NCBI RefSeq assembly: GCF_006516955.1
Contig: NZ_VHLG01000002.1
Location: 558,001 to 622,000 of the forward strand
Length of the DNA: 64,000 nt
Reading direction: 5' to 3'
From: Martelella alba
GTDB taxonomy: Bacteria > Pseudomonadota > Alphaproteobacteria > Rhizobiales > Rhizobiaceae
In this document: positions 1 through 64,000 of the stretch, piece by piece
Position numbering within the stretch: position 1 is the stretch's first letter
How the letters are laid out: each line of letters opens with the position of its first letter
Made by a program: the position numbers and the translations under genes
Notes under the pieces: generated by a model
Database searches by the model: none
The model's input: the letters and a program-made list of their open reading frames with translations, nothing else
What the model was told of the DNA's origin: nothing

Positions 1-394
1 GCCCCTTGCGCAGATAGGACCGGCCATTCCACAGATAGAGATTCTTGACCGTCTGCATCGGAATGGTGCTGGCGCCGCGCGTCTCCTCACCCGCAAGGGC
101 CTGATCGATAACCGCACGATATTCCCGCCAGTCTACACCATGGTGGTTACAGAACTGGCCATCCTCCGACATCATCACCGATTGCACCAGAACCGGCGCG
201 ATATCGTCAAAGGCAACCCATTGCCGGTCATATCCCTGAAAAGTCACCAGCCGCGCCAGCATCGGCGTCGATACCGGATGCACAAAGGCAGGCAGATAGA
301 GCGGCAGCAGAACATAGGGCAGGAGCAGCAACAATATCAGCAACAGAACGAGGCGTCGCAGGAGACGCTGCGGCCGGCTCTTTCGTGAAGTCAT
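1..394 (-). CDS. mtgA: Monofunctional peptidoglycan glycosyltransferase, partial (C-terminus beyond window)
   Basis: Membrane-anchored GT51 glycosyltransferase that polymerises lipid II into glycan strands. About 131 codons are visible; the reading frame runs off the left edge. After a basic N-terminus there is one hydrophobic segment (about residues 13-37). Then comes the GT51 donor-site motif [14 protein letters not shown] with the catalytic Glu, and the second family motif [17 protein letters not shown]. The start is an ATG whose complement lies at 392-394. It is divergent from ispA, an arrangement I recall from other rhizobia. Identity is clear from the two motifs; only the C-terminal part is unseen. 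Confidence 0.93.
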
Positions 395-565
395 GGTCGG
401 TTGCGTTTCCTCTGCCTGAGACCCGGCCATCGCCGCAGCTTGTACCTGAAATAGCTGCCTCTCTGTTTAGCCCGAAATACCAGCCGTTAAAAGCCGCATG
501 CGACAATTCTTCGACCGGCGCCAAATCCTGTTGAATATGACGGGCCACCATGCCAAGAGACGGGC

Positions 566-1483
566 ATGACAAAGCCCGCCGAAGACTTTTTCTCTGCCCG
601 TCTGACAGAGGCCCGCATTGCCGTCGAGAAAAGCCTCGACGCGCTTCTTCGCGCCGACCCGCCGGACGGCGAAACCGCACGGCCGGCTGACCTGCTGGCC
701 GCCATGCGCCATGGCGTGCTGAATGGCGGCAAGCGTTTTCGCCCCTTTCTCGTCATCGAAACGACAAGGCTTTGCGGCGGTGATCCGGACGCTGCCACAC
801 GGGTAGCGGCGGCCCTTGAATGCATCCATTGTTATTCTCTGATCCATGACGATCTGCCAGCCATGGATGATGATGATCTCAGGCGCGGCCGGCCGACCGT
901 GCACAAGGCCTTTGACGAGGCAACCGCCATTCTGGCCGGCGACAGCCTTTTGACGCTCGCCTTCGATATCATCGCCGATGATGCGACGCTGCTTGCAGCG
1001 CAAGCCCGTCTGCTGCTGGTGAAAAAGCTGGCTCAGGCCGCAGGCCTTGGCGGCATGGCCGGCGGACAGGCGCTGGACCTCGCTGCGGAAAAGAAAAGTC
1101 CTGACGAGACAGGGATCATCACGCTTCAGGCGATGAAGACCGGAGCGCTGATCCGCTTTGCCGCAGAGGCTGGCGCCATCATTGCCGGCGCCGATGAAAC
1201 AAAACGCGCAGCCCTTGCCCGCTATGGCGCCGTGATCGGTCTGGCCTTCCAGCTGGCCGATGACTTGCTCGACCTGACAGCGGATGCCGAGACCATGGGC
1301 AAGGCAACGCAGAAGGACGCCGCACATGGCAAGGGAACGCTGGTCTCACTTCACGGACAGAACTGGGCAACCGCCCGCCTCAACCAATTGATTGCAGAAG
1401 CCGAAACGCTGCTCGCCCCCTTTGGCCATGAGGCCGAATGCCTGGTCGAGGCCGCCCGCTTCGTCGCCAATCGCAGGAATTGA
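566..1483 (+). CDS. ispA: Polyprenyl (farnesyl/geranyl) diphosphate synthase
   Basis: Cytosolic trans-isoprenyl diphosphate synthase that condenses isopentenyl diphosphate with allylic diphosphates. The protein has 305 residues, a normal family length. The first Asp-rich motif DDLPAMDDDD starts at residue 95, and the second, DDLLD, lies near residue 233. GGKRFRP (about 54-60) is the substrate-binding region. The short chain and the residues before the first Asp motif fit a farnesyl/geranylgeranyl synthase. Exact product length cannot be read from sequence. The next gene starts 5 bases after the stop, so the two are probably cotranscribed. Confidence 0.92.
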   Translation: MTKPAEDFFSARLTEARIAVEKSLDALLRADPPDGETARPADLLAAMRHGVLNGGKRFRPFLVIETTRLCGGDPDAATRVAAALECIHCYSLIHDDLPAMDDDDLRRGRPTVHKAFDEATAILAGDSLLTLAFDIIADDATLLAAQARLLLVKKLAQAAGLGGMAGGQALDLAAEKKSPDETGIITLQAMKTGALIRFAAEAGAIIAGADETKRAALARYGAVIGLAFQLADDLLDLTADAETMGKATQKDAAHGKGTLVSLHGQNWATARLNQLIAEAETLLAPFGHEAECLVEAARFVANRRN

Positions 1484-1487
1484 TCCG

Positions 1488-2321
1488 ATGCCCCTTCCCA
1501 TCGTCCTTGAAACCGATGGCCATGTGACACTGCTGAAATGGCACCGTGGCAGGCGCAATCTCACCGACACGCCCTTTGCCGGCAGCCGCATTCTTCAGGG
1601 CATGACCGCAGGCGCAAGCGTCGAGATCGACCTTCAAATCCATGGCGAGGGCGGCATGGTCGTTCTGCATGACCCGTTGCTGGAGCAATCGACCACCGGA
1701 GTTGGGCCGGTTGCTGCAACCCCTTCGGCAGGTTTTGCAGGCGTCAACCTCAAGACCAAAGACGGCGCTGACAGCGGCGAAGCGGTGATGCTGCTTGACC
1801 GGCTGACACAGCTGATCGCAAGCCGCCCCATTGGCAGGACGGCATTGCTGCAGCTTGATTTCAAGGACAGGCTTGCCGATTTCCACGATAACACGGTCGA
1901 TGCCTTCACCAGGGCCGTTGGCCCCGTTGCGCGCCATATGATCCTCTCAGGCGGCGATGCCGATGCGGTCAAAACACTCTCCACAGGCCTGCCGGATCTC
2001 GCCATCGGCTACGATCCCTGCCTCTATGGCGCCATGGAACGGGTTCTGGAAAGCGGTAATTTTTCCGGCTTCGTCGATGATGCGCTGAAAGCCGCGCCCT
2101 GGGCCAGCATGATCTATCTGCATGTCGATCTGATCCTTGAAGCCGACCGCACGGGCTTCGATATGATCGGTGCCTTCCATGCAGCGGACAAGACTGTTGA
2201 CGCCTGGACCATCCACACGGTGAACGAGTCAACGCGTTCGAAAATCGCCCGCCTTCTCGAACTGAAGGCAGATCAGATCACCACCGACGATGCCGACGGA
2301 CTGTTTGCCGCCTTTGGCTGA
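1488..2321 (+). CDS. Glycerophosphodiester phosphodiesterase-family protein
   Basis: 277-residue TIM-barrel protein of the GDPD family, which hydrolyses glycerophosphodiesters to sn-glycerol 3-phosphate and an alcohol. The N-terminal HRG (KWHRGR), the metal-binding EIDL and the catalytic HDPLLE are visible. The C-terminal WTIHTVNE corresponds to the usual W-T-V-N strand. The ATG at 1488 is chosen because it follows the ispA stop closely; the longer frame would overlap ispA. No signal peptide is seen, so it is probably cytosolic. The substrate is not known. Confidence 0.75.
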   Translation: MPLPIVLETDGHVTLLKWHRGRRNLTDTPFAGSRILQGMTAGASVEIDLQIHGEGGMVVLHDPLLEQSTTGVGPVAATPSAGFAGVNLKTKDGADSGEAVMLLDRLTQLIASRPIGRTALLQLDFKDRLADFHDNTVDAFTRAVGPVARHMILSGGDADAVKTLSTGLPDLAIGYDPCLYGAMERVLESGNFSGFVDDALKAAPWASMIYLHVDLILEADRTGFDMIGAFHAADKTVDAWTIHTVNESTRSKIARLLELKADQITTDDADGLFAAFG

Positions 2322-2327
2322 GCAGCA

Positions 2328-2594
2328 TCAGCAACCAATCTGACTGCGGATGCGCCGGACCTCGGACAGCGAAGAACAGACATTTTCGCACGGAATACCA
2401 TCGCCATCACCACGGCTATAGCCCCCGCACCAATGGCGAACCGCATCAGCGCAGCTTGTCGCCATCTTGCAGGACCAACCCGCAGCCAGATGAACAAGAT
2501 CATTCGGGATCGGCGTGAAAAAGGCCGGTTCCGCCGATAGGCTGGCGGGCAGCAGCAGGCTGAAGACAAAAGCAAGCGGCAGGAAACGGTTCAT
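2328..2594 (-). CDS. Small exported Excalibur-like protein
   Basis: 88-residue secreted protein. A signal peptide (about residues 1-21, ending near LSAEP) is followed by a Cys-rich domain containing CADAVRHWCGG and DGDGIPCENVC. The DxDxDGxxCE pattern matches the Excalibur calcium-binding domain found in extracellular bacterial proteins. Four or more Cys residues suggest disulphides in the periplasm. The ATG at 2594 is preferred over an upstream TTG. It is convergent with the phosphodiesterase gene, 6 bases apart. Role unknown. Confidence 0.7.
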   Translation of the reverse strand: MNRFLPLAFVFSLLLPASLSAEPAFFTPIPNDLVHLAAGWSCKMATSCADAVRHWCGGYSRGDGDGIPCENVCSSLSEVRRIRSQIGC

Positions 2595-2692
2595 CGGCAA
2601 AGGCTAATACGTCCGGCACGCCAAGCCAATGCATTTTTACATGCCCGTTTTACATGCCCTTTGATGGCCACCCCAACCGCGGCGTCCTCAGC

Positions 2693-3700
2693 TTACGTTC
2701 GCCCCGGCAGAACCCGGTTTGGCGGGCGGTGACCGTCATAATAGGCGCGGATATTGATGATGACGCGGTCGCCCATATCGATACGGCTTTCGATCGTGGC
2801 GGAGCCAAGATGCGGCAGCAGTACCACCTTGCCGGCCCTGGCAAGCGCAATCAGCCGCGGATTGATCGCCGGTTCGTTTTCGAACACATCAAGTCCCGCA
2901 CCGGCAATCTTGCCCTCTTCAATAAAGCGGATCAGCGCGTCTTCATCGATCACATCACCGCGCGCCGTGTTGACCACATAGGCTTCCGGCTTCAACAGCG
3001 CCAGCCGCCTTGCGGATAAAAGGTGAAAGGTTGCCGGTGTCGCCGGGCAATTGACCGACACGATATCGACGCGGGCCAGCATCTGGTCGAGGCTGTCCCA
3101 ATAGGTCGCTTCCAGCTCGGCCTCGGTTGCCGGATTGATGCGGCCACGATTGGAATAATGGACCGATAGCCCGAAAGCGCGGGCGCGCCGTGCCACCGCC
3201 GTACCGATGCGCCCCATGCCGACAATGCCGATCCGCTTACCCCAAATCCGCCGGCCAAGCATCCAGGTCGGCGACCAGCCGGGCCAGTCGCCGGGATTGC
3301 CGTTGGCAATCAGGCTTGCGCCTTCAGCCAGCCGGCGCGGCACGGACAGGATCAGCGCCATGGTCATGTCGGCGGTATCTTCCGTCAGCACATTGGGCGT
3401 ATTGGTGACCGTGATGCCCTTGCGCGCGGCCGCATCGACATTGATATGGTCGAAGCCATTGGAAAAACTCGCAATCAGCTTCAACTGCGGGCCAGCCTCG
3501 GCGATCAGCGCCTCATCGATCCGGTCTGTTACCGTGGGCACGAGCACGTCGTAACGCTTCACTGCCGCCACCAGCTCATCATGGGTCAGTGGCTTGTCCG
3601 CTTCGTTGAGCGTCGTGTCAAACAATTCGCGCATTCTCGCTTCCACGGCATCGGGCAGCTTGCGCGTGACAAAGACAGTCGGCTTCTTGCGGTTGGTCAT
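2693..3700 (-). CDS. D-isomer specific 2-hydroxyacid dehydrogenase (glyoxylate/hydroxypyruvate reductase type)
   Basis: 335-residue NAD(P)-dependent dehydrogenase reducing a 2-oxo acid such as glyoxylate or hydroxypyruvate. It shows the Rossmann glycine motif GMGRIG, the substrate-binding Arg in NTARGDVIDE, the catalytic Glu in DVFENEP, and the catalytic His in LLPHLGSA. The start MTNRKK was chosen by the usual family length; an in-frame ATG 33 bases upstream also exists. The family is certain; whether it is glycerate dehydrogenase or another 2-hydroxyacid enzyme cannot be told. Confidence 0.88.
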   Translation of the reverse strand: MTNRKKPTVFVTRKLPDAVEARMRELFDTTLNEADKPLTHDELVAAVKRYDVLVPTVTDRIDEALIAEAGPQLKLIASFSNGFDHINVDAAARKGITVTNTPNVLTEDTADMTMALILSVPRRLAEGASLIANGNPGDWPGWSPTWMLGRRIWGKRIGIVGMGRIGTAVARRARAFGLSVHYSNRGRINPATEAELEATYWDSLDQMLARVDIVSVNCPATPATFHLLSARRLALLKPEAYVVNTARGDVIDEDALIRFIEEGKIAGAGLDVFENEPAINPRLIALARAGKVVLLPHLGSATIESRIDMGDRVIINIRAYYDGHRPPNRVLPGRT

Positions 3701-3870
3701 GGCGTCACGTGTCATTAACAGCTCGTTAAACATGTCGGGCGATAATGCACCCGTTCAGAATTATTTTCCACTTGCGGGCCAAAACGGCCGCTTCTGTCCG
3801 GCAGGTTGCGCGGAACAGCAAGTCTTCGACCGGGTGCGAAATGACAGGAAGGATGGCTTCGGGCTGAGAC

Positions 3871-4410
3871 ATGAAAGCGATATCCCGTCTCATTGGAGCA
3901 CTTCTGTGCGCGCTTATTCTTGCTGTAACGCTCACACCGGCTCAGGCCCAGACAAGCGAAAGGCGCGGTGCATCTGGTGAACCCCTGCCGCGTTTTGTCG
4001 TGATCAAGCCCGATCGTGCACGCATGCGCGTTGGCCCCGGCTTCAACTACGCCACCAAGTGGATCTATACCAAGCCCGGTCTTCCCGTCGAGATTATCGA
4101 GGAATATTCCACCTGGCGGCAGATCCGCGATGCGGACGGCACCGAGGGCTGGATGCATGTCTCGGTTCTCTCCTCCAAGCGCAATGCCATGGTTACCCCG
4201 TGGCTGCGCGGCAGCGCCGACAAGCAGTTTCTCGACGTCAAGGCCAGCAATAACGACAATGCCCGCAACGTCGCCTCGCTTGAGGCCGGCGTCATCGTCA
4301 GCCTGGAAAGCTGTGATGGCACATGGTGCGAGATCGCCAAGCAAGGGATCAAGGGCTATATGCACCAGAACGACCTCTGGGGCGCCTATCCGGGCGAAGT
4401 CTTCCACTGA
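3871..4410 (+). CDS. Exported bacterial SH3-domain protein
   Basis: 179-residue exported protein with a clear signal peptide (cleavage near AQAQ, residues 24-27). One SH3-like region (RARMRVGPGFNYATKW, about 48-63, to GWMHVSVL) is followed by a second one (FLDVKASNNDNARNVASLE to GYMHQNDLWG). Such tandem SH3 proteins are periplasmic and often bind peptidoglycan or partner proteins. A terminator hairpin follows directly and overlaps the convergent ubiG end. No partner gene is adjacent, so its ligand is unknown. Confidence 0.85.
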   Translation: MKAISRLIGALLCALILAVTLTPAQAQTSERRGASGEPLPRFVVIKPDRARMRVGPGFNYATKWIYTKPGLPVEIIEEYSTWRQIRDADGTEGWMHVSVLSSKRNAMVTPWLRGSADKQFLDVKASNNDNARNVASLEAGVIVSLESCDGTWCEIAKQGIKGYMHQNDLWGAYPGEVFH

Positions 4411-4420
4411 GCCCCCTTTG

Positions 4421-4444
4421 GCCCGCCTCAGATGGCGGGCTTTT
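4421..4444 (+). terminator. Rho-independent terminator of the SH3 gene
   Basis: Inverted repeat GCCCGCC (4421-4427) / GGCGGGC (4434-4440) followed by TTTT. It starts 10 bases after the SH3 stop codon and reaches into the last codons of the convergent ubiG. Confidence 0.75.
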
Positions 4445-5177
4445 CCGCGAGAATCATATAGTTGACATCCGTATCGCGCGAGCGGTTCCAGCTATTGGCC
4501 GCCAGGTTGAAGAACACGCCCTGACGCTCGATGATGGAAAGCCCCGCCGCCTTGAGCGGCGTCTCGATCTCTTCAGGCTTGACCAGTTTTTCATATTGAT
4601 GGGTGCCGGGCGGCAGCCAGCGCAAAACCCGTTCGGCGGCAAAAATCGCCAGCGCCGCAGCCTTCAGCGTACGGTTGATCGTGGCGACGAACATCATCCC
4701 GCCCGGCCGGACCAGTGAGGCCGAGGTGGTGAGGAAGAAATCGACGTCGGCGACATGTTCCACAACCTCCATATTCAGGACGATATCGAATTGTTCGCCC
4801 GCTTCAGCCAGCGCTTCGGCAGTGGTGGCGCGGTAATCGATCTCGATACCGGTCTCACCGGCGTGGGTTACGGCAATGCCGATATTCTTTTCCGAAGGAT
4901 CAATGCCGGTAACACTGGCACCCATGCGTGCCAGCGGTTCAGACAACAGCCCGCCGCCGCAGCCGATATCGAGAATGCGAAGACCTGCGAGCGGCCGCGC
5001 TGATGTCTCGTCAAGGCCAAAATGACCACAGGCCTTTTCGCGGATATAGCCGATACGCACCGGATTGAACTTGTGTAGCGGCTTGAACTTGCCATGCGGA
5101 TCCCACCACTCGGCGGCGATCTTCGAAAACCATTCGACCTGGGATTCGTCGATTGTCGTCCTGGCCGCTTCGCTCAT
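4428..5177 (-). CDS. ubiG: Ubiquinone biosynthesis O-methyltransferase
   Basis: 249-residue SAM-dependent methyltransferase that carries out both O-methylations in ubiquinone synthesis. The opening ([20 protein letters not shown]) is diagnostic for UbiG. SAM motif I is [19 protein letters not shown]. The MEVVEHV stretch is the next conserved element, and [13 protein letters not shown] the late UbiG block. The start MSEAA at 5177 is chosen because GGAG lies 9 bases upstream; the frame continues 20 codons further upstream without a better site. It is probably a single-gene unit or follows the rhodanese gene. Confidence 0.95.
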
Positions 5178-5252
5178 CGGAACTGTCTCCATTGCTGCTT
5201 CGACCTCAGATATAGAAGCCGGGATCGCGCGCGGCAAGGCGAAGCTTTGTCT

Positions 5253-5630
5253 TTAAGGCACCATCCGTTTCGGCGCGCCGGTTGCCATATCGGTGGCGAT
5301 ATAGGGTAGTTTCGCCACCTTCCAGGCCCCGAACCCGCCTTCCATATGGGCAATACGGCCAAAGCCCGCACCAAGGCACATATCGGCAACCCGGCCCGAA
5401 CGGATGCCGGAACCGCAATGCAGCACGATCCGCTTGCCATCCTGGGTCGGAAAGTTTTTCGGATCGGTAAAGGCCATCGGCGACAGCAGCGAGCCCTCGA
5501 TATGCTCAAAGGCGTATTCGGCCGGTGTGCGCACATCGATCAGCACGATCTCGCCGGCATCGAGCGCCGCGGCCACCTCTTCCGGCGTCCAGGTCTCGAT
5601 AATTCCGTTATTCAGCTCTTCACTCTTCAT
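5253..5630 (-). CDS. Rhodanese-like sulfurtransferase domain protein
   Basis: 125-residue single-domain rhodanese. The active-site loop VLHCGSGIRSGR carries the catalytic Cys, and IDVRTPAEYAFEHIEGS is the conserved CH2A-type substructure. No signal peptide is seen, so it acts in the cytosol. It probably transfers sulfane sulfur. It lies upstream of ubiG on the same strand with a 75-base gap. The substrate is unknown. Confidence 0.85.
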   Translation of the reverse strand: MKSEELNNGIIETWTPEEVAAALDAGEIVLIDVRTPAEYAFEHIEGSLLSPMAFTDPKNFPTQDGKRIVLHCGSGIRSGRVADMCLGAGFGRIAHMEGGFGAWKVAKLPYIATDMATGAPKRMVP

Positions 5631-6070
5631 CGCTTTCTCCCGCGCTCAGCAAACCGTCTTCACGCAAGTTTAGCGCCTTCTATTATGCGTATCTACGTAT
5701 AAATTAAATCTTCTCCACTCACCGGGAGTGCATTTCGACCTGAATGAACCAGTTCGGCGCCCTACCTCATTGTTTTCGCATCATGACCCTGTCGAGCCGC
5801 GCATCGCTCCCGTCGGATCAGGCTCCAACGGCGAACTGAATACTCGCTTGAATTTCCCCGCGAAGAAAACAAATATTTCCTGAATACCCTCATACTCCTG
5901 TATTTTTCTTACATAAAAATTAGATGTTTCGCTAATACAGTTATAGATGAAAAAATATATTAGTTTTCAACTTGAATATAAATAAACAACTATCAAATAA
6001 TTTTGAAAATTTTATATTTTTTATATTATTGGAATCTTTGTATTATTTGTATCGACTGCCTTTTTTTTGA
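5631..6070. other. Long intergenic region, strongly AT-rich on its right half
   Basis: No coding frame with support. From about 5870 to 6070 the composition drops sharply to long A/T runs, unlike the GC-rich surroundings. A promoter for the small exported protein at 6086 is likely here, but no clear -35/-10 pair was settled on. Confidence 0.5.
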
Positions 6071-6085
6071 ATGGAGGATGCCGTT

Positions 6086-6367
6086 TTGTTTTATCGTGAC
6101 AAAACCCGAGGTGCCCGTTTCGGGTTCAAATTTTATGGCGCCGTTGCTCTATGCGCTTTTTTGGCCACGTCGTGTTCAGAGCAAGACACCAGCCAAGATG
6201 GCAAGCAAAACGGTCACGATGGCGGGAATGGTACAGCGAACATGCCAGGATGCCCGGGTGGCACCAAGGTATCGCCAGACGGCAAATTTTATCTTCCCGG
6301 CACGACTTCACAATGCAACCCAAGTGCGGATGACCGCCGGGAACAGACACGGGAACCAAACGGATGA
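6086..6367 (+). CDS. Small putative lipoprotein, unknown function
   Basis: About 93 residues if started at the TTG at 6086, which has GGAGG 8 bases upstream; an ATG at 6071 gives 98 residues. A basic stretch (RDKTRGARFGFKFY) and a hydrophobic core (GAVALCAFLA) precede a Cys in ATSC that could be a lipobox, although Ala at -3 is not ideal. The rest is short, polar and Gly/Asn-rich with GCPGGTKVSPDGKFYLPG. It lies beside an AT-rich patch and has no operon partners. I do not recognise the family; the start is uncertain. Confidence 0.45.
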   Translation: MFYRDKTRGARFGFKFYGAVALCAFLATSCSEQDTSQDGKQNGHDGGNGTANMPGCPGGTKVSPDGKFYLPGTTSQCNPSADDRREQTREPNG

Positions 6368-6501
6368 GGTCGCAGCCCGGAGGGACTACCGTCCGGCTGC
6401 GCCATTTGCTGTTAGCCCCACATTTGCAGCAAGCCTGACGGCAAGTCGTTGAGGCAAAACCTGCAAGGCATGCCAAAACAGCGCAGTGTTCGCTGCTTGC
6501 C

Positions 6502-6536
6502 AAAAACATGTTCGGCGGAACCATTGGCTCCGCCGA
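6502..6536 (-). terminator. Terminator downstream of pheST
   Basis: Stem TCGGCGGA (6512-6519) / TCCGCCGA (6529-6536). On the minus strand a run of five T follows at 6506-6502. It lies about 60 bases after the pheT stop. Confidence 0.7.
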
Positions 6537-6596
6537 TCCTAAAGGCTATCGATCGCCACGGTAAAGAAGCCTTGCAAGCGTCATCGCAGGCTGAAG

Positions 6597-9038
6597 TCAG
6601 CCGCGGATCACGCCACCGGTCGATTTTTCGACATTGGCGACGATCTTCTTCGTCAGCGCTTCGAAGTCCTCGTCAGCCAGGGTCCGCTCACTTGGCTGGA
6701 TCTTCACCTCGACCGCAACCGATTTCTTGCCCTCGCCCAGCGAAGCACCTTCGAAAATATCGAAGACCGTGACACTGGTGATCAATTTGCGATCGGCCGA
6801 TGACACAGCACGCTCGATGGCTGCGGCTTCAACGCTGTGATCGACGACAAAGGCGAAGTCGCGGGCAACAGCCTGGAAGGCAGACAGCATCAGCGCCGGC
6901 TTGGTCCGGGTCGCCTTCTTCTTCGGATCAGGCATCGCATCAATGAAGATCTCGAAGCCGCAGAGCTTGCCCGTCACATCCAGCGCTTCCAGCACATTCG
7001 GGTGAAACTCGCCGAAATGGCCAAGCACGATCTTCGGCCCCATCTTGATGGTGGCAGAACGGCCCGGATGATACCAGTCCGGCCCGCCGGCAACGATCTG
7101 CACATTGCCCATCGGCAGGCCGCAGGCCTCCAGCACAGCCAGTGCATCGGCCTTTGCGTCAAACACGCCGACGGCGCGGCCGGCGCCCGTTTCACCGTTC
7201 GACCACATCCGGCCCGCACCGGCAAGGCTTGCGGTGCCGCGACGGATACCGCCAGCCACGCGACGCTGGCCTTCCGGCGTATCGTTCTCATAGGTGCCGG
7301 AAACTTCAAACAATGCCACGTCGCCATAGCCCTGATCGGCATTGCGCTGGGCAGCCATCAACAGGCCCGGCAGCAGCGAGGGGCGCATATCCGACATATC
7401 GGCAGCAATCGGATTGGCAAGCTTGAGCGACGGATCGCCACCGCCGAAAAGCTTCGCCTGTTCTTGCGAAATGAAGGACCAGGTAACGGCTTCCAGCATC
7501 GAACGGGCGGCAAGCTCGCGCCGCGCCAGCCGCGAGCGGATCTGCAGCACCGTCAGGATCTTCTCATTCACCGCGCCTGCATGCGGCAGCGGTTCCGGGC
7601 GGATCTCATCCACGCCATGAATGCGCATCACCTCTTCCACCAGATCGGCCTTGCCATCGACATCCGGCCGCCAGGAGGGCACCGAGACCGACACCGTCTC
7701 GCCATCCCCTGCAACGCCGAAGCCGAGATGGGTGAGGATCGCGCGCGCTTCTGCCGAGGGAACGTCAAGGCCGGTCAGGCGCTTCACTTCCGAGAACGGG
7801 AAGGAGATGATCTTTGCCTCGTACCCCTTGTAGCCAACCACGGTTTTTTCGCTCGCCGTGCCGCCGCACAGTTCCAGCACCAGTTCGGTGGTGCGCTCCA
7901 GCCCCGGAACCATATATTCGGGGTCAACACCGCGCTCGAAACGATAGCGCGCATCGGTGATGATGCCGAGATCGCGGCCCGAACGGGCGATGTTCATCGC
8001 GTCCCACAATGCCGATTCAATCAGCACATCGGTCGTGTTCTCATCGCAGCCGGAATGCTCGCCACCCATGATGCCGCCGATCGATTCAACGCCATTGTCA
8101 TCGGCAATCACGACATTGTTTTCGGTGAGCTTGTATTCACGCTCGTCGAGCGCCAGGATCGTCTCCCCGGCTTTTGCGCGGCGCACGGTCAGCGAACCCT
8201 TGACCTTGGCAGCGTCGAAGACATGCATCGGCCGGCCCTGATCAAAGGTCATGTAATTGGTGATGTCGACCAGCGCATTGATCGGCCGAAGGCCGATGGC
8301 GATCAGGCGCTGTTGCATCCATTTCGGGCTCGGGCCATTCTTGACGCCGCTGACGAGGCGCAGCGCAAAACCGGGGCAGAGATAGGCGTCGTCTTCGGCA
8401 AAATCGAGCGTCAGCGACACCGGCGTCTTGCCGTCCGTGGCAAAGGAAGGAGCCTTCGGCGCCTTGAGCGTGCCGAGACCGGAGGCTGCCAGATCCCGGG
8501 CGATACCGTAAATGCTGGTGCAATCGGGACGGTTCGGCGTCAGATTGATCTCGATGACCGGATCGTCAAGCCCCGCATAGGCGGCAAAGGACGCGCCCAC
8601 CGGCGCATCCTCGGGCAGATCGATGATGCCGTTATGGTCATCCGACATGTCCAGCTCTTTTTCCGAGCACATCATGCCCTGGCTCTCGATACCGCGGATC
8701 TTGCCGACCGAAAGTGTGACATCGATACCCGGCACATAGGTCCCCGGCAGCGCCAGCGCGCCGACAAGGCCGGTCCGCGCATTGGGCGCGCCGCAGACGA
8801 TCTGCAGCGGCTTGCCGCCATTGACGGACGGCCCGGCATCAACGGTCAGCACCCGCAGCCGGTCGGCATCGGGATGCGGCCTGGCGTCGATGACCATGGC
8901 GATGGTAAAGGGCTTATAGGCCGCCTTGTCGTCAACATCTTCGACCTCAAGCCCGATCGTCGTCAGCCTTTCGCAGATGTCTTCAAGCGTGGCATCGGTA
9001 TCCAGATGATCCTTCAGCCAGGAGAGTGTGAATTTCAT
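6597..9038 (-). CDS. pheT: Phenylalanyl-tRNA synthetase beta subunit
   Basis: 813 residues, the usual bacterial length. It is the beta subunit of the alpha2-beta2 enzyme that charges tRNA-Phe. The N-terminus [16 protein letters not shown] is diagnostic, and an EMAP-like tRNA-binding domain with [11 protein letters not shown] lies near residue 53. B3/B4 editing regions follow, and the anticodon-binding ferredoxin-like domain with [17 protein letters not shown] is at the end. It follows pheS by 12 bases in one operon, and a terminator lies behind it. Confidence 0.97.
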
Positions 9039-9050
9039 GATCTTTCTCCC

Positions 9051-10133
9051 TTAAGCGCTCAACCCGGCAAACAGCGTCGGAATGTCGAGCGGGCGGAAGC
9101 CGTAGTGATTGGTCCAGCGCTGATCGGCGGCGAAGAAATCGCGCAAGTCCGGCATGCCGTATTTCAGCATGGCGATACGGTCGAGACCCATACCCCAGGC
9201 AAAGCCCTGATAGACATCGGGATCAAGCCCGCAATTCTTCAAAACATTCGGATGAACCATGCCGCAGCCGAGGATTTCCATCCAGTCATTGCCTTCGCCG
9301 AACTTCACCTGCGGACCGGAACGGTCGCACTGGATATCCACCTCGAAGGAGGGTTCGGTAAAGGGGAAGAAGGACGGGCGGAAACGCATCGTCACGCTGT
9401 CGACCTCGAAAAAAGCCTTGCAGAATTCTTCCAGCGTCCAGCGCAGATGGCCGACATGGGTCACCTTGTCGATCACGAGCCCTTCGACCTGATGGAACAT
9501 CGGCGAATGGGTGGCGTCGGAATCCTGACGATAGGTCTTGCCGGGCGCAACGATGCGGATCGGCGGCTCCTGCGCTTTCATCGTGCGGATCTGCACCGGC
9601 GAGGTGTGGGTGCGCAGAACCTTGCGCTCGCCTTTCTCGTCCGGCTGGAAGAAGAAGGTATCGTGCATTTCTCGCGCGGGATGGCCTTCGGGGAAGTTCA
9701 GCGCGGTGAAATTGTAATAATCGCTTTCGATATCCGGCCCTTCGGCAATGGCAAAGCCCATGTCGCCGAAAATCGCGGTGATCTCGTCAACGATCTGGCT
9801 GACCGGATGGACCCGGCCGGCCTGCGACGGCGACGGCCTGACCGGCAGCGTCACATCCACCGTTTCGGCCTTCAGCCGGGCGGCAATGGCAAGCTGCTTC
9901 AGTTCTGCCTTGCGTGCAGCAATCAGCTCGGTCACGTCCGTTTTCAGCGCATTAATGGCCGCACCACGCGACTTGCGCTCGTCCGGGGTCATCTTGCCAA
10001 GCGTCTTCAACAGCTCGGAGACCGAGCCCTTCTTGCCGATGGCGGCAACCCTGACCGCCTCAATCGCCGCCTCGTCTTCAGCCCCGGCGATCTCTGCCGT
10101 GAGCTTCGCCTTCAGATCTTCAAGATCGGACAT
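9051..10133 (-). CDS. pheS: Phenylalanyl-tRNA synthetase alpha subunit
   Basis: 360-residue class II aminoacyl-tRNA synthetase subunit with the catalytic site. An N-terminal coiled coil (residues 1-85) binds tRNA. Motif 2 contains [11 protein letters not shown], and motif 3 lies in [23 protein letters not shown] and [16 protein letters not shown] are family signatures. The RBS AGAGG precedes the ATG at 10133. It is first in the pheS-pheT operon and lies behind the rplT terminator. No leader peptide was recognised. Confidence 0.97.
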
Positions 10134-10213
10134 CTTGCCTCTCGCTTGCCGGAAGGGCCCTTGCCCCCACCCTCGTGAATGATCGTTTATTCCGTTTTCC
10201 TGACGGAAACGTG

Positions 10214-10247
10214 AAAAACCCGCGACAGGCCGTGCCAGCGCGGGTTT
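10214..10247 (-). terminator. Terminator downstream of rplT
   Basis: Stem AAACCCGCG (10216-10224) / CGCGGGTTT (10239-10247). On the minus strand the second arm runs into a T tract. It lies about 40 bases after the rplT stop and separates it from pheST. Confidence 0.8.
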
Positions 10248-10288
10248 CCCAAAATATGAAAGGAAGTAAAGCTTGGGAAGCGCTGGCT

Positions 10289-10693
10289 TTAGGCTACAGC
10301 GCTTTCAAACTCGTTGGCCGTACCTTCTTCCTTGAGGTATTCCAGGCCCTTCTTGGAAGCAGCAACCAGCGCTTCGAATGCCTGCGGCTCATGGATCGCC
10401 ATGTCGGAGAGAACCTTGCGGTCAACTTCGATGCCAGCCTTGTTCAGACCATCGATGAAACGGCCATAGGAAAGGCCATATTCGCGAACGGCAGCGTTGA
10501 TACGCTGGATCCACAGCGCACGGAAATTGCGCTTGTTAACCTTGCGGTCGCGATAGGCGTACTGCTTCGACTTGTCGACAGCTGCCTTGGCGGTGCGGAT
10601 GGTGTTCTTGCGACGGCCGTAGAAACCCTTGGCCTGCTTCAGAACCTTCTTGTGCTTGGCATGGGCGGTAACGCCGCGTTTTACACGTGCCAT
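10289..10693 (-). CDS. rplT: 50S ribosomal protein L20
   Basis: 134-residue ribosomal protein that binds 23S rRNA early in assembly. [20 protein letters not shown] is the conserved start, and [20 protein letters not shown] the conserved core. It has a good RBS (GGAG) before the ATG and follows rpmI by 43 bases in the infC-rpmI-rplT order known from many bacteria. Confidence 0.98.
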
Positions 10694-10736
10694 ATCATGA
10701 TCTCCTTAGAATTCTTTTTCGGTTCAAACGCAGCGA

Positions 10737-10937
10737 TTACTTGCCGTAAGGCATGAACTGCTTGACGATCTTGGCATCGGCTTCCGACAGAACCATCGTG
10801 CCGCGCGCATCGCGAATGAACTTGTTGGAACGCTTGATCATGCCATGGCGCTTGCCAGCGGCAGCGACCTTGACCTTGCCGGTCGCGGTGATCTTGAACC
10901 GCTTCTTGACCGACGATTTCGTCTTCATCTTGGGCAT
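10737..10937 (-). CDS. rpmI: 50S ribosomal protein L35
   Basis: 66-residue basic ribosomal protein. [20 protein letters not shown] is the family signature at the N-terminus. GGAG lies 7 bases before the ATG. It is cotranscribed with rplT. Confidence 0.98.
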
Positions 10938-11070
10938 TTTGCTACTCCATTATTGTTTGATCGAAACGGGAGACGACCCCGTTCCAGCATTTTGAACAGA
11001 CACGGCATGCCCTGCCGGCCTGTTCGGACGGCGCGCTTATACGCGTTTTGTTTTCGAAACGCAACCGCTT

Positions 11071-11112
11071 GAGAAAAAGCTTTCGCCGCCCGCGATGAAC
11101 CATCGGGCGGCG
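11071..11112 (-). terminator. Hairpin with T tract downstream of infC
   Basis: Stem CGCCGCCCG (11084-11092) / CGGGCGGCG (11104-11112). On the minus strand, AAAGC and then TTTTT follow. It lies 31 bases after the infC stop and before rpmI, so it may end part of the infC transcripts or attenuate reading into rpmI-rplT. Confidence 0.65.
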
Positions 11113-11142
11113 TATGTTTCGCTCGCGAATGTCGGATCGGAA

Positions 11143-11679
11143 TTACTTCGGCGCCAGAACCATCAGCATCTGACGGCCCTCAAGCTTCGGCTCGGCTTCG
11201 ACCTTGGCGTATTCCGCCGTGTCTTCCTTAACCTGCGATAGAAGCTTCATGCCAAGTTCCTGGTGCGCCATTTCACGGCCACGGAAACGAAGTGTCACCT
11301 TGACCTTGTCGCCACCTTCGAAAAAGCGGCTCATCGCCTTCATCTTCACCTCGTAATCGTGGCTGTCGATGTTGGGGCGCATCTTGATCTCTTTGACCTC
11401 GACGACTTTCTGCTTCTTGCGAGCCTCTGCAGCGCGCTTCTGGTTGGCATATTTCAGCTTTCCGAGATCGAGGATCTTCACCACGGGTGGTGCAGAGTTC
11501 GGCGCGATTTCCACCAGATCAAGCCCGGCCTCCTCGGCCATTCTCAGGGCTTCGTCGGTCGGTACCACACCCTTGTTTTCCCCGTCTTCAGTGATCAACT
11601 GCACCTCGCGCACGCGAATGTCGCGATTGGCGCGGGGGCCTTCTTTGGTCGGGGGGGCGGCTCTGTGAGGTCTGCGAAT
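11143..11679 (-). CDS. infC: Translation initiation factor IF-3, AUU start
   Basis: 178 residues when started at an ATT codon whose complement lies at 11677-11679. AGGAG stands 9 bases upstream, and the N-terminal [20 protein letters not shown] then matches the usual rhizobial IF-3 beginning. A GTG 22 codons downstream would cut off part of the N-domain. The N-domain ([31 protein letters not shown]) and C-domain ([18 protein letters not shown]) are both complete. IF-3 tests start-codon pairing on the 30S subunit. In E. coli its own AUU start makes the gene self-limiting, and the same is inferred here. No ATG fits. Confidence 0.93.
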
Positions 11680-11868
11680 GGTCGTTGTCTCCTAAAAAAT
11701 TGACAATCAGGGTTATAACGTTCCCTTGCGAAAAATGTTTCATTCTTCGCCATGGGAGATAGTTGTTCTGAATGGGCAACGTCAATAACACAGAAAAAAA
11801 AGAAAATCACCTGCCGATCATGGACCAAAAGCGCACAAAGGCACCAAAACGCACGCAAGGAGGCGATT

Positions 11869-12672
11869 ATGACCGATGAAACTGCCCTCACATTCCTCAC
11901 GGTTGAGCGCGATGACAAGCCCTTGAAGCTGGCCATGCGGCTGCGTCGGGCAACGACGACAGACACGCCGGTTCTGATCTGGTTTTCCGGCTACGGTTCG
12001 GACATGCTCGGCACCAAGGCCGAAGCGCTTGATCTTTATGCCGCCGAAAACGGGCTTGGCCTGATCCGCTTTGATTATGCCGGACACGGTGAATCAGAAG
12101 GCGCCTTTGCCGATGGTACCATCTCATCCTGGCTCGAAGATGCTTTGGCGGTGATCACCGAAACCGGCCCGAAAGAGGCGATCCTGATCGGTTCCTCCAT
12201 GGGTGGATGGCTGGCGCTCAGGGCCCTGCAGGAGATGAAAAGGCGTAAACTGCAGACCGTGCCGAAAGGCCTGCTGCTCCTGGCGCCTGCGCCGGATTTC
12301 ACCTCAGAGCTTATCGAACCGGATCTGGGACCACGGGAAAAGGCGGAGCTTGCTGAACGCGGTTATTTCGAGGAACACTCGATCTATGGTCCCGAACCGA
12401 CCATCTACACCGCCGCGCTGATTGAGGACGGACGCAAAAACCGCGTTCTCGACGGCATCATCGAGACCGGCTGCCCCGTCACCATCATTCAGGGGCGGCA
12501 GGATCCGGATGTCCCCTATAGCCATGCGCTGAGACTGATGACGCATCTGCCCGCCGACAATGTGGTTCTCACTCTCGTCAATGACGGCGACCATCGTCTG
12601 TCACGCCCGGAGGATATCGACCGCATGCTTGACGCACTTTCCCGCCTCATTGCCGCGACCGGAAAGCCTTAA
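11869..12672 (+). CDS. Alpha/beta hydrolase
   Basis: 267-residue cytosolic alpha/beta hydrolase. The nucleophile elbow is GSSMGGW (Ser110). The acid residue lies in QGRQDPDVPY, and the His in VNDGDHRLS. The ATG at 11869 follows a strong AAGGAGG; the longer frame upstream would cross the infC promoter region. The gene is divergent from infC. The family includes carboxylesterases and acyl-transferring enzymes. The substrate is unknown. Confidence 0.85.
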   Translation: MTDETALTFLTVERDDKPLKLAMRLRRATTTDTPVLIWFSGYGSDMLGTKAEALDLYAAENGLGLIRFDYAGHGESEGAFADGTISSWLEDALAVITETGPKEAILIGSSMGGWLALRALQEMKRRKLQTVPKGLLLLAPAPDFTSELIEPDLGPREKAELAERGYFEEHSIYGPEPTIYTAALIEDGRKNRVLDGIIETGCPVTIIQGRQDPDVPYSHALRLMTHLPADNVVLTLVNDGDHRLSRPEDIDRMLDALSRLIAATGKP

Positions 12673-12774
12673 CGGAAATTAACCATTTCCCGCATTTCGC
12701 TGCCGCAGCTTTCACATGCTGATTGACTTGCGGCGGCAAAAACCCTTAACTCTTTGTTAAGAATTACGGGTCGT

Positions 12775-13398
12775 GTGGGTATTCACGTGTTTAGTTTCAA
12801 ACACATAGCGGTTTTGGTCTCAGCTGTTCCGGCTTTCGCCGGCATCGCGTTTTCTGCCTTTGCCGCATCGACCCCGGCCATGCCGACGGGTGGCATCACG
12901 TCGCAGCCGATCGGCCATTATGAATTCTGCCAGCTGCATCGCGTCGAATGTGCGATCAAATCCAGCAACACAGCACCCGCAGATCTGACCCGGCATGGCT
13001 GGGCAACGATTCAGAAGATCAATCTTCAGGTCAATGAGACGGTTGCGCCGGTCACGGATCAGGAACTCTATGGCCGTGATGAGGTCTGGGCCTACCCGAC
13101 CCATGGCGCTGGTGACTGCGAGGACTATGTGCTCGAAAAGCGCCGCCTTTTGATCAAGGCCGGCATTCCGGTGACTGACCTTCTGATTACCGTCGTGCGC
13201 AAGCCCAATGGCGAGGGCCATGCGGTTTTGACGCTGCGCACCACCGGCGGCGATTATGTGCTTGATAATCTGAACAATGCCATCACACTCTGGTATGCTA
13301 CGCCCTACACGTTCCTGAAGCGTCAGGCCTCCTTTGACACCGGTCGCTGGGTCAGGATCGAAAACAGCACCGACCTGCCGGTCGCCGCGCTGAAGTAA
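12775..13398 (+). CDS. Transglutaminase-like cysteine peptidase, exported
   Basis: About 207 residues from a GTG at 12775; another GTG at 12787 is equally possible. A hydrophobic signal segment ends near AFAAS. The catalytic triad of the bacterial transglutaminase-like cysteine peptidases is present: Cys in GAGDCEDYVLEKR, His in GEGHAVLTLR, Asp in YVLDNLN. Members of this family act in the periplasm; one relative, LapG, cleaves an adhesin under c-di-GMP control. No lapD or large adhesin gene is nearby, so that role is not supported here. Confidence 0.8.
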   Translation: MGIHVFSFKHIAVLVSAVPAFAGIAFSAFAASTPAMPTGGITSQPIGHYEFCQLHRVECAIKSSNTAPADLTRHGWATIQKINLQVNETVAPVTDQELYGRDEVWAYPTHGAGDCEDYVLEKRRLLIKAGIPVTDLLITVVRKPNGEGHAVLTLRTTGGDYVLDNLNNAITLWYATPYTFLKRQASFDTGRWVRIENSTDLPVAALK

Positions 13399-13469
13399 GC
13401 CGGCTGCGATGGAACCCGGCTCTTCTGGCCCGGACGCGCGATACCGCCGATCGCGGCGGAGGAGAATGC

Positions 13470-14195
13470 ATGAAAATCCCGAAAACGGCACCTCTCATCG
13501 TCCTTACCGGGGCTGGCATTTCTGCGGGCTCGGGCCTTGCGACCTTCCGTGGCTCCGGCGGCCTGTGGGCAGGCCACGACATCAATGAAGTCGCAACACC
13601 CGAAGGCTTTCAACGCGACCCCGAACTGGTTCATGATTTCTACAATATGCGCCGCTGCGAAAGCGCCAACGCCCTGCCCAATGCTGCACACCGGGCGCTT
13701 GCTGCCCTGGAATCTTCCTGGGAGGGACCGTTTCTGCTGGTCACGCAAAATGTCGACGACCTGCATGAAAAAGCGGGATCAAGGCGGCTGATCCATATGC
13801 ATGGCAGCCTTAATTCGGTGCTCTGCCTTGCCTGCGGAAGACGAAGCGAATGGCATGACGATACCGACAGCCATATCCCCTGCCCCCATTGCGGCCGGCC
13901 GGCGCTCAGACCTGATATCGTCTGGTTCGGCGAAATGCCTTATCACATGGAGGAGATCGGCGCGGCCCTTGAACAGGCAGGCCTGTTCCTTTCTGTCGGG
14001 ACCTCCGGCACCGTCTATCCTGCCGCTGGCTTTGTTGCCTATGCCAAGGAGCAAGGTGCAAAAACCGTCGAAATCAATCTGGAAGACACCCACAATCCGC
14101 TGTTTGACCGCCATATCAGCGGCGATGCCACCCAAACCCTGCCAGCCTTTGTCCATAGCCTGCTGTCAGAGGCAGACCGGGGCGGCTCGGTCTGA
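13470..14195 (+). CDS. cobB: NAD-dependent protein deacylase, class III sirtuin
   Basis: 241-residue sirtuin that removes acyl groups from lysine using NAD. GAGISAGSG starts at residue 14, TQNVD lies at 92-96, and the catalytic His is in MHGS (His111). Zinc is bound by CLAC (119/122) and CPHC (138/141). Tyr58 and Arg61 in FYNMRR fit the Y-x-x-R pair that lets class III sirtuins such as SIRT5 and CobB bind succinyl- or malonyl-lysine. The gene is upstream of a convergent diguanylate cyclase. Confidence 0.93.
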   Translation: MKIPKTAPLIVLTGAGISAGSGLATFRGSGGLWAGHDINEVATPEGFQRDPELVHDFYNMRRCESANALPNAAHRALAALESSWEGPFLLVTQNVDDLHEKAGSRRLIHMHGSLNSVLCLACGRRSEWHDDTDSHIPCPHCGRPALRPDIVWFGEMPYHMEEIGAALEQAGLFLSVGTSGTVYPAAGFVAYAKEQGAKTVEINLEDTHNPLFDRHISGDATQTLPAFVHSLLSEADRGGSV

Positions 14196-14245
14196 AGCAG
14201 GCGCAGGCGCATCCCGCCTCATTTTCGGCCCAAGACAGGCGGGTA

Positions 14246-17212
14246 TCAGTCCGCACGGACCACCCGGTTGCGCCCGCCCGCCTTTGCCGCATAAAGGCGC
14301 AGGTCTGCCCGACGGATGAAACCACCGAGATCATCACCTTCACCGGGAACCGAACAATAGCAGCCGGCAGAAATGGTCATGTGCAGCTTTCCATTGTCGA
14401 GCTGGATCGCCGTTTCGGCAATGAGTACCCGCAACTCATCCACCAGCGCTTCAAATTCCCCATCATGCGCGCCAGGGCAATAGGCGACGAACTCCTCGCC
14501 GCCGTAGCGGGCAACGAATGTGCCGTTGCCGCCCAGATGGGCCTGCATCAGCCCGGCCAGCTGCTGCAGGCACTGGTCACCGGCGAGATGGCCGAGCCGG
14601 TCATTGACTGGCTTGAAATGGTCGACATCAATCATCGCGAGCGCAAAAGCCGCTCCCTTGCCGCGGCAGAGGACAAAATCACGCTCCCCCTGCTCGTCGA
14701 AATGCGCCCGATTGAACAGCCCTGTCAGGCCATCGGTAACATTGATTTTCTGCAGTTTTTGATTGGCCTCGTTCAGCGCCTCATTGAGACTTTTGAGTTT
14801 GCGGTTCCACAGAAAGAATATCAGCAGCGCCAGCACAACGCCGCAGGCGACGGCAATCAGCAGCCGGAAGTCCACCACACGACGGAAGGGCGAAAGTCGC
14901 TGAGCATTGACGATTGTTTCAAGTTCGGTGCGATCAAGGCTGCCCAGCAGCTTGGAGAAGATCTCCCCCAGCTGCGGCTGATCACTGCGCGTGGCAATCG
15001 CCGCCTCATAGGCTTCGGCTATGCGGCCGGAGATCTTGATGTCATTGGTCTGCATCGCCGTGATCTCGAAGCCGAGACTGTCAAGCGGCCCCAGCATGGC
15101 GTCAATCCTGTCGTCGCGCAGTTGCTCCAGCCCTTCCCTTTCATTTGCCACCGCAACAAGCGTGACACCGGGATAACGCTCCTGCAACAGTTCCTCCGGC
15201 ACGTGGCCGGGCACATAGCCGACCGTCCTGCCGGAAAGATCGCGCAGGCTGTCAATAAAGGGATCCGCAATCTCTCCGGCAACGGCTGTCGGAACGTCGA
15301 GATAGGACATGGTGAAGTCCCAGCTACCCGCTGAAACCTCATGCTGAGACGCAAAAGGAAGGATATCACAGCCAGTCTTTGCCAGATCCTCGGCCGGACT
15401 GCCCAGATCACTGACCGGAACGACCTGGAAGGAGAAATGGCCACGTTTTGCCAGAACCGCCATGATATCGGCGGCGATGCCGGTGAACTGCCCCGACGAA
15501 TCAATGCTTGTAAAGGGAGCAGCATTCGGATCAACACAGACGCGAATAACCCCCTTTTCCTGCAGGAACCGCTCTTCTTCCGGCGTCAGCGGTGTGCGTA
15601 TCTCGCTCATGCCGGCGATCGGCGGCCCGAGCCAGCGAACTTCCATCTCCTGCCAGCGCGAGACGGGGATGGCTGCGATTGCCTCGTCAATAATGCTGCG
15701 AAGATAAGGATATTTCGGACTTATGCCGAAACGCAGATCCTCCCGGGACACGCCGGGAAGTTCGAATTCGCCCCCGATCTGGACATTGATCAGGCCCAGC
15801 CGCCGGATGATAGCGTTGCCATTGGACAGCGACATAATCGCCGCATCGATTTCGCCATGCGAAAGCGCCAGCAGCAGCGCCTCCTGCGTTTCAAAACTTC
15901 TGACATCGGGATGAACGGACTTCAGCTGATCGGAAAAATAGATATCACGGCCAATCCCGATCACCTCGCCGTCAAGCGCATGCAGATCCTTGTAAGGCGC
16001 GGAACCGGAACGCAGAAACACGGCATTGGGGATCTCGTGATAGGCATCGGAAAAAAGCGTATATTCCGCCCGATCAGGCGTATAGGACATATTGGCGATC
16101 ACATCGATATCGCCACGTCGGAAAGCAGCCAGCAATTTTGCCCAGTTGTCATAGACCGGTTCGAACACTAGCCCGGTCGCCGATGAAATATATTGGGCGA
16201 TATCGACCGCAAGCCCCTGACCGCGCCCGCCCGACAGGAAGCTGAAGGGCTCGTAGTCGCTGATAAAGCCAATCTTCAGCGGTGGCGCCTGCTCGATGAA
16301 GGCCTGTTCTTCGGGCAGAAGCTTAAGCGGACCGGCACGTTGCGGCCGCCCGGCACGATAGCTGAGCCAGCGTTCGGTAATGGCGCTCAGATCTGCACTG
16401 GAAAGCGCCGCGACTGACTTGTCGAGGACGGATGACAGCATCTTGCGATCCGCATCATCAGGCAGTTTCAGCACACCGAGGCGAAAATCCTCCAGCGCCA
16501 CGGCGGCGATATCGAGGTTGCCACCCGCCGCGACATTGGTGAAACCATTTTCACGGATAAAGAAATTGGCCGTCATCTCCGGTGCAAGCGCCGCATCGAT
16601 CCAGCCGAAAGCAACCGCCGCCATCAGATCACGATAGCTGGCATATTCGACCGGTATGATGCCGGCAGCCTTCAGCGCCGGCTGATAATAGATATCCTTG
16701 ATCACACCGATACGTCTGTGCCGCAGGGTTTCGATGTTCAGCGCATCCTTGATCGGATGATCGACATTTTCGAACAGAACCGTGCGCCGCAGATGATAGG
16801 GATCGGTGAACCTGATGAAGCCGCTGCGATCCTCCGTCCTGGAAATATCAGCGATCGCCTCCAGCGAGCCAAGCTGGAACTGGCGGTAAATTTCCGGCCA
16901 TGATCCCATGCGGATATCGAATTCCAGCCCGGAGATCTCTGCGATCTTCCTGATCACATCAACGCTCCAGCCCATGATCTGGCCGTTGCGATAGAAGGAA
17001 TAGGGCTCATTGTCGGCAACGACGCCGATGCTGATCGCCTCCTGTTCAGCAATCCAGTCGCGCTCTGCATCGGTAAAATCGGGCTGATTGAGCCGCGCTT
17101 CCGATGGCACCGCATATGCCTGCGCCAGTGAAAAAAACGTCAAAGCACAGAGAGCGCAGATGAAAACCAGCGCGTGACGAACCCGACAGCAAGACAGGGC
17201 AGGCAGCGTCAA
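14246..17212 (-). CDS. Diguanylate cyclase with three periplasmic solute-binding domains
   Basis: 988-residue inner-membrane sensor that makes c-di-GMP. It has a signal/anchor segment (12-33) and three successive family-3 solute-binding domains (about 56-285, 310-528, 553-765). One transmembrane helix (783-801), a short coiled coil and a GGDEF domain (about 825-985) follow. The active-site loop is GGEEF (904-908), so it should be catalytic. No RxxD inhibitory site is seen just before it. The start is a TTG with GGGAG 7 bases upstream; no ATG fits. Three binding domains in tandem suggest it reads amino acids or similar small ligands. No transporter genes flank it. Confidence 0.88.
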   Translation of the reverse strand: MTLPALSCCRVRHALVFICALCALTFFSLAQAYAVPSEARLNQPDFTDAERDWIAEQEAISIGVVADNEPYSFYRNGQIMGWSVDVIRKIAEISGLEFDIRMGSWPEIYRQFQLGSLEAIADISRTEDRSGFIRFTDPYHLRRTVLFENVDHPIKDALNIETLRHRRIGVIKDIYYQPALKAAGIIPVEYASYRDLMAAVAFGWIDAALAPEMTANFFIRENGFTNVAAGGNLDIAAVALEDFRLGVLKLPDDADRKMLSSVLDKSVAALSSADLSAITERWLSYRAGRPQRAGPLKLLPEEQAFIEQAPPLKIGFISDYEPFSFLSGGRGQGLAVDIAQYISSATGLVFEPVYDNWAKLLAAFRRGDIDVIANMSYTPDRAEYTLFSDAYHEIPNAVFLRSGSAPYKDLHALDGEVIGIGRDIYFSDQLKSVHPDVRSFETQEALLLALSHGEIDAAIMSLSNGNAIIRRLGLINVQIGGEFELPGVSREDLRFGISPKYPYLRSIIDEAIAAIPVSRWQEMEVRWLGPPIAGMSEIRTPLTPEEERFLQEKGVIRVCVDPNAAPFTSIDSSGQFTGIAADIMAVLAKRGHFSFQVVPVSDLGSPAEDLAKTGCDILPFASQHEVSAGSWDFTMSYLDVPTAVAGEIADPFIDSLRDLSGRTVGYVPGHVPEELLQERYPGVTLVAVANEREGLEQLRDDRIDAMLGPLDSLGFEITAMQTNDIKISGRIAEAYEAAIATRSDQPQLGEIFSKLLGSLDRTELETIVNAQRLSPFRRVVDFRLLIAVACGVVLALLIFFLWNRKLKSLNEALNEANQKLQKINVTDGLTGLFNRAHFDEQGERDFVLCRGKGAAFALAMIDVDHFKPVNDRLGHLAGDQCLQQLAGLMQAHLGGNGTFVARYGGEEFVAYCPGAHDGEFEALVDELRVLIAETAIQLDNGKLHMTISAGCYCSVPGEGDDLGGFIRRADLRLYAAKAGGRNRVVRAD

Positions 17213-17601
17213 ATCAACACTCCCGCCTTGCAGCTTTTCACGAAAACCATCTCAGAATACGAAGAAATGACCCAAATCCCCGGTACCGACGTCTGCATGA
17301 CCATGACTTCTCCGACTGGACGATCAAAACCGGCCACTGCCGGAAGAGCCGTCCCTTTTGCCATCGTCCCCCACGGCAGGCTGACATAGGTACCGTAAGA
17401 CGCGGGAAGAAGGCAAGTTGCCATTAACGAGGATCACCACCGTAACGCGTATAGATTGGGCTATTTCTGCTATACCGCGACGAAATTACATCTTTTTAAT
17501 GCGACCAGCCAGATTGAATGCATTAATAAGATAATTACACTCATATTTTAACAGGGCGGTTTCCGGCACCGTTTCTTTCTGCCTATCAATCCGAGGATGT
17601 T
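17213..17601. other. Intergenic region between the cyclase and the siderophore-interacting protein
   Basis: It holds the 5' side of two divergent genes. A 71-codon minus-strand frame at 17209-17424 has no recognisable similarity and overlaps the cyclase start, so it is not called. I looked for an iron-responsive operator and found none I could defend. The right part (about 17500-17560) is AT-rich and probably carries the promoter of the 17602 gene. Confidence 0.4.
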
Positions 17602-18360
17602 ATGACCGAGACGACAACTGAAACCACTCCCGTGATCGAACGCGTTCGCCACGAATTGAAGCGCCGCCGACTGACCGTCGTTTCGCGCGAACAGATTTCC
17701 CCCACAATGCTGCGTCTGGTTTTTTCCAGTGACGATCTTGCCGATTTCACGTCAGCGGCGCCGGACGACCATATCAAGATCTTCATCGATACCGGTGCTG
17801 AAAAGCCGGAAATGCGCGACTACACGCCGCGCGCCTATGACAGCGAGGCGCGCCGCCTGACGATCGATTTCGCGCTGCATGAGGCCGGGCCGGTGACGGC
17901 ATGGGCCATTGGCGCAAAGATTGGCGATATGCTTGAGATCGGCGGACCGCGCGGATCTGCCGTGCTGAAGGGGCCGAAGCGCTTCATTCTGATTGGTGAT
18001 GAAACCGCATTGCCGGCAATTGGCCGCCGCATCGAGGAAGCGCCGGCAGGCACCAGCATCACCAGCTTCGTTGCCGTGGCGCATGAAAACGACCGGCAGA
18101 CTTTCGAAACCAGGGCCGAACTTGACGATTACTGGCTGGTGCGCCCCGAGGCCGCATCCACCGATGCATCGGTCTTCCTTGATGCCCTGCGCGATATCGC
18201 TCTTGCCGATGAAACCTATGTGTGGATTGCAGCGGAAGCTGCTGTTGCCCGCGCCATCCGCAATTATCTGGTGGAAGAACGCGGCCATCCGCTGACCTGG
18301 CTGAAGGCATCCGGCTACTGGACCAAGGGCAAGGCCGACGCCACCGACAAGAATATGTGA
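17602..18360 (+). CDS. Siderophore-interacting FAD-binding reductase
   Basis: 252-residue protein of the SIP/ViuB family, cytosolic flavoproteins that reduce ferric siderophores to release iron. The FAD-binding motif RDYTPRAYD is at about 73-81. The conserved GDETALPAIGRR follows, and the C-terminal EAAVARAIRNYL and ASGYWTKG complete the NAD(P)H domain. It stands alone, without uptake genes, and ends 30 bases from the convergent SIR2-like gene. Confidence 0.9.
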   Translation: MTETTTETTPVIERVRHELKRRRLTVVSREQISPTMLRLVFSSDDLADFTSAAPDDHIKIFIDTGAEKPEMRDYTPRAYDSEARRLTIDFALHEAGPVTAWAIGAKIGDMLEIGGPRGSAVLKGPKRFILIGDETALPAIGRRIEEAPAGTSITSFVAVAHENDRQTFETRAELDDYWLVRPEAASTDASVFLDALRDIALADETYVWIAAEAAVARAIRNYLVEERGHPLTWLKASGYWTKGKADATDKNM

Positions 18361-18390
18361 GGCCGTCCGGCGGCGCTGGCCTGAAATGCG

Positions 18391-19272
18391 TCAGGCCGAC
18401 GCGAGCCAGCGCCGTGTTATCGCCTCGGGCTTGAGCGCGATCACCGCAATCCCGTTCTGGGCGAGAAAGCGGCGCTCATTGCGCGTCAGCGTATCGGGAT
18501 CCATGACCGCATAATGCGGCCCTGCCGAGCGCTTCATGATCTGGCGGGCATAGGTTCTGAGCATCTGGTCGTCGAAACGGCAACCGAGGAACAGAAAGCC
18601 CCGCTCCGTGCGCAGGCGCCGGATCACGTCAGGGATCGGCGTCTGAATATCGATCTCGGTCAGCACCTCGACATAATCGCTGTCGGCCACCAGAAAATTC
18701 CCGGCCGGCGCGCGGCTGCCATGGGGTTCGTAAAGCACAGTTGTCGCGAAACTGTCCGGGTCCACAGCGTCACCGGCAAGATCATAAGCCTTGGTCCAGA
18801 TATCGCGATGTTCCAGCGCGCGGCTGGTACCCTGCAGATTGACCACGCCGTCAGCTTTGGCGGAAACCAGCGCTTCACGCATGGCACCGTCATACCAGCT
18901 GTCAACGATCAGCGGCAGCTTCAGCCCGGCCAGGAACATATGCAGCGCCGTCGGCGTGCTTCTTTCAGCGAAGATCTCCGACATCCAGGCGGCCAGCGTC
19001 TTGCGATGGCGGCGCTGCTCGATATATTGCGCCACCGACCACATATTGGTGCGGATGCGCGAGGGTGCGGGCTGGCGCAGGCAAAGGGCGGCAGCCACCG
19101 CCTCCGGTGCACCCGGAACCGCAGCTGTTGCCCCGTCAAAATTCAACAGGCCGGGACCGAGATAGGGAATAACCTGACCGTTCATCAGCCTTTCGCGCAG
19201 CGTGTCGGCGCATTCTTCCGCCGCAGCCCCTTCGGCCACCAGCACGATTTCCTGGTTCGCATTCATGTTCAT
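18391..19272 (-). CDS. SIR2-like protein, last gene of the nifB operon
   Basis: 293 residues from the ATG at 19272, preceded by AGGAGAG; the longer frame would overlap nifT. The SIR2-like fold is indicated by VIPYLGPGLL near residue 34 in place of the sirtuin GAG loop, LYEPHGS (His184) and FLFLGCRFDDQMLR (about 226-239). There is no zinc-binding Cys set as in CobB. Such domains can bind NAD and hydrolyse it or act on proteins, but activity is not proven for this one. It follows nifT by 16 bases, so it should be made with the NifB accessory proteins. Its function in nitrogen fixation is unknown. Confidence 0.75.
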   Translation of the reverse strand: MNMNANQEIVLVAEGAAAEECADTLRERLMNGQVIPYLGPGLLNFDGATAAVPGAPEAVAAALCLRQPAPSRIRTNMWSVAQYIEQRRHRKTLAAWMSEIFAERSTPTALHMFLAGLKLPLIVDSWYDGAMREALVSAKADGVVNLQGTSRALEHRDIWTKAYDLAGDAVDPDSFATTVLYEPHGSRAPAGNFLVADSDYVEVLTEIDIQTPIPDVIRRLRTERGFLFLGCRFDDQMLRTYARQIMKRSAGPHYAVMDPDTLTRNERRFLAQNGIAVIALKPEAITRRWLASA

Positions 19273-19288
19273 GGCCTCTCTCCTGTCC

Positions 19289-19501
19289 TCAGTCGTCTTC
19301 ACCAAGCTTGCGGGCATTGACTGTCACCGGCAGGCGGGTATCGCCCGGCATGTCGGGCAGTTCGAAACGCCAGCCGTTTTTCAGCGTGACAATGCCACCC
19401 CAAAGCGCCTCCCGCTCCGCCGCGATGATTGGTTCCTCGAGGTCCTTCTTGGCCAGATAGGCGGAATAGCCACTGGCGATCTTGCGGATCATGACTTTCA
19501 T
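19289..19501 (-). CDS. nifT: Nitrogen fixation protein NifT/FixU
   Basis: 70-residue protein matching the NifT/FixU family over its full length, with MIRKIASGYSAYLAKKDLEE and the conserved WGGIVTLKNGWRFELPD. Its biochemical role is not established; it is consistently found beside nifB or nifZ. Its start overlaps the nifZ stop by 4 bases, which suggests coupled translation. Confidence 0.93.
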   Translation of the reverse strand: MKVMIRKIASGYSAYLAKKDLEEPIIAAEREALWGGIVTLKNGWRFELPDMPGDTRLPVTVNARKLGEDD

Positions 19502-19839
19502 ACGCGCTCCCCCCCTCGCTGGAGGCTGTTGAGACCGCGCGCAGCGCGCACGGATTTTTGCGGATGGTCGAGGCTTTTCAATTCACGCGCGCGCATGCCA
19601 ACCAGCGTGCCGCGCTCGACCCATTCGACCGAATAGATGTAGAATTGCTGCAGGAAGGTGCCGATATCGCGGACATAGCCGGTATCGCCCTTGCGGACGA
19701 GATTTTCACCGATATCCTTGCCGGGATAGGTCCCGTCATTCTTCACATGCCGCGTCGCCTCGACCTTTTCGCCGGGGAGAAACAGCGGTCTTGAGCGGAT
19801 CTCGACCTCTTCCTCGCGACCAAGTCCCATAAGCCTCAC
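19498..19839 (-). CDS. nifZ: Nitrogenase assembly protein NifZ
   Basis: 113-residue protein of the NifZ family, which helps form the second P-cluster of the MoFe protein. Conserved stretches are PLFLPGEKVEATRHVKNDG and RKGDTGYVRDIGTFLQQFY, followed by YSVEWVERGTLVGMR. Its start overlaps the upstream LRV gene by 4 bases and its end overlaps nifT by 4 bases. Confidence 0.93.
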   Translation of the reverse strand: MRLMGLGREEEVEIRSRPLFLPGEKVEATRHVKNDGTYPGKDIGENLVRKGDTGYVRDIGTFLQQFYIYSVEWVERGTLVGMRARELKSLDHPQKSVRAARGLNSLQRGGERV

Positions 19840-20609
19840 TCCTTCTTCAAAATGTCCTCAAGTCTCAGCCTGGCGCATTCGGCAACCGCCTCATCCTCGT
19901 CATTCGCCAGGCGCTGAAGCGCCTCCGGCACGATCCGCGCGGCGACGGCAAAGCGGACCCGGAAATCCTCATCCCTTGCCATCAGATGCAGCCGCTCCGG
20001 CGCCATGCGCCGCGCCACTTCGATACGCACCAGCGGCTCACGATCACCCATCAGCCCCGGCAGGTGGTCTGCCCTGATCCGGCGGGCCACCTCGCAGCGG
20101 ATCTCGGGATCGGTATCGCCGATCACCAGCAGCAACAGGTCGGGCGGCGCAGATCGCGCGGCCGTCAGGCGCACCTGATAGTCGTCGTCAAAAAGCATCG
20201 GCTTCAGCGCCTCACCGCAAAGCCGGCGCGCCAGGCTAATGCGAACCCGGCGGTCTGGATCACTGCGCAATGGCAAGATGCGCGCCTCCGGCAGACGCGA
20301 GGCGGCGGCAGCGCGCACATCGGCCTCTGGATCAGATAACAGCCCGACCAGCCGAAACGGCGTGGCATAGCGCGCTGCAATCGCCCGCACCTCGAAAAAG
20401 GGATGGCCGAGATAGTGGTCGGCCACCTCCGGGTTCAGCGAGAAGAACCGGTCGATCCGGCGCGCGCGAATATCGCGCACGCAGGCCTTTTCCAGGTCGC
20501 ACCGCCCGGAAACCCGGTTTTCCTCATGCGGACAGTCACTGCAGGACACCGGATTGCCGAGCCAGTCGATTGCCCCTTCGGCGGTGATGTCGAAGAATGG
20601 TTCGGCCAT
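19836..20609 (-). CDS. 4Fe-4S-binding leucine-rich repeat variant (LRV) protein
   Basis: 257 residues. The N-terminal cluster Cys23, Cys26, Cys37 and Cys43 (CSDC ... C ... C) matches the LRV protein family known from Azotobacter nif clusters, where four Cys bind a 4Fe-4S cluster. From about residue 60 to 250 there are helical repeats of the form DPDRRVRISLARRL and EPLVRIEVARRMAPERL. It is often found next to nifB and a ferredoxin in diazotrophs. A scaffold or electron role is possible; the exact job is unknown. Confidence 0.85.
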   Translation of the reverse strand: MAEPFFDITAEGAIDWLGNPVSCSDCPHEENRVSGRCDLEKACVRDIRARRIDRFFSLNPEVADHYLGHPFFEVRAIAARYATPFRLVGLLSDPEADVRAAAASRLPEARILPLRSDPDRRVRISLARRLCGEALKPMLFDDDYQVRLTAARSAPPDLLLLVIGDTDPEIRCEVARRIRADHLPGLMGDREPLVRIEVARRMAPERLHLMARDEDFRVRFAVAARIVPEALQRLANDEDEAVAECARLRLEDILKKE

Positions 20610-20633
20610 GCCTGCGCCCGCTCCAGTTCTCGC

Positions 20634-20837
20634 TCAGACGGCAGGGGCCGGAACGCAGGTATTCGGCACCGGGCAGACTGAAGCGCATTGCTGGGTGTCG
20701 AAATAACCGTCGCATTCGGTACATTTCTTGGCGTCGATCACATAGGTTTCGCCCTTGAACCTGATCGCGCCGGTCGGACATTCAAATTCGCAGGCCGAGC
20801 ACTGGGTGCATTGGGAGGCGATGATTTTGAAAGCCAT
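20634..20837 (-). CDS. fdxN: 2[4Fe-4S] ferredoxin of the nifB operon
   Basis: 67 residues. The first cluster motif is C10-x2-C13-x2-C16-x3-C20-P; the second is C39-x2-C42-x8-C51-x3-C55-P. The longer spacing in the second motif is typical of nif-linked ferredoxins. Related FdxN proteins feed electrons to NifB or nitrogenase. The start MAFKII has AGGAG 8 bases upstream. It follows nifB by 88 bases. Confidence 0.92.
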
Positions 20838-20925
20838 CTTCATTTCTCCTGTTCGATGATGGTTGATCTGCAAAGTCATGGGAAAGGGAGGAGCCGGCGG
20901 CTGCCCCCTGTCCACCGGTCCGGCA

Positions 20926-22404
20926 TCACGCCGATGCCGCAGCAAAACCGACACCGAAAACATCTCTGTAATAGGCGCCGATAGCTGTCTCGATATAGTC
21001 AAAGCCGTAAGTGTCGCTGGCCGTCAGCCCGGCTGCGGCAAGCTGATCGCGCGGGCAATCGCCAATCTTGGCACAGAGCACGGCATCGATGCCCTCAAGT
21101 GCTGCGATCACGCCATCCAGCGTGGCGTCCTCGCCAAAGCCATCCAGGCAATATTGCTCGACCTTTCGATGGCCAACGAAGGAAATGCCCTCCGGCGTCG
21201 CCTCATAGACCTGAAACTCCCGCGCATGGCCGAAATGCTCGTTGATCCGGCCGCCGCCCTTGGTCGCAACCGCCAAGAGCAGCGTTCCGCCAGCCGTTTC
21301 CTCGATCGCGGCCTTCGCCTCGGCCTTGGCCCGCTCGCGATCCCCCCGCTCGGCCGCGACCACTTCGCGATAGGTTTCGCGCCGCGCCGGATCATAGTTC
21401 ACGGCCTCGGGGATCTGATCGAGGGTAAATTCCTGACCGCGATCCTCGCCCAGCAGACCGACGGCATCGGCCCGGCACTGGCGGCAATGGCGCATCAGCT
21501 TGGCACCGCCCGACAGCTTGTCCTGCAGCGCCTTCAGCTCCATGGCGCGCGGACCGCGCTGGCCGGTCAGCCCGTAATGCGTGCCGTGGGCGGGATCGGA
21601 GATCAGCGGCATGACATTGTGAAGGAAGGCGCCGCGCGCCTTCACCCATTTGTTGACCTCGATGAGGTGCTCGTCATTGACGCCAGGGATCATCACCGAA
21701 TTGATCTTGGTGAGAATGCCGCGGGCGGTCAGCATTTCCAGCCCCATCATCTGCCGCTCATGCAGGATGGTTGCTGCCTCGATGCCGGTATAGCGCTTGT
21801 GATTATAGAAGATCCACGGATAGATCTTTGCGCCGATTTCCGGATCGACCATGTTGATCGTGATCGTCACATGGTCGACATTCATTTCGGCGAGCTCCTC
21901 AACATGCTCCGGCAGCGCCAGGCCATTGGTCGAGATGCAGAGCTTGATATCCGGGATTTCCTTCGACACGGCTTCGAAGGTTTGCCTCGTCTTGCGCCAG
22001 TCGTAGCAAGCATCGCCGGGACCTGCGATACCGAGGACGGAAAGCTGCGGCACCTCATTGGCGACCGTCACGACCTTTCTCAGCGCCTGATCGGGGGTCA
22101 GCTTTTCCGAGACCACACCCGGCCGGCTTTCGTTCGAACAGTCATATTTGCGATTGCAGTAGTTGCACTGGATGTTGCAGGCCGGCGCCACCGCCACATG
22201 CATGCGGGCGAAATAATGATGCGCCTCTTCCGAATAGCAGGGATGATCCTTGATCTTCTCCCACACGGCAGGGTCCATGTCTTCCGGCTTTTCGGATGAA
22301 CCGCAGGATGAGGACGAGCAACCGCCCGATCCCGGTTTTTCGAGCATTTCCGCCATGGCGGAGGACGACGCAAGGCTTTCAAGCGAAATCATCGGGCTGG
22401 ACAT
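20926..22404 (-). CDS. nifB: FeMo-cofactor biosynthesis radical SAM protein NifB
   Basis: 492-residue enzyme that builds NifB-co (8Fe-9S-C), the core of the FeMo cofactor. The radical SAM Cys triad is C76-x3-C80-x2-C83. [16 protein letters not shown] (about 304-319) is the NifB signature that holds further cluster ligands. From about residue 373 to the end there is a NifX-like domain ([20 protein letters not shown]). All essential residues seen are intact, so it should be functional. It heads an operon with fdxN, the LRV gene, nifZ, nifT and a SIR2-like gene. A sigma-54 promoter lies 43 bases upstream. Confidence 0.97.
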
Positions 22405-22446
22405 GGGGTCTTCTCTCTCCGGTTCATCAAACTTCGAAGAGAACTG

Positions 22447-22462
22447 TGCAACGCCCGTGCCA
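22447..22462 (-). promoter_or_regulatory. Sigma-54 (-24/-12) promoter of the nifB operon
   Basis: On the minus strand the sequence reads TGGCACGGGCGTTGCA, a full match to the RpoN consensus (TGGCACG-N4-TTGCW). The -24 GG and -12 GC are at normal distance. It lies 43 bases upstream of the nifB start codon. Confidence 0.93.
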
Positions 22463-22534
22463 GTCTAATTTATCTTTTTATTTCAATAAGATATATTTTT
22501 CACGTCGCTCTTTGTCGGAAAATCCCGAGCCAAT

Positions 22535-22550
22535 TGTCGGGTCCGCGACA
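22535..22550. promoter_or_regulatory. NifA upstream activator sequence
   Basis: TGT-CGGGTCCGCG-ACA fits TGT-N10-ACA exactly. It lies about 73 bases upstream of the -24 element, a normal distance for NifA acting through DNA looping. Only one perfect site was found. Confidence 0.85.
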
Positions 22551-22593
22551 TCCCTGTCCGCCCGTTTGTCGCACCCATTGACGACGGACAAAC

Positions 22594-22855
22594 AAAAGGC
22601 GCCGCGATCGGCGGCGGCTCAGATTGCGGACAAAGTCATTCAGCTTGTCTGTTTGGGGTGGAATAGCCATCGCCTCCGTCGTCATCCCCGTGCTTGTCAC
22701 GGGGATCCAGGCTCTTCTGGGCATTGGACTATAAGAGTCTTTCGCCGCGCGGACGCGCGTCGGCTGGATGCCTGTGGACCAAGCACAGGCATGACGTTAG
22801 AGAAGGGGCTAGACTTTGGCAACAGTCTGAGGCGCCGCGATCGGCGGCGCCTTTT
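22594..22855. repeat. Dispersed intergenic repeat, copy A
   Basis: 262-base element without coding capacity. It is bordered on both sides by near-inverted hairpins built on GGCGCCGC-GATC (22598-22618 and 22831-22851), each facing outward into TTTT. Inside, the blocks CCTCCGTCGTCATCCCCGTG (from 22673), GGGGATCCAG and GGCTGGATGCCTGTG ... ACAGGCATGACGT recur in copy B at 40081-40338. The right-hand hairpin followed by TTTT could also act as a terminator on the plus strand. It separates nifB from the SDR gene. Confidence 0.8.
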
Positions 22856-22880
22856 GGGATCACGATCGTGAAGCCTCCGG

Positions 22881-23645
22881 TCAGTTCAGCGCTTCAAGCG
22901 ATTCCGGCAGGATCTGGCCGCCATCGACGACGATCTGCTGACCGGTGATATAGCCGGCTTCCTCAGATGCGAAGAACAGCGCCGCATTGGCGATATCGGT
23001 GACCGTGCCGAGCCGCTTCAGCGGGATCGAGGCCTCCATTGTGGCGATATAGTCTTCGCCCATGCCGTCGAGACCTTCCGTGGCGATATTGCCGGGCATG
23101 ACGGCATTGACGGTAATGCCCTTGGCCGCCAGCTCGATCGCAGCGGTGCGCATGAAGCCGAGCTGGCCGGCCTTGCTGGCACCGTAATGCGACCAGCCGG
23201 GAAAGCCGGTGATCGGCCCGGTGATCGACGAGGTGATGACGATGCGACCGCCGCCCGCCTTGGTCATGGCCGGCAGAACCGCTGTGACCGAAAGAAAGGT
23301 GCTTTTCAGATTGGTTGAAATCACATGATCGAAATCGGCCGCCGTCATCTCACCGAGCCGCGCGGCCGGGAAAATGCCGGCATTGGCGCAAAGCACATCG
23401 ATCGCACCATAGCGCTCAACGGCCGCAGCGGTCATCGCGTCGCAGCCCTCGCCCGTCGACACATCTGCTGCAAAGCCCGAGGCATTGGCGCCGATCTCGG
23501 CTGCCACCTTTTCAGCATCAGCCAGATTGCGCGACACCACCAGCACATTCAGCCCCGCCTCGCCAAAGCGTTTAGCAATGCCCTTGCCGATACCGCGGCT
23601 GGCGCCGGTGACAATCACCGTCTTGCCCTGTAGTGACTTCAACAT
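22881..23645 (-). CDS. SDR-family oxidoreductase (3-oxoacyl-ACP reductase type)
   Basis: 254-residue short-chain dehydrogenase. The NAD(P)-binding motif is TGASRGIG, with NAG in LCANAGIF, the catalytic Ser in ITSSITG and Tyr-x3-Lys in YGASKAG. The start MLKSLQ has GAGGAAC upstream. It is divergent from a polyamine-type ABC importer and shares an operator-like motif with that locus, so it is probably a catabolic enzyme rather than the fatty-acid FabG. The substrate is unknown. Confidence 0.85.
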   Translation of the reverse strand: MLKSLQGKTVIVTGASRGIGKGIAKRFGEAGLNVLVVSRNLADAEKVAAEIGANASGFAADVSTGEGCDAMTAAAVERYGAIDVLCANAGIFPAARLGEMTAADFDHVISTNLKSTFLSVTAVLPAMTKAGGGRIVITSSITGPITGFPGWSHYGASKAGQLGFMRTAAIELAAKGITVNAVMPGNIATEGLDGMGEDYIATMEASIPLKRLGTVTDIANAALFFASEEAGYITGQQIVVDGGQILPESLEALN

Positions 23646-23682
23646 TTCTCGTTCCTCTCTGTGTTTCTGTTGTGTTGTTTCT

Positions 23683-23696
23683 GTTGCACCTGCAAC
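23683..23696. promoter_or_regulatory. Candidate DeoR-type operator 1, SDR promoter
   Basis: Perfect 14-base dyad GTTGCACCTGCAAC, 38 bases upstream of the SDR start codon. It matches 13 of 14 bases with the site before the deoR gene at 28761-28774. Confidence 0.5.
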
Positions 23697-23871
23697 GACG
23701 CTGCACATCTCAACGCCATCACCCGCTTGCTTTTTCAGCGACCTGCACAAAAGAAATGCACAATTATTCCCGTTGTTTAACTGACATACACCGGCAATGC
23801 GCCAACAGAACCGAAAAACCGGTTCCAACGTAACCCTCTGGCATGCAATGCAACATGACACTGAAAAAAAA

Positions 23872-23885
23872 TGTTGTAAACAACA
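23872..23885. promoter_or_regulatory. Palindrome upstream of the ABC importer genes
   Basis: TGTTGT-AA-ACAACA, an inverted repeat with a two-base spacer, in the divergent region between the SDR and the binding-protein gene. It could be an operator of a different regulator; identity is open. Confidence 0.4.
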
Positions 23886-23914
23886 CATTATTGCGACACA
23901 CTTCCCACATCAAA

Positions 23915-23929
23915 GTTGAACATGCCAAC
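23915..23929. promoter_or_regulatory. Candidate DeoR-type operator 2, ABC importer promoter
   Basis: GTTGAACATGCCAAC resembles the other two sites (GTTGMACCTGCAAC) with one inserted base. It lies 21 bases before the binding-protein ATG. Confidence 0.35.
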
Positions 23930-23950
23930 AAGGCAGATTGGGGAACCGCG

Positions 23951-25090
23951 ATGCAGAATTTTTCCAGACGCAATGTCCTGCAACTGATGGGGGCAGCCGC
24001 CATGGCCGGCCCGCTGATGAAGGCGGGAAAGGCTTTCGCCGCCCGTGAGAACGAGCTCAACATCCTGTGCTGGGAGGGTTACAACTCCGCTCAGGTGCTT
24101 GATCCGTTCCGCAAGGACCACAGCGCCAATGTTCACGCCGAAAGCCTGACCAACGACCCGACCATGATCAACCGCCTGCGCGCGGGCGAGACCAATATCT
24201 GGGACCTGATCAACGTCAACAATCCCTGGGCACGCAAGGTCATGTATCCGGCCGGCCTGATCAAGCCGCTGCCGAAGGATGAGTTCGAGCCCTTCTTCGA
24301 CAAGATGCTGCCCCAGTTCAAGCCGCCTTACAAATGGGCGATGAGCGAGGATGGCGCCGAACTTCTCGGCATGGCCCAGCGCTTCGGACCCTATTCCTTC
24401 GTCGTCAACACCGATGTCATCTCCCGCGCCACGGCGGAAGAGCAGGGCTGGGACCTGTTCAATGATCCGAAGCTTGAGGGCCGCTACGGCATTCTCGAAT
24501 CCGATGACTGGAACGTCTTCGATATCTTCCTGATCGCCGGCATCAACCCCTTCATCGAGCATTCCGATGATGACATGAAAAAGTTCGAGGAAACCGCGCT
24601 GCGCATCTTCAAGGGCGCGAAGCTGGTCGGCGATATCGCCGCCATGAACCAGGCGCTGATTTCCGGCGAAATCGACCTGCAGTTGACCGGCGGCACCTAT
24701 TCGGTCTCGCCCGCCCGCGCCGATGGCTTCGCCAATCTGCGCGCTGTGACCCCGCTCAAGGGGCCGATCGACGGCAAGGGCGGCGTTGCCTGGATCGAAA
24801 TCACCTCCACGGTCAACAATCCCCAGCTCTCGCCGCTGGCGACCGATTTCCTCAAATATGTCCAGGACCCGGAAGTGGCCCACACGGTTGCCTTTGCCGA
24901 AGGCACCTTCAACCCGGTCGCCCAGATGGGCAATCCGGACTGCTTCAAGCTGTTCACCAAGGATGAGCTCGACGCCATCCAGTATGACAGTCTGGAAGAG
25001 GAAATGGACCGCTGCGCCGAATATGACATCGTGCCCGATTACGACAAGGCGCTCGATATCATGACCTCGGCCAAGCGCCAGGGCGGCTGA
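23951..25090 (+). CDS. ABC importer periplasmic binding protein, polyamine type
   Basis: 379-residue solute-binding protein of the PotD class. A Tat-like signal (SRRNVLQLMGAAAMAG) at residues 5-20 suggests export in folded form. The conserved opening ENELNILCWEGY (residues 34-45) is common to spermidine/putrescine-type binding proteins. The ATG at 23951 is chosen because it places the signal peptide at the start; the frame extends 36 codons upstream without a better site. It heads an operon with one ATPase, two permeases and an isochorismatase-like enzyme. The true ligand is unknown. Confidence 0.85.
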   Translation: MQNFSRRNVLQLMGAAAMAGPLMKAGKAFAARENELNILCWEGYNSAQVLDPFRKDHSANVHAESLTNDPTMINRLRAGETNIWDLINVNNPWARKVMYPAGLIKPLPKDEFEPFFDKMLPQFKPPYKWAMSEDGAELLGMAQRFGPYSFVVNTDVISRATAEEQGWDLFNDPKLEGRYGILESDDWNVFDIFLIAGINPFIEHSDDDMKKFEETALRIFKGAKLVGDIAAMNQALISGEIDLQLTGGTYSVSPARADGFANLRAVTPLKGPIDGKGGVAWIEITSTVNNPQLSPLATDFLKYVQDPEVAHTVAFAEGTFNPVAQMGNPDCFKLFTKDELDAIQYDSLEEEMDRCAEYDIVPDYDKALDIMTSAKRQGG

Positions 25091-25113
25091 TCGCCCTTTC
25101 GCCTGACCCATGC

Positions 25114-25138
25114 GGGAGCCGGAAAACCGGCTCCCTTT
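25114..25138 (+). terminator. Hairpin behind the binding-protein gene
   Basis: Stem GGGAGCCGG (25114-25122) / CCGGCTCCC (25127-25135) followed by only TTT. It probably attenuates rather than ends transcription, keeping binding-protein mRNA more abundant than the transporter part. Confidence 0.6.
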
Positions 25139-25217
25139 CCATGCGCCGCCAGCCAACCCGGCATGCGGCTTGCGTGACAATTTCCGATAACATTCAAAAA
25201 TTTCTTCGAAAGCGAGC

Positions 25218-26324
25218 ATGACCATGGATGCTGCGTTGACCGCCGACCCCTCCAAGACCACGGCAAAGCCGATCCTTCAGCTCGTCAACTTGAGAAAGAC
25301 GTTCGGTGATTTCGCCGCCGTCGACGGAATCAGCGTCGATATCCGCGAAGGCGAATTCGTCACCATTGTCGGCCCGTCCGGCTCGGGCAAGACCACGCTT
25401 CTGCGCATGCTGGCAGGGCTTGAAGGCCCGTCGGAAGGCTATATCTCGCTGCGCGGCGAGCTGATGAATGATGTGCCCTCCAACAAGCGGCCGACCTGCC
25501 TGGTTTTCCAGTCCCTGGCGCTGTTCCCGCACAAGACGGTGGGCGACAATATTGAATTTCCGCTGAAGGTGAAGAAGGTGCCTGCCGGCGAGCGCAAGGC
25601 CCGGGCGCTCGAACTTCTCAACATGGTGCGCCTGCCGGAAAGCTATTACGGCAAGAATGTCATGCGCTGCTCGGGCGGTGAGCGCCAGCGTGTCGCGCTG
25701 GCCCGCGCCTTTGCCTATGATCCGGATGTCCTGTTCTTCGATGAACCGCTTTCCGCGCTCGATTACAAATTGAAAAAAATCCTCGAAAAGGAGCTGAAGG
25801 ACCTGCATCGCGAAAGCGGCAAGACCTTCGTCTACATCACCCATTCGCTGGAAGAAGCCATGGTGATGTCGGACCGGATCGGCGTCATGCGCGCCGGCAA
25901 GATCGTCCAGATCGGCTCGCCCGAGGAGATCTATGCCCGCCCCGCCGACCGTTTCGTTGCCGAGTTTTTCGGCGAGGTGAACAGCTTCGCCATCACCCGC
26001 GACGGCTATGGCAAATGGATGTCGGACGGTCTCGCCAAACCGGTTGCCATCACCGCCGGCAAGGAGCCGGCAAGCGGCACCGCCACGGTGATTGTCCGGC
26101 CGGAAAACATGCGTTTCATCGCCGATGAGACCGGCGCCGATAACGCCTTTGCCGCCACCATTTTCAATGAATATGCGCTCGGCTCGCGCATCCAGTATCA
26201 GCTGCGGGCGCAAAAACGCACCTTTCTGGTCGAGCTGCCGCGCGGCGCCGCCACAACGCCCGATGCTGACGGCAAGGTGCTGATCGGCTGGGATGCGGCC
26301 GACGCCATCGTGGTGGAGGGCTGA
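25218..26324 (+). CDS. ABC importer ATPase, polyamine type (PotA-like)
   Basis: 368-residue nucleotide-binding subunit. Walker A is GPSGSGKTT, the signature CSGGERQRVALARA, and Walker B LFFDEPLSALD, with the H-loop His in YITHSLEEA. A TOBE domain fills the C-terminal part (about 270-360). The next gene starts right after its stop. It powers the importer of this operon. Confidence 0.93.
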   Translation: MTMDAALTADPSKTTAKPILQLVNLRKTFGDFAAVDGISVDIREGEFVTIVGPSGSGKTTLLRMLAGLEGPSEGYISLRGELMNDVPSNKRPTCLVFQSLALFPHKTVGDNIEFPLKVKKVPAGERKARALELLNMVRLPESYYGKNVMRCSGGERQRVALARAFAYDPDVLFFDEPLSALDYKLKKILEKELKDLHRESGKTFVYITHSLEEAMVMSDRIGVMRAGKIVQIGSPEEIYARPADRFVAEFFGEVNSFAITRDGYGKWMSDGLAKPVAITAGKEPASGTATVIVRPENMRFIADETGADNAFAATIFNEYALGSRIQYQLRAQKRTFLVELPRGAATTPDADGKVLIGWDAADAIVVEG

Positions 26325-26325
26325 G

Positions 26326-27228
26326 ATGACGGCGCTCCCGATGGAAAAATCAACATCAGCGGCGCCGAAGGAAAAGGGGCTCACCCTTTCCGCCGGCATC
26401 GCCTCGGCCAGCCCGGTGGTGATCCTGCTGATCCTGGGTTTTCTGGCACCACTGATCACGGTGGCGGCTTACGCCTTTGCGACACCGAAAAGCTTTGACG
26501 TTTTCACCAGCTTCACCTTGGCGAATTTCGCCGAGATCTTCTCCGCCGACAATACGGTCTGGCTCTCCTTCGGCTGGTCGCTGCTCTTTGCCGTGATTAC
26601 CGTGGGCCTGCTGCTGTTGGTCGCCTATCCGATCGCCTATGGCCTCAACCATGTTTTCGGCAAATGGGCCGGCTTTGTCAGCGTGCTCTTCGTCTTTCCG
26701 CTGTTCGTCTCGGAAAATGTGCGGCTTTACGGCTGGGTGCTGTTCTTCATCAAGAACGGCGTTCTTGATGGCGCATTAAAATGGATGGGGCTCGGCGGTG
26801 CGCCGGAAGTGCTCTATTCGCCGCCGATCATCCTGTTCGGCATGGTCTATGTCTATCTGCCCTTCATGCTGTTCCCGATGGTGCTCGGCCTTGCCATGGT
26901 GCCGAAGGATCTGGTGGATGCCGCACGTGATCTCGGCGCCGGACGGCTGATGATCTGGCGTGAGATCGAACTGCCGCTCGCCATGCCGGGCATCCTCATC
27001 GGCGTGCTCTTGACCTTCGTTCTGGCGGCCGGTGCGCTGACGGAATCAAAGATCCTCGGCGGCCAGTCGATCATCACCATCGCCCAGGATATCGAAGTGG
27101 CCTTCACCTATGCCCAGAACTGGCCGCTCGGCTCCGCACTGGCGCTGATCCTCGTTGTCATCGTCAGCGGCCTGTCGCTCCTCATCCTGTCGAAACTCGA
27201 TCTCGACCGCATTCTCGGGAGGCGTTGA
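26326..27228 (+). CDS. ABC importer permease 1 (PotB-like)
   Basis: 300-residue inner-membrane protein with about six hydrophobic segments. The EAA loop reads VDAARDLGAGRLMIWREIELPLAMPGI, of which DAARDLGAG is the core. The ATG at 26326 directly follows the ATPase stop; an upstream in-frame start would lie inside it. It pairs with the next permease. Confidence 0.9.
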   Translation: MTALPMEKSTSAAPKEKGLTLSAGIASASPVVILLILGFLAPLITVAAYAFATPKSFDVFTSFTLANFAEIFSADNTVWLSFGWSLLFAVITVGLLLLVAYPIAYGLNHVFGKWAGFVSVLFVFPLFVSENVRLYGWVLFFIKNGVLDGALKWMGLGGAPEVLYSPPIILFGMVYVYLPFMLFPMVLGLAMVPKDLVDAARDLGAGRLMIWREIELPLAMPGILIGVLLTFVLAAGALTESKILGGQSIITIAQDIEVAFTYAQNWPLGSALALILVVIVSGLSLLILSKLDLDRILGRR

Positions 27229-27233
27229 GAACC

Positions 27234-28046
27234 ATGGAAAAACCATCCCCCTCACGCTTTTTCATTCGGGCCTGGACCGCCTTCGTGGTGCTGTTCATCT
27301 ATATGCCGATTTTCTGCGGCGCCCTGTCGGGCCTGTCGAAGAGCCGCTACTTCATCTTCCCGGTGAAGAAATGGTCCTTCGAATGGTGGCAGAAGACATT
27401 TGATTCCTTCGAGATCCATCAGCTGCTCAACAATTCGCTGCTGATCGCCTTCATCGTCACCATCATCTCCGTCGTCATCGGCTTTTTCGGTGCGCTCGCC
27501 TTTGCCCGCTATGACTGGAAGGGCCGCCGGCTCTACCAGAAGCTCCTGCTCCTGCCGGTCTTCTTTCCCCAGCCGGTGCTGGGTCTGGCGCTGCTGCTCT
27601 GGTTCAATGCGCTTGGCATCAGCCCGAGCTGGCAGACGGCCGTGGTCGCGCATCTGGTCTGGATCGTGCCGGTCGTGACACTGGTGATTGCCATTCAGGT
27701 CTATGGCTTCGACCCGACGCTGGAGGAGGCCGCCCGCGATCTCGGCGCCGACAATATCACCATCCTGAAAGAGGTGACGCTGCCGATCCTGTGGCCCGGC
27801 ATCTGGTCCGGTGCGCTGTTTGCCTTTCTTCTGTCCTGGGGCAATTTCCCGCTGTCGCTCTATACGACCGGCGTCGACTCGACGATCCCGAAATGGCTCT
27901 ATGCCAAAATGGTCGCCGGCTACACGCCGATGGTGACAGCCCTCGGCACGATGAGTACGCTCGCCGCCGCTGCCGTTCTGCTGCTTGCAGGCTTCTTTGC
28001 GCTTTTGGCAGCCAAGGCCCGTGAACGCGGCAGGGAGAGCATCTGA
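27234..28046 (+). CDS. ABC importer permease 2 (PotC-like)
   Basis: 270-residue inner-membrane permease. The EAA motif is LEEAARDLGADN near residue 163. GGGAGG stands before the ATG at 27234. Its stop overlaps the next ATG by one base, so the isochorismatase-like enzyme is part of the same transcript. Confidence 0.9.
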   Translation: MEKPSPSRFFIRAWTAFVVLFIYMPIFCGALSGLSKSRYFIFPVKKWSFEWWQKTFDSFEIHQLLNNSLLIAFIVTIISVVIGFFGALAFARYDWKGRRLYQKLLLLPVFFPQPVLGLALLLWFNALGISPSWQTAVVAHLVWIVPVVTLVIAIQVYGFDPTLEEAARDLGADNITILKEVTLPILWPGIWSGALFAFLLSWGNFPLSLYTTGVDSTIPKWLYAKMVAGYTPMVTALGTMSTLAAAAVLLLAGFFALLAAKARERGRESI

Positions 28047-28738
28047 TGAGCTGGAAAAGCAAATGGCGGTCCTTCTACTATCAGGGCGCGCCGGAACCGG
28101 CCGATCCAGTGCTGGAAAAGGGCAAGGTGGCGCTGCTGATCATCGACGTGCAGAACACCTATCTCCAACGCCCCGACCCCGAAACGCTCACGGACGCGGA
28201 ACTGGCGCGCTACCATGCATGGACACCGTTTCATGACCGCATGCATGGCACGGTCATTCCCAACAGTCAGAAACTGCTGCAAGCCTTCCGCGCCCGCGGG
28301 CTCGACATACTCTATGCCCGCATTGCAGCGCTTCGAACCGATGGCCGCGACCGTTCGCTGTCGCAGAAAAAGCCCGGCTGGAACGATCTGCTTCTGCCGA
28401 AGGATGAATGGGACAGCCAGATCATCAACGCGCTTGCCCCGGAAAAAGACGAGATCGTTGTTACCAAGACCACCGATAGCGCGCTCACCGGCACCAATCT
28501 GCGCCTCGTGCTCGGCAATCTCGGCATAACCCATGTGGTCTGCGCCGGCATCTTCACCGATCAATGCGTCGCCTCCACCGTGCGCAGCCTCGCCGATGAA
28601 AGCTTCGACGTGATCATTGCCGAAGATGCCTGCGCGGCGGGCAGTGCCGAACTGCATGAGCGCGAGATCGAGATCATGAACATGATCTATGCCAGCGTCA
28701 TGTCATCAGACGAGCTGATCGCCTATCTGCCGGAATGA
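28046..28738 (+). CDS. Isochorismatase-family cysteine hydrolase
   Basis: 230-residue cytosolic hydrolase. The catalytic triad Asp (LLIIDVQNTY), Lys (VVTKTTDSAL) and Cys (TDQCVASTVRS) is complete. Relatives hydrolyse N-carbamoyl compounds, nicotinamide or isochorismate. Its place in a polyamine-type uptake operon suggests an amide or carbamoyl substrate taken up by it. The exact reaction is unknown. Confidence 0.85.
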   Translation: MSWKSKWRSFYYQGAPEPADPVLEKGKVALLIIDVQNTYLQRPDPETLTDAELARYHAWTPFHDRMHGTVIPNSQKLLQAFRARGLDILYARIAALRTDGRDRSLSQKKPGWNDLLLPKDEWDSQIINALAPEKDEIVVTKTTDSALTGTNLRLVLGNLGITHVVCAGIFTDQCVASTVRSLADESFDVIIAEDACAAGSAELHEREIEIMNMIYASVMSSDELIAYLPE

Positions 28739-28760
28739 GCAGCCGTTCTTGCCCAAAGAC

Positions 28761-28774
28761 GTTGAACCTGCAAC
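28761..28774. promoter_or_regulatory. Candidate DeoR-type operator 3, deoR promoter
   Basis: GTTGAACCTGCAAC, 50 bases before the ATG of the DeoR-family regulator. It differs at one base from the perfect dyad at 23683-23696, which fits autoregulation. Confidence 0.5.
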
Positions 28775-28823
28775 AAGAGCGGTTCGAACTCACACATTGC
28801 GACGACGGAGGCCGGGGGAGCGC

Positions 28824-29588
28824 ATGAAACTGTCCAAATCGGAACGCCAGGCCCAGATCCTGACCGAACTCAACGGGACGGCGAGCCTGCGTGTGGCAGA
28901 ACTCGCCCGCCGCATGGACGTTTCCACCGAAACCATCCGCCGCGATCTCGACGAGATGACCGAACAGGGCCTCTTGAACCGCACCTATGGCGGTGCCACC
29001 CGCTCGCTCTCAAGTGAGCCCGCCGTCTCGGAGCGCCACACCCTGTTCATCTCAGAGCGTGAGCGCATTGCCAAGGCCACCATCCCACTGATCCGCGATG
29101 CCCGTATCCTGATGATCGGCTCCGGCTCCACCACCGTTCACGTCGCCCGCCGCATTGCGGTGGAGATGCGCGATATCACCGTTCTGACCCATGCTTTCGG
29201 CGTTGCAACCGTGCTGTCGATGAACCCGACCATCAAGGTGCTGATGCTGCCCGGCGACTATCACGCCGATGAAGGGGCGACCGTCGGCGTTCACACCGTC
29301 TCCTTCCTCAACGACTATTTTGCCGATGCCGCCATTCTCGGCGCCTCAGGCCTTGCCGAGGACGGGCCGACCGATGCGCTGATCGAATGTGCCTCGGTCT
29401 ATTCCGCCATGGTGCTGCGTTCCTCGCGCACCATCGTCACCGCTGATCATTCCAAGCATGGGCGGATTTTCCCGGCCCGCTATTCCAGCTGGAAAAAGCT
29501 CGATCAGCTGGTCACTGACATGGCACCGACCGGGAGCCTCGCCCGCGCACTGACCCAGCACAATATCGATGTGACGATCGCGGATTAA
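28824..29588 (+). CDS. DeoR-family transcriptional regulator
   Basis: 254 residues. The N-terminal helix-turn-helix (SLRVAELARRMDVSTETIRRD, about 20-40) is the typical DeoR recognition unit. The C-terminal sensor domain carries IGSGSTTVHVARRI and VTADHSKHGR, motifs that bind phosphorylated sugars or similar ligands in this family. The ATG at 28824 follows GGGGGAG. It is probably the local regulator of the importer and SDR; a shared dyad motif supports this. Its 3' end overlaps the convergent ubiX by 4 bases. Confidence 0.88.
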   Translation: MKLSKSERQAQILTELNGTASLRVAELARRMDVSTETIRRDLDEMTEQGLLNRTYGGATRSLSSEPAVSERHTLFISERERIAKATIPLIRDARILMIGSGSTTVHVARRIAVEMRDITVLTHAFGVATVLSMNPTIKVLMLPGDYHADEGATVGVHTVSFLNDYFADAAILGASGLAEDGPTDALIECASVYSAMVLRSSRTIVTADHSKHGRIFPARYSSWKKLDQLVTDMAPTGSLARALTQHNIDVTIAD

Positions 29589-30154
29589 TCCTCAAGCCCG
29601 TTCCAGCGGCTGATCTCGCTCTCGACGCCGAACAGATCCAGCATGCGGCCGCAGGTCTGGCGAACCATGGCGTCGAGACTGTCAGGCGCTGCGTAAAAGG
29701 CCGGTACCGGCGGGGCGATCACCGCGCCGATTTCGGCGAGCTGGGTCAGCATGCGCAAATGGCCGAGATGCAGCGGTGTTTCGCGCACCATCAGCACCAG
29801 GCGGCGCTTTTCCTTCAGCACGACATCGCCGGCGCGGGTCAGAAGGCTGGAGGTCACGCCGGTCGCCATCTCCGATGCCGAGCGGATCGAACAGGGGGCG
29901 ACCACCATGCCCAGCGTTTTGAAGGAGCCACTGGCAATCGCCGCCCCGACATCATCTGAGGGATAGATCCGGTCCGTGCGGCTCTCAAGCTCTTCAAGCC
30001 CAAGCCCCGTTTCATGTTTCAGCGTCCGGCATGCCGCATTGGAAACGACCAGATGGGTTTCGACACCGGCCTGGCGCGCCATATCCAGCATCGTCAGACC
30101 GTAAATGGCACCGGATGCACCCGAAATGCCAATGATGAGGCGTTTTGTCTCCAT
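29585..30154 (-). CDS. ubiX: Flavin prenyltransferase UbiX
   Basis: 189-residue enzyme that attaches a dimethylallyl unit to FMN, making the cofactor of UbiD-type decarboxylases. The N-terminal IIGISGASGAIYGLTML binds FMN. VVAPCSIRSASEMATG and RRLVLMVRETPLHLGHLRML are conserved active-site blocks. No ubiD lies in the window. It may serve ubiquinone synthesis or another UbiD-like enzyme. Confidence 0.93.
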   Translation of the reverse strand: METKRLIIGISGASGAIYGLTMLDMARQAGVETHLVVSNAACRTLKHETGLGLEELESRTDRIYPSDDVGAAIASGSFKTLGMVVAPCSIRSASEMATGVTSSLLTRAGDVVLKEKRRLVLMVRETPLHLGHLRMLTQLAEIGAVIAPPVPAFYAAPDSLDAMVRQTCGRMLDLFGVESEISRWNGLED

Positions 30155-30240
30155 CCCGCTCGCTCTGCTGCCGGTTGAACTTCAGCAAGACTAGCGGCAG
30201 GCTCCGGCATCTGCCTTGCGCTGGCGCAAGACCAGACCTT

Positions 30241-31431
30241 TCACGGCGTCAGCTGCATCAATGCGCCACCGGCACCGTCTGTCAGCACCATGACCGTACC
30301 ATCGCGGGCCACGTCAACATCTCGGATCCGCGCCATGCCCTGAAGGTAGCGCGCCTCACCCGTCACCCGGTCACCGTCCAGCGTGAGGCGCACCAGCGCC
30401 TGGCCTGCCAGCCCGCCAATCAGCACGGAGCCCCGCCAGTCTGGAAACACATCACCGTCATAAAAGGCCATGCCGCTCGGCGCGATCACCGGGTCCCAGT
30501 AATAGACCGGCTGTTCCATGCCGTTCTGCTGCGTCAGACCCTCGCCGATCGGCTGACCATTATAGTTGATGCCATAGGTGATCACCGGCCAGCCATAATT
30601 CCTGCCCGCTTCCGGATGGTTGAGCTCATCGCCGCCGCGCGGCCCATGCTCGACGGTCCAGAGCCTGCCATTAGGCCCAAGCGCTGCCGACTGGAGATTG
30701 CGATGGCCATAGGACCAGATCTCCGGCCGGCCGCCGGCAATGGCAGGATTGCCAGCCGCCGGCCCGCCATCGGGGTCAATGCGGATCACCTTGCCGAGAT
30801 CGGTTGAAACATCCTGCGCCAGCTGGCGCGGCGCGGGCTTGGAGCGCTCGCCCGTTGTCACGAACAGCATGCCGTCACGATCGAAAACGAGACGTGAACC
30901 GAAATGGGCCGATGAATTCCAGGCCGGTTGCTGGCGGAAGATCACCGCGACATTTTCCATCGCCGTGTCATCGGCCGATAGCGTTCCGGTGGCAACGGCG
31001 GTGGCATTCGTCCCGCCCTCACGCGGTTCGGCATAGGACCACCAGACCCGGCGTGTCGCATCGAAATCATCGCGCACCACGACATCAAGCAGACCGCCCT
31101 GGCCGCCATAGGCAACGGCAGGCATGCCGGAAACCGGAGCAGACACGGCACCGTCCATGCTGACAATGACAAGATTGCCCGGCCGTTCCGTCACCAGATA
31201 GCGCCCATCCGGCAGCTGATCCATGCCCCAGGGACTGTCGAGACCTTCGGCAATGACCTTGCGGTTCAGTTCAACGCCCTGATCAAGAACCGGGGCGCGG
31301 GTCTGCCCTGCAAAGGCCGGATGCTGATCCGGCGCATTCGGCGGGGCAGCGTTGAAATCCTTGGCCGACGCACAGCCCGTGGCCAATGCCAGAACGGTCA
31401 AGACGGTGGTGATCCCGGGTTTCATCCGCAT
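30241..31431 (-). CDS. PQQ-dependent aldose sugar dehydrogenase-like lipoprotein
   Basis: 396 residues. The signal peptide ends in a lipobox LATGC (Cys near 19), so it is likely a lipoprotein facing the periplasm. The beta-propeller of the soluble glucose/aldose dehydrogenases is seen in GLDSPWGMDQLPDGRYLVTE, GGQGGLLDVV, WSYGHRNLQ and VEHGPRGGDELN. In this family PQQ and calcium bind there and oxidise aldoses. PQQ synthesis genes are not in the window. The start at 31431 follows GGGAG. Confidence 0.85.
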   Translation of the reverse strand: MRMKPGITTVLTVLALATGCASAKDFNAAPPNAPDQHPAFAGQTRAPVLDQGVELNRKVIAEGLDSPWGMDQLPDGRYLVTERPGNLVIVSMDGAVSAPVSGMPAVAYGGQGGLLDVVVRDDFDATRRVWWSYAEPREGGTNATAVATGTLSADDTAMENVAVIFRQQPAWNSSAHFGSRLVFDRDGMLFVTTGERSKPAPRQLAQDVSTDLGKVIRIDPDGGPAAGNPAIAGGRPEIWSYGHRNLQSAALGPNGRLWTVEHGPRGGDELNHPEAGRNYGWPVITYGINYNGQPIGEGLTQQNGMEQPVYYWDPVIAPSGMAFYDGDVFPDWRGSVLIGGLAGQALVRLTLDGDRVTGEARYLQGMARIRDVDVARDGTVMVLTDGAGGALMQLTP

Positions 31432-31574
31432 CTTTCTCCCTTTGGCGCCAAAAGGCGCATCACGCCCGAAAAAGCGGGCCATGATCTCAAACTGGGGAGC
31501 AGCGGGCGAAGTTCCAGTGCTGCCGGCTGAAAAGCCTTATCGGCTGGCAGCATGATTGGCTGAAGCCAGCTGGC

Positions 31575-32624
31575 TCACGGAATATGGTTGAGCCACTCAT
31601 CGGAGGAGAACTTGCCGGCGGCGAGTTTTTCCGCCGCCGCGACTTCCGCTTCTGTCAGCGCGCTTTTCTTTCCGCCATTCAGGCCGATGAAGGTATCGGT
31701 CATCGATTTCAGGATCGCCTCGCGCGGCAGGCCGGTCTGCGACTTCAGCGGATCAACACGCTTGGCAGCGCTGGCCGTGCCCTTGTCGGACAGTTTCTCG
31801 CGGCCGATGCGCAGCACCTTGGTCATTTTGCCGGCATCCATGTCATAAGCCATGGTGACGTGATGCAGCACCGTGCCGTTGGAGAAGCGCTTCTGCGCCG
31901 CGCCGCCGATCTTGCCCTCGGGCGAGGCAATATCGTTGAGCGGCTTGTAGAAAGCCGCAATGCCCACCTCATTCAGCGCCTTCAGCACCCACTGGTCGAG
32001 AAAGGCGTAGGAATCGGCAAAGCTCATATCCGCGACCAGCTCGGCCGGCGCATAGAGCGAATAGGTGATGATCGAGCCGGGTTCGACAAACATCGCCCCG
32101 CCACCGGTCACGCGGCGCACGACCTCGACGCCATATTCGCTGCAGGCCGCCATATCGACCTCGTTCTTCAGCGACTGGAACGAGCCGATGATGATGGCAG
32201 GCCGTTCCCATTCCCAGAAACGCAATGTCGGCGCACGCCGCCCGGAGCCGACCTCGGCCGCCAGCACTTCTTCGAGCGCCATATGCATGGTCGGCACGAA
32301 GGGCTGTCCGTCAAGGATCTCCCATTCATAATCGCGCCAGGTCTTGGCAACGCCAAGCGCACGCCTGACCGCAATGGCAATCGCCTCGACCGAAAAGCCG
32401 ATCAGCGCCGCATCAGGCCGGATCCCGGCATTAAGCGCAGCCACAATCGTCTCCACCGAGGCCGTAGCGGGCAGACCGTTCAGGCTGTTGCAGATATCGG
32501 TGAGCGCCTCGGCCGGTTCGAGAAAGAAATCACCGGCGATCTGCACATCGGCAAGCTTGCCGTCGCGGACCTCAAGATCGCAAACCACCAGCTTGCCGCC
32601 GTGAACCTTATATTCTCCGTGCAT
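31575..32624 (-). CDS. Lipoate-protein ligase-like protein with N-terminal accessory domain
   Basis: 349 residues. Residues 1-90 resemble the lipoate-ligase accessory domain (GGKLVVCDLEVRDGKLADVQ, IAGDFFLEP), which normally sits after the catalytic domain or is a separate LplB. The catalytic LplA part starts near 110: TLRFWEWERPAIIIGSFQS, RRVTGGGAMFVEPGS, and KIGGAAQKR with the catalytic Lys. It should load lipoate or a related acid onto carrier proteins. It follows the deaminase gene by 53 bases in a nucleobase operon, which is not its expected context. Start choice 32624 or 32636 is open. Confidence 0.75.
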   Translation of the reverse strand: MHGEYKVHGGKLVVCDLEVRDGKLADVQIAGDFFLEPAEALTDICNSLNGLPATASVETIVAALNAGIRPDAALIGFSVEAIAIAVRRALGVAKTWRDYEWEILDGQPFVPTMHMALEEVLAAEVGSGRRAPTLRFWEWERPAIIIGSFQSLKNEVDMAACSEYGVEVVRRVTGGGAMFVEPGSIITYSLYAPAELVADMSFADSYAFLDQWVLKALNEVGIAAFYKPLNDIASPEGKIGGAAQKRFSNGTVLHHVTMAYDMDAGKMTKVLRIGREKLSDKGTASAAKRVDPLKSQTGLPREAILKSMTDTFIGLNGGKKSALTEAEVAAAEKLAAGKFSSDEWLNHIP

Positions 32625-32677
32625 GGCTTTCCTCATCCATTCCTGTTTCGGCGGTTTTCCGCTTCTTCAACCAAATC

Positions 32678-33964
32678 TTATCGCGCCGTCGGATTTTTGC
32701 CCGGATCAAGGCTTTCCGGCCGGCCATCAAGCGCCAGTGTCGCAATCTTCGGCGGGATCGACGAAATCACCTTGCCACGTTTCACAACGAACAGCCGCGC
32801 CGGTTTCAGCCGCAATGCCTCCAGCACGTCTTCAGCCTGCAGCACCACCAGATCGGCAGGGTTGCCGACCTTCAGACCATAGGTCTCAAGCCCCAGGGCC
32901 TTGGCCGAATTCACCGTGACCGCCTCATAGATCTTCTGCTTGTCCTCAACGCCGGACATCTGCGCCACATGTACCGCCATATGGGCGACCTCAAGCATGT
33001 CGCCGGACCCCATCGAATACCACGGGTCCATCACGCAGTCATGGCCGAAGGCGACATTGATACCGGCCGCCATCAGTTCGCGCACCCGTGTCAGCCCGCG
33101 CCGCTTGGGAAACGTATCGTGGCGGCCCTGCAGCATGATGTTGATCAGCGGATTGGGAATGGCGTTGATCCCGGCTTCCGCCATCAGCGGGATCAGCTTG
33201 GAGACGTAATAATTGTCCATCGAATGCATCGACGTCAGATGCGATCCGGCAACCCGGCCCTGCAACCCGAAACGGATCGTCTCGGCCGCCAGCGTTTCGA
33301 TATGCCGCGACATCGGATCATCCGTTTCATCGCAATGCATGTCGACCGGCAGGCCGCGTTCGGCCGCAATCCGGCAGAGCGCCTCGACCGAGCGGGCGCC
33401 ATCGGCCATGGTCCGCTCGAAATGCGGAATGCCGCCGACCACGTCAACACCCATATCAAGCGCCCGTTCCAGCGATTTCACCCCGTCCTTGGCTCGGTAA
33501 TAGCCATCCTGCGGGAAGGCGACCAATTGCAGGTCGATATAGGGTTTGACCTTTTCCTTCACCTCCAGCATCGCCTCGGCGGTGACAAGACGCGGATCGG
33601 ACGTGTCGACATGGCTGCGGATGAACAACAGCCCCTGCGACACGGCAAGATCGCAATAGGCCAGTGCCCGTTCGATCAGCGCTTCTTTTGTCAGCATCGG
33701 CCGGAGCTCGCCCCACAGCGCAATACCTTCCAAAAGCGTGCCGGAGACATTCATGCGCGGCAGGCCGAGCGATAGCGTCGCATCCATGTGGAAATGCGGA
33801 TCAACGAAGGGCGGGCTCACCATCCGGCCGCTCGCATCGATCACATCACGCGCTTCCGCCGTAATCCCCGGCTCCATCGCGCCGATAAGACCATCGGCAA
33901 TGGCAATGTCGACGCCCTTCCGGCCATCCGGCAGGTTGGCATTTTTGATGATGAGGTCAAACAT
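32678..33964 (-). CDS. Cytosine deaminase-like amidohydrolase
   Basis: 428-residue metal-dependent deaminase of the CodA group. Metal ligands lie in VDPHFHMDATL (HxH), HCDETDD and GSHLTSMHSMD; FGHDCVMDPWYSMG matches the late CodA block. It hydrolyses cytosine or a similar ring (isoguanine, methylcytosine, other aminated heterocycle). The ATG at 33964 has AAGGAG 9 bases upstream; the same frame continues far upstream only as a shadow of the permease gene. It is encoded with a BMP-type nucleoside/nucleobase importer, which fits uptake followed by deamination. Confidence 0.85.
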   Translation of the reverse strand: MFDLIIKNANLPDGRKGVDIAIADGLIGAMEPGITAEARDVIDASGRMVSPPFVDPHFHMDATLSLGLPRMNVSGTLLEGIALWGELRPMLTKEALIERALAYCDLAVSQGLLFIRSHVDTSDPRLVTAEAMLEVKEKVKPYIDLQLVAFPQDGYYRAKDGVKSLERALDMGVDVVGGIPHFERTMADGARSVEALCRIAAERGLPVDMHCDETDDPMSRHIETLAAETIRFGLQGRVAGSHLTSMHSMDNYYVSKLIPLMAEAGINAIPNPLINIMLQGRHDTFPKRRGLTRVRELMAAGINVAFGHDCVMDPWYSMGSGDMLEVAHMAVHVAQMSGVEDKQKIYEAVTVNSAKALGLETYGLKVGNPADLVVLQAEDVLEALRLKPARLFVVKRGKVISSIPPKIATLALDGRPESLDPGKNPTAR

Positions 33965-33984
33965 GGCGGAACTCCTTGGCAAAA

Positions 33985-34929
33985 TCAGCGTTCGCCGCGC
34001 CGGTAGGGCTGCATCAGCGCCTGCGGCACGCGGGCGCGTCGCGCCATGACGGCAAGGGCGGCGATTGACAGGATATAGGGGATCATCAGGAACAGCTGAT
34101 AGGGCACAACGCCGCTGAGCACGGTTTGCAGCCTGAGCTGGAAACCATCGAAAAAGGCAAACAGCAGCGCCCCGAACAGCGCCCGTTCCGGCTTCCACGA
34201 GGCAAAGACGACAAGCGCAATACAGATCCAGCCACGCCCCTGCACCATGGTCGGGAAAAAGGAATTGAAGGCCGAGGTGGTCAAAAAGGCGCCGCCGACC
34301 GCCATCAATGCGCTGCCTGCGGTAATGGCGGCATAGCGCACCAGCATCGGGTTCAGCCCCTGGGCTTCGGCCGCATGCGGATTTTCGCCTGTCATGCGGA
34401 TCGCAAGGCCTGCCGGCGTGCGCGCCAGAAACCAGGCCAGCACCAGCGCCAGCACAATCGCGAGATAGGTGGGTGCCGTCTGGGTGAAGAAGGCCGGACC
34501 GATGAAGGGCAGATCGGAAAGCCCCGGAATATTGATCGGCTGAAACGGCTCGATTGTCGGCGGCGTGCCGGAAACCGGCACCAGAAGGCGGAACAGATAA
34601 TAGGAAAAGCTCGAGGCAAACAGCGTGACGCCAAGGCCGGACACATGCTGCGACAGGCCAAGCGTGACGGTAAGCGCGGCATGCAAAAGACCGAAGACAG
34701 CACCCGCCAGCGCCGCGATCAAAAGCCCGGTCCAAAGATCCGCCCCATTATAGACCGCCAGCCAGCCGATCATGGCGCCAAAGGTCATGATGCCCTCAAT
34801 GCCAAGATTGAGCACACCCGAACGTTCCGACAGCAACGCCCCGAGCGTGCCGAGGATCAGCGGTGTCGCGATGCGCAGAACGGCCGCCCAGAGCCCGGCG
34901 GAAGCGAGAATATCGACAAGCGCGTTCAT
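33985..34929 (-). CDS. ABC importer permease 2, nucleoside/BMP type
   Basis: 314-residue membrane permease of the BPD_transp_2 group used by BmpA-type importers. ATPLILGTLGALLSERSGVLNLGIEG at the N-terminus, of which SERSGVLNLGIEG is the hallmark, and about eight hydrophobic segments are seen. It overlaps the other permease by 4 bases. Confidence 0.92.
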   Translation of the reverse strand: MNALVDILASAGLWAAVLRIATPLILGTLGALLSERSGVLNLGIEGIMTFGAMIGWLAVYNGADLWTGLLIAALAGAVFGLLHAALTVTLGLSQHVSGLGVTLFASSFSYYLFRLLVPVSGTPPTIEPFQPINIPGLSDLPFIGPAFFTQTAPTYLAIVLALVLAWFLARTPAGLAIRMTGENPHAAEAQGLNPMLVRYAAITAGSALMAVGGAFLTTSAFNSFFPTMVQGRGWICIALVVFASWKPERALFGALLFAFFDGFQLRLQTVLSGVVPYQLFLMIPYILSIAALAVMARRARVPQALMQPYRRGER

Positions 34930-35975
34930 CGGCGGATCCTGTATTGGGCAAAGAAGACGGCGACCAGCATCGACAGAAGCGACAGCGCCACGGTGACGTC
35001 GGCAATATAAGTTGGAATGCCGAGCGCGCGGCTCATGCCATCCGCGCCAACAAACATGGTGGCGGTGAACAGCGCGGCCAGCACAACCCCCAGCGGATTG
35101 AGGTTGGCGAGCATGGCAACGACGATGCCGGAATAGCCGAAGCCCGGCGACAGGTCCGTCGTCACATAGCCCTTGACGCCCAGCACCTCGACGGCACCGG
35201 CAAGCCCAGCAAGCCCGCCGGAAATCATCGCCACGACCACCAGCGTGCGCGCCAGCGGCACACCGGCAAAGACCGCCCCTTTCGGATTCAGCCCCGCGGC
35301 CCGCGAGCGCAGGCCGAACACAGTGCGCGACTGGACGAAATGCACGATGATCGCCAGCACCACCGCAATCACCAGACCGAAATGCAATCTGGAGCGTGCC
35401 AGAAGCTTGGGCAGGCGGGCGATCTTGTCGACCGCTTCCGATTGCGGCCAGCCAAAGGCCAGCGGGTCTTTCAGCACGCCGTCAATCAGCATCGAAACAA
35501 ACAGGATGGCGACGAAATTCAACAGCAGCGTCGTCACCACCTCATCGACGGAAAAGCGCAGTCTGAGCCAGAGCGGGACCAACAACAGCACCATGCCGGC
35601 AATGGCCCCCGAAATCAGCAGGATCGGAATCTGTACCAGGCCGGGCAATCCCGCCGTCAGATGCGCGCCGACGGCGGCAACGGCGATGGCGCCAAGATAG
35701 AACTGCCCCTCCGCACCGATATTCCACAGCCGCGCGCGAAAGGCGACGGCTGCGGCAAGCCCGGTCAGGATCAGCGGTGTGGCACGCGTCAGCGTTTCGG
35801 AAATCGACAGCCTTGAGCCGAAAGCGCCGACCAGAATTTTCCAGTAGGCTTCGAAGACCGGCGCACCGGCTGCGGCGATCAGAACACCGGAAATGGCAAG
35901 GGCCACGACAACAGCGATCAGCGGCGTCGCAATGGTCAGCATGAGCGAACGGTGTTCGCGCCGTTCAAACCGCAT
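34926..35975 (-). CDS. ABC importer permease 1, nucleoside/BMP type
   Basis: 349 residues and about nine membrane segments. LTRATPLILTGLAAAVAFRA and LWNIGAEGQFYLGA are family signatures. The ATG at 35975 has GAGGAG 8 bases upstream and overlaps the ATPase end. It forms the channel with the second permease. Confidence 0.92.
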   Translation of the reverse strand: MRFERREHRSLMLTIATPLIAVVVALAISGVLIAAAGAPVFEAYWKILVGAFGSRLSISETLTRATPLILTGLAAAVAFRARLWNIGAEGQFYLGAIAVAAVGAHLTAGLPGLVQIPILLISGAIAGMVLLLVPLWLRLRFSVDEVVTTLLLNFVAILFVSMLIDGVLKDPLAFGWPQSEAVDKIARLPKLLARSRLHFGLVIAVVLAIIVHFVQSRTVFGLRSRAAGLNPKGAVFAGVPLARTLVVVAMISGGLAGLAGAVEVLGVKGYVTTDLSPGFGYSGIVVAMLANLNPLGVVLAALFTATMFVGADGMSRALGIPTYIADVTVALSLLSMLVAVFFAQYRIRR

Positions 35976-37479
35976 GGTTCGTCTCCTCAAAGGCACCGGC
36001 CATCATCAGGCCGAGCCTGGTCTTGTCGGCGTCTTCTGCCATGACGGGCGACGATAGCCGGCCACCGACAATCGCCTGAATGCGATCGGCAAGCCCCATC
36101 ACTTCATCCAGATCTTCCGAGATCAGCAGCACGGCGGTGCCCGCCTTCTTTGCGGCGAGAATGCGCTCGTGAACGGCGGCGACAGCCCCTTCATCCAGCC
36201 CGCGCGCCGGCTGCGCGGCCAGCAGGATCTTCGGATTTTCGATCAGATTGCGGCCGAGAATAAGCTTTTGCATATTGCCGCCCGACAATAGCCGGGTGCG
36301 GCTCGTCGGTGTGCCGCCACGCACATCAAAACCGTCAATGATCTGGCGGGCGAAAGCGATGCCGGCCTTGCGGTCAACAAAACCGTGGCTCTGATAATCC
36401 TCGATCCGCTCCAGAACCGCATTCTCCCAGATCGCCATTTCGCCGATCGCGCCTTCGCCATTGCGATCTTCCGGAACGCGGCCAATGCCGAGCCGGATGG
36501 CATCGCCGACGGTGAGATCACCGACGGCTTCACCAAACAGCATCAGATCGCCGTCCGTGCGTTTCGCCGTTCCACTCAAAAGCCGCGCCAGATGCGCCTG
36601 ACCATTGCCGGAAACACCTATAATACCGAGCACTTCACCGGCATGAAGACGGAAGCTGACCCGTTTCAGCCGGTCGACACCAGCCTCCCGCAGTGTGATC
36701 GCCGCCGCTTCCAGCACCACCGGTCCGGGCGTTGACGCCTCACGCAGCGGACGCTTGACCGCATGGCCGACCATCAGTTCGGCAAGTTCGGCCTTCGAGG
36801 TATCGCCGACGGCACGCTCTGCGACATGCCGGCCGCCGCGCAGGACCACGATCCGGTCGGCCGTCGCCATGACCTCATCGAGCTTGTGGGAGATGAAGAT
36901 CAGCGACAGGCCCTTTGCCGCCATATCCTTCAGCGTCGAAAACAGTTTCTCCGCTTCCGGCTGGGTCAGCACCGCTGTCGGTTCATCCAGCACCAGAATT
37001 TCAGCATCGTTGTAAAGCGCCTTGAGGATCTCGACACGCTGCTGCTCGCCGACCGAGAGATCACCCAGCCTGGCATCGGGATCAACGGCAAGACCGAAAC
37101 GGGCGGAAATCTCGGCGAGCTTCTGTCGCCCTGCCCTCACATTGGAAGACAGCCGCCACAGGCTTTCCGTGCCGGTCATGACATTTTCCAGCACGGTGAG
37201 ATTGGGGGCGAGCGAGAAATGCTGATGCACCATGCCGATACCGGCGGCGATGGCAGCACGCGGCGAGCCGGGCGGCAATTCGCGGCCCTTGACCGTTACC
37301 GTGCCTTCATCCTGGACATAATGGCCGAAGAGAATGCTCATCAGCGTCGTCTTGCCGGCACCGTTCTCACCCAGAAGCGCTACGATCTCGCCCTTGGCAA
37401 GCGAAAGCGAGATCGCATCATTGGCGAGGTTATCGCCGAAGCGTTTGCTGACATTGCTGATCTGAAGAACCGGCGTCAT
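35965..37479 (-). CDS. ABC importer ATPase, two nucleotide-binding domains (nucleoside/BMP type)
   Basis: 504 residues with two ATP-binding domains. Domain 1 is complete: GENGAGKTTL, LSVGEQQRVEILKAL and LVLDEPTAVLT. Domain 2 has GVSGNGQAHL in place of Walker A, without the Lys, as is usual in this subfamily, and LLSGGNMQKLILGRN as signature; its Walker B area reads LLAAQPARGLD. Domain 2 is therefore expected to bind but hardly hydrolyse ATP. Its start overlaps the amidase end by 4 bases. Confidence 0.92.
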   Translation of the reverse strand: MTPVLQISNVSKRFGDNLANDAISLSLAKGEIVALLGENGAGKTTLMSILFGHYVQDEGTVTVKGRELPPGSPRAAIAAGIGMVHQHFSLAPNLTVLENVMTGTESLWRLSSNVRAGRQKLAEISARFGLAVDPDARLGDLSVGEQQRVEILKALYNDAEILVLDEPTAVLTQPEAEKLFSTLKDMAAKGLSLIFISHKLDEVMATADRIVVLRGGRHVAERAVGDTSKAELAELMVGHAVKRPLREASTPGPVVLEAAAITLREAGVDRLKRVSFRLHAGEVLGIIGVSGNGQAHLARLLSGTAKRTDGDLMLFGEAVGDLTVGDAIRLGIGRVPEDRNGEGAIGEMAIWENAVLERIEDYQSHGFVDRKAGIAFARQIIDGFDVRGGTPTSRTRLLSGGNMQKLILGRNLIENPKILLAAQPARGLDEGAVAAVHERILAAKKAGTAVLLISEDLDEVMGLADRIQAIVGGRLSSPVMAEDADKTRLGLMMAGAFEETNHAV

Positions 37480-38873
37480 CGTCCAAATCCTGCTATCGCG
37501 AAGGGGTGGTGCCAACGGTCCTCATTCTCAAGCGTCTGCGCAAGTCCGAGAAGCCGCATTTCCGCGCCCGAAGGTGCCATCAATTGCAAGGGAAGCGGCA
37601 GGCCGTCATGATCAGCACCGACGGGCAGCGTCAGCGCGGCAAAGCCGGACATATTGGCAAGGGTCGCCAGCGGCGCGAAGGCCGCCATACGGGCAAAATG
37701 GGCTGCCGTATCGCCATGATCGGCCGGAAAGGCGCCGATGGGCCGTGGCGGGCCGGAAAGCATCGGCGACGCCAGAACATCAATGCCGTCAAACAGCGCC
37801 CAGCAATCCCGTGCGACAAAGGCGAGCCGATTGGTGATCTGCCAGACATCCGTGCCGGACATGGCAAGCCCGCGGGCGACAACCGCCTGTGTCAACGGCT
37901 CCAGTTTCGTGCAATCGAGGCCGAAGCGACGGGCATTTGTCGCAAGATTGATCGCGGCAATATCGCCGAACAGCGCGGCGCACTCTTCCGCCAGCGCCGA
38001 GACCCTGCCCCATTCCAGCGCAACAAGGCGATGGCCTTTGCGTTCAAGACTTTTCATCGCATCCAGCACGGCTGCGGCGCGTTCAGGTGTCGTTGGCGTC
38101 CTGTCGCCGGTCTCCGCCAGAACACCGATGGAAAACGTGCCTTCGGCTTTGCCGGGCCGCACATCCGGGAAAGGACCACGCGCATTGCCGCTGAGCGTCT
38201 CAAAGGCAAGAGCCGCATCGCGCACCGAGCGGCAGACGGCAAGCTCCGAGGCAATGCCGCCGAGATAATTGCCATAGGCCGGACCGGCCGGCATGGCGCC
38301 GCGACCGGGCTTCAGCCCGACCAGACCGCAGGCAGCGGCCGGAACGCGGATCGATCCGCCCGCATCGGTCGCATGGGCGATGGCGACAATGCCCGCGGCA
38401 ACGGCTGCAGCCGAACCACCGGAGGAGCCGCCGGGCGAAAGCCGGGGATCGAGCGGATTGCGGGCGCAGGGTCCGATCAGCGGCTCAGCGGCCAGCGACA
38501 GGCCAAATTCCGGCGAGGTGGCAAGGCCAAACATGCAAAAGCCCGCCGTGCGGAACCGGGCGGCGAGATCACTGTCGGCATCGGGATTGGGGGCCATGGC
38601 CTTTGATCCGGCGCGGAGCGGAAAGCCCTTGAAAGGGCCGCCGAGATCCTTGGCCACCAACGGCACGCCGCCAAAGGGCATGCGGCGCTTCTCATCCGCC
38701 GGAAAACTGTCGAACTGCGCCGCCGCGTCCAGCCCGGCAGCAGCATCAACTAGGCAGAGCGCACCAAGCGTCTCATGAGATTTCGCCGCGGCAAGTGACG
38801 TTTCCATCACCTGCCGCGCCGTCATTTCGCCTTTGCCGATGGCAGCGGCGAGCGCGGTCGCATCGGCCGTCAT
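37476..38873 (-). CDS. Amidase signature-family enzyme
   Basis: 465-residue hydrolase with the Ser-Ser-Lys triad: Lys in PLVAKDLGG, the Gly/Ser-rich block SPGGSSGGSAAAVAAG, and the nucleophile region DAGGSIRVPAAACGLVG. It cleaves a carboxamide; the substrate is unknown. It lies 8 bases behind the BMP binding-protein gene and overlaps the ATPase gene, so it is a fixed part of this transport operon and probably acts on the imported compound or its breakdown product. Confidence 0.9.
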   Translation of the reverse strand: MTADATALAAAIGKGEMTARQVMETSLAAAKSHETLGALCLVDAAAGLDAAAQFDSFPADEKRRMPFGGVPLVAKDLGGPFKGFPLRAGSKAMAPNPDADSDLAARFRTAGFCMFGLATSPEFGLSLAAEPLIGPCARNPLDPRLSPGGSSGGSAAAVAAGIVAIAHATDAGGSIRVPAAACGLVGLKPGRGAMPAGPAYGNYLGGIASELAVCRSVRDAALAFETLSGNARGPFPDVRPGKAEGTFSIGVLAETGDRTPTTPERAAAVLDAMKSLERKGHRLVALEWGRVSALAEECAALFGDIAAINLATNARRFGLDCTKLEPLTQAVVARGLAMSGTDVWQITNRLAFVARDCWALFDGIDVLASPMLSGPPRPIGAFPADHGDTAAHFARMAAFAPLATLANMSGFAALTLPVGADHDGLPLPLQLMAPSGAEMRLLGLAQTLENEDRWHHPFAIAGFGR

Positions 38874-38881
38874 GACGTTCC

Positions 38882-39868
38882 TTACTTCGGTTCGTCCATG
38901 TTGCGCGGCACTTCAAACGTGCCGTCGATGATTTCCTGGCGCTTGGCCAGCATGGCTTCTTCGGCTTCCTTCGGCGCCACACCCTCGACGAAAGCGATAT
39001 CGCTGCCGCCTTCCTTGAGCATGCCGAAAGCGGTGTAATCCTGACCGACGGCATTGCCGGCGGAAACATCGGCAAGCGCTGCATTCAGGATCGGGCGGAA
39101 GCCCCACAGCGCGTTGGCGAAGACCGTGTCGGGATAGCGCGGCGTATAGTCGATCAGCGAACCGACAGCCTTGATGCCACGTTCCTTGGCGGCATCAGCC
39201 GTGCCGATACGTTCGCCGAACAGGATATCCGCACCGGCATCGATCTGGGCGAGACCGGCTTCGCGGGCCTTGGGCGGATCGAAGAAGGTGCCGATAAAGG
39301 TGACGGAATGGGTCGCATCCGGATTGACCGCTTTCACGCCTTCGGCAAAGGCGTTGATCAGCATATTGACCTCCGGGATCGGCATGGCGCCGACCGAACC
39401 GACCTTGTTGGTCTTGGTCATCTTGCCCGCCAGCATGCCGGCGAGATAGGCGCCGTCATGGTTCCAGGTGCCGAAGACGCCGAAATTATCGCCTTCCGGG
39501 CCGCCCGACGAACCAAGCACGAAAGCGGTATCGGGATAGTCAGCTGCTACTTCGCGGGCTTCCGATTCCACCGCATAGGCCTCGCCGATGATCAGATCCA
39601 TGCCCTGTTCGGCATATTCGCGCATGGCGCGGGGATAATCGGTCCCCGAAACGCTTTCGGAAAACTGATAGTCGATCACGCCTTCGGCGGCGGCATCCAG
39701 CAGCGCCTGATGGATAACCGAGTTCCAGGCATTTTCGACCGGCGAAGCGTGAATGGCGGCAACTTTCAGCTTGTCCGCCGCCATCAGCTTCGGACCGGCG
39801 GCAACAGTTGCCATCACGGCGCTCGAGATCAGCAGCGAGCGACGTGTCAGCAGGATGGATTTCGACAT
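38882..39868 (-). CDS. BMP-family ABC importer binding protein
   Basis: 328-residue periplasmic binding protein of the BmpA/PnrA class, whose characterised members bind nucleosides or nucleobases. A Tat-like signal (TRRSLLISSAVMATVAAG) is present at residues 8-25. MDLIIGEAYAVESEA and FGVFGTWNHDGAYLAGMLAG are conserved. First gene of the operon that runs down to the deaminase and ligase genes. Confidence 0.92.
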   Translation of the reverse strand: MSKSILLTRRSLLISSAVMATVAAGPKLMAADKLKVAAIHASPVENAWNSVIHQALLDAAAEGVIDYQFSESVSGTDYPRAMREYAEQGMDLIIGEAYAVESEAREVAADYPDTAFVLGSSGGPEGDNFGVFGTWNHDGAYLAGMLAGKMTKTNKVGSVGAMPIPEVNMLINAFAEGVKAVNPDATHSVTFIGTFFDPPKAREAGLAQIDAGADILFGERIGTADAAKERGIKAVGSLIDYTPRYPDTVFANALWGFRPILNAALADVSAGNAVGQDYTAFGMLKEGGSDIAFVEGVAPKEAEEAMLAKRQEIIDGTFEVPRNMDEPK

Positions 39869-40362
39869 GGTTGGGACCCCTCTTTGACCAAATGGTTAAT
39901 ATTGTTATGAACTGCCCAAAGAAGTGTCAAGCCACGAAAGTGCTTATAAACCGGGCATATACATGACAGAATCTGCCCGCAAAAATCGCCATTCAACGGC
40001 AAAAGTCAAGCGCTATCATAAACTTGGCAATCGGCAAGTCTGGATGGATGAACACTGCTGCACCTGCGACTGCACAATACAAAAACCCGCGCATCTCTGC
40101 GCGGGTCCGTCTGCTGACAAAGCCATTCATATTGCATGTCTGAGGTGAATAGCCCCTCCCTCCGTCGTCATCCCCGTGCTTGGTCCACGGGGATCCAGTT
40201 TCATAAGGCATTGAACAGACGGGTTCTTCCGTCGCGCGGACGTGTTGGCTGGATGCCTGTGACAAGCACAGGCATGACGTCAGAAAAAGGTGGCGAGGTT
40301 TGTCAGCAGTCTGACCCGCACATCGCTGCACGGGCCTTCACATTTCCGATCCGGGGAAAACC
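39869..40362. other. Intergenic region with promoter of the BMP operon and repeat copy B
   Basis: The stretch 39885-39930 is AT-rich and probably holds the promoter of the binding-protein operon; no operator was recognised. The rest is repeat copy B. Short frames here have no support. Confidence 0.5.
40081..40338. repeat. Dispersed intergenic repeat, copy B
   Basis: About 258 bases, matching copy A at 22594-22855. The left end is a hairpin ACCCGCGC (40085-40092) / GCGCGGGT (40099-40106) that on the minus strand runs into TTTTT and probably ends the aminotransferase transcript. GTCTGCTGACAAA at the left and TTTGTCAGCAGTCTG at the right form terminal inverted repeats. The central blocks CATCCCCGTGCTTGG, GGGGATCCAG and GGCTGGATGCCTGTGACAAG match copy A. 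Confidence 0.8.
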
Positions 40363-41220
40363 TCAGATCGCGCCAGCGCGGCGATTTTCGATATAGAGTT
40401 CGCGCAGCTTCAGCGACAGGGCACCGGGCTTGCCGTCGCCGACGGGCTGGCCGTCAATGGCGATGACCGGTGTGACGAAATTGGAAGCGGAGGTATAAAA
40501 GGCCTCCTTGGCGGCCTTGGCCTCTTCGACCGTGAAGGCGCGCTCCTCAACCTTGACACCGTTTCGGGCAGCAATTTCCAGCGCCGAGGCACGGGTGATG
40601 CCGGGCAGGATTGCATGGCTCAGCGGCCGGGTGACGACGATATCATCCGCCGTGACGATATAGGCGGTGGCGGAAGACTGTTCGGTGATATAGCCGTCGC
40701 GCACCAGCCAGGCATCGTCAGCGCCCTTCTCATGGGCTTCCATCTTGGCAAGGCTCGGATAAAGCAGCTGCGTCGTCTTGATGTCGCAGCGACCCCAGCG
40801 CAGATCCTCGACCGTGGCAACCGTGATCCCCTTCTTGCCGGTCGGCGTGTCGATGACATTCTTCTTCTGGGTGAACATCAGGAAGGTCGGCGTGGTCTTG
40901 TTGTCGAACATGAAATCGCGGTCACCGGCATTGCCGCGCGAGACCTGAAGATAGATCAGGCCCTGTTCGATATTGTTGCGCGTGACGATTTCGCGATGCA
41001 GCGCCAGCAGCTCCTCTTCGGAAACCGGCATCTTCATGTCGATGGCAGCGGTGGAGCGCTTCAGCCGCGCCGAATGGCCGGCATAGTCCAGAAGTTTGCC
41101 ATCCAGCACGCAGGTGACTTCGTAAATGGCATCGGCAAACAGATAGCCGCGATCGAAAATCGAAACCTTGGCTTCTTCTTCCGGCAGCCACTCACCGTTC
41201 AGATAGACGATACGGCTCAT
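40363..41220 (-). CDS. dat: D-amino-acid aminotransferase
   Basis: 285-residue class IV PLP aminotransferase that interconverts D-amino acids and 2-oxo acids. The Schiff-base Lys lies in RCDIKTTQLLYP. FDRGYLFADAIYEV at the start and GYITEQSSATAYIV are family signatures, and LPGITRASALEIA binds the PLP phosphate. No partner gene is adjacent. D-Ala and D-Glu are the usual substrates. Confidence 0.88.
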   Translation of the reverse strand: MSRIVYLNGEWLPEEEAKVSIFDRGYLFADAIYEVTCVLDGKLLDYAGHSARLKRSTAAIDMKMPVSEEELLALHREIVTRNNIEQGLIYLQVSRGNAGDRDFMFDNKTTPTFLMFTQKKNVIDTPTGKKGITVATVEDLRWGRCDIKTTQLLYPSLAKMEAHEKGADDAWLVRDGYITEQSSATAYIVTADDIVVTRPLSHAILPGITRASALEIAARNGVKVEERAFTVEEAKAAKEAFYTSASNFVTPVIAIDGQPVGDGKPGALSLKLRELYIENRRAGAI

Positions 41221-41420
41221 TCTTCTCTCCAGTTTTTCTCATGACACGGATGCGCGGCGGACGGAAACCATTCCGCGTGTTTCTGCGAACCGCCAGTGGC
41301 GCCTGTCCCGTTCCTCAATCGCACATACAGCCAAAAAGAATTCGATTCAAGACGACATTCTTAGCGGAATCTTGCGCTATTATCTTTTTTTGTCGCAAGA
41401 TAGACGATTATTGGTCCAGT

Positions 41421-42116
41421 TTAGGCGGAATTGAGCCGTTTGAACACATGAATCATTAAAGCGGCGGCAAAAAGTGGCGTCGCCAGATTGACGATCGGGA
41501 TCGCAACGAAGCAGGCAATCACCAGCCCGGCGAAGAAAACCCGCCAGGCATGTTTGCGCCGGAAGGCCCTTGCTGCCTCCACGCCCAGAAAGCGCATGGC
41601 GGCAAATTCGAAAAATTCCCGGCCAAGCAGGTAACCATTGACGACGAAGAAGGCGACGAGATTGACCCCCGGCACCAGCAACAGGACGAGCGCGATAAGG
41701 TTGCCGAGAATGACGATGCCGAGAAATTTCAGCGACGCGGCAAGCGCCTGAAACACCGGCATGGCGTGTCCCGGCGGGTCGTCGGGATAGTTGATCTTCT
41801 CGATATGCTCGGCCGCATCATCGAGAAAGATACCGGCGACAAAGGCGGAGACCGGCGACATCAGCATGGCGAGCGTCAGCGCCAGCCCGACACCGGCAAA
41901 AAACAGCAGCACGAAGGAGATCCATCCCGCCCAGTCCGGCATGGTTGGAAAGAGATGCGCCAGAAACGGGAAGGCCAGCCACATGAACAGCGCGCGGACG
42001 GCAAACCAGAGCGCGATCAGGCAGATCAGCGACAGGCCGAGCACCTTCCACAAAATGCCGCGCAGTTTCGGGTCAATCAGATCGGCACCGGCCCGGCGCG
42101 CGGCTTCTATCAGCAT
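41421..42116 (-). CDS. EI24-domain (CysZ-like) membrane protein
   Basis: 231 residues, mostly hydrophobic, with four or more membrane segments. LLVPGVNLVAFFVVNGYLLGREFFEFAAMR resembles the conserved core of EI24/CysZ proteins, in which NGYLLGREFFE is the hallmark. CysZ relatives take up sulfate; that role is possible but not shown by context. The ATG at 42116 has GGAG 10 bases upstream. Confidence 0.82.
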   Translation of the reverse strand: MLIEAARRAGADLIDPKLRGILWKVLGLSLICLIALWFAVRALFMWLAFPFLAHLFPTMPDWAGWISFVLLFFAGVGLALTLAMLMSPVSAFVAGIFLDDAAEHIEKINYPDDPPGHAMPVFQALAASLKFLGIVILGNLIALVLLLVPGVNLVAFFVVNGYLLGREFFEFAAMRFLGVEAARAFRRKHAWRVFFAGLVIACFVAIPIVNLATPLFAAALMIHVFKRLNSA

Positions 42117-42211
42117 GTCTGGCAATCTCCTTGATCAGGGCCAGAACCTGATTTGGGCAGTTGACGGGCGGCGCGCAAGCCCTCCGCGCAAACGAAAGGC
42201 CGCAGGAAACC

Positions 42212-43144
42212 TCAGGCCGCCAGTGTCGTACCGTAGGTGATACCCTTTTCCTTCAGCCAGCGGCGATAGGCGATCGACGTCGCATCGGCGCGTGTCGGGA
42301 TTTCCGCGCGCGGCTCCATCGGCAGCAGCACCGGACGCTGGTTTTCCAGAATGATGCGATCCTGCAGGAAAATCTCCTGCTGAAACTGGATCATCGCCGC
42401 GTCGCTGGCCTGATCATCGATCATGTAGAGGCCGGGATGGGCGCGGCAGAGATCCGGCGCCAGCGGCTGCACGAAAAGCGCAATCACATCGAAACGATTG
42501 GCGGCGCCGGGACAGGTCTTGTAGAGCAGCGTGTTGAACGGCGCCATGACACGATAGCTATAGTCGACATCGACAGCGCCTTCCGCCGAAAGCGCGGCAC
42601 GCGGCTGCTTGAAGGTGCAGTCCGTTGCCCAGACCTCATCGACATCGCGGCGGATCTCGACCTTGTAGCTCTTGACCTCGGTATGCGGCTCGGCACCGAG
42701 AATATCGGTATGGACAAACGGAAAATGAGCCAGATCGAGAAAATTCTCGACAATCCTGAGCCCCGAGGCGCGCACGGTGATCGCCCCGCAGGTGATCACC
42801 CGGCGGTCAGGCTCGGCAATTTCCGGCAGATCGAAAAGATCACGGGCCGGTTCGCCCGGCGTGGTCCAGACAAAGCCATAGCGGCGGATCACCGGCAGAA
42901 CCGAACCGCCTTCAGCCCGGCTGACGCCGATGACATCGCCGCGCCGTGTCAGGGTGAGCGGCACACCCAGCAAAACGGTCCGCGTCTCACCTTCGGCAAG
43001 ATCGCTCTCGGCCGAGACCACATACCATTGATCCAGCGCTGCCTTTTCCACCATCTGTTCGCCCCGTCTTTCGTTTATCCGGCCAATCCTGGCCAGATAA
43101 TCTTGGGAAGTTTTTACGCGCAAGTCCAGTGGCTTGACATTCAT
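42212..43144 (-). CDS. Rieske-type oxygenase catalytic protein lacking the Rieske cluster domain
   Basis: 310 residues from the ATG at 43144 (an ATG at 43054 is an alternative). The mononuclear iron site is present: NFLDLAHFPFVH with Asp137, His140 and His145. The late block FLQDRIILENQRPVLLP is typical of the oxygenase alpha subunit. The N-terminal part keeps the outer strands of a Rieske domain (LDQWYVVSAESDL, then VIRRYGFVWTTPGEP), but the whole CxH...CxxH segment between them is missing. It therefore needs electrons from a separate Rieske protein. A candidate is encoded by the divergent operon, 43472-44140. NdmC in caffeine degradation is a known Rieske-less example. Substrate unknown. 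Confidence 0.85.
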   Translation of the reverse strand: MNVKPLDLRVKTSQDYLARIGRINERRGEQMVEKAALDQWYVVSAESDLAEGETRTVLLGVPLTLTRRGDVIGVSRAEGGSVLPVIRRYGFVWTTPGEPARDLFDLPEIAEPDRRVITCGAITVRASGLRIVENFLDLAHFPFVHTDILGAEPHTEVKSYKVEIRRDVDEVWATDCTFKQPRAALSAEGAVDVDYSYRVMAPFNTLLYKTCPGAANRFDVIALFVQPLAPDLCRAHPGLYMIDDQASDAAMIQFQQEIFLQDRIILENQRPVLLPMEPRAEIPTRADATSIAYRRWLKEKGITYGTTLAA

Positions 43145-43188
43145 CAGCCAGCGCCTTCCGATAGCGCCAATCACAAGAGGCCGCGAAC

Positions 43189-43434
43189 TTGACCGACAAT
43201 GCCACGAAAACAACCTTCCGCTTCTCCGGCAGGCTCAGCCCGCAAAGCTTTCGCGCGCTTGCCGAAAACCGCGCCGCCCGGCTGGCGCTTCAGATCGATA
43301 TTCTGACGCTTGATGAAAGGGCGGCCGAAATTCGGGTACATGGCCCGGAAGCGCTCATCGGCGCTTTCGAAATGGCCTTGTCACTCGGCCCCTATGATTG
43401 CATGATTCTCGACATCGCCACATCTCCGGCCTGA
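43189..43434 (+). CDS. Acylphosphatase-like small protein
   Basis: 81 residues from a TTG start with AAGAGG 8 bases upstream. The sequence follows the acylphosphatase pattern: FRFSGRLSPQSFR at the phosphate loop with Arg22, LQIDILTLDERAAEI, GPEALIGAFEMALSLGP. The catalytic Asn position (N-x2-DG in active enzymes) appears as T-x2-ER, so hydrolysis is doubtful. It precedes the Rieske gene by 37 bases in the same operon. A structural or regulatory job in the oxygenase complex is a guess. Confidence 0.6.
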   Translation: MTDNATKTTFRFSGRLSPQSFRALAENRAARLALQIDILTLDERAAEIRVHGPEALIGAFEMALSLGPYDCMILDIATSPA

Positions 43435-43471
43435 TCCGGCCGAAACTGACCCCGAAAGGCATCAATTCATC

Positions 43472-44140
43472 ATGGCAGCGACCTGGTATCCGGTAGCGCT
43501 CGCAGAAACGCTTGAAAACGGCAGCTCCGCCGGCACCCGCATCCGGGGCAGGGAAATCGCCATCTGGCGTGACAATGAAGGCACGGCCCATGCCTGGGAG
43601 GACCGCTGTCCCCATCGCGGTGTGCGCCTGTCGCTCGGCTTCGTGCGCGGCAATCACATTGCCTGCCTCTATCATGGCTGGGAATATGCCAGCGACGGCC
43701 AGTGCCGCTATATTCCCGCCCATCCCGAACTTGAGGTGCCGAAAACCATCCGCGTGCCGCGTTATAGCGTCGCAGACCATGCCGGCATCATCTGGACGAC
43801 CGGCCATGAAGATGGCGATGTGGCGACACTGCCGGATGTTTGCGGGCCGGTAAGTCCGGTGCGCTCGCTCTATGTTGATGCATCACCTGAAAAGATCCTG
43901 GCCTGCCTGAAAAACGCCGATGCAACGGCAAGCGGCGCACCAGATGCAACAGTCTGGCGCGCGACCATCGGCAAAACGTCGCTTTTCATCGCGGTTCAGC
44001 CTTTCGACGATAAAATCACGGCGCTGCATATAATCATCGCCGCCGCAGCCGATGTGAAATTGCGCCTTGATGCCGCGCGCTTTGCCGAAAGCTTACGCCT
44101 TGCCGCCGAAACGGCCCCCGTTGCGGAGGCTGAACAATGA
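43472..44140 (+). CDS. Stand-alone Rieske [2Fe-2S] protein
   Basis: 222 residues. The Rieske ligands are all present: Cys46 and His48 in DRCPHRGVRL, Cys65 and His68 in ACLYHGWEY. The domain runs from residue 4 to about 108 and resembles the N-terminal half of ring-hydroxylating oxygenases (RYIPAHPELEVPKTIRV, HAGIIWTTG). The oxygenase iron site is absent; instead there is a 110-residue C-terminal part without recognised motifs. It overlaps the GST-like gene by 4 bases. It is inferred to supply electrons to the Rieske-less oxygenase encoded across the divergent promoter. Confidence 0.88.
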   Translation: MAATWYPVALAETLENGSSAGTRIRGREIAIWRDNEGTAHAWEDRCPHRGVRLSLGFVRGNHIACLYHGWEYASDGQCRYIPAHPELEVPKTIRVPRYSVADHAGIIWTTGHEDGDVATLPDVCGPVSPVRSLYVDASPEKILACLKNADATASGAPDATVWRATIGKTSLFIAVQPFDDKITALHIIIAAAADVKLRLDAARFAESLRLAAETAPVAEAEQ

Positions 44141-44775
44141 GCAAACTTGTTCTCTATGACCATGCGCTGGATGAAAACTGCTATCGCCTGCGCCTTTTCA
44201 TGGCGCTCGCCGGAATCCCTTACGAGACAGTGGCGATCGATTCCGTGCCCGGCAACGCCCATCAATCCGCAGAAATGCGCGCCCTGTCGCCCGCCGCAAT
44301 CCTGCCGGTACTGAGTGATGACGGCAAGGCCTATCCCGGCGTGATCGGCCCTCTCATCCATCTTGCCAGACTTGCCGCCAAGACACCGGATGGCAGCCCG
44401 TGGCGGCCCGAAGCCGAAGCCCCTGAAATCGCCGGATGGCTGGAATTTTCCGTCACCACGCTGAAGGCTGCAGTGGATGCCCGTTTCGAAGCCTTGTTCT
44501 CACCGACCGGCGGCCCGTCGGATGATCTGCGCCAGGCGGCACGCGAAGCACTGCGTATCATGGATGACCACATGACACGCCGTCAGATCGAAGGCTCTGA
44601 ATGGTTTGTCGGCATGACGCCAAGCCTTGCCGATGTCGCACTGTTCCCGAGCTTCGGCCTGTCGCGCGATTTCGGCGTCGATCACGATGAATTTCCGGCC
44701 TTGAGACGCTGGTATCGCCGCTTCCGCGCCCTGCCCGGCTTCATCACCATGTCCGGCATTCCCGACTATCACTGA
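44137..44775 (+). CDS. Glutathione S-transferase-like protein of the Rieske operon
   Basis: 212 residues with the GST fold: an N-terminal thioredoxin-like domain (LVLYDHALDENCYRLRLFMAL, then SPAAILPVL) and a C-terminal helical domain with SLADVALFPSF. Translation is coupled to the Rieske gene by an ATGA overlap. In the caffeine N7-demethylase NdmCDE, the GST-like NdmE is a structural partner of the Rieske-less oxygenase and the Rieske reductase. A similar scaffold role is inferred here. A true transferase is the alternative. Confidence 0.85.
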   Translation: MSKLVLYDHALDENCYRLRLFMALAGIPYETVAIDSVPGNAHQSAEMRALSPAAILPVLSDDGKAYPGVIGPLIHLARLAAKTPDGSPWRPEAEAPEIAGWLEFSVTTLKAAVDARFEALFSPTGGPSDDLRQAAREALRIMDDHMTRRQIEGSEWFVGMTPSLADVALFPSFGLSRDFGVDHDEFPALRRWYRRFRALPGFITMSGIPDYH

Positions 44776-44780
44776 GGCGA

Positions 44781-44808
44781 AAAAGCCCGGCGCATTGGCC
44801 GGGCTTTT
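44781..44808. terminator. Bidirectional terminator
   Basis: Stem AAAAGCCCGGC (44781-44791) / GCCGGGCTTTT (44798-44808), with A and T runs on either side. It ends both the Rieske operon and the convergent malate synthase gene. Confidence 0.85.
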
Positions 44809-44831
44809 CACTGTCATTCCGCAGACACCGC

Positions 44832-47000
44832 TCAGGCGGCGTCCTTTGCCTTGCGCTCCAGCCGGCGGGCATGCAGCACCGGTTCGGTATAGCCATTGGG
44901 CTGTTCTCGGCCCTTCAGCACCAAGTCGAGCGCGGCCTGAAACGCAACCGAGCTGTCAAAATGCCCGGCCATCGGGCGGTAGAGCGGATCACCGTCATTC
45001 TGCCGGTCGACGACGGCTGCCATCTTCTTCATCGTCTGAACGATCTCATCTTCCGTGACGACGCCGTGATAGAGCCAGTTGGCCATATGCTGGGAGGAGA
45101 TGCGCAGCGTCGCGCGGTCTTCCATCAGGCCGATATCGTTGATATCCGGCACCTTGGAGCAGCCGACGCCCTGATCGATCCAGCGCACGACATAGCCGAG
45201 AATGCCCTGCGCATTATTGTCGAGTTCCGCCTGAATATCGTCTTTCGACCAGTTGGGCCGCACCGCAACCGGAACCGAGAGAATATCCTTCAGCGAGGCG
45301 CGCTGACGGCTGACCAGGCTCTTCTGCACCTTCTCGACATCGACCTCGTGATAATGGGTCGCATGCAGCGTTGCCGCCGTCGGAGAGGGCACCCAGGCAG
45401 TATTGGCGCCGGCCCTGGGATGGCCGATCTTGGTCTCCAGCATTGCGGCCATCAGATCCGGCATGGCCCACATGCCCTTGCCGATCTGGGCGTGACCGGC
45501 CAGACCGCATTCCAGCCCGATATCGACATTCCAGTTTTCGTAGGCGGCAATCCAGGCTGCTGCCTTCATGTCGCCCTTGCGGATCATCGGCCCCGCTTCC
45601 ATCGAGGTATGGATCTCGTCACCGGTGCGATCAAGGAAGCCGGTATTGATGAAGACAACGCGATCCTTCGCCGCCCGGATACATTCCTTGAGGTTGACCG
45701 TGGTACGGCGTTCCTCATCCATGATGCCCATCTTCATGGTGTTTTCCGCCATGCCGACAAGCTTTTCGGCACGGGTGAACAGATCGGTGGCAAAAGCCAC
45801 TTCTTCCGGCCCGTGCATCTTCGGCTTGACCACATACATCGAGCCGTTGAGCGAGTTCAGATGTTTGCCGTCAGGGCCAATATCGTAAAGCGCGATCAGC
45901 GCCGTCACCAGCGCATCCATGATGCCTTCCGGTACTTCACGCCCGTCGTGATCGAGGATCGCCGGATTGGTCATCAGGTGGCCGACATTGCGGATCAGCA
46001 TCAAGGAGCGGCGGCGCAGCAGGAAGGGCTTGCCATCACCGTCCTTGTATTCGGTGTCAGGATGGAGGCGCCGGGTGAAGCTCTTTCCGCCCTTGGACAC
46101 CTCTTCCGACAGATCGCCCTTCATCAGGCCAAGCCAGTTGGAATAGGCCAGAACCTTGTCCTCGGCATCTACGGCGGCGACAGAATCCTCGCAGTCCATG
46201 ATCGTGGTGATTGCCGATTCGAGCGCGACGTCATTGATATGCGCCGGATCCTGGCGACCGATCATGCCATCGGCATCAATCGCAATCTCGATATGAAGGT
46301 GGTTATGGCTGAGAAGAATATGGCCAGGCGCTGCCGCCTCGCCAAGATAGCCGGCAAATTGCGAGGGATCGGCAAGACCGGTGATCCCCTTGTCGGTCTG
46401 AACCATCAGGGCACCGCCCTCAACCGTCAACCCTTTGACCACGCTCCAGCTTTCACCTGCCAGCGGCGCTGACTTGTCAAGAAAATTGCGGGCCCAGGCT
46501 ATGACCTTCTCGCCGCGTACCGGGTTGTAGCCCTTGCCCTTCTCCGCACCGCCATTTTCGGCAATAGCATCCGTGCCGTAAAGCGCGTCATAAAGCGAAC
46601 CCCAGCGCGCATTGGCGGCGTTCAGCGCATAGCGCGCATTCATGATCGGCACGACCAGCTGCGGACCGGCAATGGTGGTGATCTCCGGATCAACATTGGC
46701 GGTGGAAACGGCAAAATCCGGCCCTTCCGGCAGGATATAACCGATCTCGCGCAGATAGGCCTCATAGGCGCCCATATCAGCCGGCGCACCATGTTCCTTG
46801 TACCAGGCGTCAAGCTTTTCCTGCATCGCATCGCGCGTCTTCAAAAGCGCGCGGTTCTTCGGCGCAAGTTCATGCACGATCTCGGAAAATCCGGCGAAAT
46901 AGGCTTCGGGATCAACGTTGGTTCCCGGCAGAACGCGATCATTCAGGAAATCGTAAAGCGCCTTGTCGAAGGCAAGGCCGTATTTTTCGATGCGGGCCAT
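44832..47000 (-). CDS. glcB: Malate synthase G
   Basis: 722-residue monomeric enzyme that condenses glyoxylate with acetyl-CoA to malate. The length and the [40 protein letters not shown] and [21 protein letters not shown] segments are typical of isoform G. The catalytic Asp lies in [13 protein letters not shown]. It completes the glyoxylate bypass or glycolate use. No isocitrate lyase lies in the window. Confidence 0.96.
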
Positions 47001-47237
47001 GGGTGTGCCTCATTGATGGAGTGTTGGTTGTCCGCAAAGTGGGGGTGAAACCCTTCAAGGTCAACTCGGCATTAATTTGAAATATTTTCAACCATATGGA
47101 AACAAACCCGTCTGACAGCCTGGAGTGGTGAGTCTTTCCTTGCAGCAAGCGACCGCTGTCGCTAATGGAGGACAGACAGCAAACCGTCCATTCGCCCGAA
47201 TGTCTTCGGGCCAGACGCAAAATGGCAAAAAGCACGC

Positions 47238-48359
47238 ATGACAAAAAAAGCACTCATCACCGGCGTGACGGGGCAGGATGGCTCCTATCTGACAGAGCTG
47301 CTGCTGGAAAAAGGCTATGAGGTTCACGGCATCAAACGCCGCGCCTCGCTGATCAACACCCAGCGCATTGATCATCTCTACGAAGATCCACATGCGGTGA
47401 CCGTGCCGATGAAACTTCATTACGGGGATCTGACGGACACATCCAACCTGACCCGGCTGATCGGCGAGATCGAACCGGACGAGATCTACAATCTCGGTGC
47501 CCAGTCGCATGTGGCCGTCTCCTTTGAAGCACCCGAATATACCGCAGATGTTGATGCAATGGGAACGATCAGACTGCTAGAGGCAATGCGATTTCTGGGC
47601 CTTGAGAAGAAGACGCGCTTTTACCAGGCATCGACCTCGGAGCTTTACGGCCTTGTTCAGGAAACACCGCAGCGGGAGACCACGCCATTTCATCCGCGCT
47701 CGCCCTATGCCGTTGCGAAGCTTTACGCCTACTGGATTACGGTGAACTATCGCGAGGCCTATGGGCTTTATGCCTGCAACGGCATCCTGTTCAACCATGA
47801 AAGCCCGCGCCGTGGCGAAACCTTCGTGACCCGCAAGATTACCAGGGGGCTCGCCAATGTCGCCATGGGCCTCGAATCCTGCCTCTATATGGGCAATATC
47901 GACAGCCTGCGCGACTGGGGCCATGCCAAGGATTATGTGCGCATGCAGTGGCTGATGCTGCAGCAGGACCAGCCGGAAGACTTTGTCATCGCCACCGGCC
48001 AGCAATACAGCGTCCGCGAATTCATCACCTGGGCGGCAGCCGACCTTGGCATCACCCTTGAATTCACCGGCAGCGATATCGCGGAAAAGGCCATTGTCTC
48101 GGCGGTGACAGGCGACAACGCCCCCAATGTGAAAGTTGGCGACGTCATCATGCAGATTGATCCGCGCTATTTCCGCCCGGCCGAAGTTGCGACCCTGCTC
48201 GGCGATGCCACCAAGGCCAGGGAGAAGCTTGGCTGGACCCCGGAAATCTCCGCGCGGGACATGTGCCGGGAAATGGTCGAGGCTGACCTGAAAACAGCCC
48301 GGCGCTACACGCTGCTGAAAGAACACGGGCTTGAACTGCCCGTCAGCATCGAAAGCTGA
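47238..48359 (+). CDS. gmd: GDP-mannose 4,6-dehydratase
   Basis: 373-residue SDR-type enzyme that turns GDP-D-mannose into GDP-4-keto-6-deoxymannose, the first step to GDP-fucose or related surface sugars. The motifs are [16 protein letters not shown], the STSELYG active-site Thr/Ser/Glu, Tyr-x3-Lys in [12 protein letters not shown] and [19 protein letters not shown]-fucose synthase partner is not next to it. It is followed by a rhizobial-type repeat. Confidence 0.95.
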
Positions 48360-48677
48360 TCCTGGAGCATTCCGGCCAGAACGTGGTGGCCGGCGCTGTT
48401 CCAGCACTTTGTTTTGACGCAGTTTCACGCGGAAGCCCGGTTTTTCCGCTTTCGCGCGATCGCTCGAAAATCAGGCGCACGCCTGAACCAGCCCGCACCC
48501 TCACGAACGCACGTCTGAGAGCGCTGTGCATCCATTTGGATGCACAAAGGACACTCTAACCCATTGAATCTAAGCATCGTGCTTTCCGAAGATCGAACCC
48601 GATTTTCGGGCCGATGCTGTAGCGGACATGCATTACGTCGGGGCAGGCAGGTCGCGCCTCGCCCATGGGATGGCAGA
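48360..48677. repeat. Intergenic region with Rhizobiaceae-type repeat
   Basis: Between about 48500 and 48640 the blocks GCTGTGCATCCATTTGGATG, CACAAAGGACACTCTAAC, ATTGAATCTAAGCAT and CCGATTTTCGGGCCGATGC follow each other. I recall closely similar runs as very common intergenic repeats in Rhizobium and Agrobacterium. The inner part contains hairpins (GCATCCATTTGGATGC). A stem CCGGCCA / TGGCCGG at 48374-48395 may help end gmd transcripts. No coding frame is supported. Confidence 0.6.
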
Positions 48678-49985
48678 TCAGATCACGACGCCTTCCGTCA
48701 TCCGGGCCGTCCCCCCTTCCGGCATCGGCAACAAATGTTCAAGAACGCGTTCGGCGCTGGCCAGCGCGCCCTCAACCCAGCCCGGGTAATTGGTGAACAG
48801 GTCCGAACACACCACGGCGTCATCACCGATCGGCCAAAAGCCGGCCGGAACCAGATTGATGCCCGAGCGCCAGAAGGATATCCCCTCGGGCCAGAACTGA
48901 TGTTCGGCGGAAACCGGATGGGGAATGATATCGTCGCCAAGCGCAAAAGGCAGAACGTCGCGGATGGCCTCGACAAAGGCCATGTGGATGCCGCGATCAT
49001 GCACAAAGGCATCATGCAGGGCATGGGCGCTGCGCCCGTCGCTATAGACAAGCAGGAATTTCCCCTCCCGCGGAAAATAGACCTTGCGGAAGATCGAAGC
49101 GCTGGTGAAGCAACGCCCCTCCAGCCCCATACCGTCCCACCACCGGTCCGTATAGCTGAAATAGGCTTTTGTCAGCGGCACCGCACTGATGCCGTCACGC
49201 AGGGTTGGCGAAAGCGAAATGCCACGCAGACGCAGCACATTTCCAAGGGGTATGGCGAAAATCACCTTGTCGAAGGATCGGCTCTTCTTGCCGGAGCGGG
49301 TTTCGAAACCGAGCTCATAGCCGCCGCCCGGCCGGATCTCAATTCGGGTCAGTTCATGTTCGAGACAGAACTCCACCCGCTGGACGAGTTCCGCCTGCAG
49401 CGCTGTCGCCAGAGCGGAGAACCCCTCTCTGAAACACATCCACTTGCGCCGCTCATCGGCAAAAAGGCCGCCGGTCTCGGGATGATGCCGTAACAGCTGA
49501 AACCCTTCTTCGAAGCTCAGATCCGTGTTGCGTAGCAGATCATAGCCGCACATTTCGACAAGATAGTCGAATTTACGCCGTCCAAGCGAATTCAACGCGG
49601 CCTGCTCCAGATTCATGCGCTGCCTGTCGCGCGGGGAGAGCATATTGAAATAGTCGCTGAGCTCACCGCAAAACCCCTTCAGCAAATGCCATGTCTGTTC
49701 GTGCAGGCCGCGCTGCAGCGGCGAGAGAACAAAGGCAAAGGGTATTGTCTCAAGCCCGAGCGCATAAGCCAGCCTGCTGACCCTTTCATGGGCGACGGCA
49801 TCAAACCGCCCGGCCCCGAGCTCGGCAATGCCGGCCCCGTTATCCAGCACCCGTGACAGGATACGTCCGCCCACAAGGTCGGATTTTTCAATGACTGTAA
49901 CCCTGGCGTCGCCGGACTGGCTGAGCTTTCGCGCAAGGGCGAGGCCGGCAATGCCTGCCCCGATAATGGCATATGATGTGACCAT
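48678..49985 (-). CDS. FAD-dependent amine-oxidase-type oxidoreductase
   Basis: 435 residues. The dinucleotide-binding motif AIIGAGIAGLALARKL at residues 6-21 and VIEKSDLVGGRILSR (about 31-45) mark the flavin amine oxidase superfamily. The C-terminal FAD-contact region reads GFWPIGDDAVVCSDLFTNYPGWVEGALASA. It has no signal peptide, so it is cytosolic. Relatives oxidise amines or desaturate carotenoid-like compounds. The substrate is unknown and no operon partner exists. Confidence 0.8.
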   Translation of the reverse strand: MVTSYAIIGAGIAGLALARKLSQSGDARVTVIEKSDLVGGRILSRVLDNGAGIAELGAGRFDAVAHERVSRLAYALGLETIPFAFVLSPLQRGLHEQTWHLLKGFCGELSDYFNMLSPRDRQRMNLEQAALNSLGRRKFDYLVEMCGYDLLRNTDLSFEEGFQLLRHHPETGGLFADERRKWMCFREGFSALATALQAELVQRVEFCLEHELTRIEIRPGGGYELGFETRSGKKSRSFDKVIFAIPLGNVLRLRGISLSPTLRDGISAVPLTKAYFSYTDRWWDGMGLEGRCFTSASIFRKVYFPREGKFLLVYSDGRSAHALHDAFVHDRGIHMAFVEAIRDVLPFALGDDIIPHPVSAEHQFWPEGISFWRSGINLVPAGFWPIGDDAVVCSDLFTNYPGWVEGALASAERVLEHLLPMPEGGTARMTEGVVI

Positions 49986-50505
49986 TCATTCGTCTCCGAT
50001 GTGTTTCGTGTCAGTCGCAGGTGGAAACGAGCATTACTGGCATTCAGACAGGCTTCAGGCCTCGCACTGCTGCACGCCGTTCAAAACGCACGGGGCAGCC
50101 CAAACCGGCCCTGCAATGAAAACCGGCGGCCGGAAACCATGTCCCGGGCCCTCTCTGCCAACAGGAAGCATGCGCACAAAATTCGCGAGATCCGCAGACG
50201 CCAATATTGGCCATATCCGTCATTTTTCATGCCATCCTCCTCGGTTTTGCCGCCACATGCGACCGACAGGAGGACAATGGGCTCACGCTGCCCTGCCACA
50301 AACCACAAAGAATTGACGGTCTGTTTTTTCAGTTTAATTGTCGATTTTGTTTTCACATCAATGCCGTGTTTGTATGTTTTTTATTGAATTGTCTATTCAT
50401 GAAATGAAGACAAAATAAACATCATGCATTCTACACTCGATTCCATTTTTATTCGTCATCTCTGCATCAGAAACGATTCGCATCGCTGAATTTTAGGGGG
50501 ATAAG
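49986..50505. other. Intergenic region upstream of the large NTPase gene
   Basis: No gene is supported. The left part has normal GC. The stretch 50320-50480 is clearly AT-rich and should hold the promoter of the 50506 gene. An imperfect 25-base dyad (TTGTCT 50389-50394 ... AGACAA 50408-50413) lies about 95 bases before its start. Confidence 0.5.
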
Positions 50506-53500
50506 TTGGCTGGACGCATAAAGGACAGCGAACGTTTCTATAACAGGATGTCACTGGATGACGCGATTTTCGAGCTTGAGGCCCTTTGGCCGGGGCTTTC
50601 GCGATCGCGTATCGACGTTCGCAAGACGGCCGACAGGCGGCCAAACCCGCTCTGGGTTGGCGATGGCGAAAACGGTCATGCCGGCGTTCGCGTCATGATC
50701 CTGGCGACACATCTGATTTACCGCTTCCTCAGCGACAGGATTATCCGGATCGCAGATCTTGCCAAGGCGGCGGAGCTTGGCTTTTTTCCCGACGAGACAC
50801 TGCGCGCCGCCGGGATTGCCGATTCCGAGAGCAGACGGCGGCTTCGCTATGCCATCGCCGAACTCGCATCGGAAAACAATCGCAATACACCATATTACAA
50901 TCCGGCCTGGGACCGGCTGCTATTCTGTCATTTCGCCTGTGCTGCACGAAAGGCGATCCTGCGCAATCAAAACAGATCAGCAGGCACGGCAGCAATCCTT
51001 GAAGAGGCCTCGGCGCTCTATGACAGGATCATCGCTGCCCATTGCAAGACGGCCGGTGAAATATTTCAGGTCATCCGCGTGGCATGGATCGAAAACCTCC
51101 CCTACCGGCCACCGCGCCTGCCGTCAGGCACCCCTGGCGCGCCAGCAGCGGCAAGAAGCGGACCGGCCCGTCATTACATCCCGGAAAAGCTGGCTGACTA
51201 TCTCGGCCCTGCGGGCCGCCTTGCCCGCGTACGCATACCGGAGAAGCTGAGCGAACTTGTCGAACGTGTGCTTGATCAGTTTTCCCATGCCCGGGAGCGT
51301 ATCGCGCTGATTTCAGGCAAGAAAAATGCCGGCAAGTCGGGTTGCGTCATCGCCTTGCTGCGTCGGCTGCAATACCCGGACAACACGACAATCGGCTTTC
51401 ATCTGAAGCCTGACGATATCGCCGCAACCCGGGTTCTACCTGTCTTTACCGTGAGTGTACAGGATCATTCCGGCAGCGACCTCATGCTGCTTGTCCTGGC
51501 ATTCCTGTCATCGCTTGATGAAGGGAAGCGGAGACATTCGGGCCTGGACCATCTCGCCCGGTTCAAGTCTCTGCGGCAGGAGTTTGGTCTCGATAGCGAT
51601 GGATCGGGAATGAAGGATCTGCGTGAGCGGATCGCAAAGCTTCATGCCAGAAATCCCGCACTTTTCATTCTGACAAACTGGGATGACCTGAGCTGGAGCA
51701 CGCCGCGCGCCCAGCTGCGCGACCTGTCCAAGACGTCGCTCATCCGCCTTCTCCATGATAGCAATGGAGAAAGCCGGATATTGTTGACCACAACCGAAAC
51801 GCCAACATTACGGGCAAGCCGGCTGCTGCCTCGATTCCGCACCTACAGGCTGGACGATCCGCGCTTGCGCGATGTCCGGCGCTATCTGCCAGCCCTTGCC
51901 TATCCAGCGGTCTATGGCGAAGCGCTGTTTGAGGCCGGTGAACGCTTCGGCAATAATGCTGTCCCCGGAGACCAGCTCATTCTTCTGGCGGCCATGCTGG
52001 AGGTTTGCCGCGGGGATTCCGCTTGGGAAAAGCGCGCAATCGCTTTGGTCGCAGCGCTGAAACCCCGTGACCAGCATCCCTCCGGCGGCATTGCCACCGG
52101 TCCTCTTGCCCGGCTTTTGTTGGAGCGACTCGATCATCTCGGGCTGGTCCACGCCGTCGCACTGATCATGGCCTGTGACGACGGCCTTCGCCCAGACACG
52201 CTTTCCCGCCTTCTTCAACGCTCGAACCGAGACGTCGTGCGCAAGCCTGAAGACATCATCACCGCGCTGACCGCTCTGGAGGGGCTTTCCAACAGCTTTC
52301 TGCTGAGGCGGCGCGTCATTACCGTTGCTGCCTGCGGCGAGGCTCGTCCCGAAGGTGAAAGCTATCTCGAAATTTTCGAGGCGCTTCGCCAGCTGTTGAT
52401 GAGCGTGCTCGGCGATCCCGACGAGGCCGAATGGGCCGCTCCCTATTGCGCGATCCTGCGCGACGCCATGCGCCAGATCGCCCTTTTATGCTTTGACCGG
52501 GCCCAGGAATGGCGCTGTCGCAACCTCGTCAACGCGGCAATGCCACGCTGGCGCGACATGCTTCTCGATATCCAGTCCTATGAGGCATTGCTGGCCAGTC
52601 TGGACCCGCAGGCACTTGAAGATCAGGCGCGCAACCGTGCTGATATCGCCGCCATGCCGCTTCTCCACCATGCCCGTGAAGTGGTTTTCCTGCGCGGTCC
52701 GGAACACAGCCCTGCCGTTGCGCTGCGCTTTGCGGTCAGGACAATCCTGTTCGACATCATCGATCGCGACGACCGGCTTTCGCTGAATTATGCTCAGGAT
52801 CTGATGCGGCTCCACCTCTATCTGCTGATCTTTCTTCAGCCCGGCCAGCGCCATCTTGCCCTGCCCGATGATTGCAGTCCCAAGGCCCTGCCAGCATGCC
52901 TGCCAATATGGATCCGCAGCGTTTTCACCGATGCCGAAATTTTCCGCCTGCTCGAGACAATTGCCCTGTCAGCACTTCAGGTTCAGGCACCCGAAATCGT
53001 GCGATGGGCTTTTGAGCGGGCCGAAGAGCTGAAATCCGCCACCGGTGGCCGGGCGATAACCGACGCATTCGTGCTGCACCGGATCACCCGGATCTTCTGC
53101 GCCACAATCGACATGGCCATCGCACTCGGGCATCCGCTTGCGGCTGCCGGCCCCGACACCCACGGTCGAAAGGGCCATGAACGGACATTGCGGGCGCTTG
53201 AGCACTTCATGAATGAGCATTTTCGCGATGTCATACCGCTCACCGGTCGGCCGCCAGCAAATGTAGAAGCCGAAACGGCCGCCGCCGGGCGGATCAGCGC
53301 CCTGCAACGACTGAGGCTGCGCGTCGCGCATTTGACCTATTTGACCGGCGATCTCGACCGCGCCATGGCCGAGCTTGATCTGATCCATGACTGGGAAATG
53401 GCGATGGCACGCGCATCCGGTTCGGGCCGCGCATCCGTTCTGGAGGGGCGGCCCGCCCGGATCGCACTGGATATCATGATGTCCCGCGGCTTCTTGCCCT

Positions 53501-54084
53501 CGCTTCAGTCCGGTCATGACAACCGTTCAGATCATATGATCACCCGCCGGATCGGCGGCATGATCGAAGCCAATATGGCAAGACTTTCACGCTTTGGCGG
53601 CGCCGAACAGTCCGCGCTTTTGATTGACCGCGCCCGTTTTGCCCTGATGCAGGGGCAAAGCGAGGAGGCCTGGCAATATGCCTCGATTGCCCGCGCACTT
53701 TATCTCGACAGCCGCATTTGCCATTGCAGCCATGTCCAGACCGTGCTCAATCTGCTGATCCTTCTGTCACGCTGGCTGGAAAGCTGGAATGCGCGGCATA
53801 CATCCGGTGTCCAGATCACGCCGCCGATCTGCGAGGACGAAGTCGTGCGCGAAATAGATACGCTCTATGAAACCGCCCGTGCGCTCGACCTCAAGCCGGC
53901 AGCCGGCAAGGCGCGGTTCCTGAAAATCCGGTTTGGCTGGCTGTGCCGCAAGCGCGAGGGCGGGCTCTCACCCGAATGGCGCGATATCGCCCGGGCTGAC
54001 CTGAAAGAGGCCATCGCACTGATGAAATCCTGCGCGGACAGATCGCTGGAGCACGATATGCAGGCGCTTCTGAACCAATTGTGA
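50506..54084 (+). CDS. Large P-loop (STAND-like) NTPase, unknown function
   Basis: 1192 residues from a TTG at 50506 with AGGGGG 5 bases upstream; an ATG at 50548 is possible. Residues 1-230 form an unrecognised N-terminal domain. Walker A is GKKNAGKS (271-278). A Walker B-like strand LFILTNWDDL is at 386-395, and a sensor-like strand SRILLTTTETP at 423-433. From about 450 to the end it is rich in helices with Leu/Ala/Arg, as in TPR or other alpha-solenoids, ending in NQL. This layout (effector or adaptor, NTPase, sensor solenoid) recalls STAND proteins used in signalling and phage defence. I cannot name a family, and no partner gene lies beside it. Confidence 0.8.
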   Translation: MAGRIKDSERFYNRMSLDDAIFELEALWPGLSRSRIDVRKTADRRPNPLWVGDGENGHAGVRVMILATHLIYRFLSDRIIRIADLAKAAELGFFPDETLRAAGIADSESRRRLRYAIAELASENNRNTPYYNPAWDRLLFCHFACAARKAILRNQNRSAGTAAILEEASALYDRIIAAHCKTAGEIFQVIRVAWIENLPYRPPRLPSGTPGAPAAARSGPARHYIPEKLADYLGPAGRLARVRIPEKLSELVERVLDQFSHARERIALISGKKNAGKSGCVIALLRRLQYPDNTTIGFHLKPDDIAATRVLPVFTVSVQDHSGSDLMLLVLAFLSSLDEGKRRHSGLDHLARFKSLRQEFGLDSDGSGMKDLRERIAKLHARNPALFILTNWDDLSWSTPRAQLRDLSKTSLIRLLHDSNGESRILLTTTETPTLRASRLLPRFRTYRLDDPRLRDVRRYLPALAYPAVYGEALFEAGERFGNNAVPGDQLILLAAMLEVCRGDSAWEKRAIALVAALKPRDQHPSGGIATGPLARLLLERLDHLGLVHAVALIMACDDGLRPDTLSRLLQRSNRDVVRKPEDIITALTALEGLSNSFLLRRRVITVAACGEARPEGESYLEIFEALRQLLMSVLGDPDEAEWAAPYCAILRDAMRQIALLCFDRAQEWRCRNLVNAAMPRWRDMLLDIQSYEALLASLDPQALEDQARNRADIAAMPLLHHAREVVFLRGPEHSPAVALRFAVRTILFDIIDRDDRLSLNYAQDLMRLHLYLLIFLQPGQRHLALPDDCSPKALPACLPIWIRSVFTDAEIFRLLETIALSALQVQAPEIVRWAFERAEELKSATGGRAITDAFVLHRITRIFCATIDMAIALGHPLAAAGPDTHGRKGHERTLRALEHFMNEHFRDVIPLTGRPPANVEAETAAAGRISALQRLRLRVAHLTYLTGDLDRAMAELDLIHDWEMAMARASGSGRASVLEGRPARIALDIMMSRGFLPSLQSGHDNRSDHMITRRIGGMIEANMARLSRFGGAEQSALLIDRARFALMQGQSEEAWQYASIARALYLDSRICHCSHVQTVLNLLILLSRWLESWNARHTSGVQITPPICEDEVVREIDTLYETARALDLKPAAGKARFLKIRFGWLCRKREGGLSPEWRDIARADLKEAIALMKSCADRSLEHDMQALLNQL

Positions 54085-54095
54085 GGCCCGCCAGT

Positions 54096-54578
54096 TCACG
54101 TCGCCAGATCCGAAAATGCCGGAGAAAGCCGCGTCACCACGGCGTCCGGTGCGCTCAGCACCAGACGGCGGCCCGCACCCTCCTCGGCGAAAGTGATCGC
54201 AATAGCGTCGCCCGGAAGCTCATCGCCTCCGCGCTCCGGCCACTCGATCAGGCTGATCCCCTCAGAAAGCGCCTCATCAAGGCCGAGTTCGACCAGCTCC
54301 GAAGGATCGCCAAGGCGGTAGAGATCGAAATGGAAGATCGGCGGCACCGTCTCATAGGCCTGAACGAGCGTGAAGGTCGGGCTTGGCACATCAAGATCGG
54401 GCGCACCGGCCCGCGCCCGTATCAACGCCCGGGCGAGCGTCGATTTTCCCATGCCGAGATCACCATTGAGCAACAGGCAGTCTCCGGCTTCAAGCAGATC
54501 GGCAAGCCGCGCACCAAATGCGATCGTGGCCGCCTCATCAGCCAGAAAGATCGAACAGCGTCCCGCTGGCCCGCTCAT
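54096..54578 (-). CDS. tsaE: tRNA threonylcarbamoyladenosine synthesis ATPase TsaE
   Basis: 160-residue ATPase that works with TsaB and TsaD to make t6A in tRNAs reading ANN codons. Walker A is GDLGMGKST; SPTFTLVQAYE and FHFDLYRLGDPSELVELGLDE are family signatures, and LIEWPERGGD is the late motif. Its start overlaps the histidine kinase stop by 4 bases. In other rhizobia I recall kinase, nucleotidyltransferase and addAB genes behind tsaE; here the large NTPase gene is convergent instead. Confidence 0.95.
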   Translation of the reverse strand: MSGPAGRCSIFLADEAATIAFGARLADLLEAGDCLLLNGDLGMGKSTLARALIRARAGAPDLDVPSPTFTLVQAYETVPPIFHFDLYRLGDPSELVELGLDEALSEGISLIEWPERGGDELPGDAIAITFAEEGAGRRLVLSAPDAVVTRLSPAFSDLAT

Positions 54579-57058
54579 TCGGCAGCAACGACATGCGCGC
54601 CGCCATGATCTTCTCCGGTATCCGGAATACGGCAGGTGACAGTTGTGCCGGCGCCGGGCTCGCTGTCGATAAAGACCTTGCCCTTGTGCAGGCCGACAAA
54701 GCTTTGCACGATGGCCAGGCCGAGCCCCGCACCTGCGGCGATGGGGGCCTCGCTTTCGCCCGCAGAAAAGCGCGAGAACACCGTCTTCAGCGCGTCCTTT
54801 TCAATACCCGGCCCGCTATCGGTGACGGTGAAGACGAAATCGCTTGTTTCCCGCCAGCACGACAGCGCAATGATCGACCCCTCAGGCGCATATTTGATAG
54901 CATTGCCGAGGATTTTCAGGAGGATCTGCTTCAGCCGCTGGAAATCGGCAGTGATCGCACCAAGCTCCGGCGGGGCGGTGATTTCCAGCGTCACCTCCGC
55001 CTCCTGAAGGCGCACGGAAATGTCGTCGGCAACCGAATCGATCAGATCATCGAGCGACATTTCATCGAGATCCAGCGTCAGAATGCCGGCATCGGCCGAT
55101 TTCAGGTCGATCATGTCGTTGACAATCGTCATCAGCACGGCCGAGGAGTTGGCGATGTGATCGACATAATTGCCCTGACGGCTGTTCAGCGGCCCGATCT
55201 GCGGCGATTTCAGCAGTTCGGCAAAGCCCATAATCGAAGTCAGCGGCGTGCGCAGTTCATGACTGACATGCTCAAGGAAGGTATTCTTCAGCTCTTCCGC
55301 CTTGCGCAGGGCGTCGTTCTTTTCCGTCAGCGCCCGTTCGACCTGAATGGAATCGGTCTTGTTGACGAAGGTCAGCATGGTCTGGGCATTCGGCAGCGGC
55401 GTCACGGCATAATCCAGCACCAGACCTGATTTCAGGTCGAGCCGGCCCTGCTGCGACAGGCGCTCATCATCGAAACTGGTGATCATCCGGGCAAACAGCC
55501 GCCAGCCGCCAGGACCTTCATAACTTGCCTCACACAGCGAGACCAGCTGACGGATATGGGTATCCGGCGCGGCATCCTTTTCGCTGATGCCCCATAGCGC
55601 CCGGAAGGCCGGATTGGAAAGCGACAGGCGCCCGTCAGGACCGAACACCGCGACCCCTTCCGACAGATGATCAATGGTCTCGCCCTGCACCTTCACCAGC
55701 GTGTTGTAGCGGGTTTTGAGCGCGATCTGCTCGGTGTGATTTTCAAACACCCAGGTCGTGCCGCCGCGTGGATGCGCCGAGGCGAAGACCGAAAGGGTTT
55801 CACCTGAGGGCAGATACCACAGATCACTATAGGGACCGACTGAGCGGTAGACCGAAAGCGCCTTTTCTTTCCAGTCCTTCCAGTTATGCGGCTCGGGCAG
55901 CTTGCCATCGGCCCGCAGCCGCTCAAAAAATTCGCCATTGTCGGGGCGCGATTCCATAAAGCCCATATCGAGCCGCCAGAGCTTCTCGAAGGCCTGATTA
56001 TAAAAGCGCAGACGCCGGTCAGCGTCGAAAATCGCCACGGCGGTATTGAGGTGGTTGAGCGTGTCGGCGTGGTTTTCCAGCGTCAGCTCAAGCGCGCTTT
56101 CCAGCCGTTCACGATCGGAAACATCGCGCGCCAGCCCCGCAGAGCCATCGGCGGTCGGCACTTCGACAATCGCGAAATGCGACCTGTTTCCGTCAATCAC
56201 GATCGGCTCACGCGCTTCAAAGCGCTTGCCGGCCCGGATCTCATCGTCAAGACGGGCCTGGGCAGCGGTTCCAAGCAGCATGCGGATGGTCGCCGGCGTC
56301 ATTTCATCAGCTTTCGCATCGACAGCGCGCCTATAGGCGTCGTTGACCCAGGCAAGACGGCCCTCGCCGTCGCGCAGCCATGCCGGCATGTCAGTGGCAT
56401 TCAAAAGCGTCTCGAAACGCTTCAGCCTTGCTTGCAGGCGCTTGTGATCGAGCCGGAGCTCCGCAAGTTCGGCACGCACAGATTCCAGCGCGCCGAAGCG
56501 AACATGCGCCCTTCCGCCCGTGGTGCGGCCAAGCACTTCAAGCACATAACCCTTTTTCGTTTCGGCCAGCATATCAAAGGCCTTGGCCTTTTCACGCAGA
56601 GCCGCCATTGCCGGAACAAGCTGGCGCACGCTGCCCGGCGTCAGCCAATCGTCAAAGGAGAGGAAATCACTGTCCTCCTCCGGCGCGCCTGCCTCGTCCG
56701 GAAGTGTCCCCAGAAATTGCGGCGCGGCCATCGGATCTTCCCACAAAATGATCCGCCGGTTCTTCTCGGCATTGAGCGCCTTCAGGCTCAGCAATCTTTC
56801 CTGGGTCTGTTCCAGTGCAGCACGGATCACGCGATTTTCAGCTTCCGCTCTTCCGCGCAGGCGGACAAACCACAGGGTCGAAATCAGCGTGGAAGCCAGA
56901 ACGCCGAACACCGCCGACAGCGTCATGACTTCGCCGGTCGAAAACCCACTCGGCAGCGCCGGATCGAAACCCTGACTGGCAAAGGCCGACGAAGCGGCCA
57001 TAGCTGTGCCGGAAACCAGCGCGGTCATGAAGGCGCTGCGTAAAGTCCGGCTTGCCAT
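54575..57058 (-). CDS. PAS-domain sensor histidine kinase
   Basis: 827 residues from the ATG at 57058 with GAGGAG 8 bases upstream. A signal or anchor helix and a second membrane segment (about 40-65) come first, then a coiled coil. At least three PAS-like regions follow (LLNATDMPAWLRDGEGRLAWV; HLNTAVAIFDADRRLRF; HLSEGVAVFGPDGRLSL). The HisKA motif is HVSHELRTPL with His600, and the ATPase boxes are ILGNAIKYAP, DSGPGI and GAGLGLAIV. All catalytic residues seem intact. Its response regulator is not adjacent. It resembles rhizobial cell-cycle-type kinases, but the His is present, unlike the Tyr of Caulobacter DivL. Confidence 0.9.
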   Translation of the reverse strand: MASRTLRSAFMTALVSGTAMAASSAFASQGFDPALPSGFSTGEVMTLSAVFGVLASTLISTLWFVRLRGRAEAENRVIRAALEQTQERLLSLKALNAEKNRRIILWEDPMAAPQFLGTLPDEAGAPEEDSDFLSFDDWLTPGSVRQLVPAMAALREKAKAFDMLAETKKGYVLEVLGRTTGGRAHVRFGALESVRAELAELRLDHKRLQARLKRFETLLNATDMPAWLRDGEGRLAWVNDAYRRAVDAKADEMTPATIRMLLGTAAQARLDDEIRAGKRFEAREPIVIDGNRSHFAIVEVPTADGSAGLARDVSDRERLESALELTLENHADTLNHLNTAVAIFDADRRLRFYNQAFEKLWRLDMGFMESRPDNGEFFERLRADGKLPEPHNWKDWKEKALSVYRSVGPYSDLWYLPSGETLSVFASAHPRGGTTWVFENHTEQIALKTRYNTLVKVQGETIDHLSEGVAVFGPDGRLSLSNPAFRALWGISEKDAAPDTHIRQLVSLCEASYEGPGGWRLFARMITSFDDERLSQQGRLDLKSGLVLDYAVTPLPNAQTMLTFVNKTDSIQVERALTEKNDALRKAEELKNTFLEHVSHELRTPLTSIMGFAELLKSPQIGPLNSRQGNYVDHIANSSAVLMTIVNDMIDLKSADAGILTLDLDEMSLDDLIDSVADDISVRLQEAEVTLEITAPPELGAITADFQRLKQILLKILGNAIKYAPEGSIIALSCWRETSDFVFTVTDSGPGIEKDALKTVFSRFSAGESEAPIAAGAGLGLAIVQSFVGLHKGKVFIDSEPGAGTTVTCRIPDTGEDHGGAHVVAAE

Positions 57059-57334
57059 ACGTGAAGCTCCTCGTTTGCTGGGAACAGGACATGTAGCCCG
57101 GAAACCCGCCGCTTTTTTGTCTTTGACGGTAAGCTGCGTCTGCCGCATCGCACCATTCCGCCCTTTCGAAAGACACGGATCCGCCGCCGTCTCCCGATCA
57201 ATCTTATGAAACGAACACGGTCCGAAACCCCGAAATGACGGCGTTCAAGCGGAATCCGGGCCTAAAAATCAGGCGAATCGCACCTTAAAAAACATAAACG
57301 CTTGGCGAATCCGAAAAAAGAGTCCGCCGCAAAT

Positions 57335-57368
57335 AAACAAAGCCGCGCCTGTCATTTGAAGGCGCGGC
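57335..57368 (-). terminator. Terminator downstream of ahcY
   Basis: Stem GCCGCGCC (57342-57349) / GGCGCGGC (57361-57368), followed on the minus strand by TTTGTTT. It lies 30 bases after the ahcY stop. Confidence 0.75.
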
Positions 57369-57397
57369 CAGATTAGGAGATTATGCTTACCGAATGC

Positions 57398-58798
57398 TTA
57401 ATAGCGGTAATGATCGGGCTTGAACGGGCCTTCCGGCGTAACCCCGATATAGGCAGCCTGCTCGGGCGACAGCACGGTCAGCTTGACGCCAAGCTTGTCG
57501 AGGTGCAGGCGGGCAACCTTTTCATCGAGATGCTTGGGCAGGATGTGAACACCCTTCTCATACTGGTCGCGATGCAGGAAGATTTCCATCTGTGCCAGCA
57601 CCTGATTGGTGAAAGATGCCGACATGACGAAAGAGGGATGCCCGGTGGCATTGCCAAGGTTGAGAAGACGCCCCTCCGACAGGAGGATCAGCCGCTTGCC
57701 ATTCGGGAAGGAGATCATGTCGACCTGCGGCTTGATATTGGTCCACTTGAAATTGCGCAGCGAGGCCACCTGGATCTCATTGTCGAAGTGGCCGATATTG
57801 CCGACGATTGCCATGTCCTTCATCTCGCGCATATGCTCGAGGCGAATGATATCCATATTGCCGGTGGTGGTGATGAAGAGGTCAGCCGACGACAATACGT
57901 CTTCCAGAACAACGACTTCATAGCCATCCATGGCGGCCTGGAGCGCGCAGATCGGATCTGCTTCGGTCACCTTGACGCGTGCGCCGGCCCCAGAAAGCGA
58001 AGCGGCCGAGCCCTTGCCGACATCGCCATAGCCGCAGACAACGGCGACTTTGCCGGCAAGCATGACGTCGGTGGCGCGACGGATACCGTCAACCAGCGAT
58101 TCCTTGCAGCCATATTTGTTGTCGAATTTCGACTTGGTGACCGAGTCATTGACGTTGATGGCCGGGAAGGGCAGCTGGCCGGCGCGGGCGAGCTGGTAGA
58201 GGCGGTTCACACCGGTCGTGGTTTCTTCCGTCACGCCATAAAGCGCTTCGCGCTGCTTGGTGAAGAAGCCCGGTGTTGCCGCCATGCGCTTCTTGATCTG
58301 GGCGAACAGCACTTCCTCTTCTTCCGAATGCGGGTTCGACAGCACGTCTTCACCCGCTTCGGCGCGTGCACCGGTCAGGATATACATGGTGGCATCGCCG
58401 CCATCATCGAGGATCATGTTGGACAGGCCGCCATCGCGCCACTGAAAGATCTGGTCCGTATAGGTCCAGTATTCGCTAAGCGTCTCGCCCTTGACCGCAT
58501 AGACCGGCGTGCCGCTGGCAGCGATTGCCGCCGCAGCGTGGTCCTGGGTCGAGAAAATGTTGCAGGATGCCCAGCGGACATCGGCGCCGAGCGCCTTCAG
58601 GGTCTCGATCAGAACGGCGGTCTGGATCGTCATGTGGAGTGAACCGGAAATGCGCGCGCCCTTGAGAGGTTGGCTTTCACCGAATTCCGCACGCGCTGCC
58701 ATCAGGCCGGGCATTTCTGTTTCGGCAATGTCGATTTCCTTGCGACCGAAATCGGCAAGCGCGATATCGGCAACGTGATAATCCTGCGTGGCGCTCAT
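57398..58798 (-). CDS. ahcY: S-adenosylhomocysteinase
   Basis: 466-residue NAD-dependent enzyme that splits S-adenosylhomocysteine into adenosine and homocysteine, closing the methyl cycle. [33 protein letters not shown] and [13 protein letters not shown] (NAD site) are diagnostic. The C-terminus KPDHYRY carries the conserved Lys and Tyr that reach into the neighbouring subunit. Start MSATQD gives the usual length. No known SAH or SAM riboswitch was recognised in its leader. Confidence 0.97.
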
Positions 58799-59049
58799 CT
58801 TAAACTCCGAAAATCTAGCTGTAGCAAAAGGCGGATCCTTCGATCCCGCCGGGGCCCAATCAGGGCCGTCAGTTTCAGGCCAAGGGTTTAACAGCCTTGC
58901 CGGAACCATGCAAGAAAGACATAAAGAAATCTTTATGTCTTGAGAGCGCCATGGCAAGCGACCTATGGATAACACAAAACCCGGTCAGGCTTTGACAGCA
59001 ACCGATCCGAGATCCAAATTGAAAATACATCCATAGGGGGAGAATATCC

Positions 59050-59442
59050 ATGGCAGATGACAATGCAATTGGCCGGGTTACCGGGCTTGGCGGCATTTTC
59101 GTTCTGAGCGCTGGCACCGACAGGCTCACCACCTGGTATCGTGATACACTTGGACTTGCCGTTGAGACCTGGGGCGGCGCCCGCTTTGCCGACGAGGACA
59201 GGCCCACCGGATCTGCCTCGCTCTGGGGCGTCTTTTGCGAAAAGAGCGACTATCTTGCCCCCTCATCACGCGATTTCATGATCAACTTCATCGTTGACAA
59301 CATGGACCTTATGATCGCCCGGCTCGAGGCGAAAGGCGTGCCCATTCTCGGCCGCGACGACGGTGATGACAATGGCCGCTTTATCTGGGTCCTTGATCCC
59401 GACGGCACCAAGATTGAACTCTGGCAGCCGCCAAGGGACTGA
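59050..59442 (+). CDS. VOC-family (glyoxalase-like) protein
   Basis: 130-residue single-chain member of the vicinal oxygen chelate fold. ADRLTTWYRDTLGL-like text (TDRLTTWYRDTLGLAVE) and the C-terminal WVLDPDGTKIELWQPP match the family; the Glu in KIELW is a likely metal ligand. Such proteins include lactoylglutathione lyases and antibiotic-binding proteins; the role is unknown. It lies between ahcY and ptsH, on the opposite strand to both. Confidence 0.85.
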   Translation: MADDNAIGRVTGLGGIFVLSAGTDRLTTWYRDTLGLAVETWGGARFADEDRPTGSASLWGVFCEKSDYLAPSSRDFMINFIVDNMDLMIARLEAKGVPILGRDDGDDNGRFIWVLDPDGTKIELWQPPRD

Positions 59443-59448
59443 AAAACT

Positions 59449-59724
59449 TCAGCATTCCTCGCCGAAACGGCATTCGACCAGGCTGGCAATCGCATCCAGC
59501 GCTTCATCGGCATCCGGGCCGCTGGCGCTGACGACAATCTGACTCTCGATCCCTGCGGCCAGCATCATCAGCCCCATGATCGATGTGCCGCCGACACTCA
59601 TGCCATCCTTAGACACGGTGACCTGAGCGTCGAAGCGTTCAACGGTCTGCACGAATTTTGCCGAGGCACGGGCATGCAATCCGCGCCGGTTGACGATGGT
59701 GAGTTCACGGCTCGCTTCGCTCAT
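59449..59724 (-). CDS. ptsH: HPr-like phosphocarrier protein
   Basis: 91-residue phosphocarrier. The active His17 lies in RRGLHARAS, and the regulatory Ser48 in GGTSIMGLMML, the site HprK would phosphorylate. In alphaproteobacteria HPr works in the nitrogen-type PTS, passing phosphate from PtsP to EIIA proteins for regulation rather than sugar uptake. It lies 12 bases downstream of the EIIA gene. Confidence 0.95.
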   Translation of the reverse strand: MSEASRELTIVNRRGLHARASAKFVQTVERFDAQVTVSKDGMSVGGTSIMGLMMLAAGIESQIVVSASGPDADEALDAIASLVECRFGEEC

Positions 59725-59736
59725 CAGGCCGCGATC

Positions 59737-60138
59737 CTATTTTCCGTTAAGCACACGGCTGGCGACATTGATATACCGCCGTCCGGCATCTTCCGCCTCG
59801 GCAAGCGCCTTGGCCATGTCATTGTCGCCGCGCACCGCCACAAGCTTGATCAGCATGGGCAGGTTGACGCCGGCAATCACCTCCACCCGGCCGGGGCTCA
59901 TGATGGAGATGGCGAGATTGGAAGGGGTGCCACCAAACATGTCGGTGAGAATAATGACACCATTGCCGCTATCGGCCTGGCCGACGGCCTTGAGGATATC
60001 ATCCCGCCGTTGGTCCATGTCATCTTCGGGACCGATCGAGATGGTCTCGATGGCGTCCTGTGCGCCCACCACATGCTCAACCGCGAGGCGGAACTCCTCG
60101 GCCAGTCTACCATGGGTTACAAGCACCAGTCCGATCAT
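59737..60138 (-). CDS. PTS EIIA component, mannose family
   Basis: 133-residue EIIA(Man). The phosphorylated His9 lies in LVLVTHGRLAEEF; VIILTDMFGGTPSN and VIAGVNLPML are family signatures. No EIIB or membrane EIIC is encoded nearby, so it is regulatory. It belongs to the hprK-EIIA-ptsH set. Confidence 0.93.
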   Translation of the reverse strand: MIGLVLVTHGRLAEEFRLAVEHVVGAQDAIETISIGPEDDMDQRRDDILKAVGQADSGNGVIILTDMFGGTPSNLAISIMSPGRVEVIAGVNLPMLIKLVAVRGDNDMAKALAEAEDAGRRYINVASRVLNGK

Positions 60139-60357
60139 GTTGGTTTCGCTCCCTTTTCATGTCCAGTTCCGGCAATCACCCCGAAATACCACGGACAACC
60201 TTTTCGCCCATCTTGTCGAAGTGGCGGCGAAGTGCAAGCCCAAAAGGCTGAATGTCACCAGCCCAGTGCCTGCGGCACAAGCGCCTGATCCCGGGTGAGA
60301 GCGTCATGCGACCAATCGGCATCGCCCGATGCTCTAGCACGGGGCGTCAAAGGATCG

Positions 60358-60843
60358 CTAGCCATTTCCGTCGATGCACGGCCGCGCCGGGCGCCCGTCC
60401 GCCAGACCCGGGCAAAGCGCGTTCAGCCGCGCAAGCGAGCCTGCGCCCTGAAGCATCAGCGGCACCAGAGGCAGCATCTCACCGCCCGGCAGCGTGAAGG
60501 ACAGCTCCGGCTCGGGCAGGCGCTCGGCCGTTTTCACATCAACGGGCCGGACACAGAAATCCATCACCGCTGCGTCCAGATGCTCCACTACGGCAATGCC
60601 GCTGCCATAGATTTCGATCTTTCCGGCAATGGCCGGCGGAGCACTGGCAATCACCCGCCCGCCACTATGTGCGATGAAGACCTGATCGTCGGCGATGAGC
60701 CGGGCGAAAAGACCAAGCGCATCGGCTTCCGCCAGCAGTGACAGGGCCAGCCTGCTCTTTCCGGACCCCGACGGCCCGACCAGCAGAATGCCGGAAACAC
60801 CGATGACAACGGCTGTTGCGTGAAGATTTACACCGCCGCTCAT
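60358..60843 (-). CDS. hprK: HPr kinase/phosphorylase, short alphaproteobacterial form
   Basis: 161 residues, about half the length of the Firmicute enzyme because the N-terminal domain is absent, as usual in rhizobia. Walker A is GPSGSGKS (23-30); ADDQVF and GSGIAVVEH are later catalytic parts. It phosphorylates HPr on Ser. Its ATG overlaps the chvG stop by 4 bases, so sensor kinase and PTS control are translated together. Confidence 0.93.
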   Translation of the reverse strand: MSGGVNLHATAVVIGVSGILLVGPSGSGKSRLALSLLAEADALGLFARLIADDQVFIAHSGGRVIASAPPAIAGKIEIYGSGIAVVEHLDAAVMDFCVRPVDVKTAERLPEPELSFTLPGGEMLPLVPLMLQGAGSLARLNALCPGLADGRPARPCIDGNG

Positions 60844-62615
60844 GCGTTGCGATGGCCGGAAACGGCCGGCAGGGTGAGAATGAAGCGGGCGCCTGTGATA
60901 TCGCCACTGTCCTTGTCCACGATATTTTCCGCCACCAGCGTACCGCCATGGGCTTCGGCAATCTGACGCGAAATCGACAGGCCGAGACCGGAATTCTGTC
61001 CGAACGCCTCGCCATCGGGGCGATCGGTATAAAACCGCTCGAAGATGCGCTCAATATCCTCGGCGCGGATCCCCGGCCCGTTATCTTCCACCGTGATGAT
61101 GATGTGGTTGCGGCCACGCCTCAGCCTGACATCGATCCTGCCGGTCTTTTCGGAGACAAAGGACCGCGCATTCTCGATGAGATTGGTGATGATCTGACCG
61201 ATCCTGAGATCGTGGCCGAAAATATCGAAACTGTTCTTTCCGCCATGGGGCGTTTCGACATTGAGATCAATATCGACCGGCTTGCGCGAGCCGATGTCAC
61301 GCGACAATGCGACGAGATCGCGCAGAAGCGTCTCGGCATCGAAGACAGAGGCATCCTCGCGTGCAAGTTCCGCATCAAGCCGCGAGGCATCGGAAATATC
61401 GCTGATCAGACGGTCGAGGCGGCGCACATCATGCTGGATGATCTCCGTCAACCGCGCCTTGGCGTCCTCGGTCCTGGCAAGCGGCAGGGTTTCGACGGCA
61501 CTGCGAAGCGAGGTCAGCGGATTTTTCAGCTCATGGGCAACATCGGCGGCAAAACTGTCAATCGCATCAATCCGGTCGTAAAGCGCCGTCGTCATTTCCC
61601 GCAAGGTGGTGGAGAGATGGCCAATCTCATCCTGGCGAGCGGAATAATCGGGAATCTCCTGACGCTCGCGCGGCCCCCCGCGCCTGACCCGGACGGCGGC
61701 CTCGGAGAGCCGGCGCAACGGATTGGCGATGGTCGAGGACAACATGAAGGACAAGACCATGGTTACAAGTGAGGTGACAACGAACATGCGGATGATCGCG
61801 AGACGTTCATTATGGACGATCTTGTCGATATCGCCAGCCTGGGTCGACAGAAGCAACACGCCGAGCACGGCGCGGAAACGCTGGACCGGCACGGCAACCA
61901 GAACGATCTGCTTGCCCTGATCATTGATCCTGACCGATCGCGCGGTCTGCCCGTTCAGCGCCGTCATGACTTCGGGATAAATCGAACCATCGCCACCCGG
62001 TGCTTCCTCATAACGCGCCTCACCATGTGGCTGCAGCACCCAGCTGAGGAAATTGCCGAGCTTGTCGATGACCGATTCTGTGGTCGTCTCGGCCACCGGC
62101 GGCAGATCGTAGCGCAGAATCTGTCCGCGTGAGAACAGATAGCGTGAATCGAGGATCAAATTGGCATCCGGATCAAAAATCTGCGCACGGGTGCGTGTCG
62201 GCGAAATCAGCCGCCTGAGGATCGGCGCCACCTTTTCCGGGTTAATCGGGAATTTGAGATCCTCGTCATTGGGAGACGGTCTTGCGCTTTCACCGGCCTG
62301 CAGCTCAAGCAGCTTTTGCGGATCAAGCGTCATCGTGTCGCTCTCGACCGAAACCGATGACGCTATTGCGCCCGCGATCATCTCGCCTTGCGTGGTCAGG
62401 CTTTCCATGCGGGCGTCAATCAGGCCCTCACGGAACTGGTTGAGATAAAGAATACCGCCAACCAGAAAAAACAGCGCCAGAAGGTTGAAAAACAGGATGC
62501 GCCAGTTGAGGCTGGAAAAAACCGTCGCAGCGAGAAACCGGCGCAGAACCAGAAAGGGCCCTCGCCAGCGCTTCTTGATCCGCGATGTCGCGGTCTGTAC
62601 GGTCCCTTCCGTCAC
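60840..62615 (-). CDS. chvG: Sensor histidine kinase ChvG (ExoS)
   Basis: 591-residue membrane kinase that senses acid and envelope conditions in rhizobia. A first membrane helix (about 35-58), a periplasmic domain, a second helix near residue 290 and a HAMP linker (ANPLRRLSEAAVRVRRGG) are visible. The phosphoacceptor is in DVAHELKNPLTSL; ATPase boxes are LIENARSFV, EDNGPGI and NSGLGLSI. It pairs with ChvI upstream. Confidence 0.95.
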   Translation of the reverse strand: MTEGTVQTATSRIKKRWRGPFLVLRRFLAATVFSSLNWRILFFNLLALFFLVGGILYLNQFREGLIDARMESLTTQGEMIAGAIASSVSVESDTMTLDPQKLLELQAGESARPSPNDEDLKFPINPEKVAPILRRLISPTRTRAQIFDPDANLILDSRYLFSRGQILRYDLPPVAETTTESVIDKLGNFLSWVLQPHGEARYEEAPGGDGSIYPEVMTALNGQTARSVRINDQGKQIVLVAVPVQRFRAVLGVLLLSTQAGDIDKIVHNERLAIIRMFVVTSLVTMVLSFMLSSTIANPLRRLSEAAVRVRRGGPRERQEIPDYSARQDEIGHLSTTLREMTTALYDRIDAIDSFAADVAHELKNPLTSLRSAVETLPLARTEDAKARLTEIIQHDVRRLDRLISDISDASRLDAELAREDASVFDAETLLRDLVALSRDIGSRKPVDIDLNVETPHGGKNSFDIFGHDLRIGQIITNLIENARSFVSEKTGRIDVRLRRGRNHIIITVEDNGPGIRAEDIERIFERFYTDRPDGEAFGQNSGLGLSISRQIAEAHGGTLVAENIVDKDSGDITGARFILTLPAVSGHRNA

Positions 62616-62625
62616 GGCATGCCTG

Positions 62626-63348
62626 TCAGGCGGCGTCGCGGAAGCGGTAGCCGACGCCGTATAGGGTTTCGATCATGTCAAACTCGCGATCGACCAGCTT
62701 GAACTTCTTGCGCAGCCGCTTGATGTGGCTGTCGATCGTGCGGTCATCGACATAGACCTGATCATCATAGGCCGCATCCATCAGCGCATCACGGCTCTTG
62801 ACGACACCGGGCCGCTGGGCGAGCGACTGCAAGATCAGGAATTCCGTTACAGTCAGCGTCACAGGATCGCCTTTCCAGGTGCAGGTGTGACGTTCCTGAT
62901 CCATGACCAGCTGGCCGCGTTCCAGCGGACGGTTCGCCTCGCTGTCACCCGCCTTGGCACCGCCGGATGCCGCGGCATCGCGCCCGGCAACACGGCGCAG
63001 GACCGCCCGGACCCGCTCAACCAAAAGGCGCTGGGAGAAGGGTTTGGTGATGAAATCATCCGCCCCCATCTTCAACCCGAAAAGCTCATCGATCTCCTCA
63101 TCCTTGGAGGTGAGAAAGATCACCGGTACATCCGATTTCTGGCGCAGCCGGCGGAGCAGCTCCATACCATCCATACGCGGCATCTTGATATCGAAGATCG
63201 CCAGTTGTGGCGGATTGGACAAAAGCCCGGTCAGCGCGGTTGCGCCATCCGTATAGGTATCGACACGATATCCCTCGGATTCGAGCGCGATCGAAACCGA
63301 CGTCAGGATGTTTCGGTCGTCGTCCACAAGGGCGATGGTCTGCATCAT
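62626..63348 (-). CDS. chvI: Response regulator ChvI
   Basis: 240-residue OmpR-type regulator. The receiver domain has DDDRN at its start, the phosphorylated Asp in [10 protein letters not shown], and the late Lys in TKPFSQRLL. The C-terminal winged helix ([26 protein letters not shown] region; recognition part [15 protein letters not shown]) is complete. It controls succinoglycan, motility and acid response genes in relatives. It is divergent from pckA. Confidence 0.96.
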
Positions 63349-63678
63349 AGGCTCCTACTGTCGAGTGGCCGTTTTTTAAGGGCGACCGCTTCCGATGTCT
63401 TTTTAGCATCTCTTGGAAAAAAACTGGAACAAATTGTGGCAATGGCGCCTTTGCGACGCTCTGACACGGTTAAGCCGGCTTTTTCTCGTTCTCCGCCATA
63501 TCCGGCTAAATATATGGCAATCCATGCGGATTTAAATCTTACATGCGCGCACATTTTTGTTTAAAACGATTAAATAATTGATATTGCTATATTTTATGTA
63601 ATTTTCGGTTGCGCATCCCGACTTGATTAAATATAAATTTAAAAAATTCAATTTGTTTAGCCAATGAAGGATTGGATC
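63349..63678. other. Divergent intergenic region chvI/pckA
   Basis: No gene is seen. The part 63540-63660 is AT-rich and likely contains the pckA promoter. No defined regulator site could be named. Confidence 0.5.
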
Positions 63679-64000
63679 ATGGAGGAATTCGGGCTCTACA
63701 ATCACGGGTTTCCGGCGGCAGCGCTGGGTTTGAAGAACCTGGGGAGCGTTTATTACAATCTGTTGCCGGCGCAGCTGTGTGAGGAATCATTGCGCCGTGG
63801 CGAAGCGGTCCTGACGGCCGATGGTGCGCTTCGCGCACTCACCGGTCAGCATACAGGCCGTTCCGCCAAGGACAAATTTGTTGTCTGCGACCAGACCACC
63901 GAGCCCGAAATCTGGTGGGACAACAACAAGAAGATGTCGCCGGAGCATTTTGCCCTGCTGAAGCAGGATATGCTGGCGCATGCGGAAGGCCGTGACGTCT
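63679..64000 (+). CDS. pckA: Phosphoenolpyruvate carboxykinase (ATP), partial
   Basis: The first 107 codons are visible; the gene runs off the right edge. The N-terminus carries the conserved YYNLLPAQLCEESLRRGEA, and TGQHTGRSAKDKFVV includes the substrate-binding Arg. The ATG at 63679 fits family starts. The enzyme converts oxaloacetate to phosphoenolpyruvate in gluconeogenesis. It is divergent from chvI, as in Agrobacterium and Rhizobium. Confidence 0.96.
   Translation, partial: MEEFGLYNHGFPAAALGLKNLGSVYYNLLPAQLCEESLRRGEAVLTADGALRALTGQHTGRSAKDKFVVCDQTTEPEIWWDNNKKMSPEHFALLKQDMLAHAEGRDV

Follow-up and report, generated by a model that had tools for sequence, protein, structure and literature searches.

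The window analysed here, a 64-kb stretch of the Martelella alba genome, contains a set of four genes on either side of a short divergent intergenic region. On the minus strand lies CAT (42212..43054, 280 aa from ATG 43054), an NdmC-like oxygenase subunit that lacks a Rieske domain. On the plus strand follow SMALL (43189..43434, 81 aa), the stand-alone Rieske protein gene RIE (43472..44140), and a gene for a GST-like, NdmE-like protein (44137..44775), which overlaps RIE by 4 bases (44137 vs 44140). Open reading frames for the oxygenase, Rieske and GST-like genes, and this overlap, were already part of an initial annotation, which also placed a short divergent promoter between the first two. 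This stretch is not empty: it holds SMALL, which has a TTG start and had been overlooked. The gap between the chosen starts is 134 bp (43055..43188) and is presumed to contain the promoters of both arms. It presupposes that CAT starts at ATG 43054, which was chosen near the start of most homologues' matches; the reading frame is open upstream to a TTG at 43213. The promoter scan gave three promoter-like sites where 1.0 was expected, with no sigma-70-like match in 43055-43188, and the count from the terminator scan was not above that of shuffled sequences.

The CAT protein matches VanA_C (PF19112, 8.6e-24, with the 333-aa open reading frame as query) and gave no Rieske match in the domain profile search. 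An earlier description had it retaining the mononuclear iron site while missing the stretch of the Rieske domain that binds the cluster. This description holds, as D107, H110, H115 and D232 are present in 100/100 sequences, including the window CAT. The first three are the residues originally numbered Asp137, His140 and His145. They are all there, but the assignment of Asp137 as an iron ligand did not stand: we take this residue to match the inter-subunit bridging Asp of naphthalene dioxygenase, not the carboxylate ligand, and it is likely that D232 has the latter role in CAT. Aligned by profile to ten complete Rieske oxygenases, CAT has a gap of 48 positions, which takes in three of the four cluster ligands; the first Cys faces a Gly. 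The alignment spans both sides of the gap, so that the outer Rieske strands can indeed be recognised. In the tree, CAT branches separately from the complete oxygenases, as a clade with an SH-aLRT of 96.

RIE matches PF00355 at residues 4-88 (1.3e-24) with its four cluster ligands intact, confirming a stand-alone Rieske protein. Counts of ligand conservation are circular in this family, because the 85 sequences were picked by motif (7 of 92 matches were removed, having no motif or being complete oxygenases or over-long reading frames). Behind the Rieske domain lies a C-terminal part of 110 residues. It was seen earlier and called unexplained, but is best read as a shrunken catalytic (helix-grip) domain at about residues 115-222, shared with NdmD. 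The AlphaFold2 model (pLDDT 93.7) reaches a TM of 0.75 with complete Rieske oxygenases, and by profile alignment the protein aligns to positions 13-297 of these, although the last third of the alignment has no confident columns. Along its full length it also aligns to residues 6-244 of NdmD with 100% profile probability. A match between the C-terminal part alone and CAT was considered and rejected (just 18% profile probability over 25 columns). RIE keeps the cluster motif and lacks the stretch holding the two iron histidines, while CAT lacks the cluster part, so each provides what the other lacks, and from alignments and model the two are best read as oxygenase subunits that decayed reciprocally. 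They align over complementary parts of NdmA/NdmB and SxtT/GxtA (alpha3 or alpha3alpha'3), which differ in having the Rieske and catalytic domains in one chain; neither CAT nor RIE has this alpha3-type arrangement. A weak match (27-29%) in the match list is HpxD, a Rieske enzyme whose annotation ties it to purine catabolism, as the Rieske subunit of a xanthine hydroxylase that works without molybdenum; it is presumably a complete oxygenase subunit.

The two remaining proteins are probable helpers. The GST-like protein has the N- and C-terminal GST domains (GST_N and GST_C in Pfam) and is 33% identical to NdmE over 207 residues. SMALL has a predicted structure (AlphaFold2, pLDDT 94.6) with the beta-alpha-beta-beta-alpha-beta fold of acylphosphatases, to which Foldseek aligns it with a TM of about 0.85. 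It shares the fold but not the chemistry's residues: the positions that we take, from the alignment, to correspond to the catalytic Arg and Asn are not conserved in its 81 family members (3 of 84 matches were removed as over-long reading frames). The idea that the middle region of NdmD equals the C-terminal part of RIE plus SMALL was ruled out, as SMALL has no match in NdmD. We found no description of SMALL as an oxygenase subunit in the open-access literature searched.

The closest known system is NdmCDE, the 7-methylxanthine N7-demethylase of Pseudomonas putida CBB5, a complex of about 360 kDa. The parallel with it, originally drawn as a similarity of logic, turns out to be true homology. 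The comparison used the Pseudomonas putida MT178 and Paraburkholderia caffeinilytica clusters, in whose records the Ndm names do not occur; they were assigned by gene order and domains following PMC4408171 and PMC10380055. CAT is 43% identical to NdmC, and all three parts have a homologue in these copies: a Rieske-less oxygenase with a mononuclear iron site, a partner protein in which the Rieske domain is followed by the shrunken one, and a GST-like partner. In contrast to the window set, NdmD carries a fused reductase, and the NdmD-type loci have no SMALL in the fetched stretches. The substrate is established for NdmCDE, whereas that of the window set would be purine-like. Clusters of NdmCDE type in Sinorhizobium (pSymA) and other rhizobia share CAT, GST and a BMP transporter, but differ by two tandem CAT genes, a fused Rieske-reductase and the lack of SMALL. 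According to PMC10380055, NdmCDE has 3+3+3 subunits, NdmC is insoluble on its own, and NdmE is held to be structural. PMC4408171 and PMC13237722 present NdmCDE as the first reported enzyme whose Rieske domain is separated from the oxygenase (and joined to the reductase), and state that the structure of the complex is unsolved.

Taken with this homology, the products of the four genes quite probably make up a single, split Rieske oxygenase. It would be a sister of NdmCDE in which the Rieske protein stands alone, and would act on a purine-like N-alkyl substrate. CAT and RIE would take turns around a ring of three-fold symmetry, in the places otherwise filled by alpha subunits. There the cluster of RIE would hand electrons to the iron of the neighbouring CAT, which retains the bridging Asp, and GST and SMALL would keep the assembly together. 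The reductase that supplies the electrons would have its gene at another site; in the window genome the route would be GbcB-like, PaaE or by way of a ferredoxin. Most probably, the enzyme would use O2 to N-dealkylate a purine-like substrate oxidatively, with release of an aldehyde. In the literature examined, no activity is reported for the stand-alone-Rieske form. The arrangement found here suggests that one protein can be divided into two half-dead copies because electrons pass between the subunits of Rieske oxygenases, and this modular version offers itself for structural work.

The same gene set was searched for in other genomes and recurs in relatives. The named loci discussed here are the best 80 of 573 relatives, among at least 586 pattern-matched stretches; they lean to the window's type, and because of how they were chosen every one of the 80 has CAT. 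Among these best 80 of 573, the fetched stretch holds RIE near CAT at 78 loci, GST likewise at 78, and SMALL (by profile) at 75, so the Rieske-less gene is far from always occurring without the other two. In the genomes of L093 and L129, which have no RIE or GST in the fetched stretch, a Rieske homologue and SMALL lie side by side elsewhere. This linkage (78/80) speaks against RIE being an electron carrier for other oxygenases, with CAT fed by other donors and the two genes mere neighbours. The genome does contain other Rieske proteins (five PF00355 matches, RIE among them), but RIE retains a leftover catalytic domain that would be superfluous for an ordinary ferredoxin, and its homologue within NdmD works with NdmC (PMC4408171), which makes mere neighbourhood highly improbable.

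A less biased view comes from profiles run on 199 genomes of the family. CAT was matched in 44, including two weak matches (G030, a complete oxygenase at L049, and G049), SMALL in 28, and the NdmD-type fusion in 13. All 28 genomes with SMALL also have CAT, and one genome has both SMALL and the fusion. SMALL thus accompanies the unfused Rieske form, and it is found in 18 of 109 genera sampled in Rhizobiaceae. Two genomes with CAT, G011 and G085, have neither SMALL nor the fusion at the thresholds used; G085 shows a weaker SMALL match, and G011 has none within 20 kb or genome-wide at 1e-5. Among the best 80 of 573, SMALL is also absent near L116, L123 (both metagenome assemblies) and L128 (a strain), and from their genomes at E 0.001. 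Either some systems do without it, or it sometimes escapes detection. Where a rhizobial system of this kind expresses as insoluble or inactive protein, SMALL is predicted to be a needed gene.

The initial annotation noted that the Rieske protein has no fused reductase and that the window has no reductase gene. RIE ends at 44140, and no NdmD-type reductase was found by profile in the 64-kb window or genome-wide, nor is any of the five PF00111 (plant-type 2Fe-2S) matches in the genome an NdmD-like fusion. Three fused proteins underlie the reductase profile, which therefore detects NdmD-type reductases only. Together with the TTG start of SMALL, and a dS that is higher in the four genes than in several neighbouring genes, this absence could be taken to mean that an NdmCDE-like system has lost its reductase and that the set is what remains of it, decaying and no longer working. 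We consider this very unlikely, since all four genes are under purifying selection (dN/dS 0.10-0.23, with SMALL at 0.23 vs its nearest relative), the iron and cluster ligands are intact, and the same layout is common to 79/80 named loci, an NdmD-type reductase being near in just one of these best 80 of 573. A separate reductase is present in a few relatives' clusters. In two genomes the genes run in a single direction in the order RIE-CAT-GST-reductase-transporter-SMALL, followed in one of them by an S-(hydroxymethyl)glutathione dehydrogenase-like gene, and a kombucha plasmid has two NdmA/B-like oxygenases together with CAT, RIE, SMALL, GST and a separate reductase.

The split known from NdmCDE recurs widely in a form that lacks the fusion and has one more conserved subunit. 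Many soil bacteria have the gene set, where it probably serves to take small groups off purine-like compounds. In the tree, the fused proteins branch from within the stand-alone Rieske proteins (bootstrap 96 and 98 for the enclosing branches, 93 for the nearest). That the unfused Rieske protein is ancestral and the fusion derived is not established by this, as the alternative is not rejected by the AU test (p 0.206). A tentative reading, which we put forward as a possibility rather than an expectation, is a widespread Rieske enzyme of four to five parts (CAT, RIE, SMALL, GST and a free reductase) that serves to import and demethylate modified nucleobases, 7-methylguanine from RNA turnover being one example. 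NdmCDE might then be a derived offshoot that arose by fusion of Rieske protein and reductase and loss of the acylphosphatase-fold subunit, and SMALL might be a new kind of oxygenase subunit, holding the unfused Rieske half or guiding the reductase. In the open-access literature searched, no paper was found that links 7-methylguanine to Rieske enzymes and catabolism, or to 7-methylxanthine and a deaminase in bacteria. Cytokinin degradation was also considered as a role, and no relevant literature was found, judged by title.

As to the substrate, profiles place an amidohydrolase near 56, a BMP protein near 53 and an adenine-deaminase-like protein near 45 of the best 80 of 573 loci, with identities taken from representatives. 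Relatives' clusters often contain purine-type deaminases and transporters, and judging from these neighbourhoods N-alkyl purines appear to fit better than general aromatics. The 64-kb window itself gave no match to deaminase-like, xanthine dehydrogenase or formaldehyde genes; the window genome does have a xanthine dehydrogenase small subunit. Two genes away from the set, on the minus strand, is a BMP/PnrA-type substrate-binding protein of an ABC transporter (38882..39868, PF02608, 3.7e-34). Among its relatives with solved structures are 3s99 and 6pi5, an atrazine-binding protein. The ATPase of the transporter (35965..37515, minus strand, ABC_ATP_B6 at 6.8e-124, below the family cut-off) and an amidase inside its cluster (37476..38873, minus strand, PF01425, 6.6e-66) are possible partners, as is the binding protein. 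The amidase is in the cluster both here and at the Martelella HB161492 locus, and it has to be weighed whether the same split enzyme has a non-purine substrate in this strain, e.g. an amide or amine imported by the BMP transporter and cut by the amidase. Both CAT (0.84) and RIE of the window sit on long branches in the trees, so the substrate of this CAT may have shifted, and the window's lack of matches to the purine gene families of its relatives would agree with this. Thirteen of the named loci (best 80 of 573), four of them on short contigs, are likewise without an amidohydrolase, adenine-deaminase-like or BMP match. Still, we regard a non-purine substrate as rather unlikely, because the wider clusters indicate purines and because four other genomes of the same genus have the set, in one direction, together with a BMP transporter and an amidohydrolase; the member of its family on pRL10 is closest to 8-oxoguanine deaminase. 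One same-genus genome has an empty site for the gene set.

In a profile search the Rieske-less oxygenase subunit (42212-43054, minus strand) hits the vanillate-type oxygenase C-terminal domain, and the same search finds no Rieske match in it. In a profile alignment with ten complete oxygenases, its residues 11-294 cover positions 1-334 of the complete enzyme, interrupted by a gap over positions 63-110. This gap takes in three of the four cluster ligands, and the first Cys faces a Gly. The initial annotation, which described a catalytic protein without the cluster part of its Rieske domain, is borne out by both results. D107, H110, H115 and D232 are kept in all 100 sequences examined. D107 is presumably the Asp that connects the two metal sites from one subunit to the next, and its retention is consistent with electrons coming from a Rieske protein in trans.

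A stand-alone Rieske protein (43472-44140, plus strand) had also been annotated, correctly, as its Rieske domain is found at residues 4-88 (profile search). The 110-residue C-terminal part noted at the time is present as well, but it need no longer be called unexplained. In the predicted structure, which is confident (mean pLDDT 93.7), this second domain begins with a strand and a helix, continues with three strands and ends in a long helix, and complete Rieske oxygenases are the best structural matches of the model (TM 0.75 by the length of the Rieske protein). Such a value is unreachable without the second domain, because roughly half of the 222 residues lie outside the Rieske part. Residues 1-216 also align to positions 13-297 of the complete enzyme (profile alignment, probability 99.9), with a gap at the stretch holding both iron histidines; the last third of this alignment is of low confidence, and therefore the fold is the stronger evidence. 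Judging from the structural match and the alignment, the 110 residues are best read as a shrunken catalytic domain. NdmD of the caffeine-pathway N7-demethylase NdmCDE, a Rieske-reductase fusion, has the same shrunken part behind its Rieske domain (residues 2-217 align to NdmD 6-244, probability 100). The catalytic subunit and the Rieske protein look to have decayed in opposite ways.

The three-gene set first described was incomplete, as it lacked an 81-residue protein encoded between these two genes (43189-43434, plus strand). This small protein has a confidently predicted acylphosphatase fold (pLDDT 94.6) with a TM of about 0.85 to solved acylphosphatases, and the copy in Rhizobium johnstonii carries the annotation "acylphosphatase". 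Across 81 family sequences, various residues occupy the catalytic Arg position and the catalytic Asn is likewise not preserved, while G14, A29, L32, G52, L56, L66, G67 and P68 never change. We consider this protein more likely to be a structural or docking subunit. The NdmCDE complex is described as 3+3+3 subunits in one paper (PMC10380055), and its structure is called unsolved in a 2026 note (PMC13237722). In the excerpts of the NdmCDE literature examined, neither a Rieske protein standing alone nor a partner resembling acylphosphatase is mentioned. A literature search combining Rieske, acylphosphatase, glutathione S-transferase and demethylase gave no acylphosphatase paper among the matches listed, which are mostly open literature and leave absence from print unproven.

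The same gene set was sought in other genomes and recurs there. In the best 80 of at least 573 relative loci, all with the catalytic subunit by construction, profile searches find the Rieske protein and the GST-like protein (44137-44775 in the window, plus strand) each near it in 78, the small protein in 75 and an NdmD-type reductase in one. Both loci without the Rieske protein (L093, L129) lie in genomes that hold it side by side with the small protein elsewhere. Among 199 genomes of the window's taxonomic family, the catalytic subunit is present in 44, including all 28 with the small protein and all 13 with the Rieske-reductase fusion. The small protein goes with the unfused Rieske protein, because it co-occurs with the fusion in a single genome (G160), at two separate loci. 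It is kept at two loci with a free reductase in the cluster. One (L163) has the order Rieske protein, catalytic subunit, GST-like protein, reductase, transporter, small protein; the other (L164) has the same order and continues with an S-(hydroxymethyl)glutathione dehydrogenase-like gene; there the only ORF found for the catalytic subunit has 189 residues, and the BMP gene is in two pieces. In the genomes of three loci (L116, L123, L128) the small protein is absent genome-wide at E 0.001, yet L116 has a reductase close by. Besides all four genes of the set, a Komagataeibacter nataicola plasmid from kombucha carries a free reductase and two complete oxygenases that are NdmA/B-like. On the kombucha-derived plasmid pKNA08 of this species (L138, 4905-11456), NdmA/B-like oxygenases stand with two split sets; the Rieske protein of the first (6784-7317) has GVYHGW at the expected second Cys ligand, so that its cluster may be lost.

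In a quick tree the Rieske-less proteins cluster together, separated from the complete oxygenases (SH-aLRT 96). NdmC and the fused-type catalytic subunits share one subgroup and most stand-alone types another, with the Komagataeibacter and one Xanthobacteraceae protein unplaced at the base. In the Rieske tree fused proteins nest inside stand-alone ones, and the opposite arrangement is not rejected by the test. In four fused-type clusters (L040, L041, L045, L140), a tandem pair of Rieske-less oxygenases accompanies a single Rieske-reductase and a single GST-like protein, suggesting either two substrates or a mixed ring. At L049 (genome G030, 4071-11284), near a BMP transporter, a complete Rieske oxygenase ORF overlaps a 445-residue ORF matching the NdmD-type reductase profile; this pair is possibly an unsplit counterpart of the split system.

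In the host draft genome (5.0 Mb, 55 contigs, completeness 100) the set lies between a CysZ-like gene (41421-42125) and what we take, from its sequence, to be malate synthase G (44832-47000), with the catalytic subunit on the minus strand followed by the other three genes on the plus strand. In two other genomes of the genus Martelella, matches of both flanking genes are 189 bases (G081) and 1.1 kb (G161) apart with none of the four genes between, so the set is an accessory cassette that was either acquired in this genome or lost from those two. Counting this genome, 6 of 13 genomes searched from the genus have the catalytic subunit; four others of the genus have the order small protein, Rieske protein, catalytic subunit, GST-like protein, amidohydrolase, transporter. 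Compared with the copies in Martelella sp. HB161492 (93% identity for the catalytic subunit), all four genes are under purifying selection, with dN/dS of 0.11 (catalytic subunit), 0.23 (small), 0.22 (Rieske) and 0.10 (GST-like). Their dS is 0.38-0.53, against 0.16-0.17 for the aminotransferase, CysZ-like, BMP and ATPase genes, 0.30 for the amidase and 0.33 for malate synthase. Compared with the BMP, aminotransferase and CysZ-like genes nearby, the dS of the set is two to three times as high, which suggests a different history, e.g. exchange.

Near the set in the same 80 loci, the best of at least 573, are an amidohydrolase (56), a BMP-type binding protein (53), an adenine-deaminase-like protein (45) and xanthine dehydrogenase (6). 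The nearest solved relatives of two representative amidohydrolases are 8-oxoguanine deaminase and guanine deaminase, and one representative adenine-deaminase-like protein matches adenine deaminase 2. These neighbours and the homology to NdmC point to a family role in N-dealkylation of purines, with deamination probably before or after. Since 7-methylguanine would yield 7-methylxanthine, the NdmCDE substrate, on deamination, we would guess it as the family substrate; a literature search found neither support nor contradiction. For the window the purine assignment is weaker, because of such neighbours only the transporter with its amidase is close to the set. A xanthine dehydrogenase small subunit does score above its curated cut-off in the window genome. 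The reductase may plausibly be borrowed from elsewhere in this genome, where five PF00111 matches are found: PaaE (above its cut-off), a GbcB-like reductase that stays below its own, the xanthine dehydrogenase subunit just named, and two further frames, one of 121 residues that is presumably a ferredoxin and one of 722 residues.

Some further neighbours were observed. In the window's BMP-type ABC transporter cluster (32678-39868), the amidase gene separates the gene for the binding protein from that for the ATPase. A protein that we take, from its sequence, to resemble adenosine/adenine deaminases is found near the set in 10 of these best 80 loci, one of them L109 (13604-14635). Large clusters repeatedly have, among their purine genes, a pair of sulfopyruvate/phosphonopyruvate-decarboxylase-like TPP enzymes (L038, 8067-9172; also e.g. 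L113, L118, L125, L127 and L130), often accompanied by a GMC oxidoreductase.
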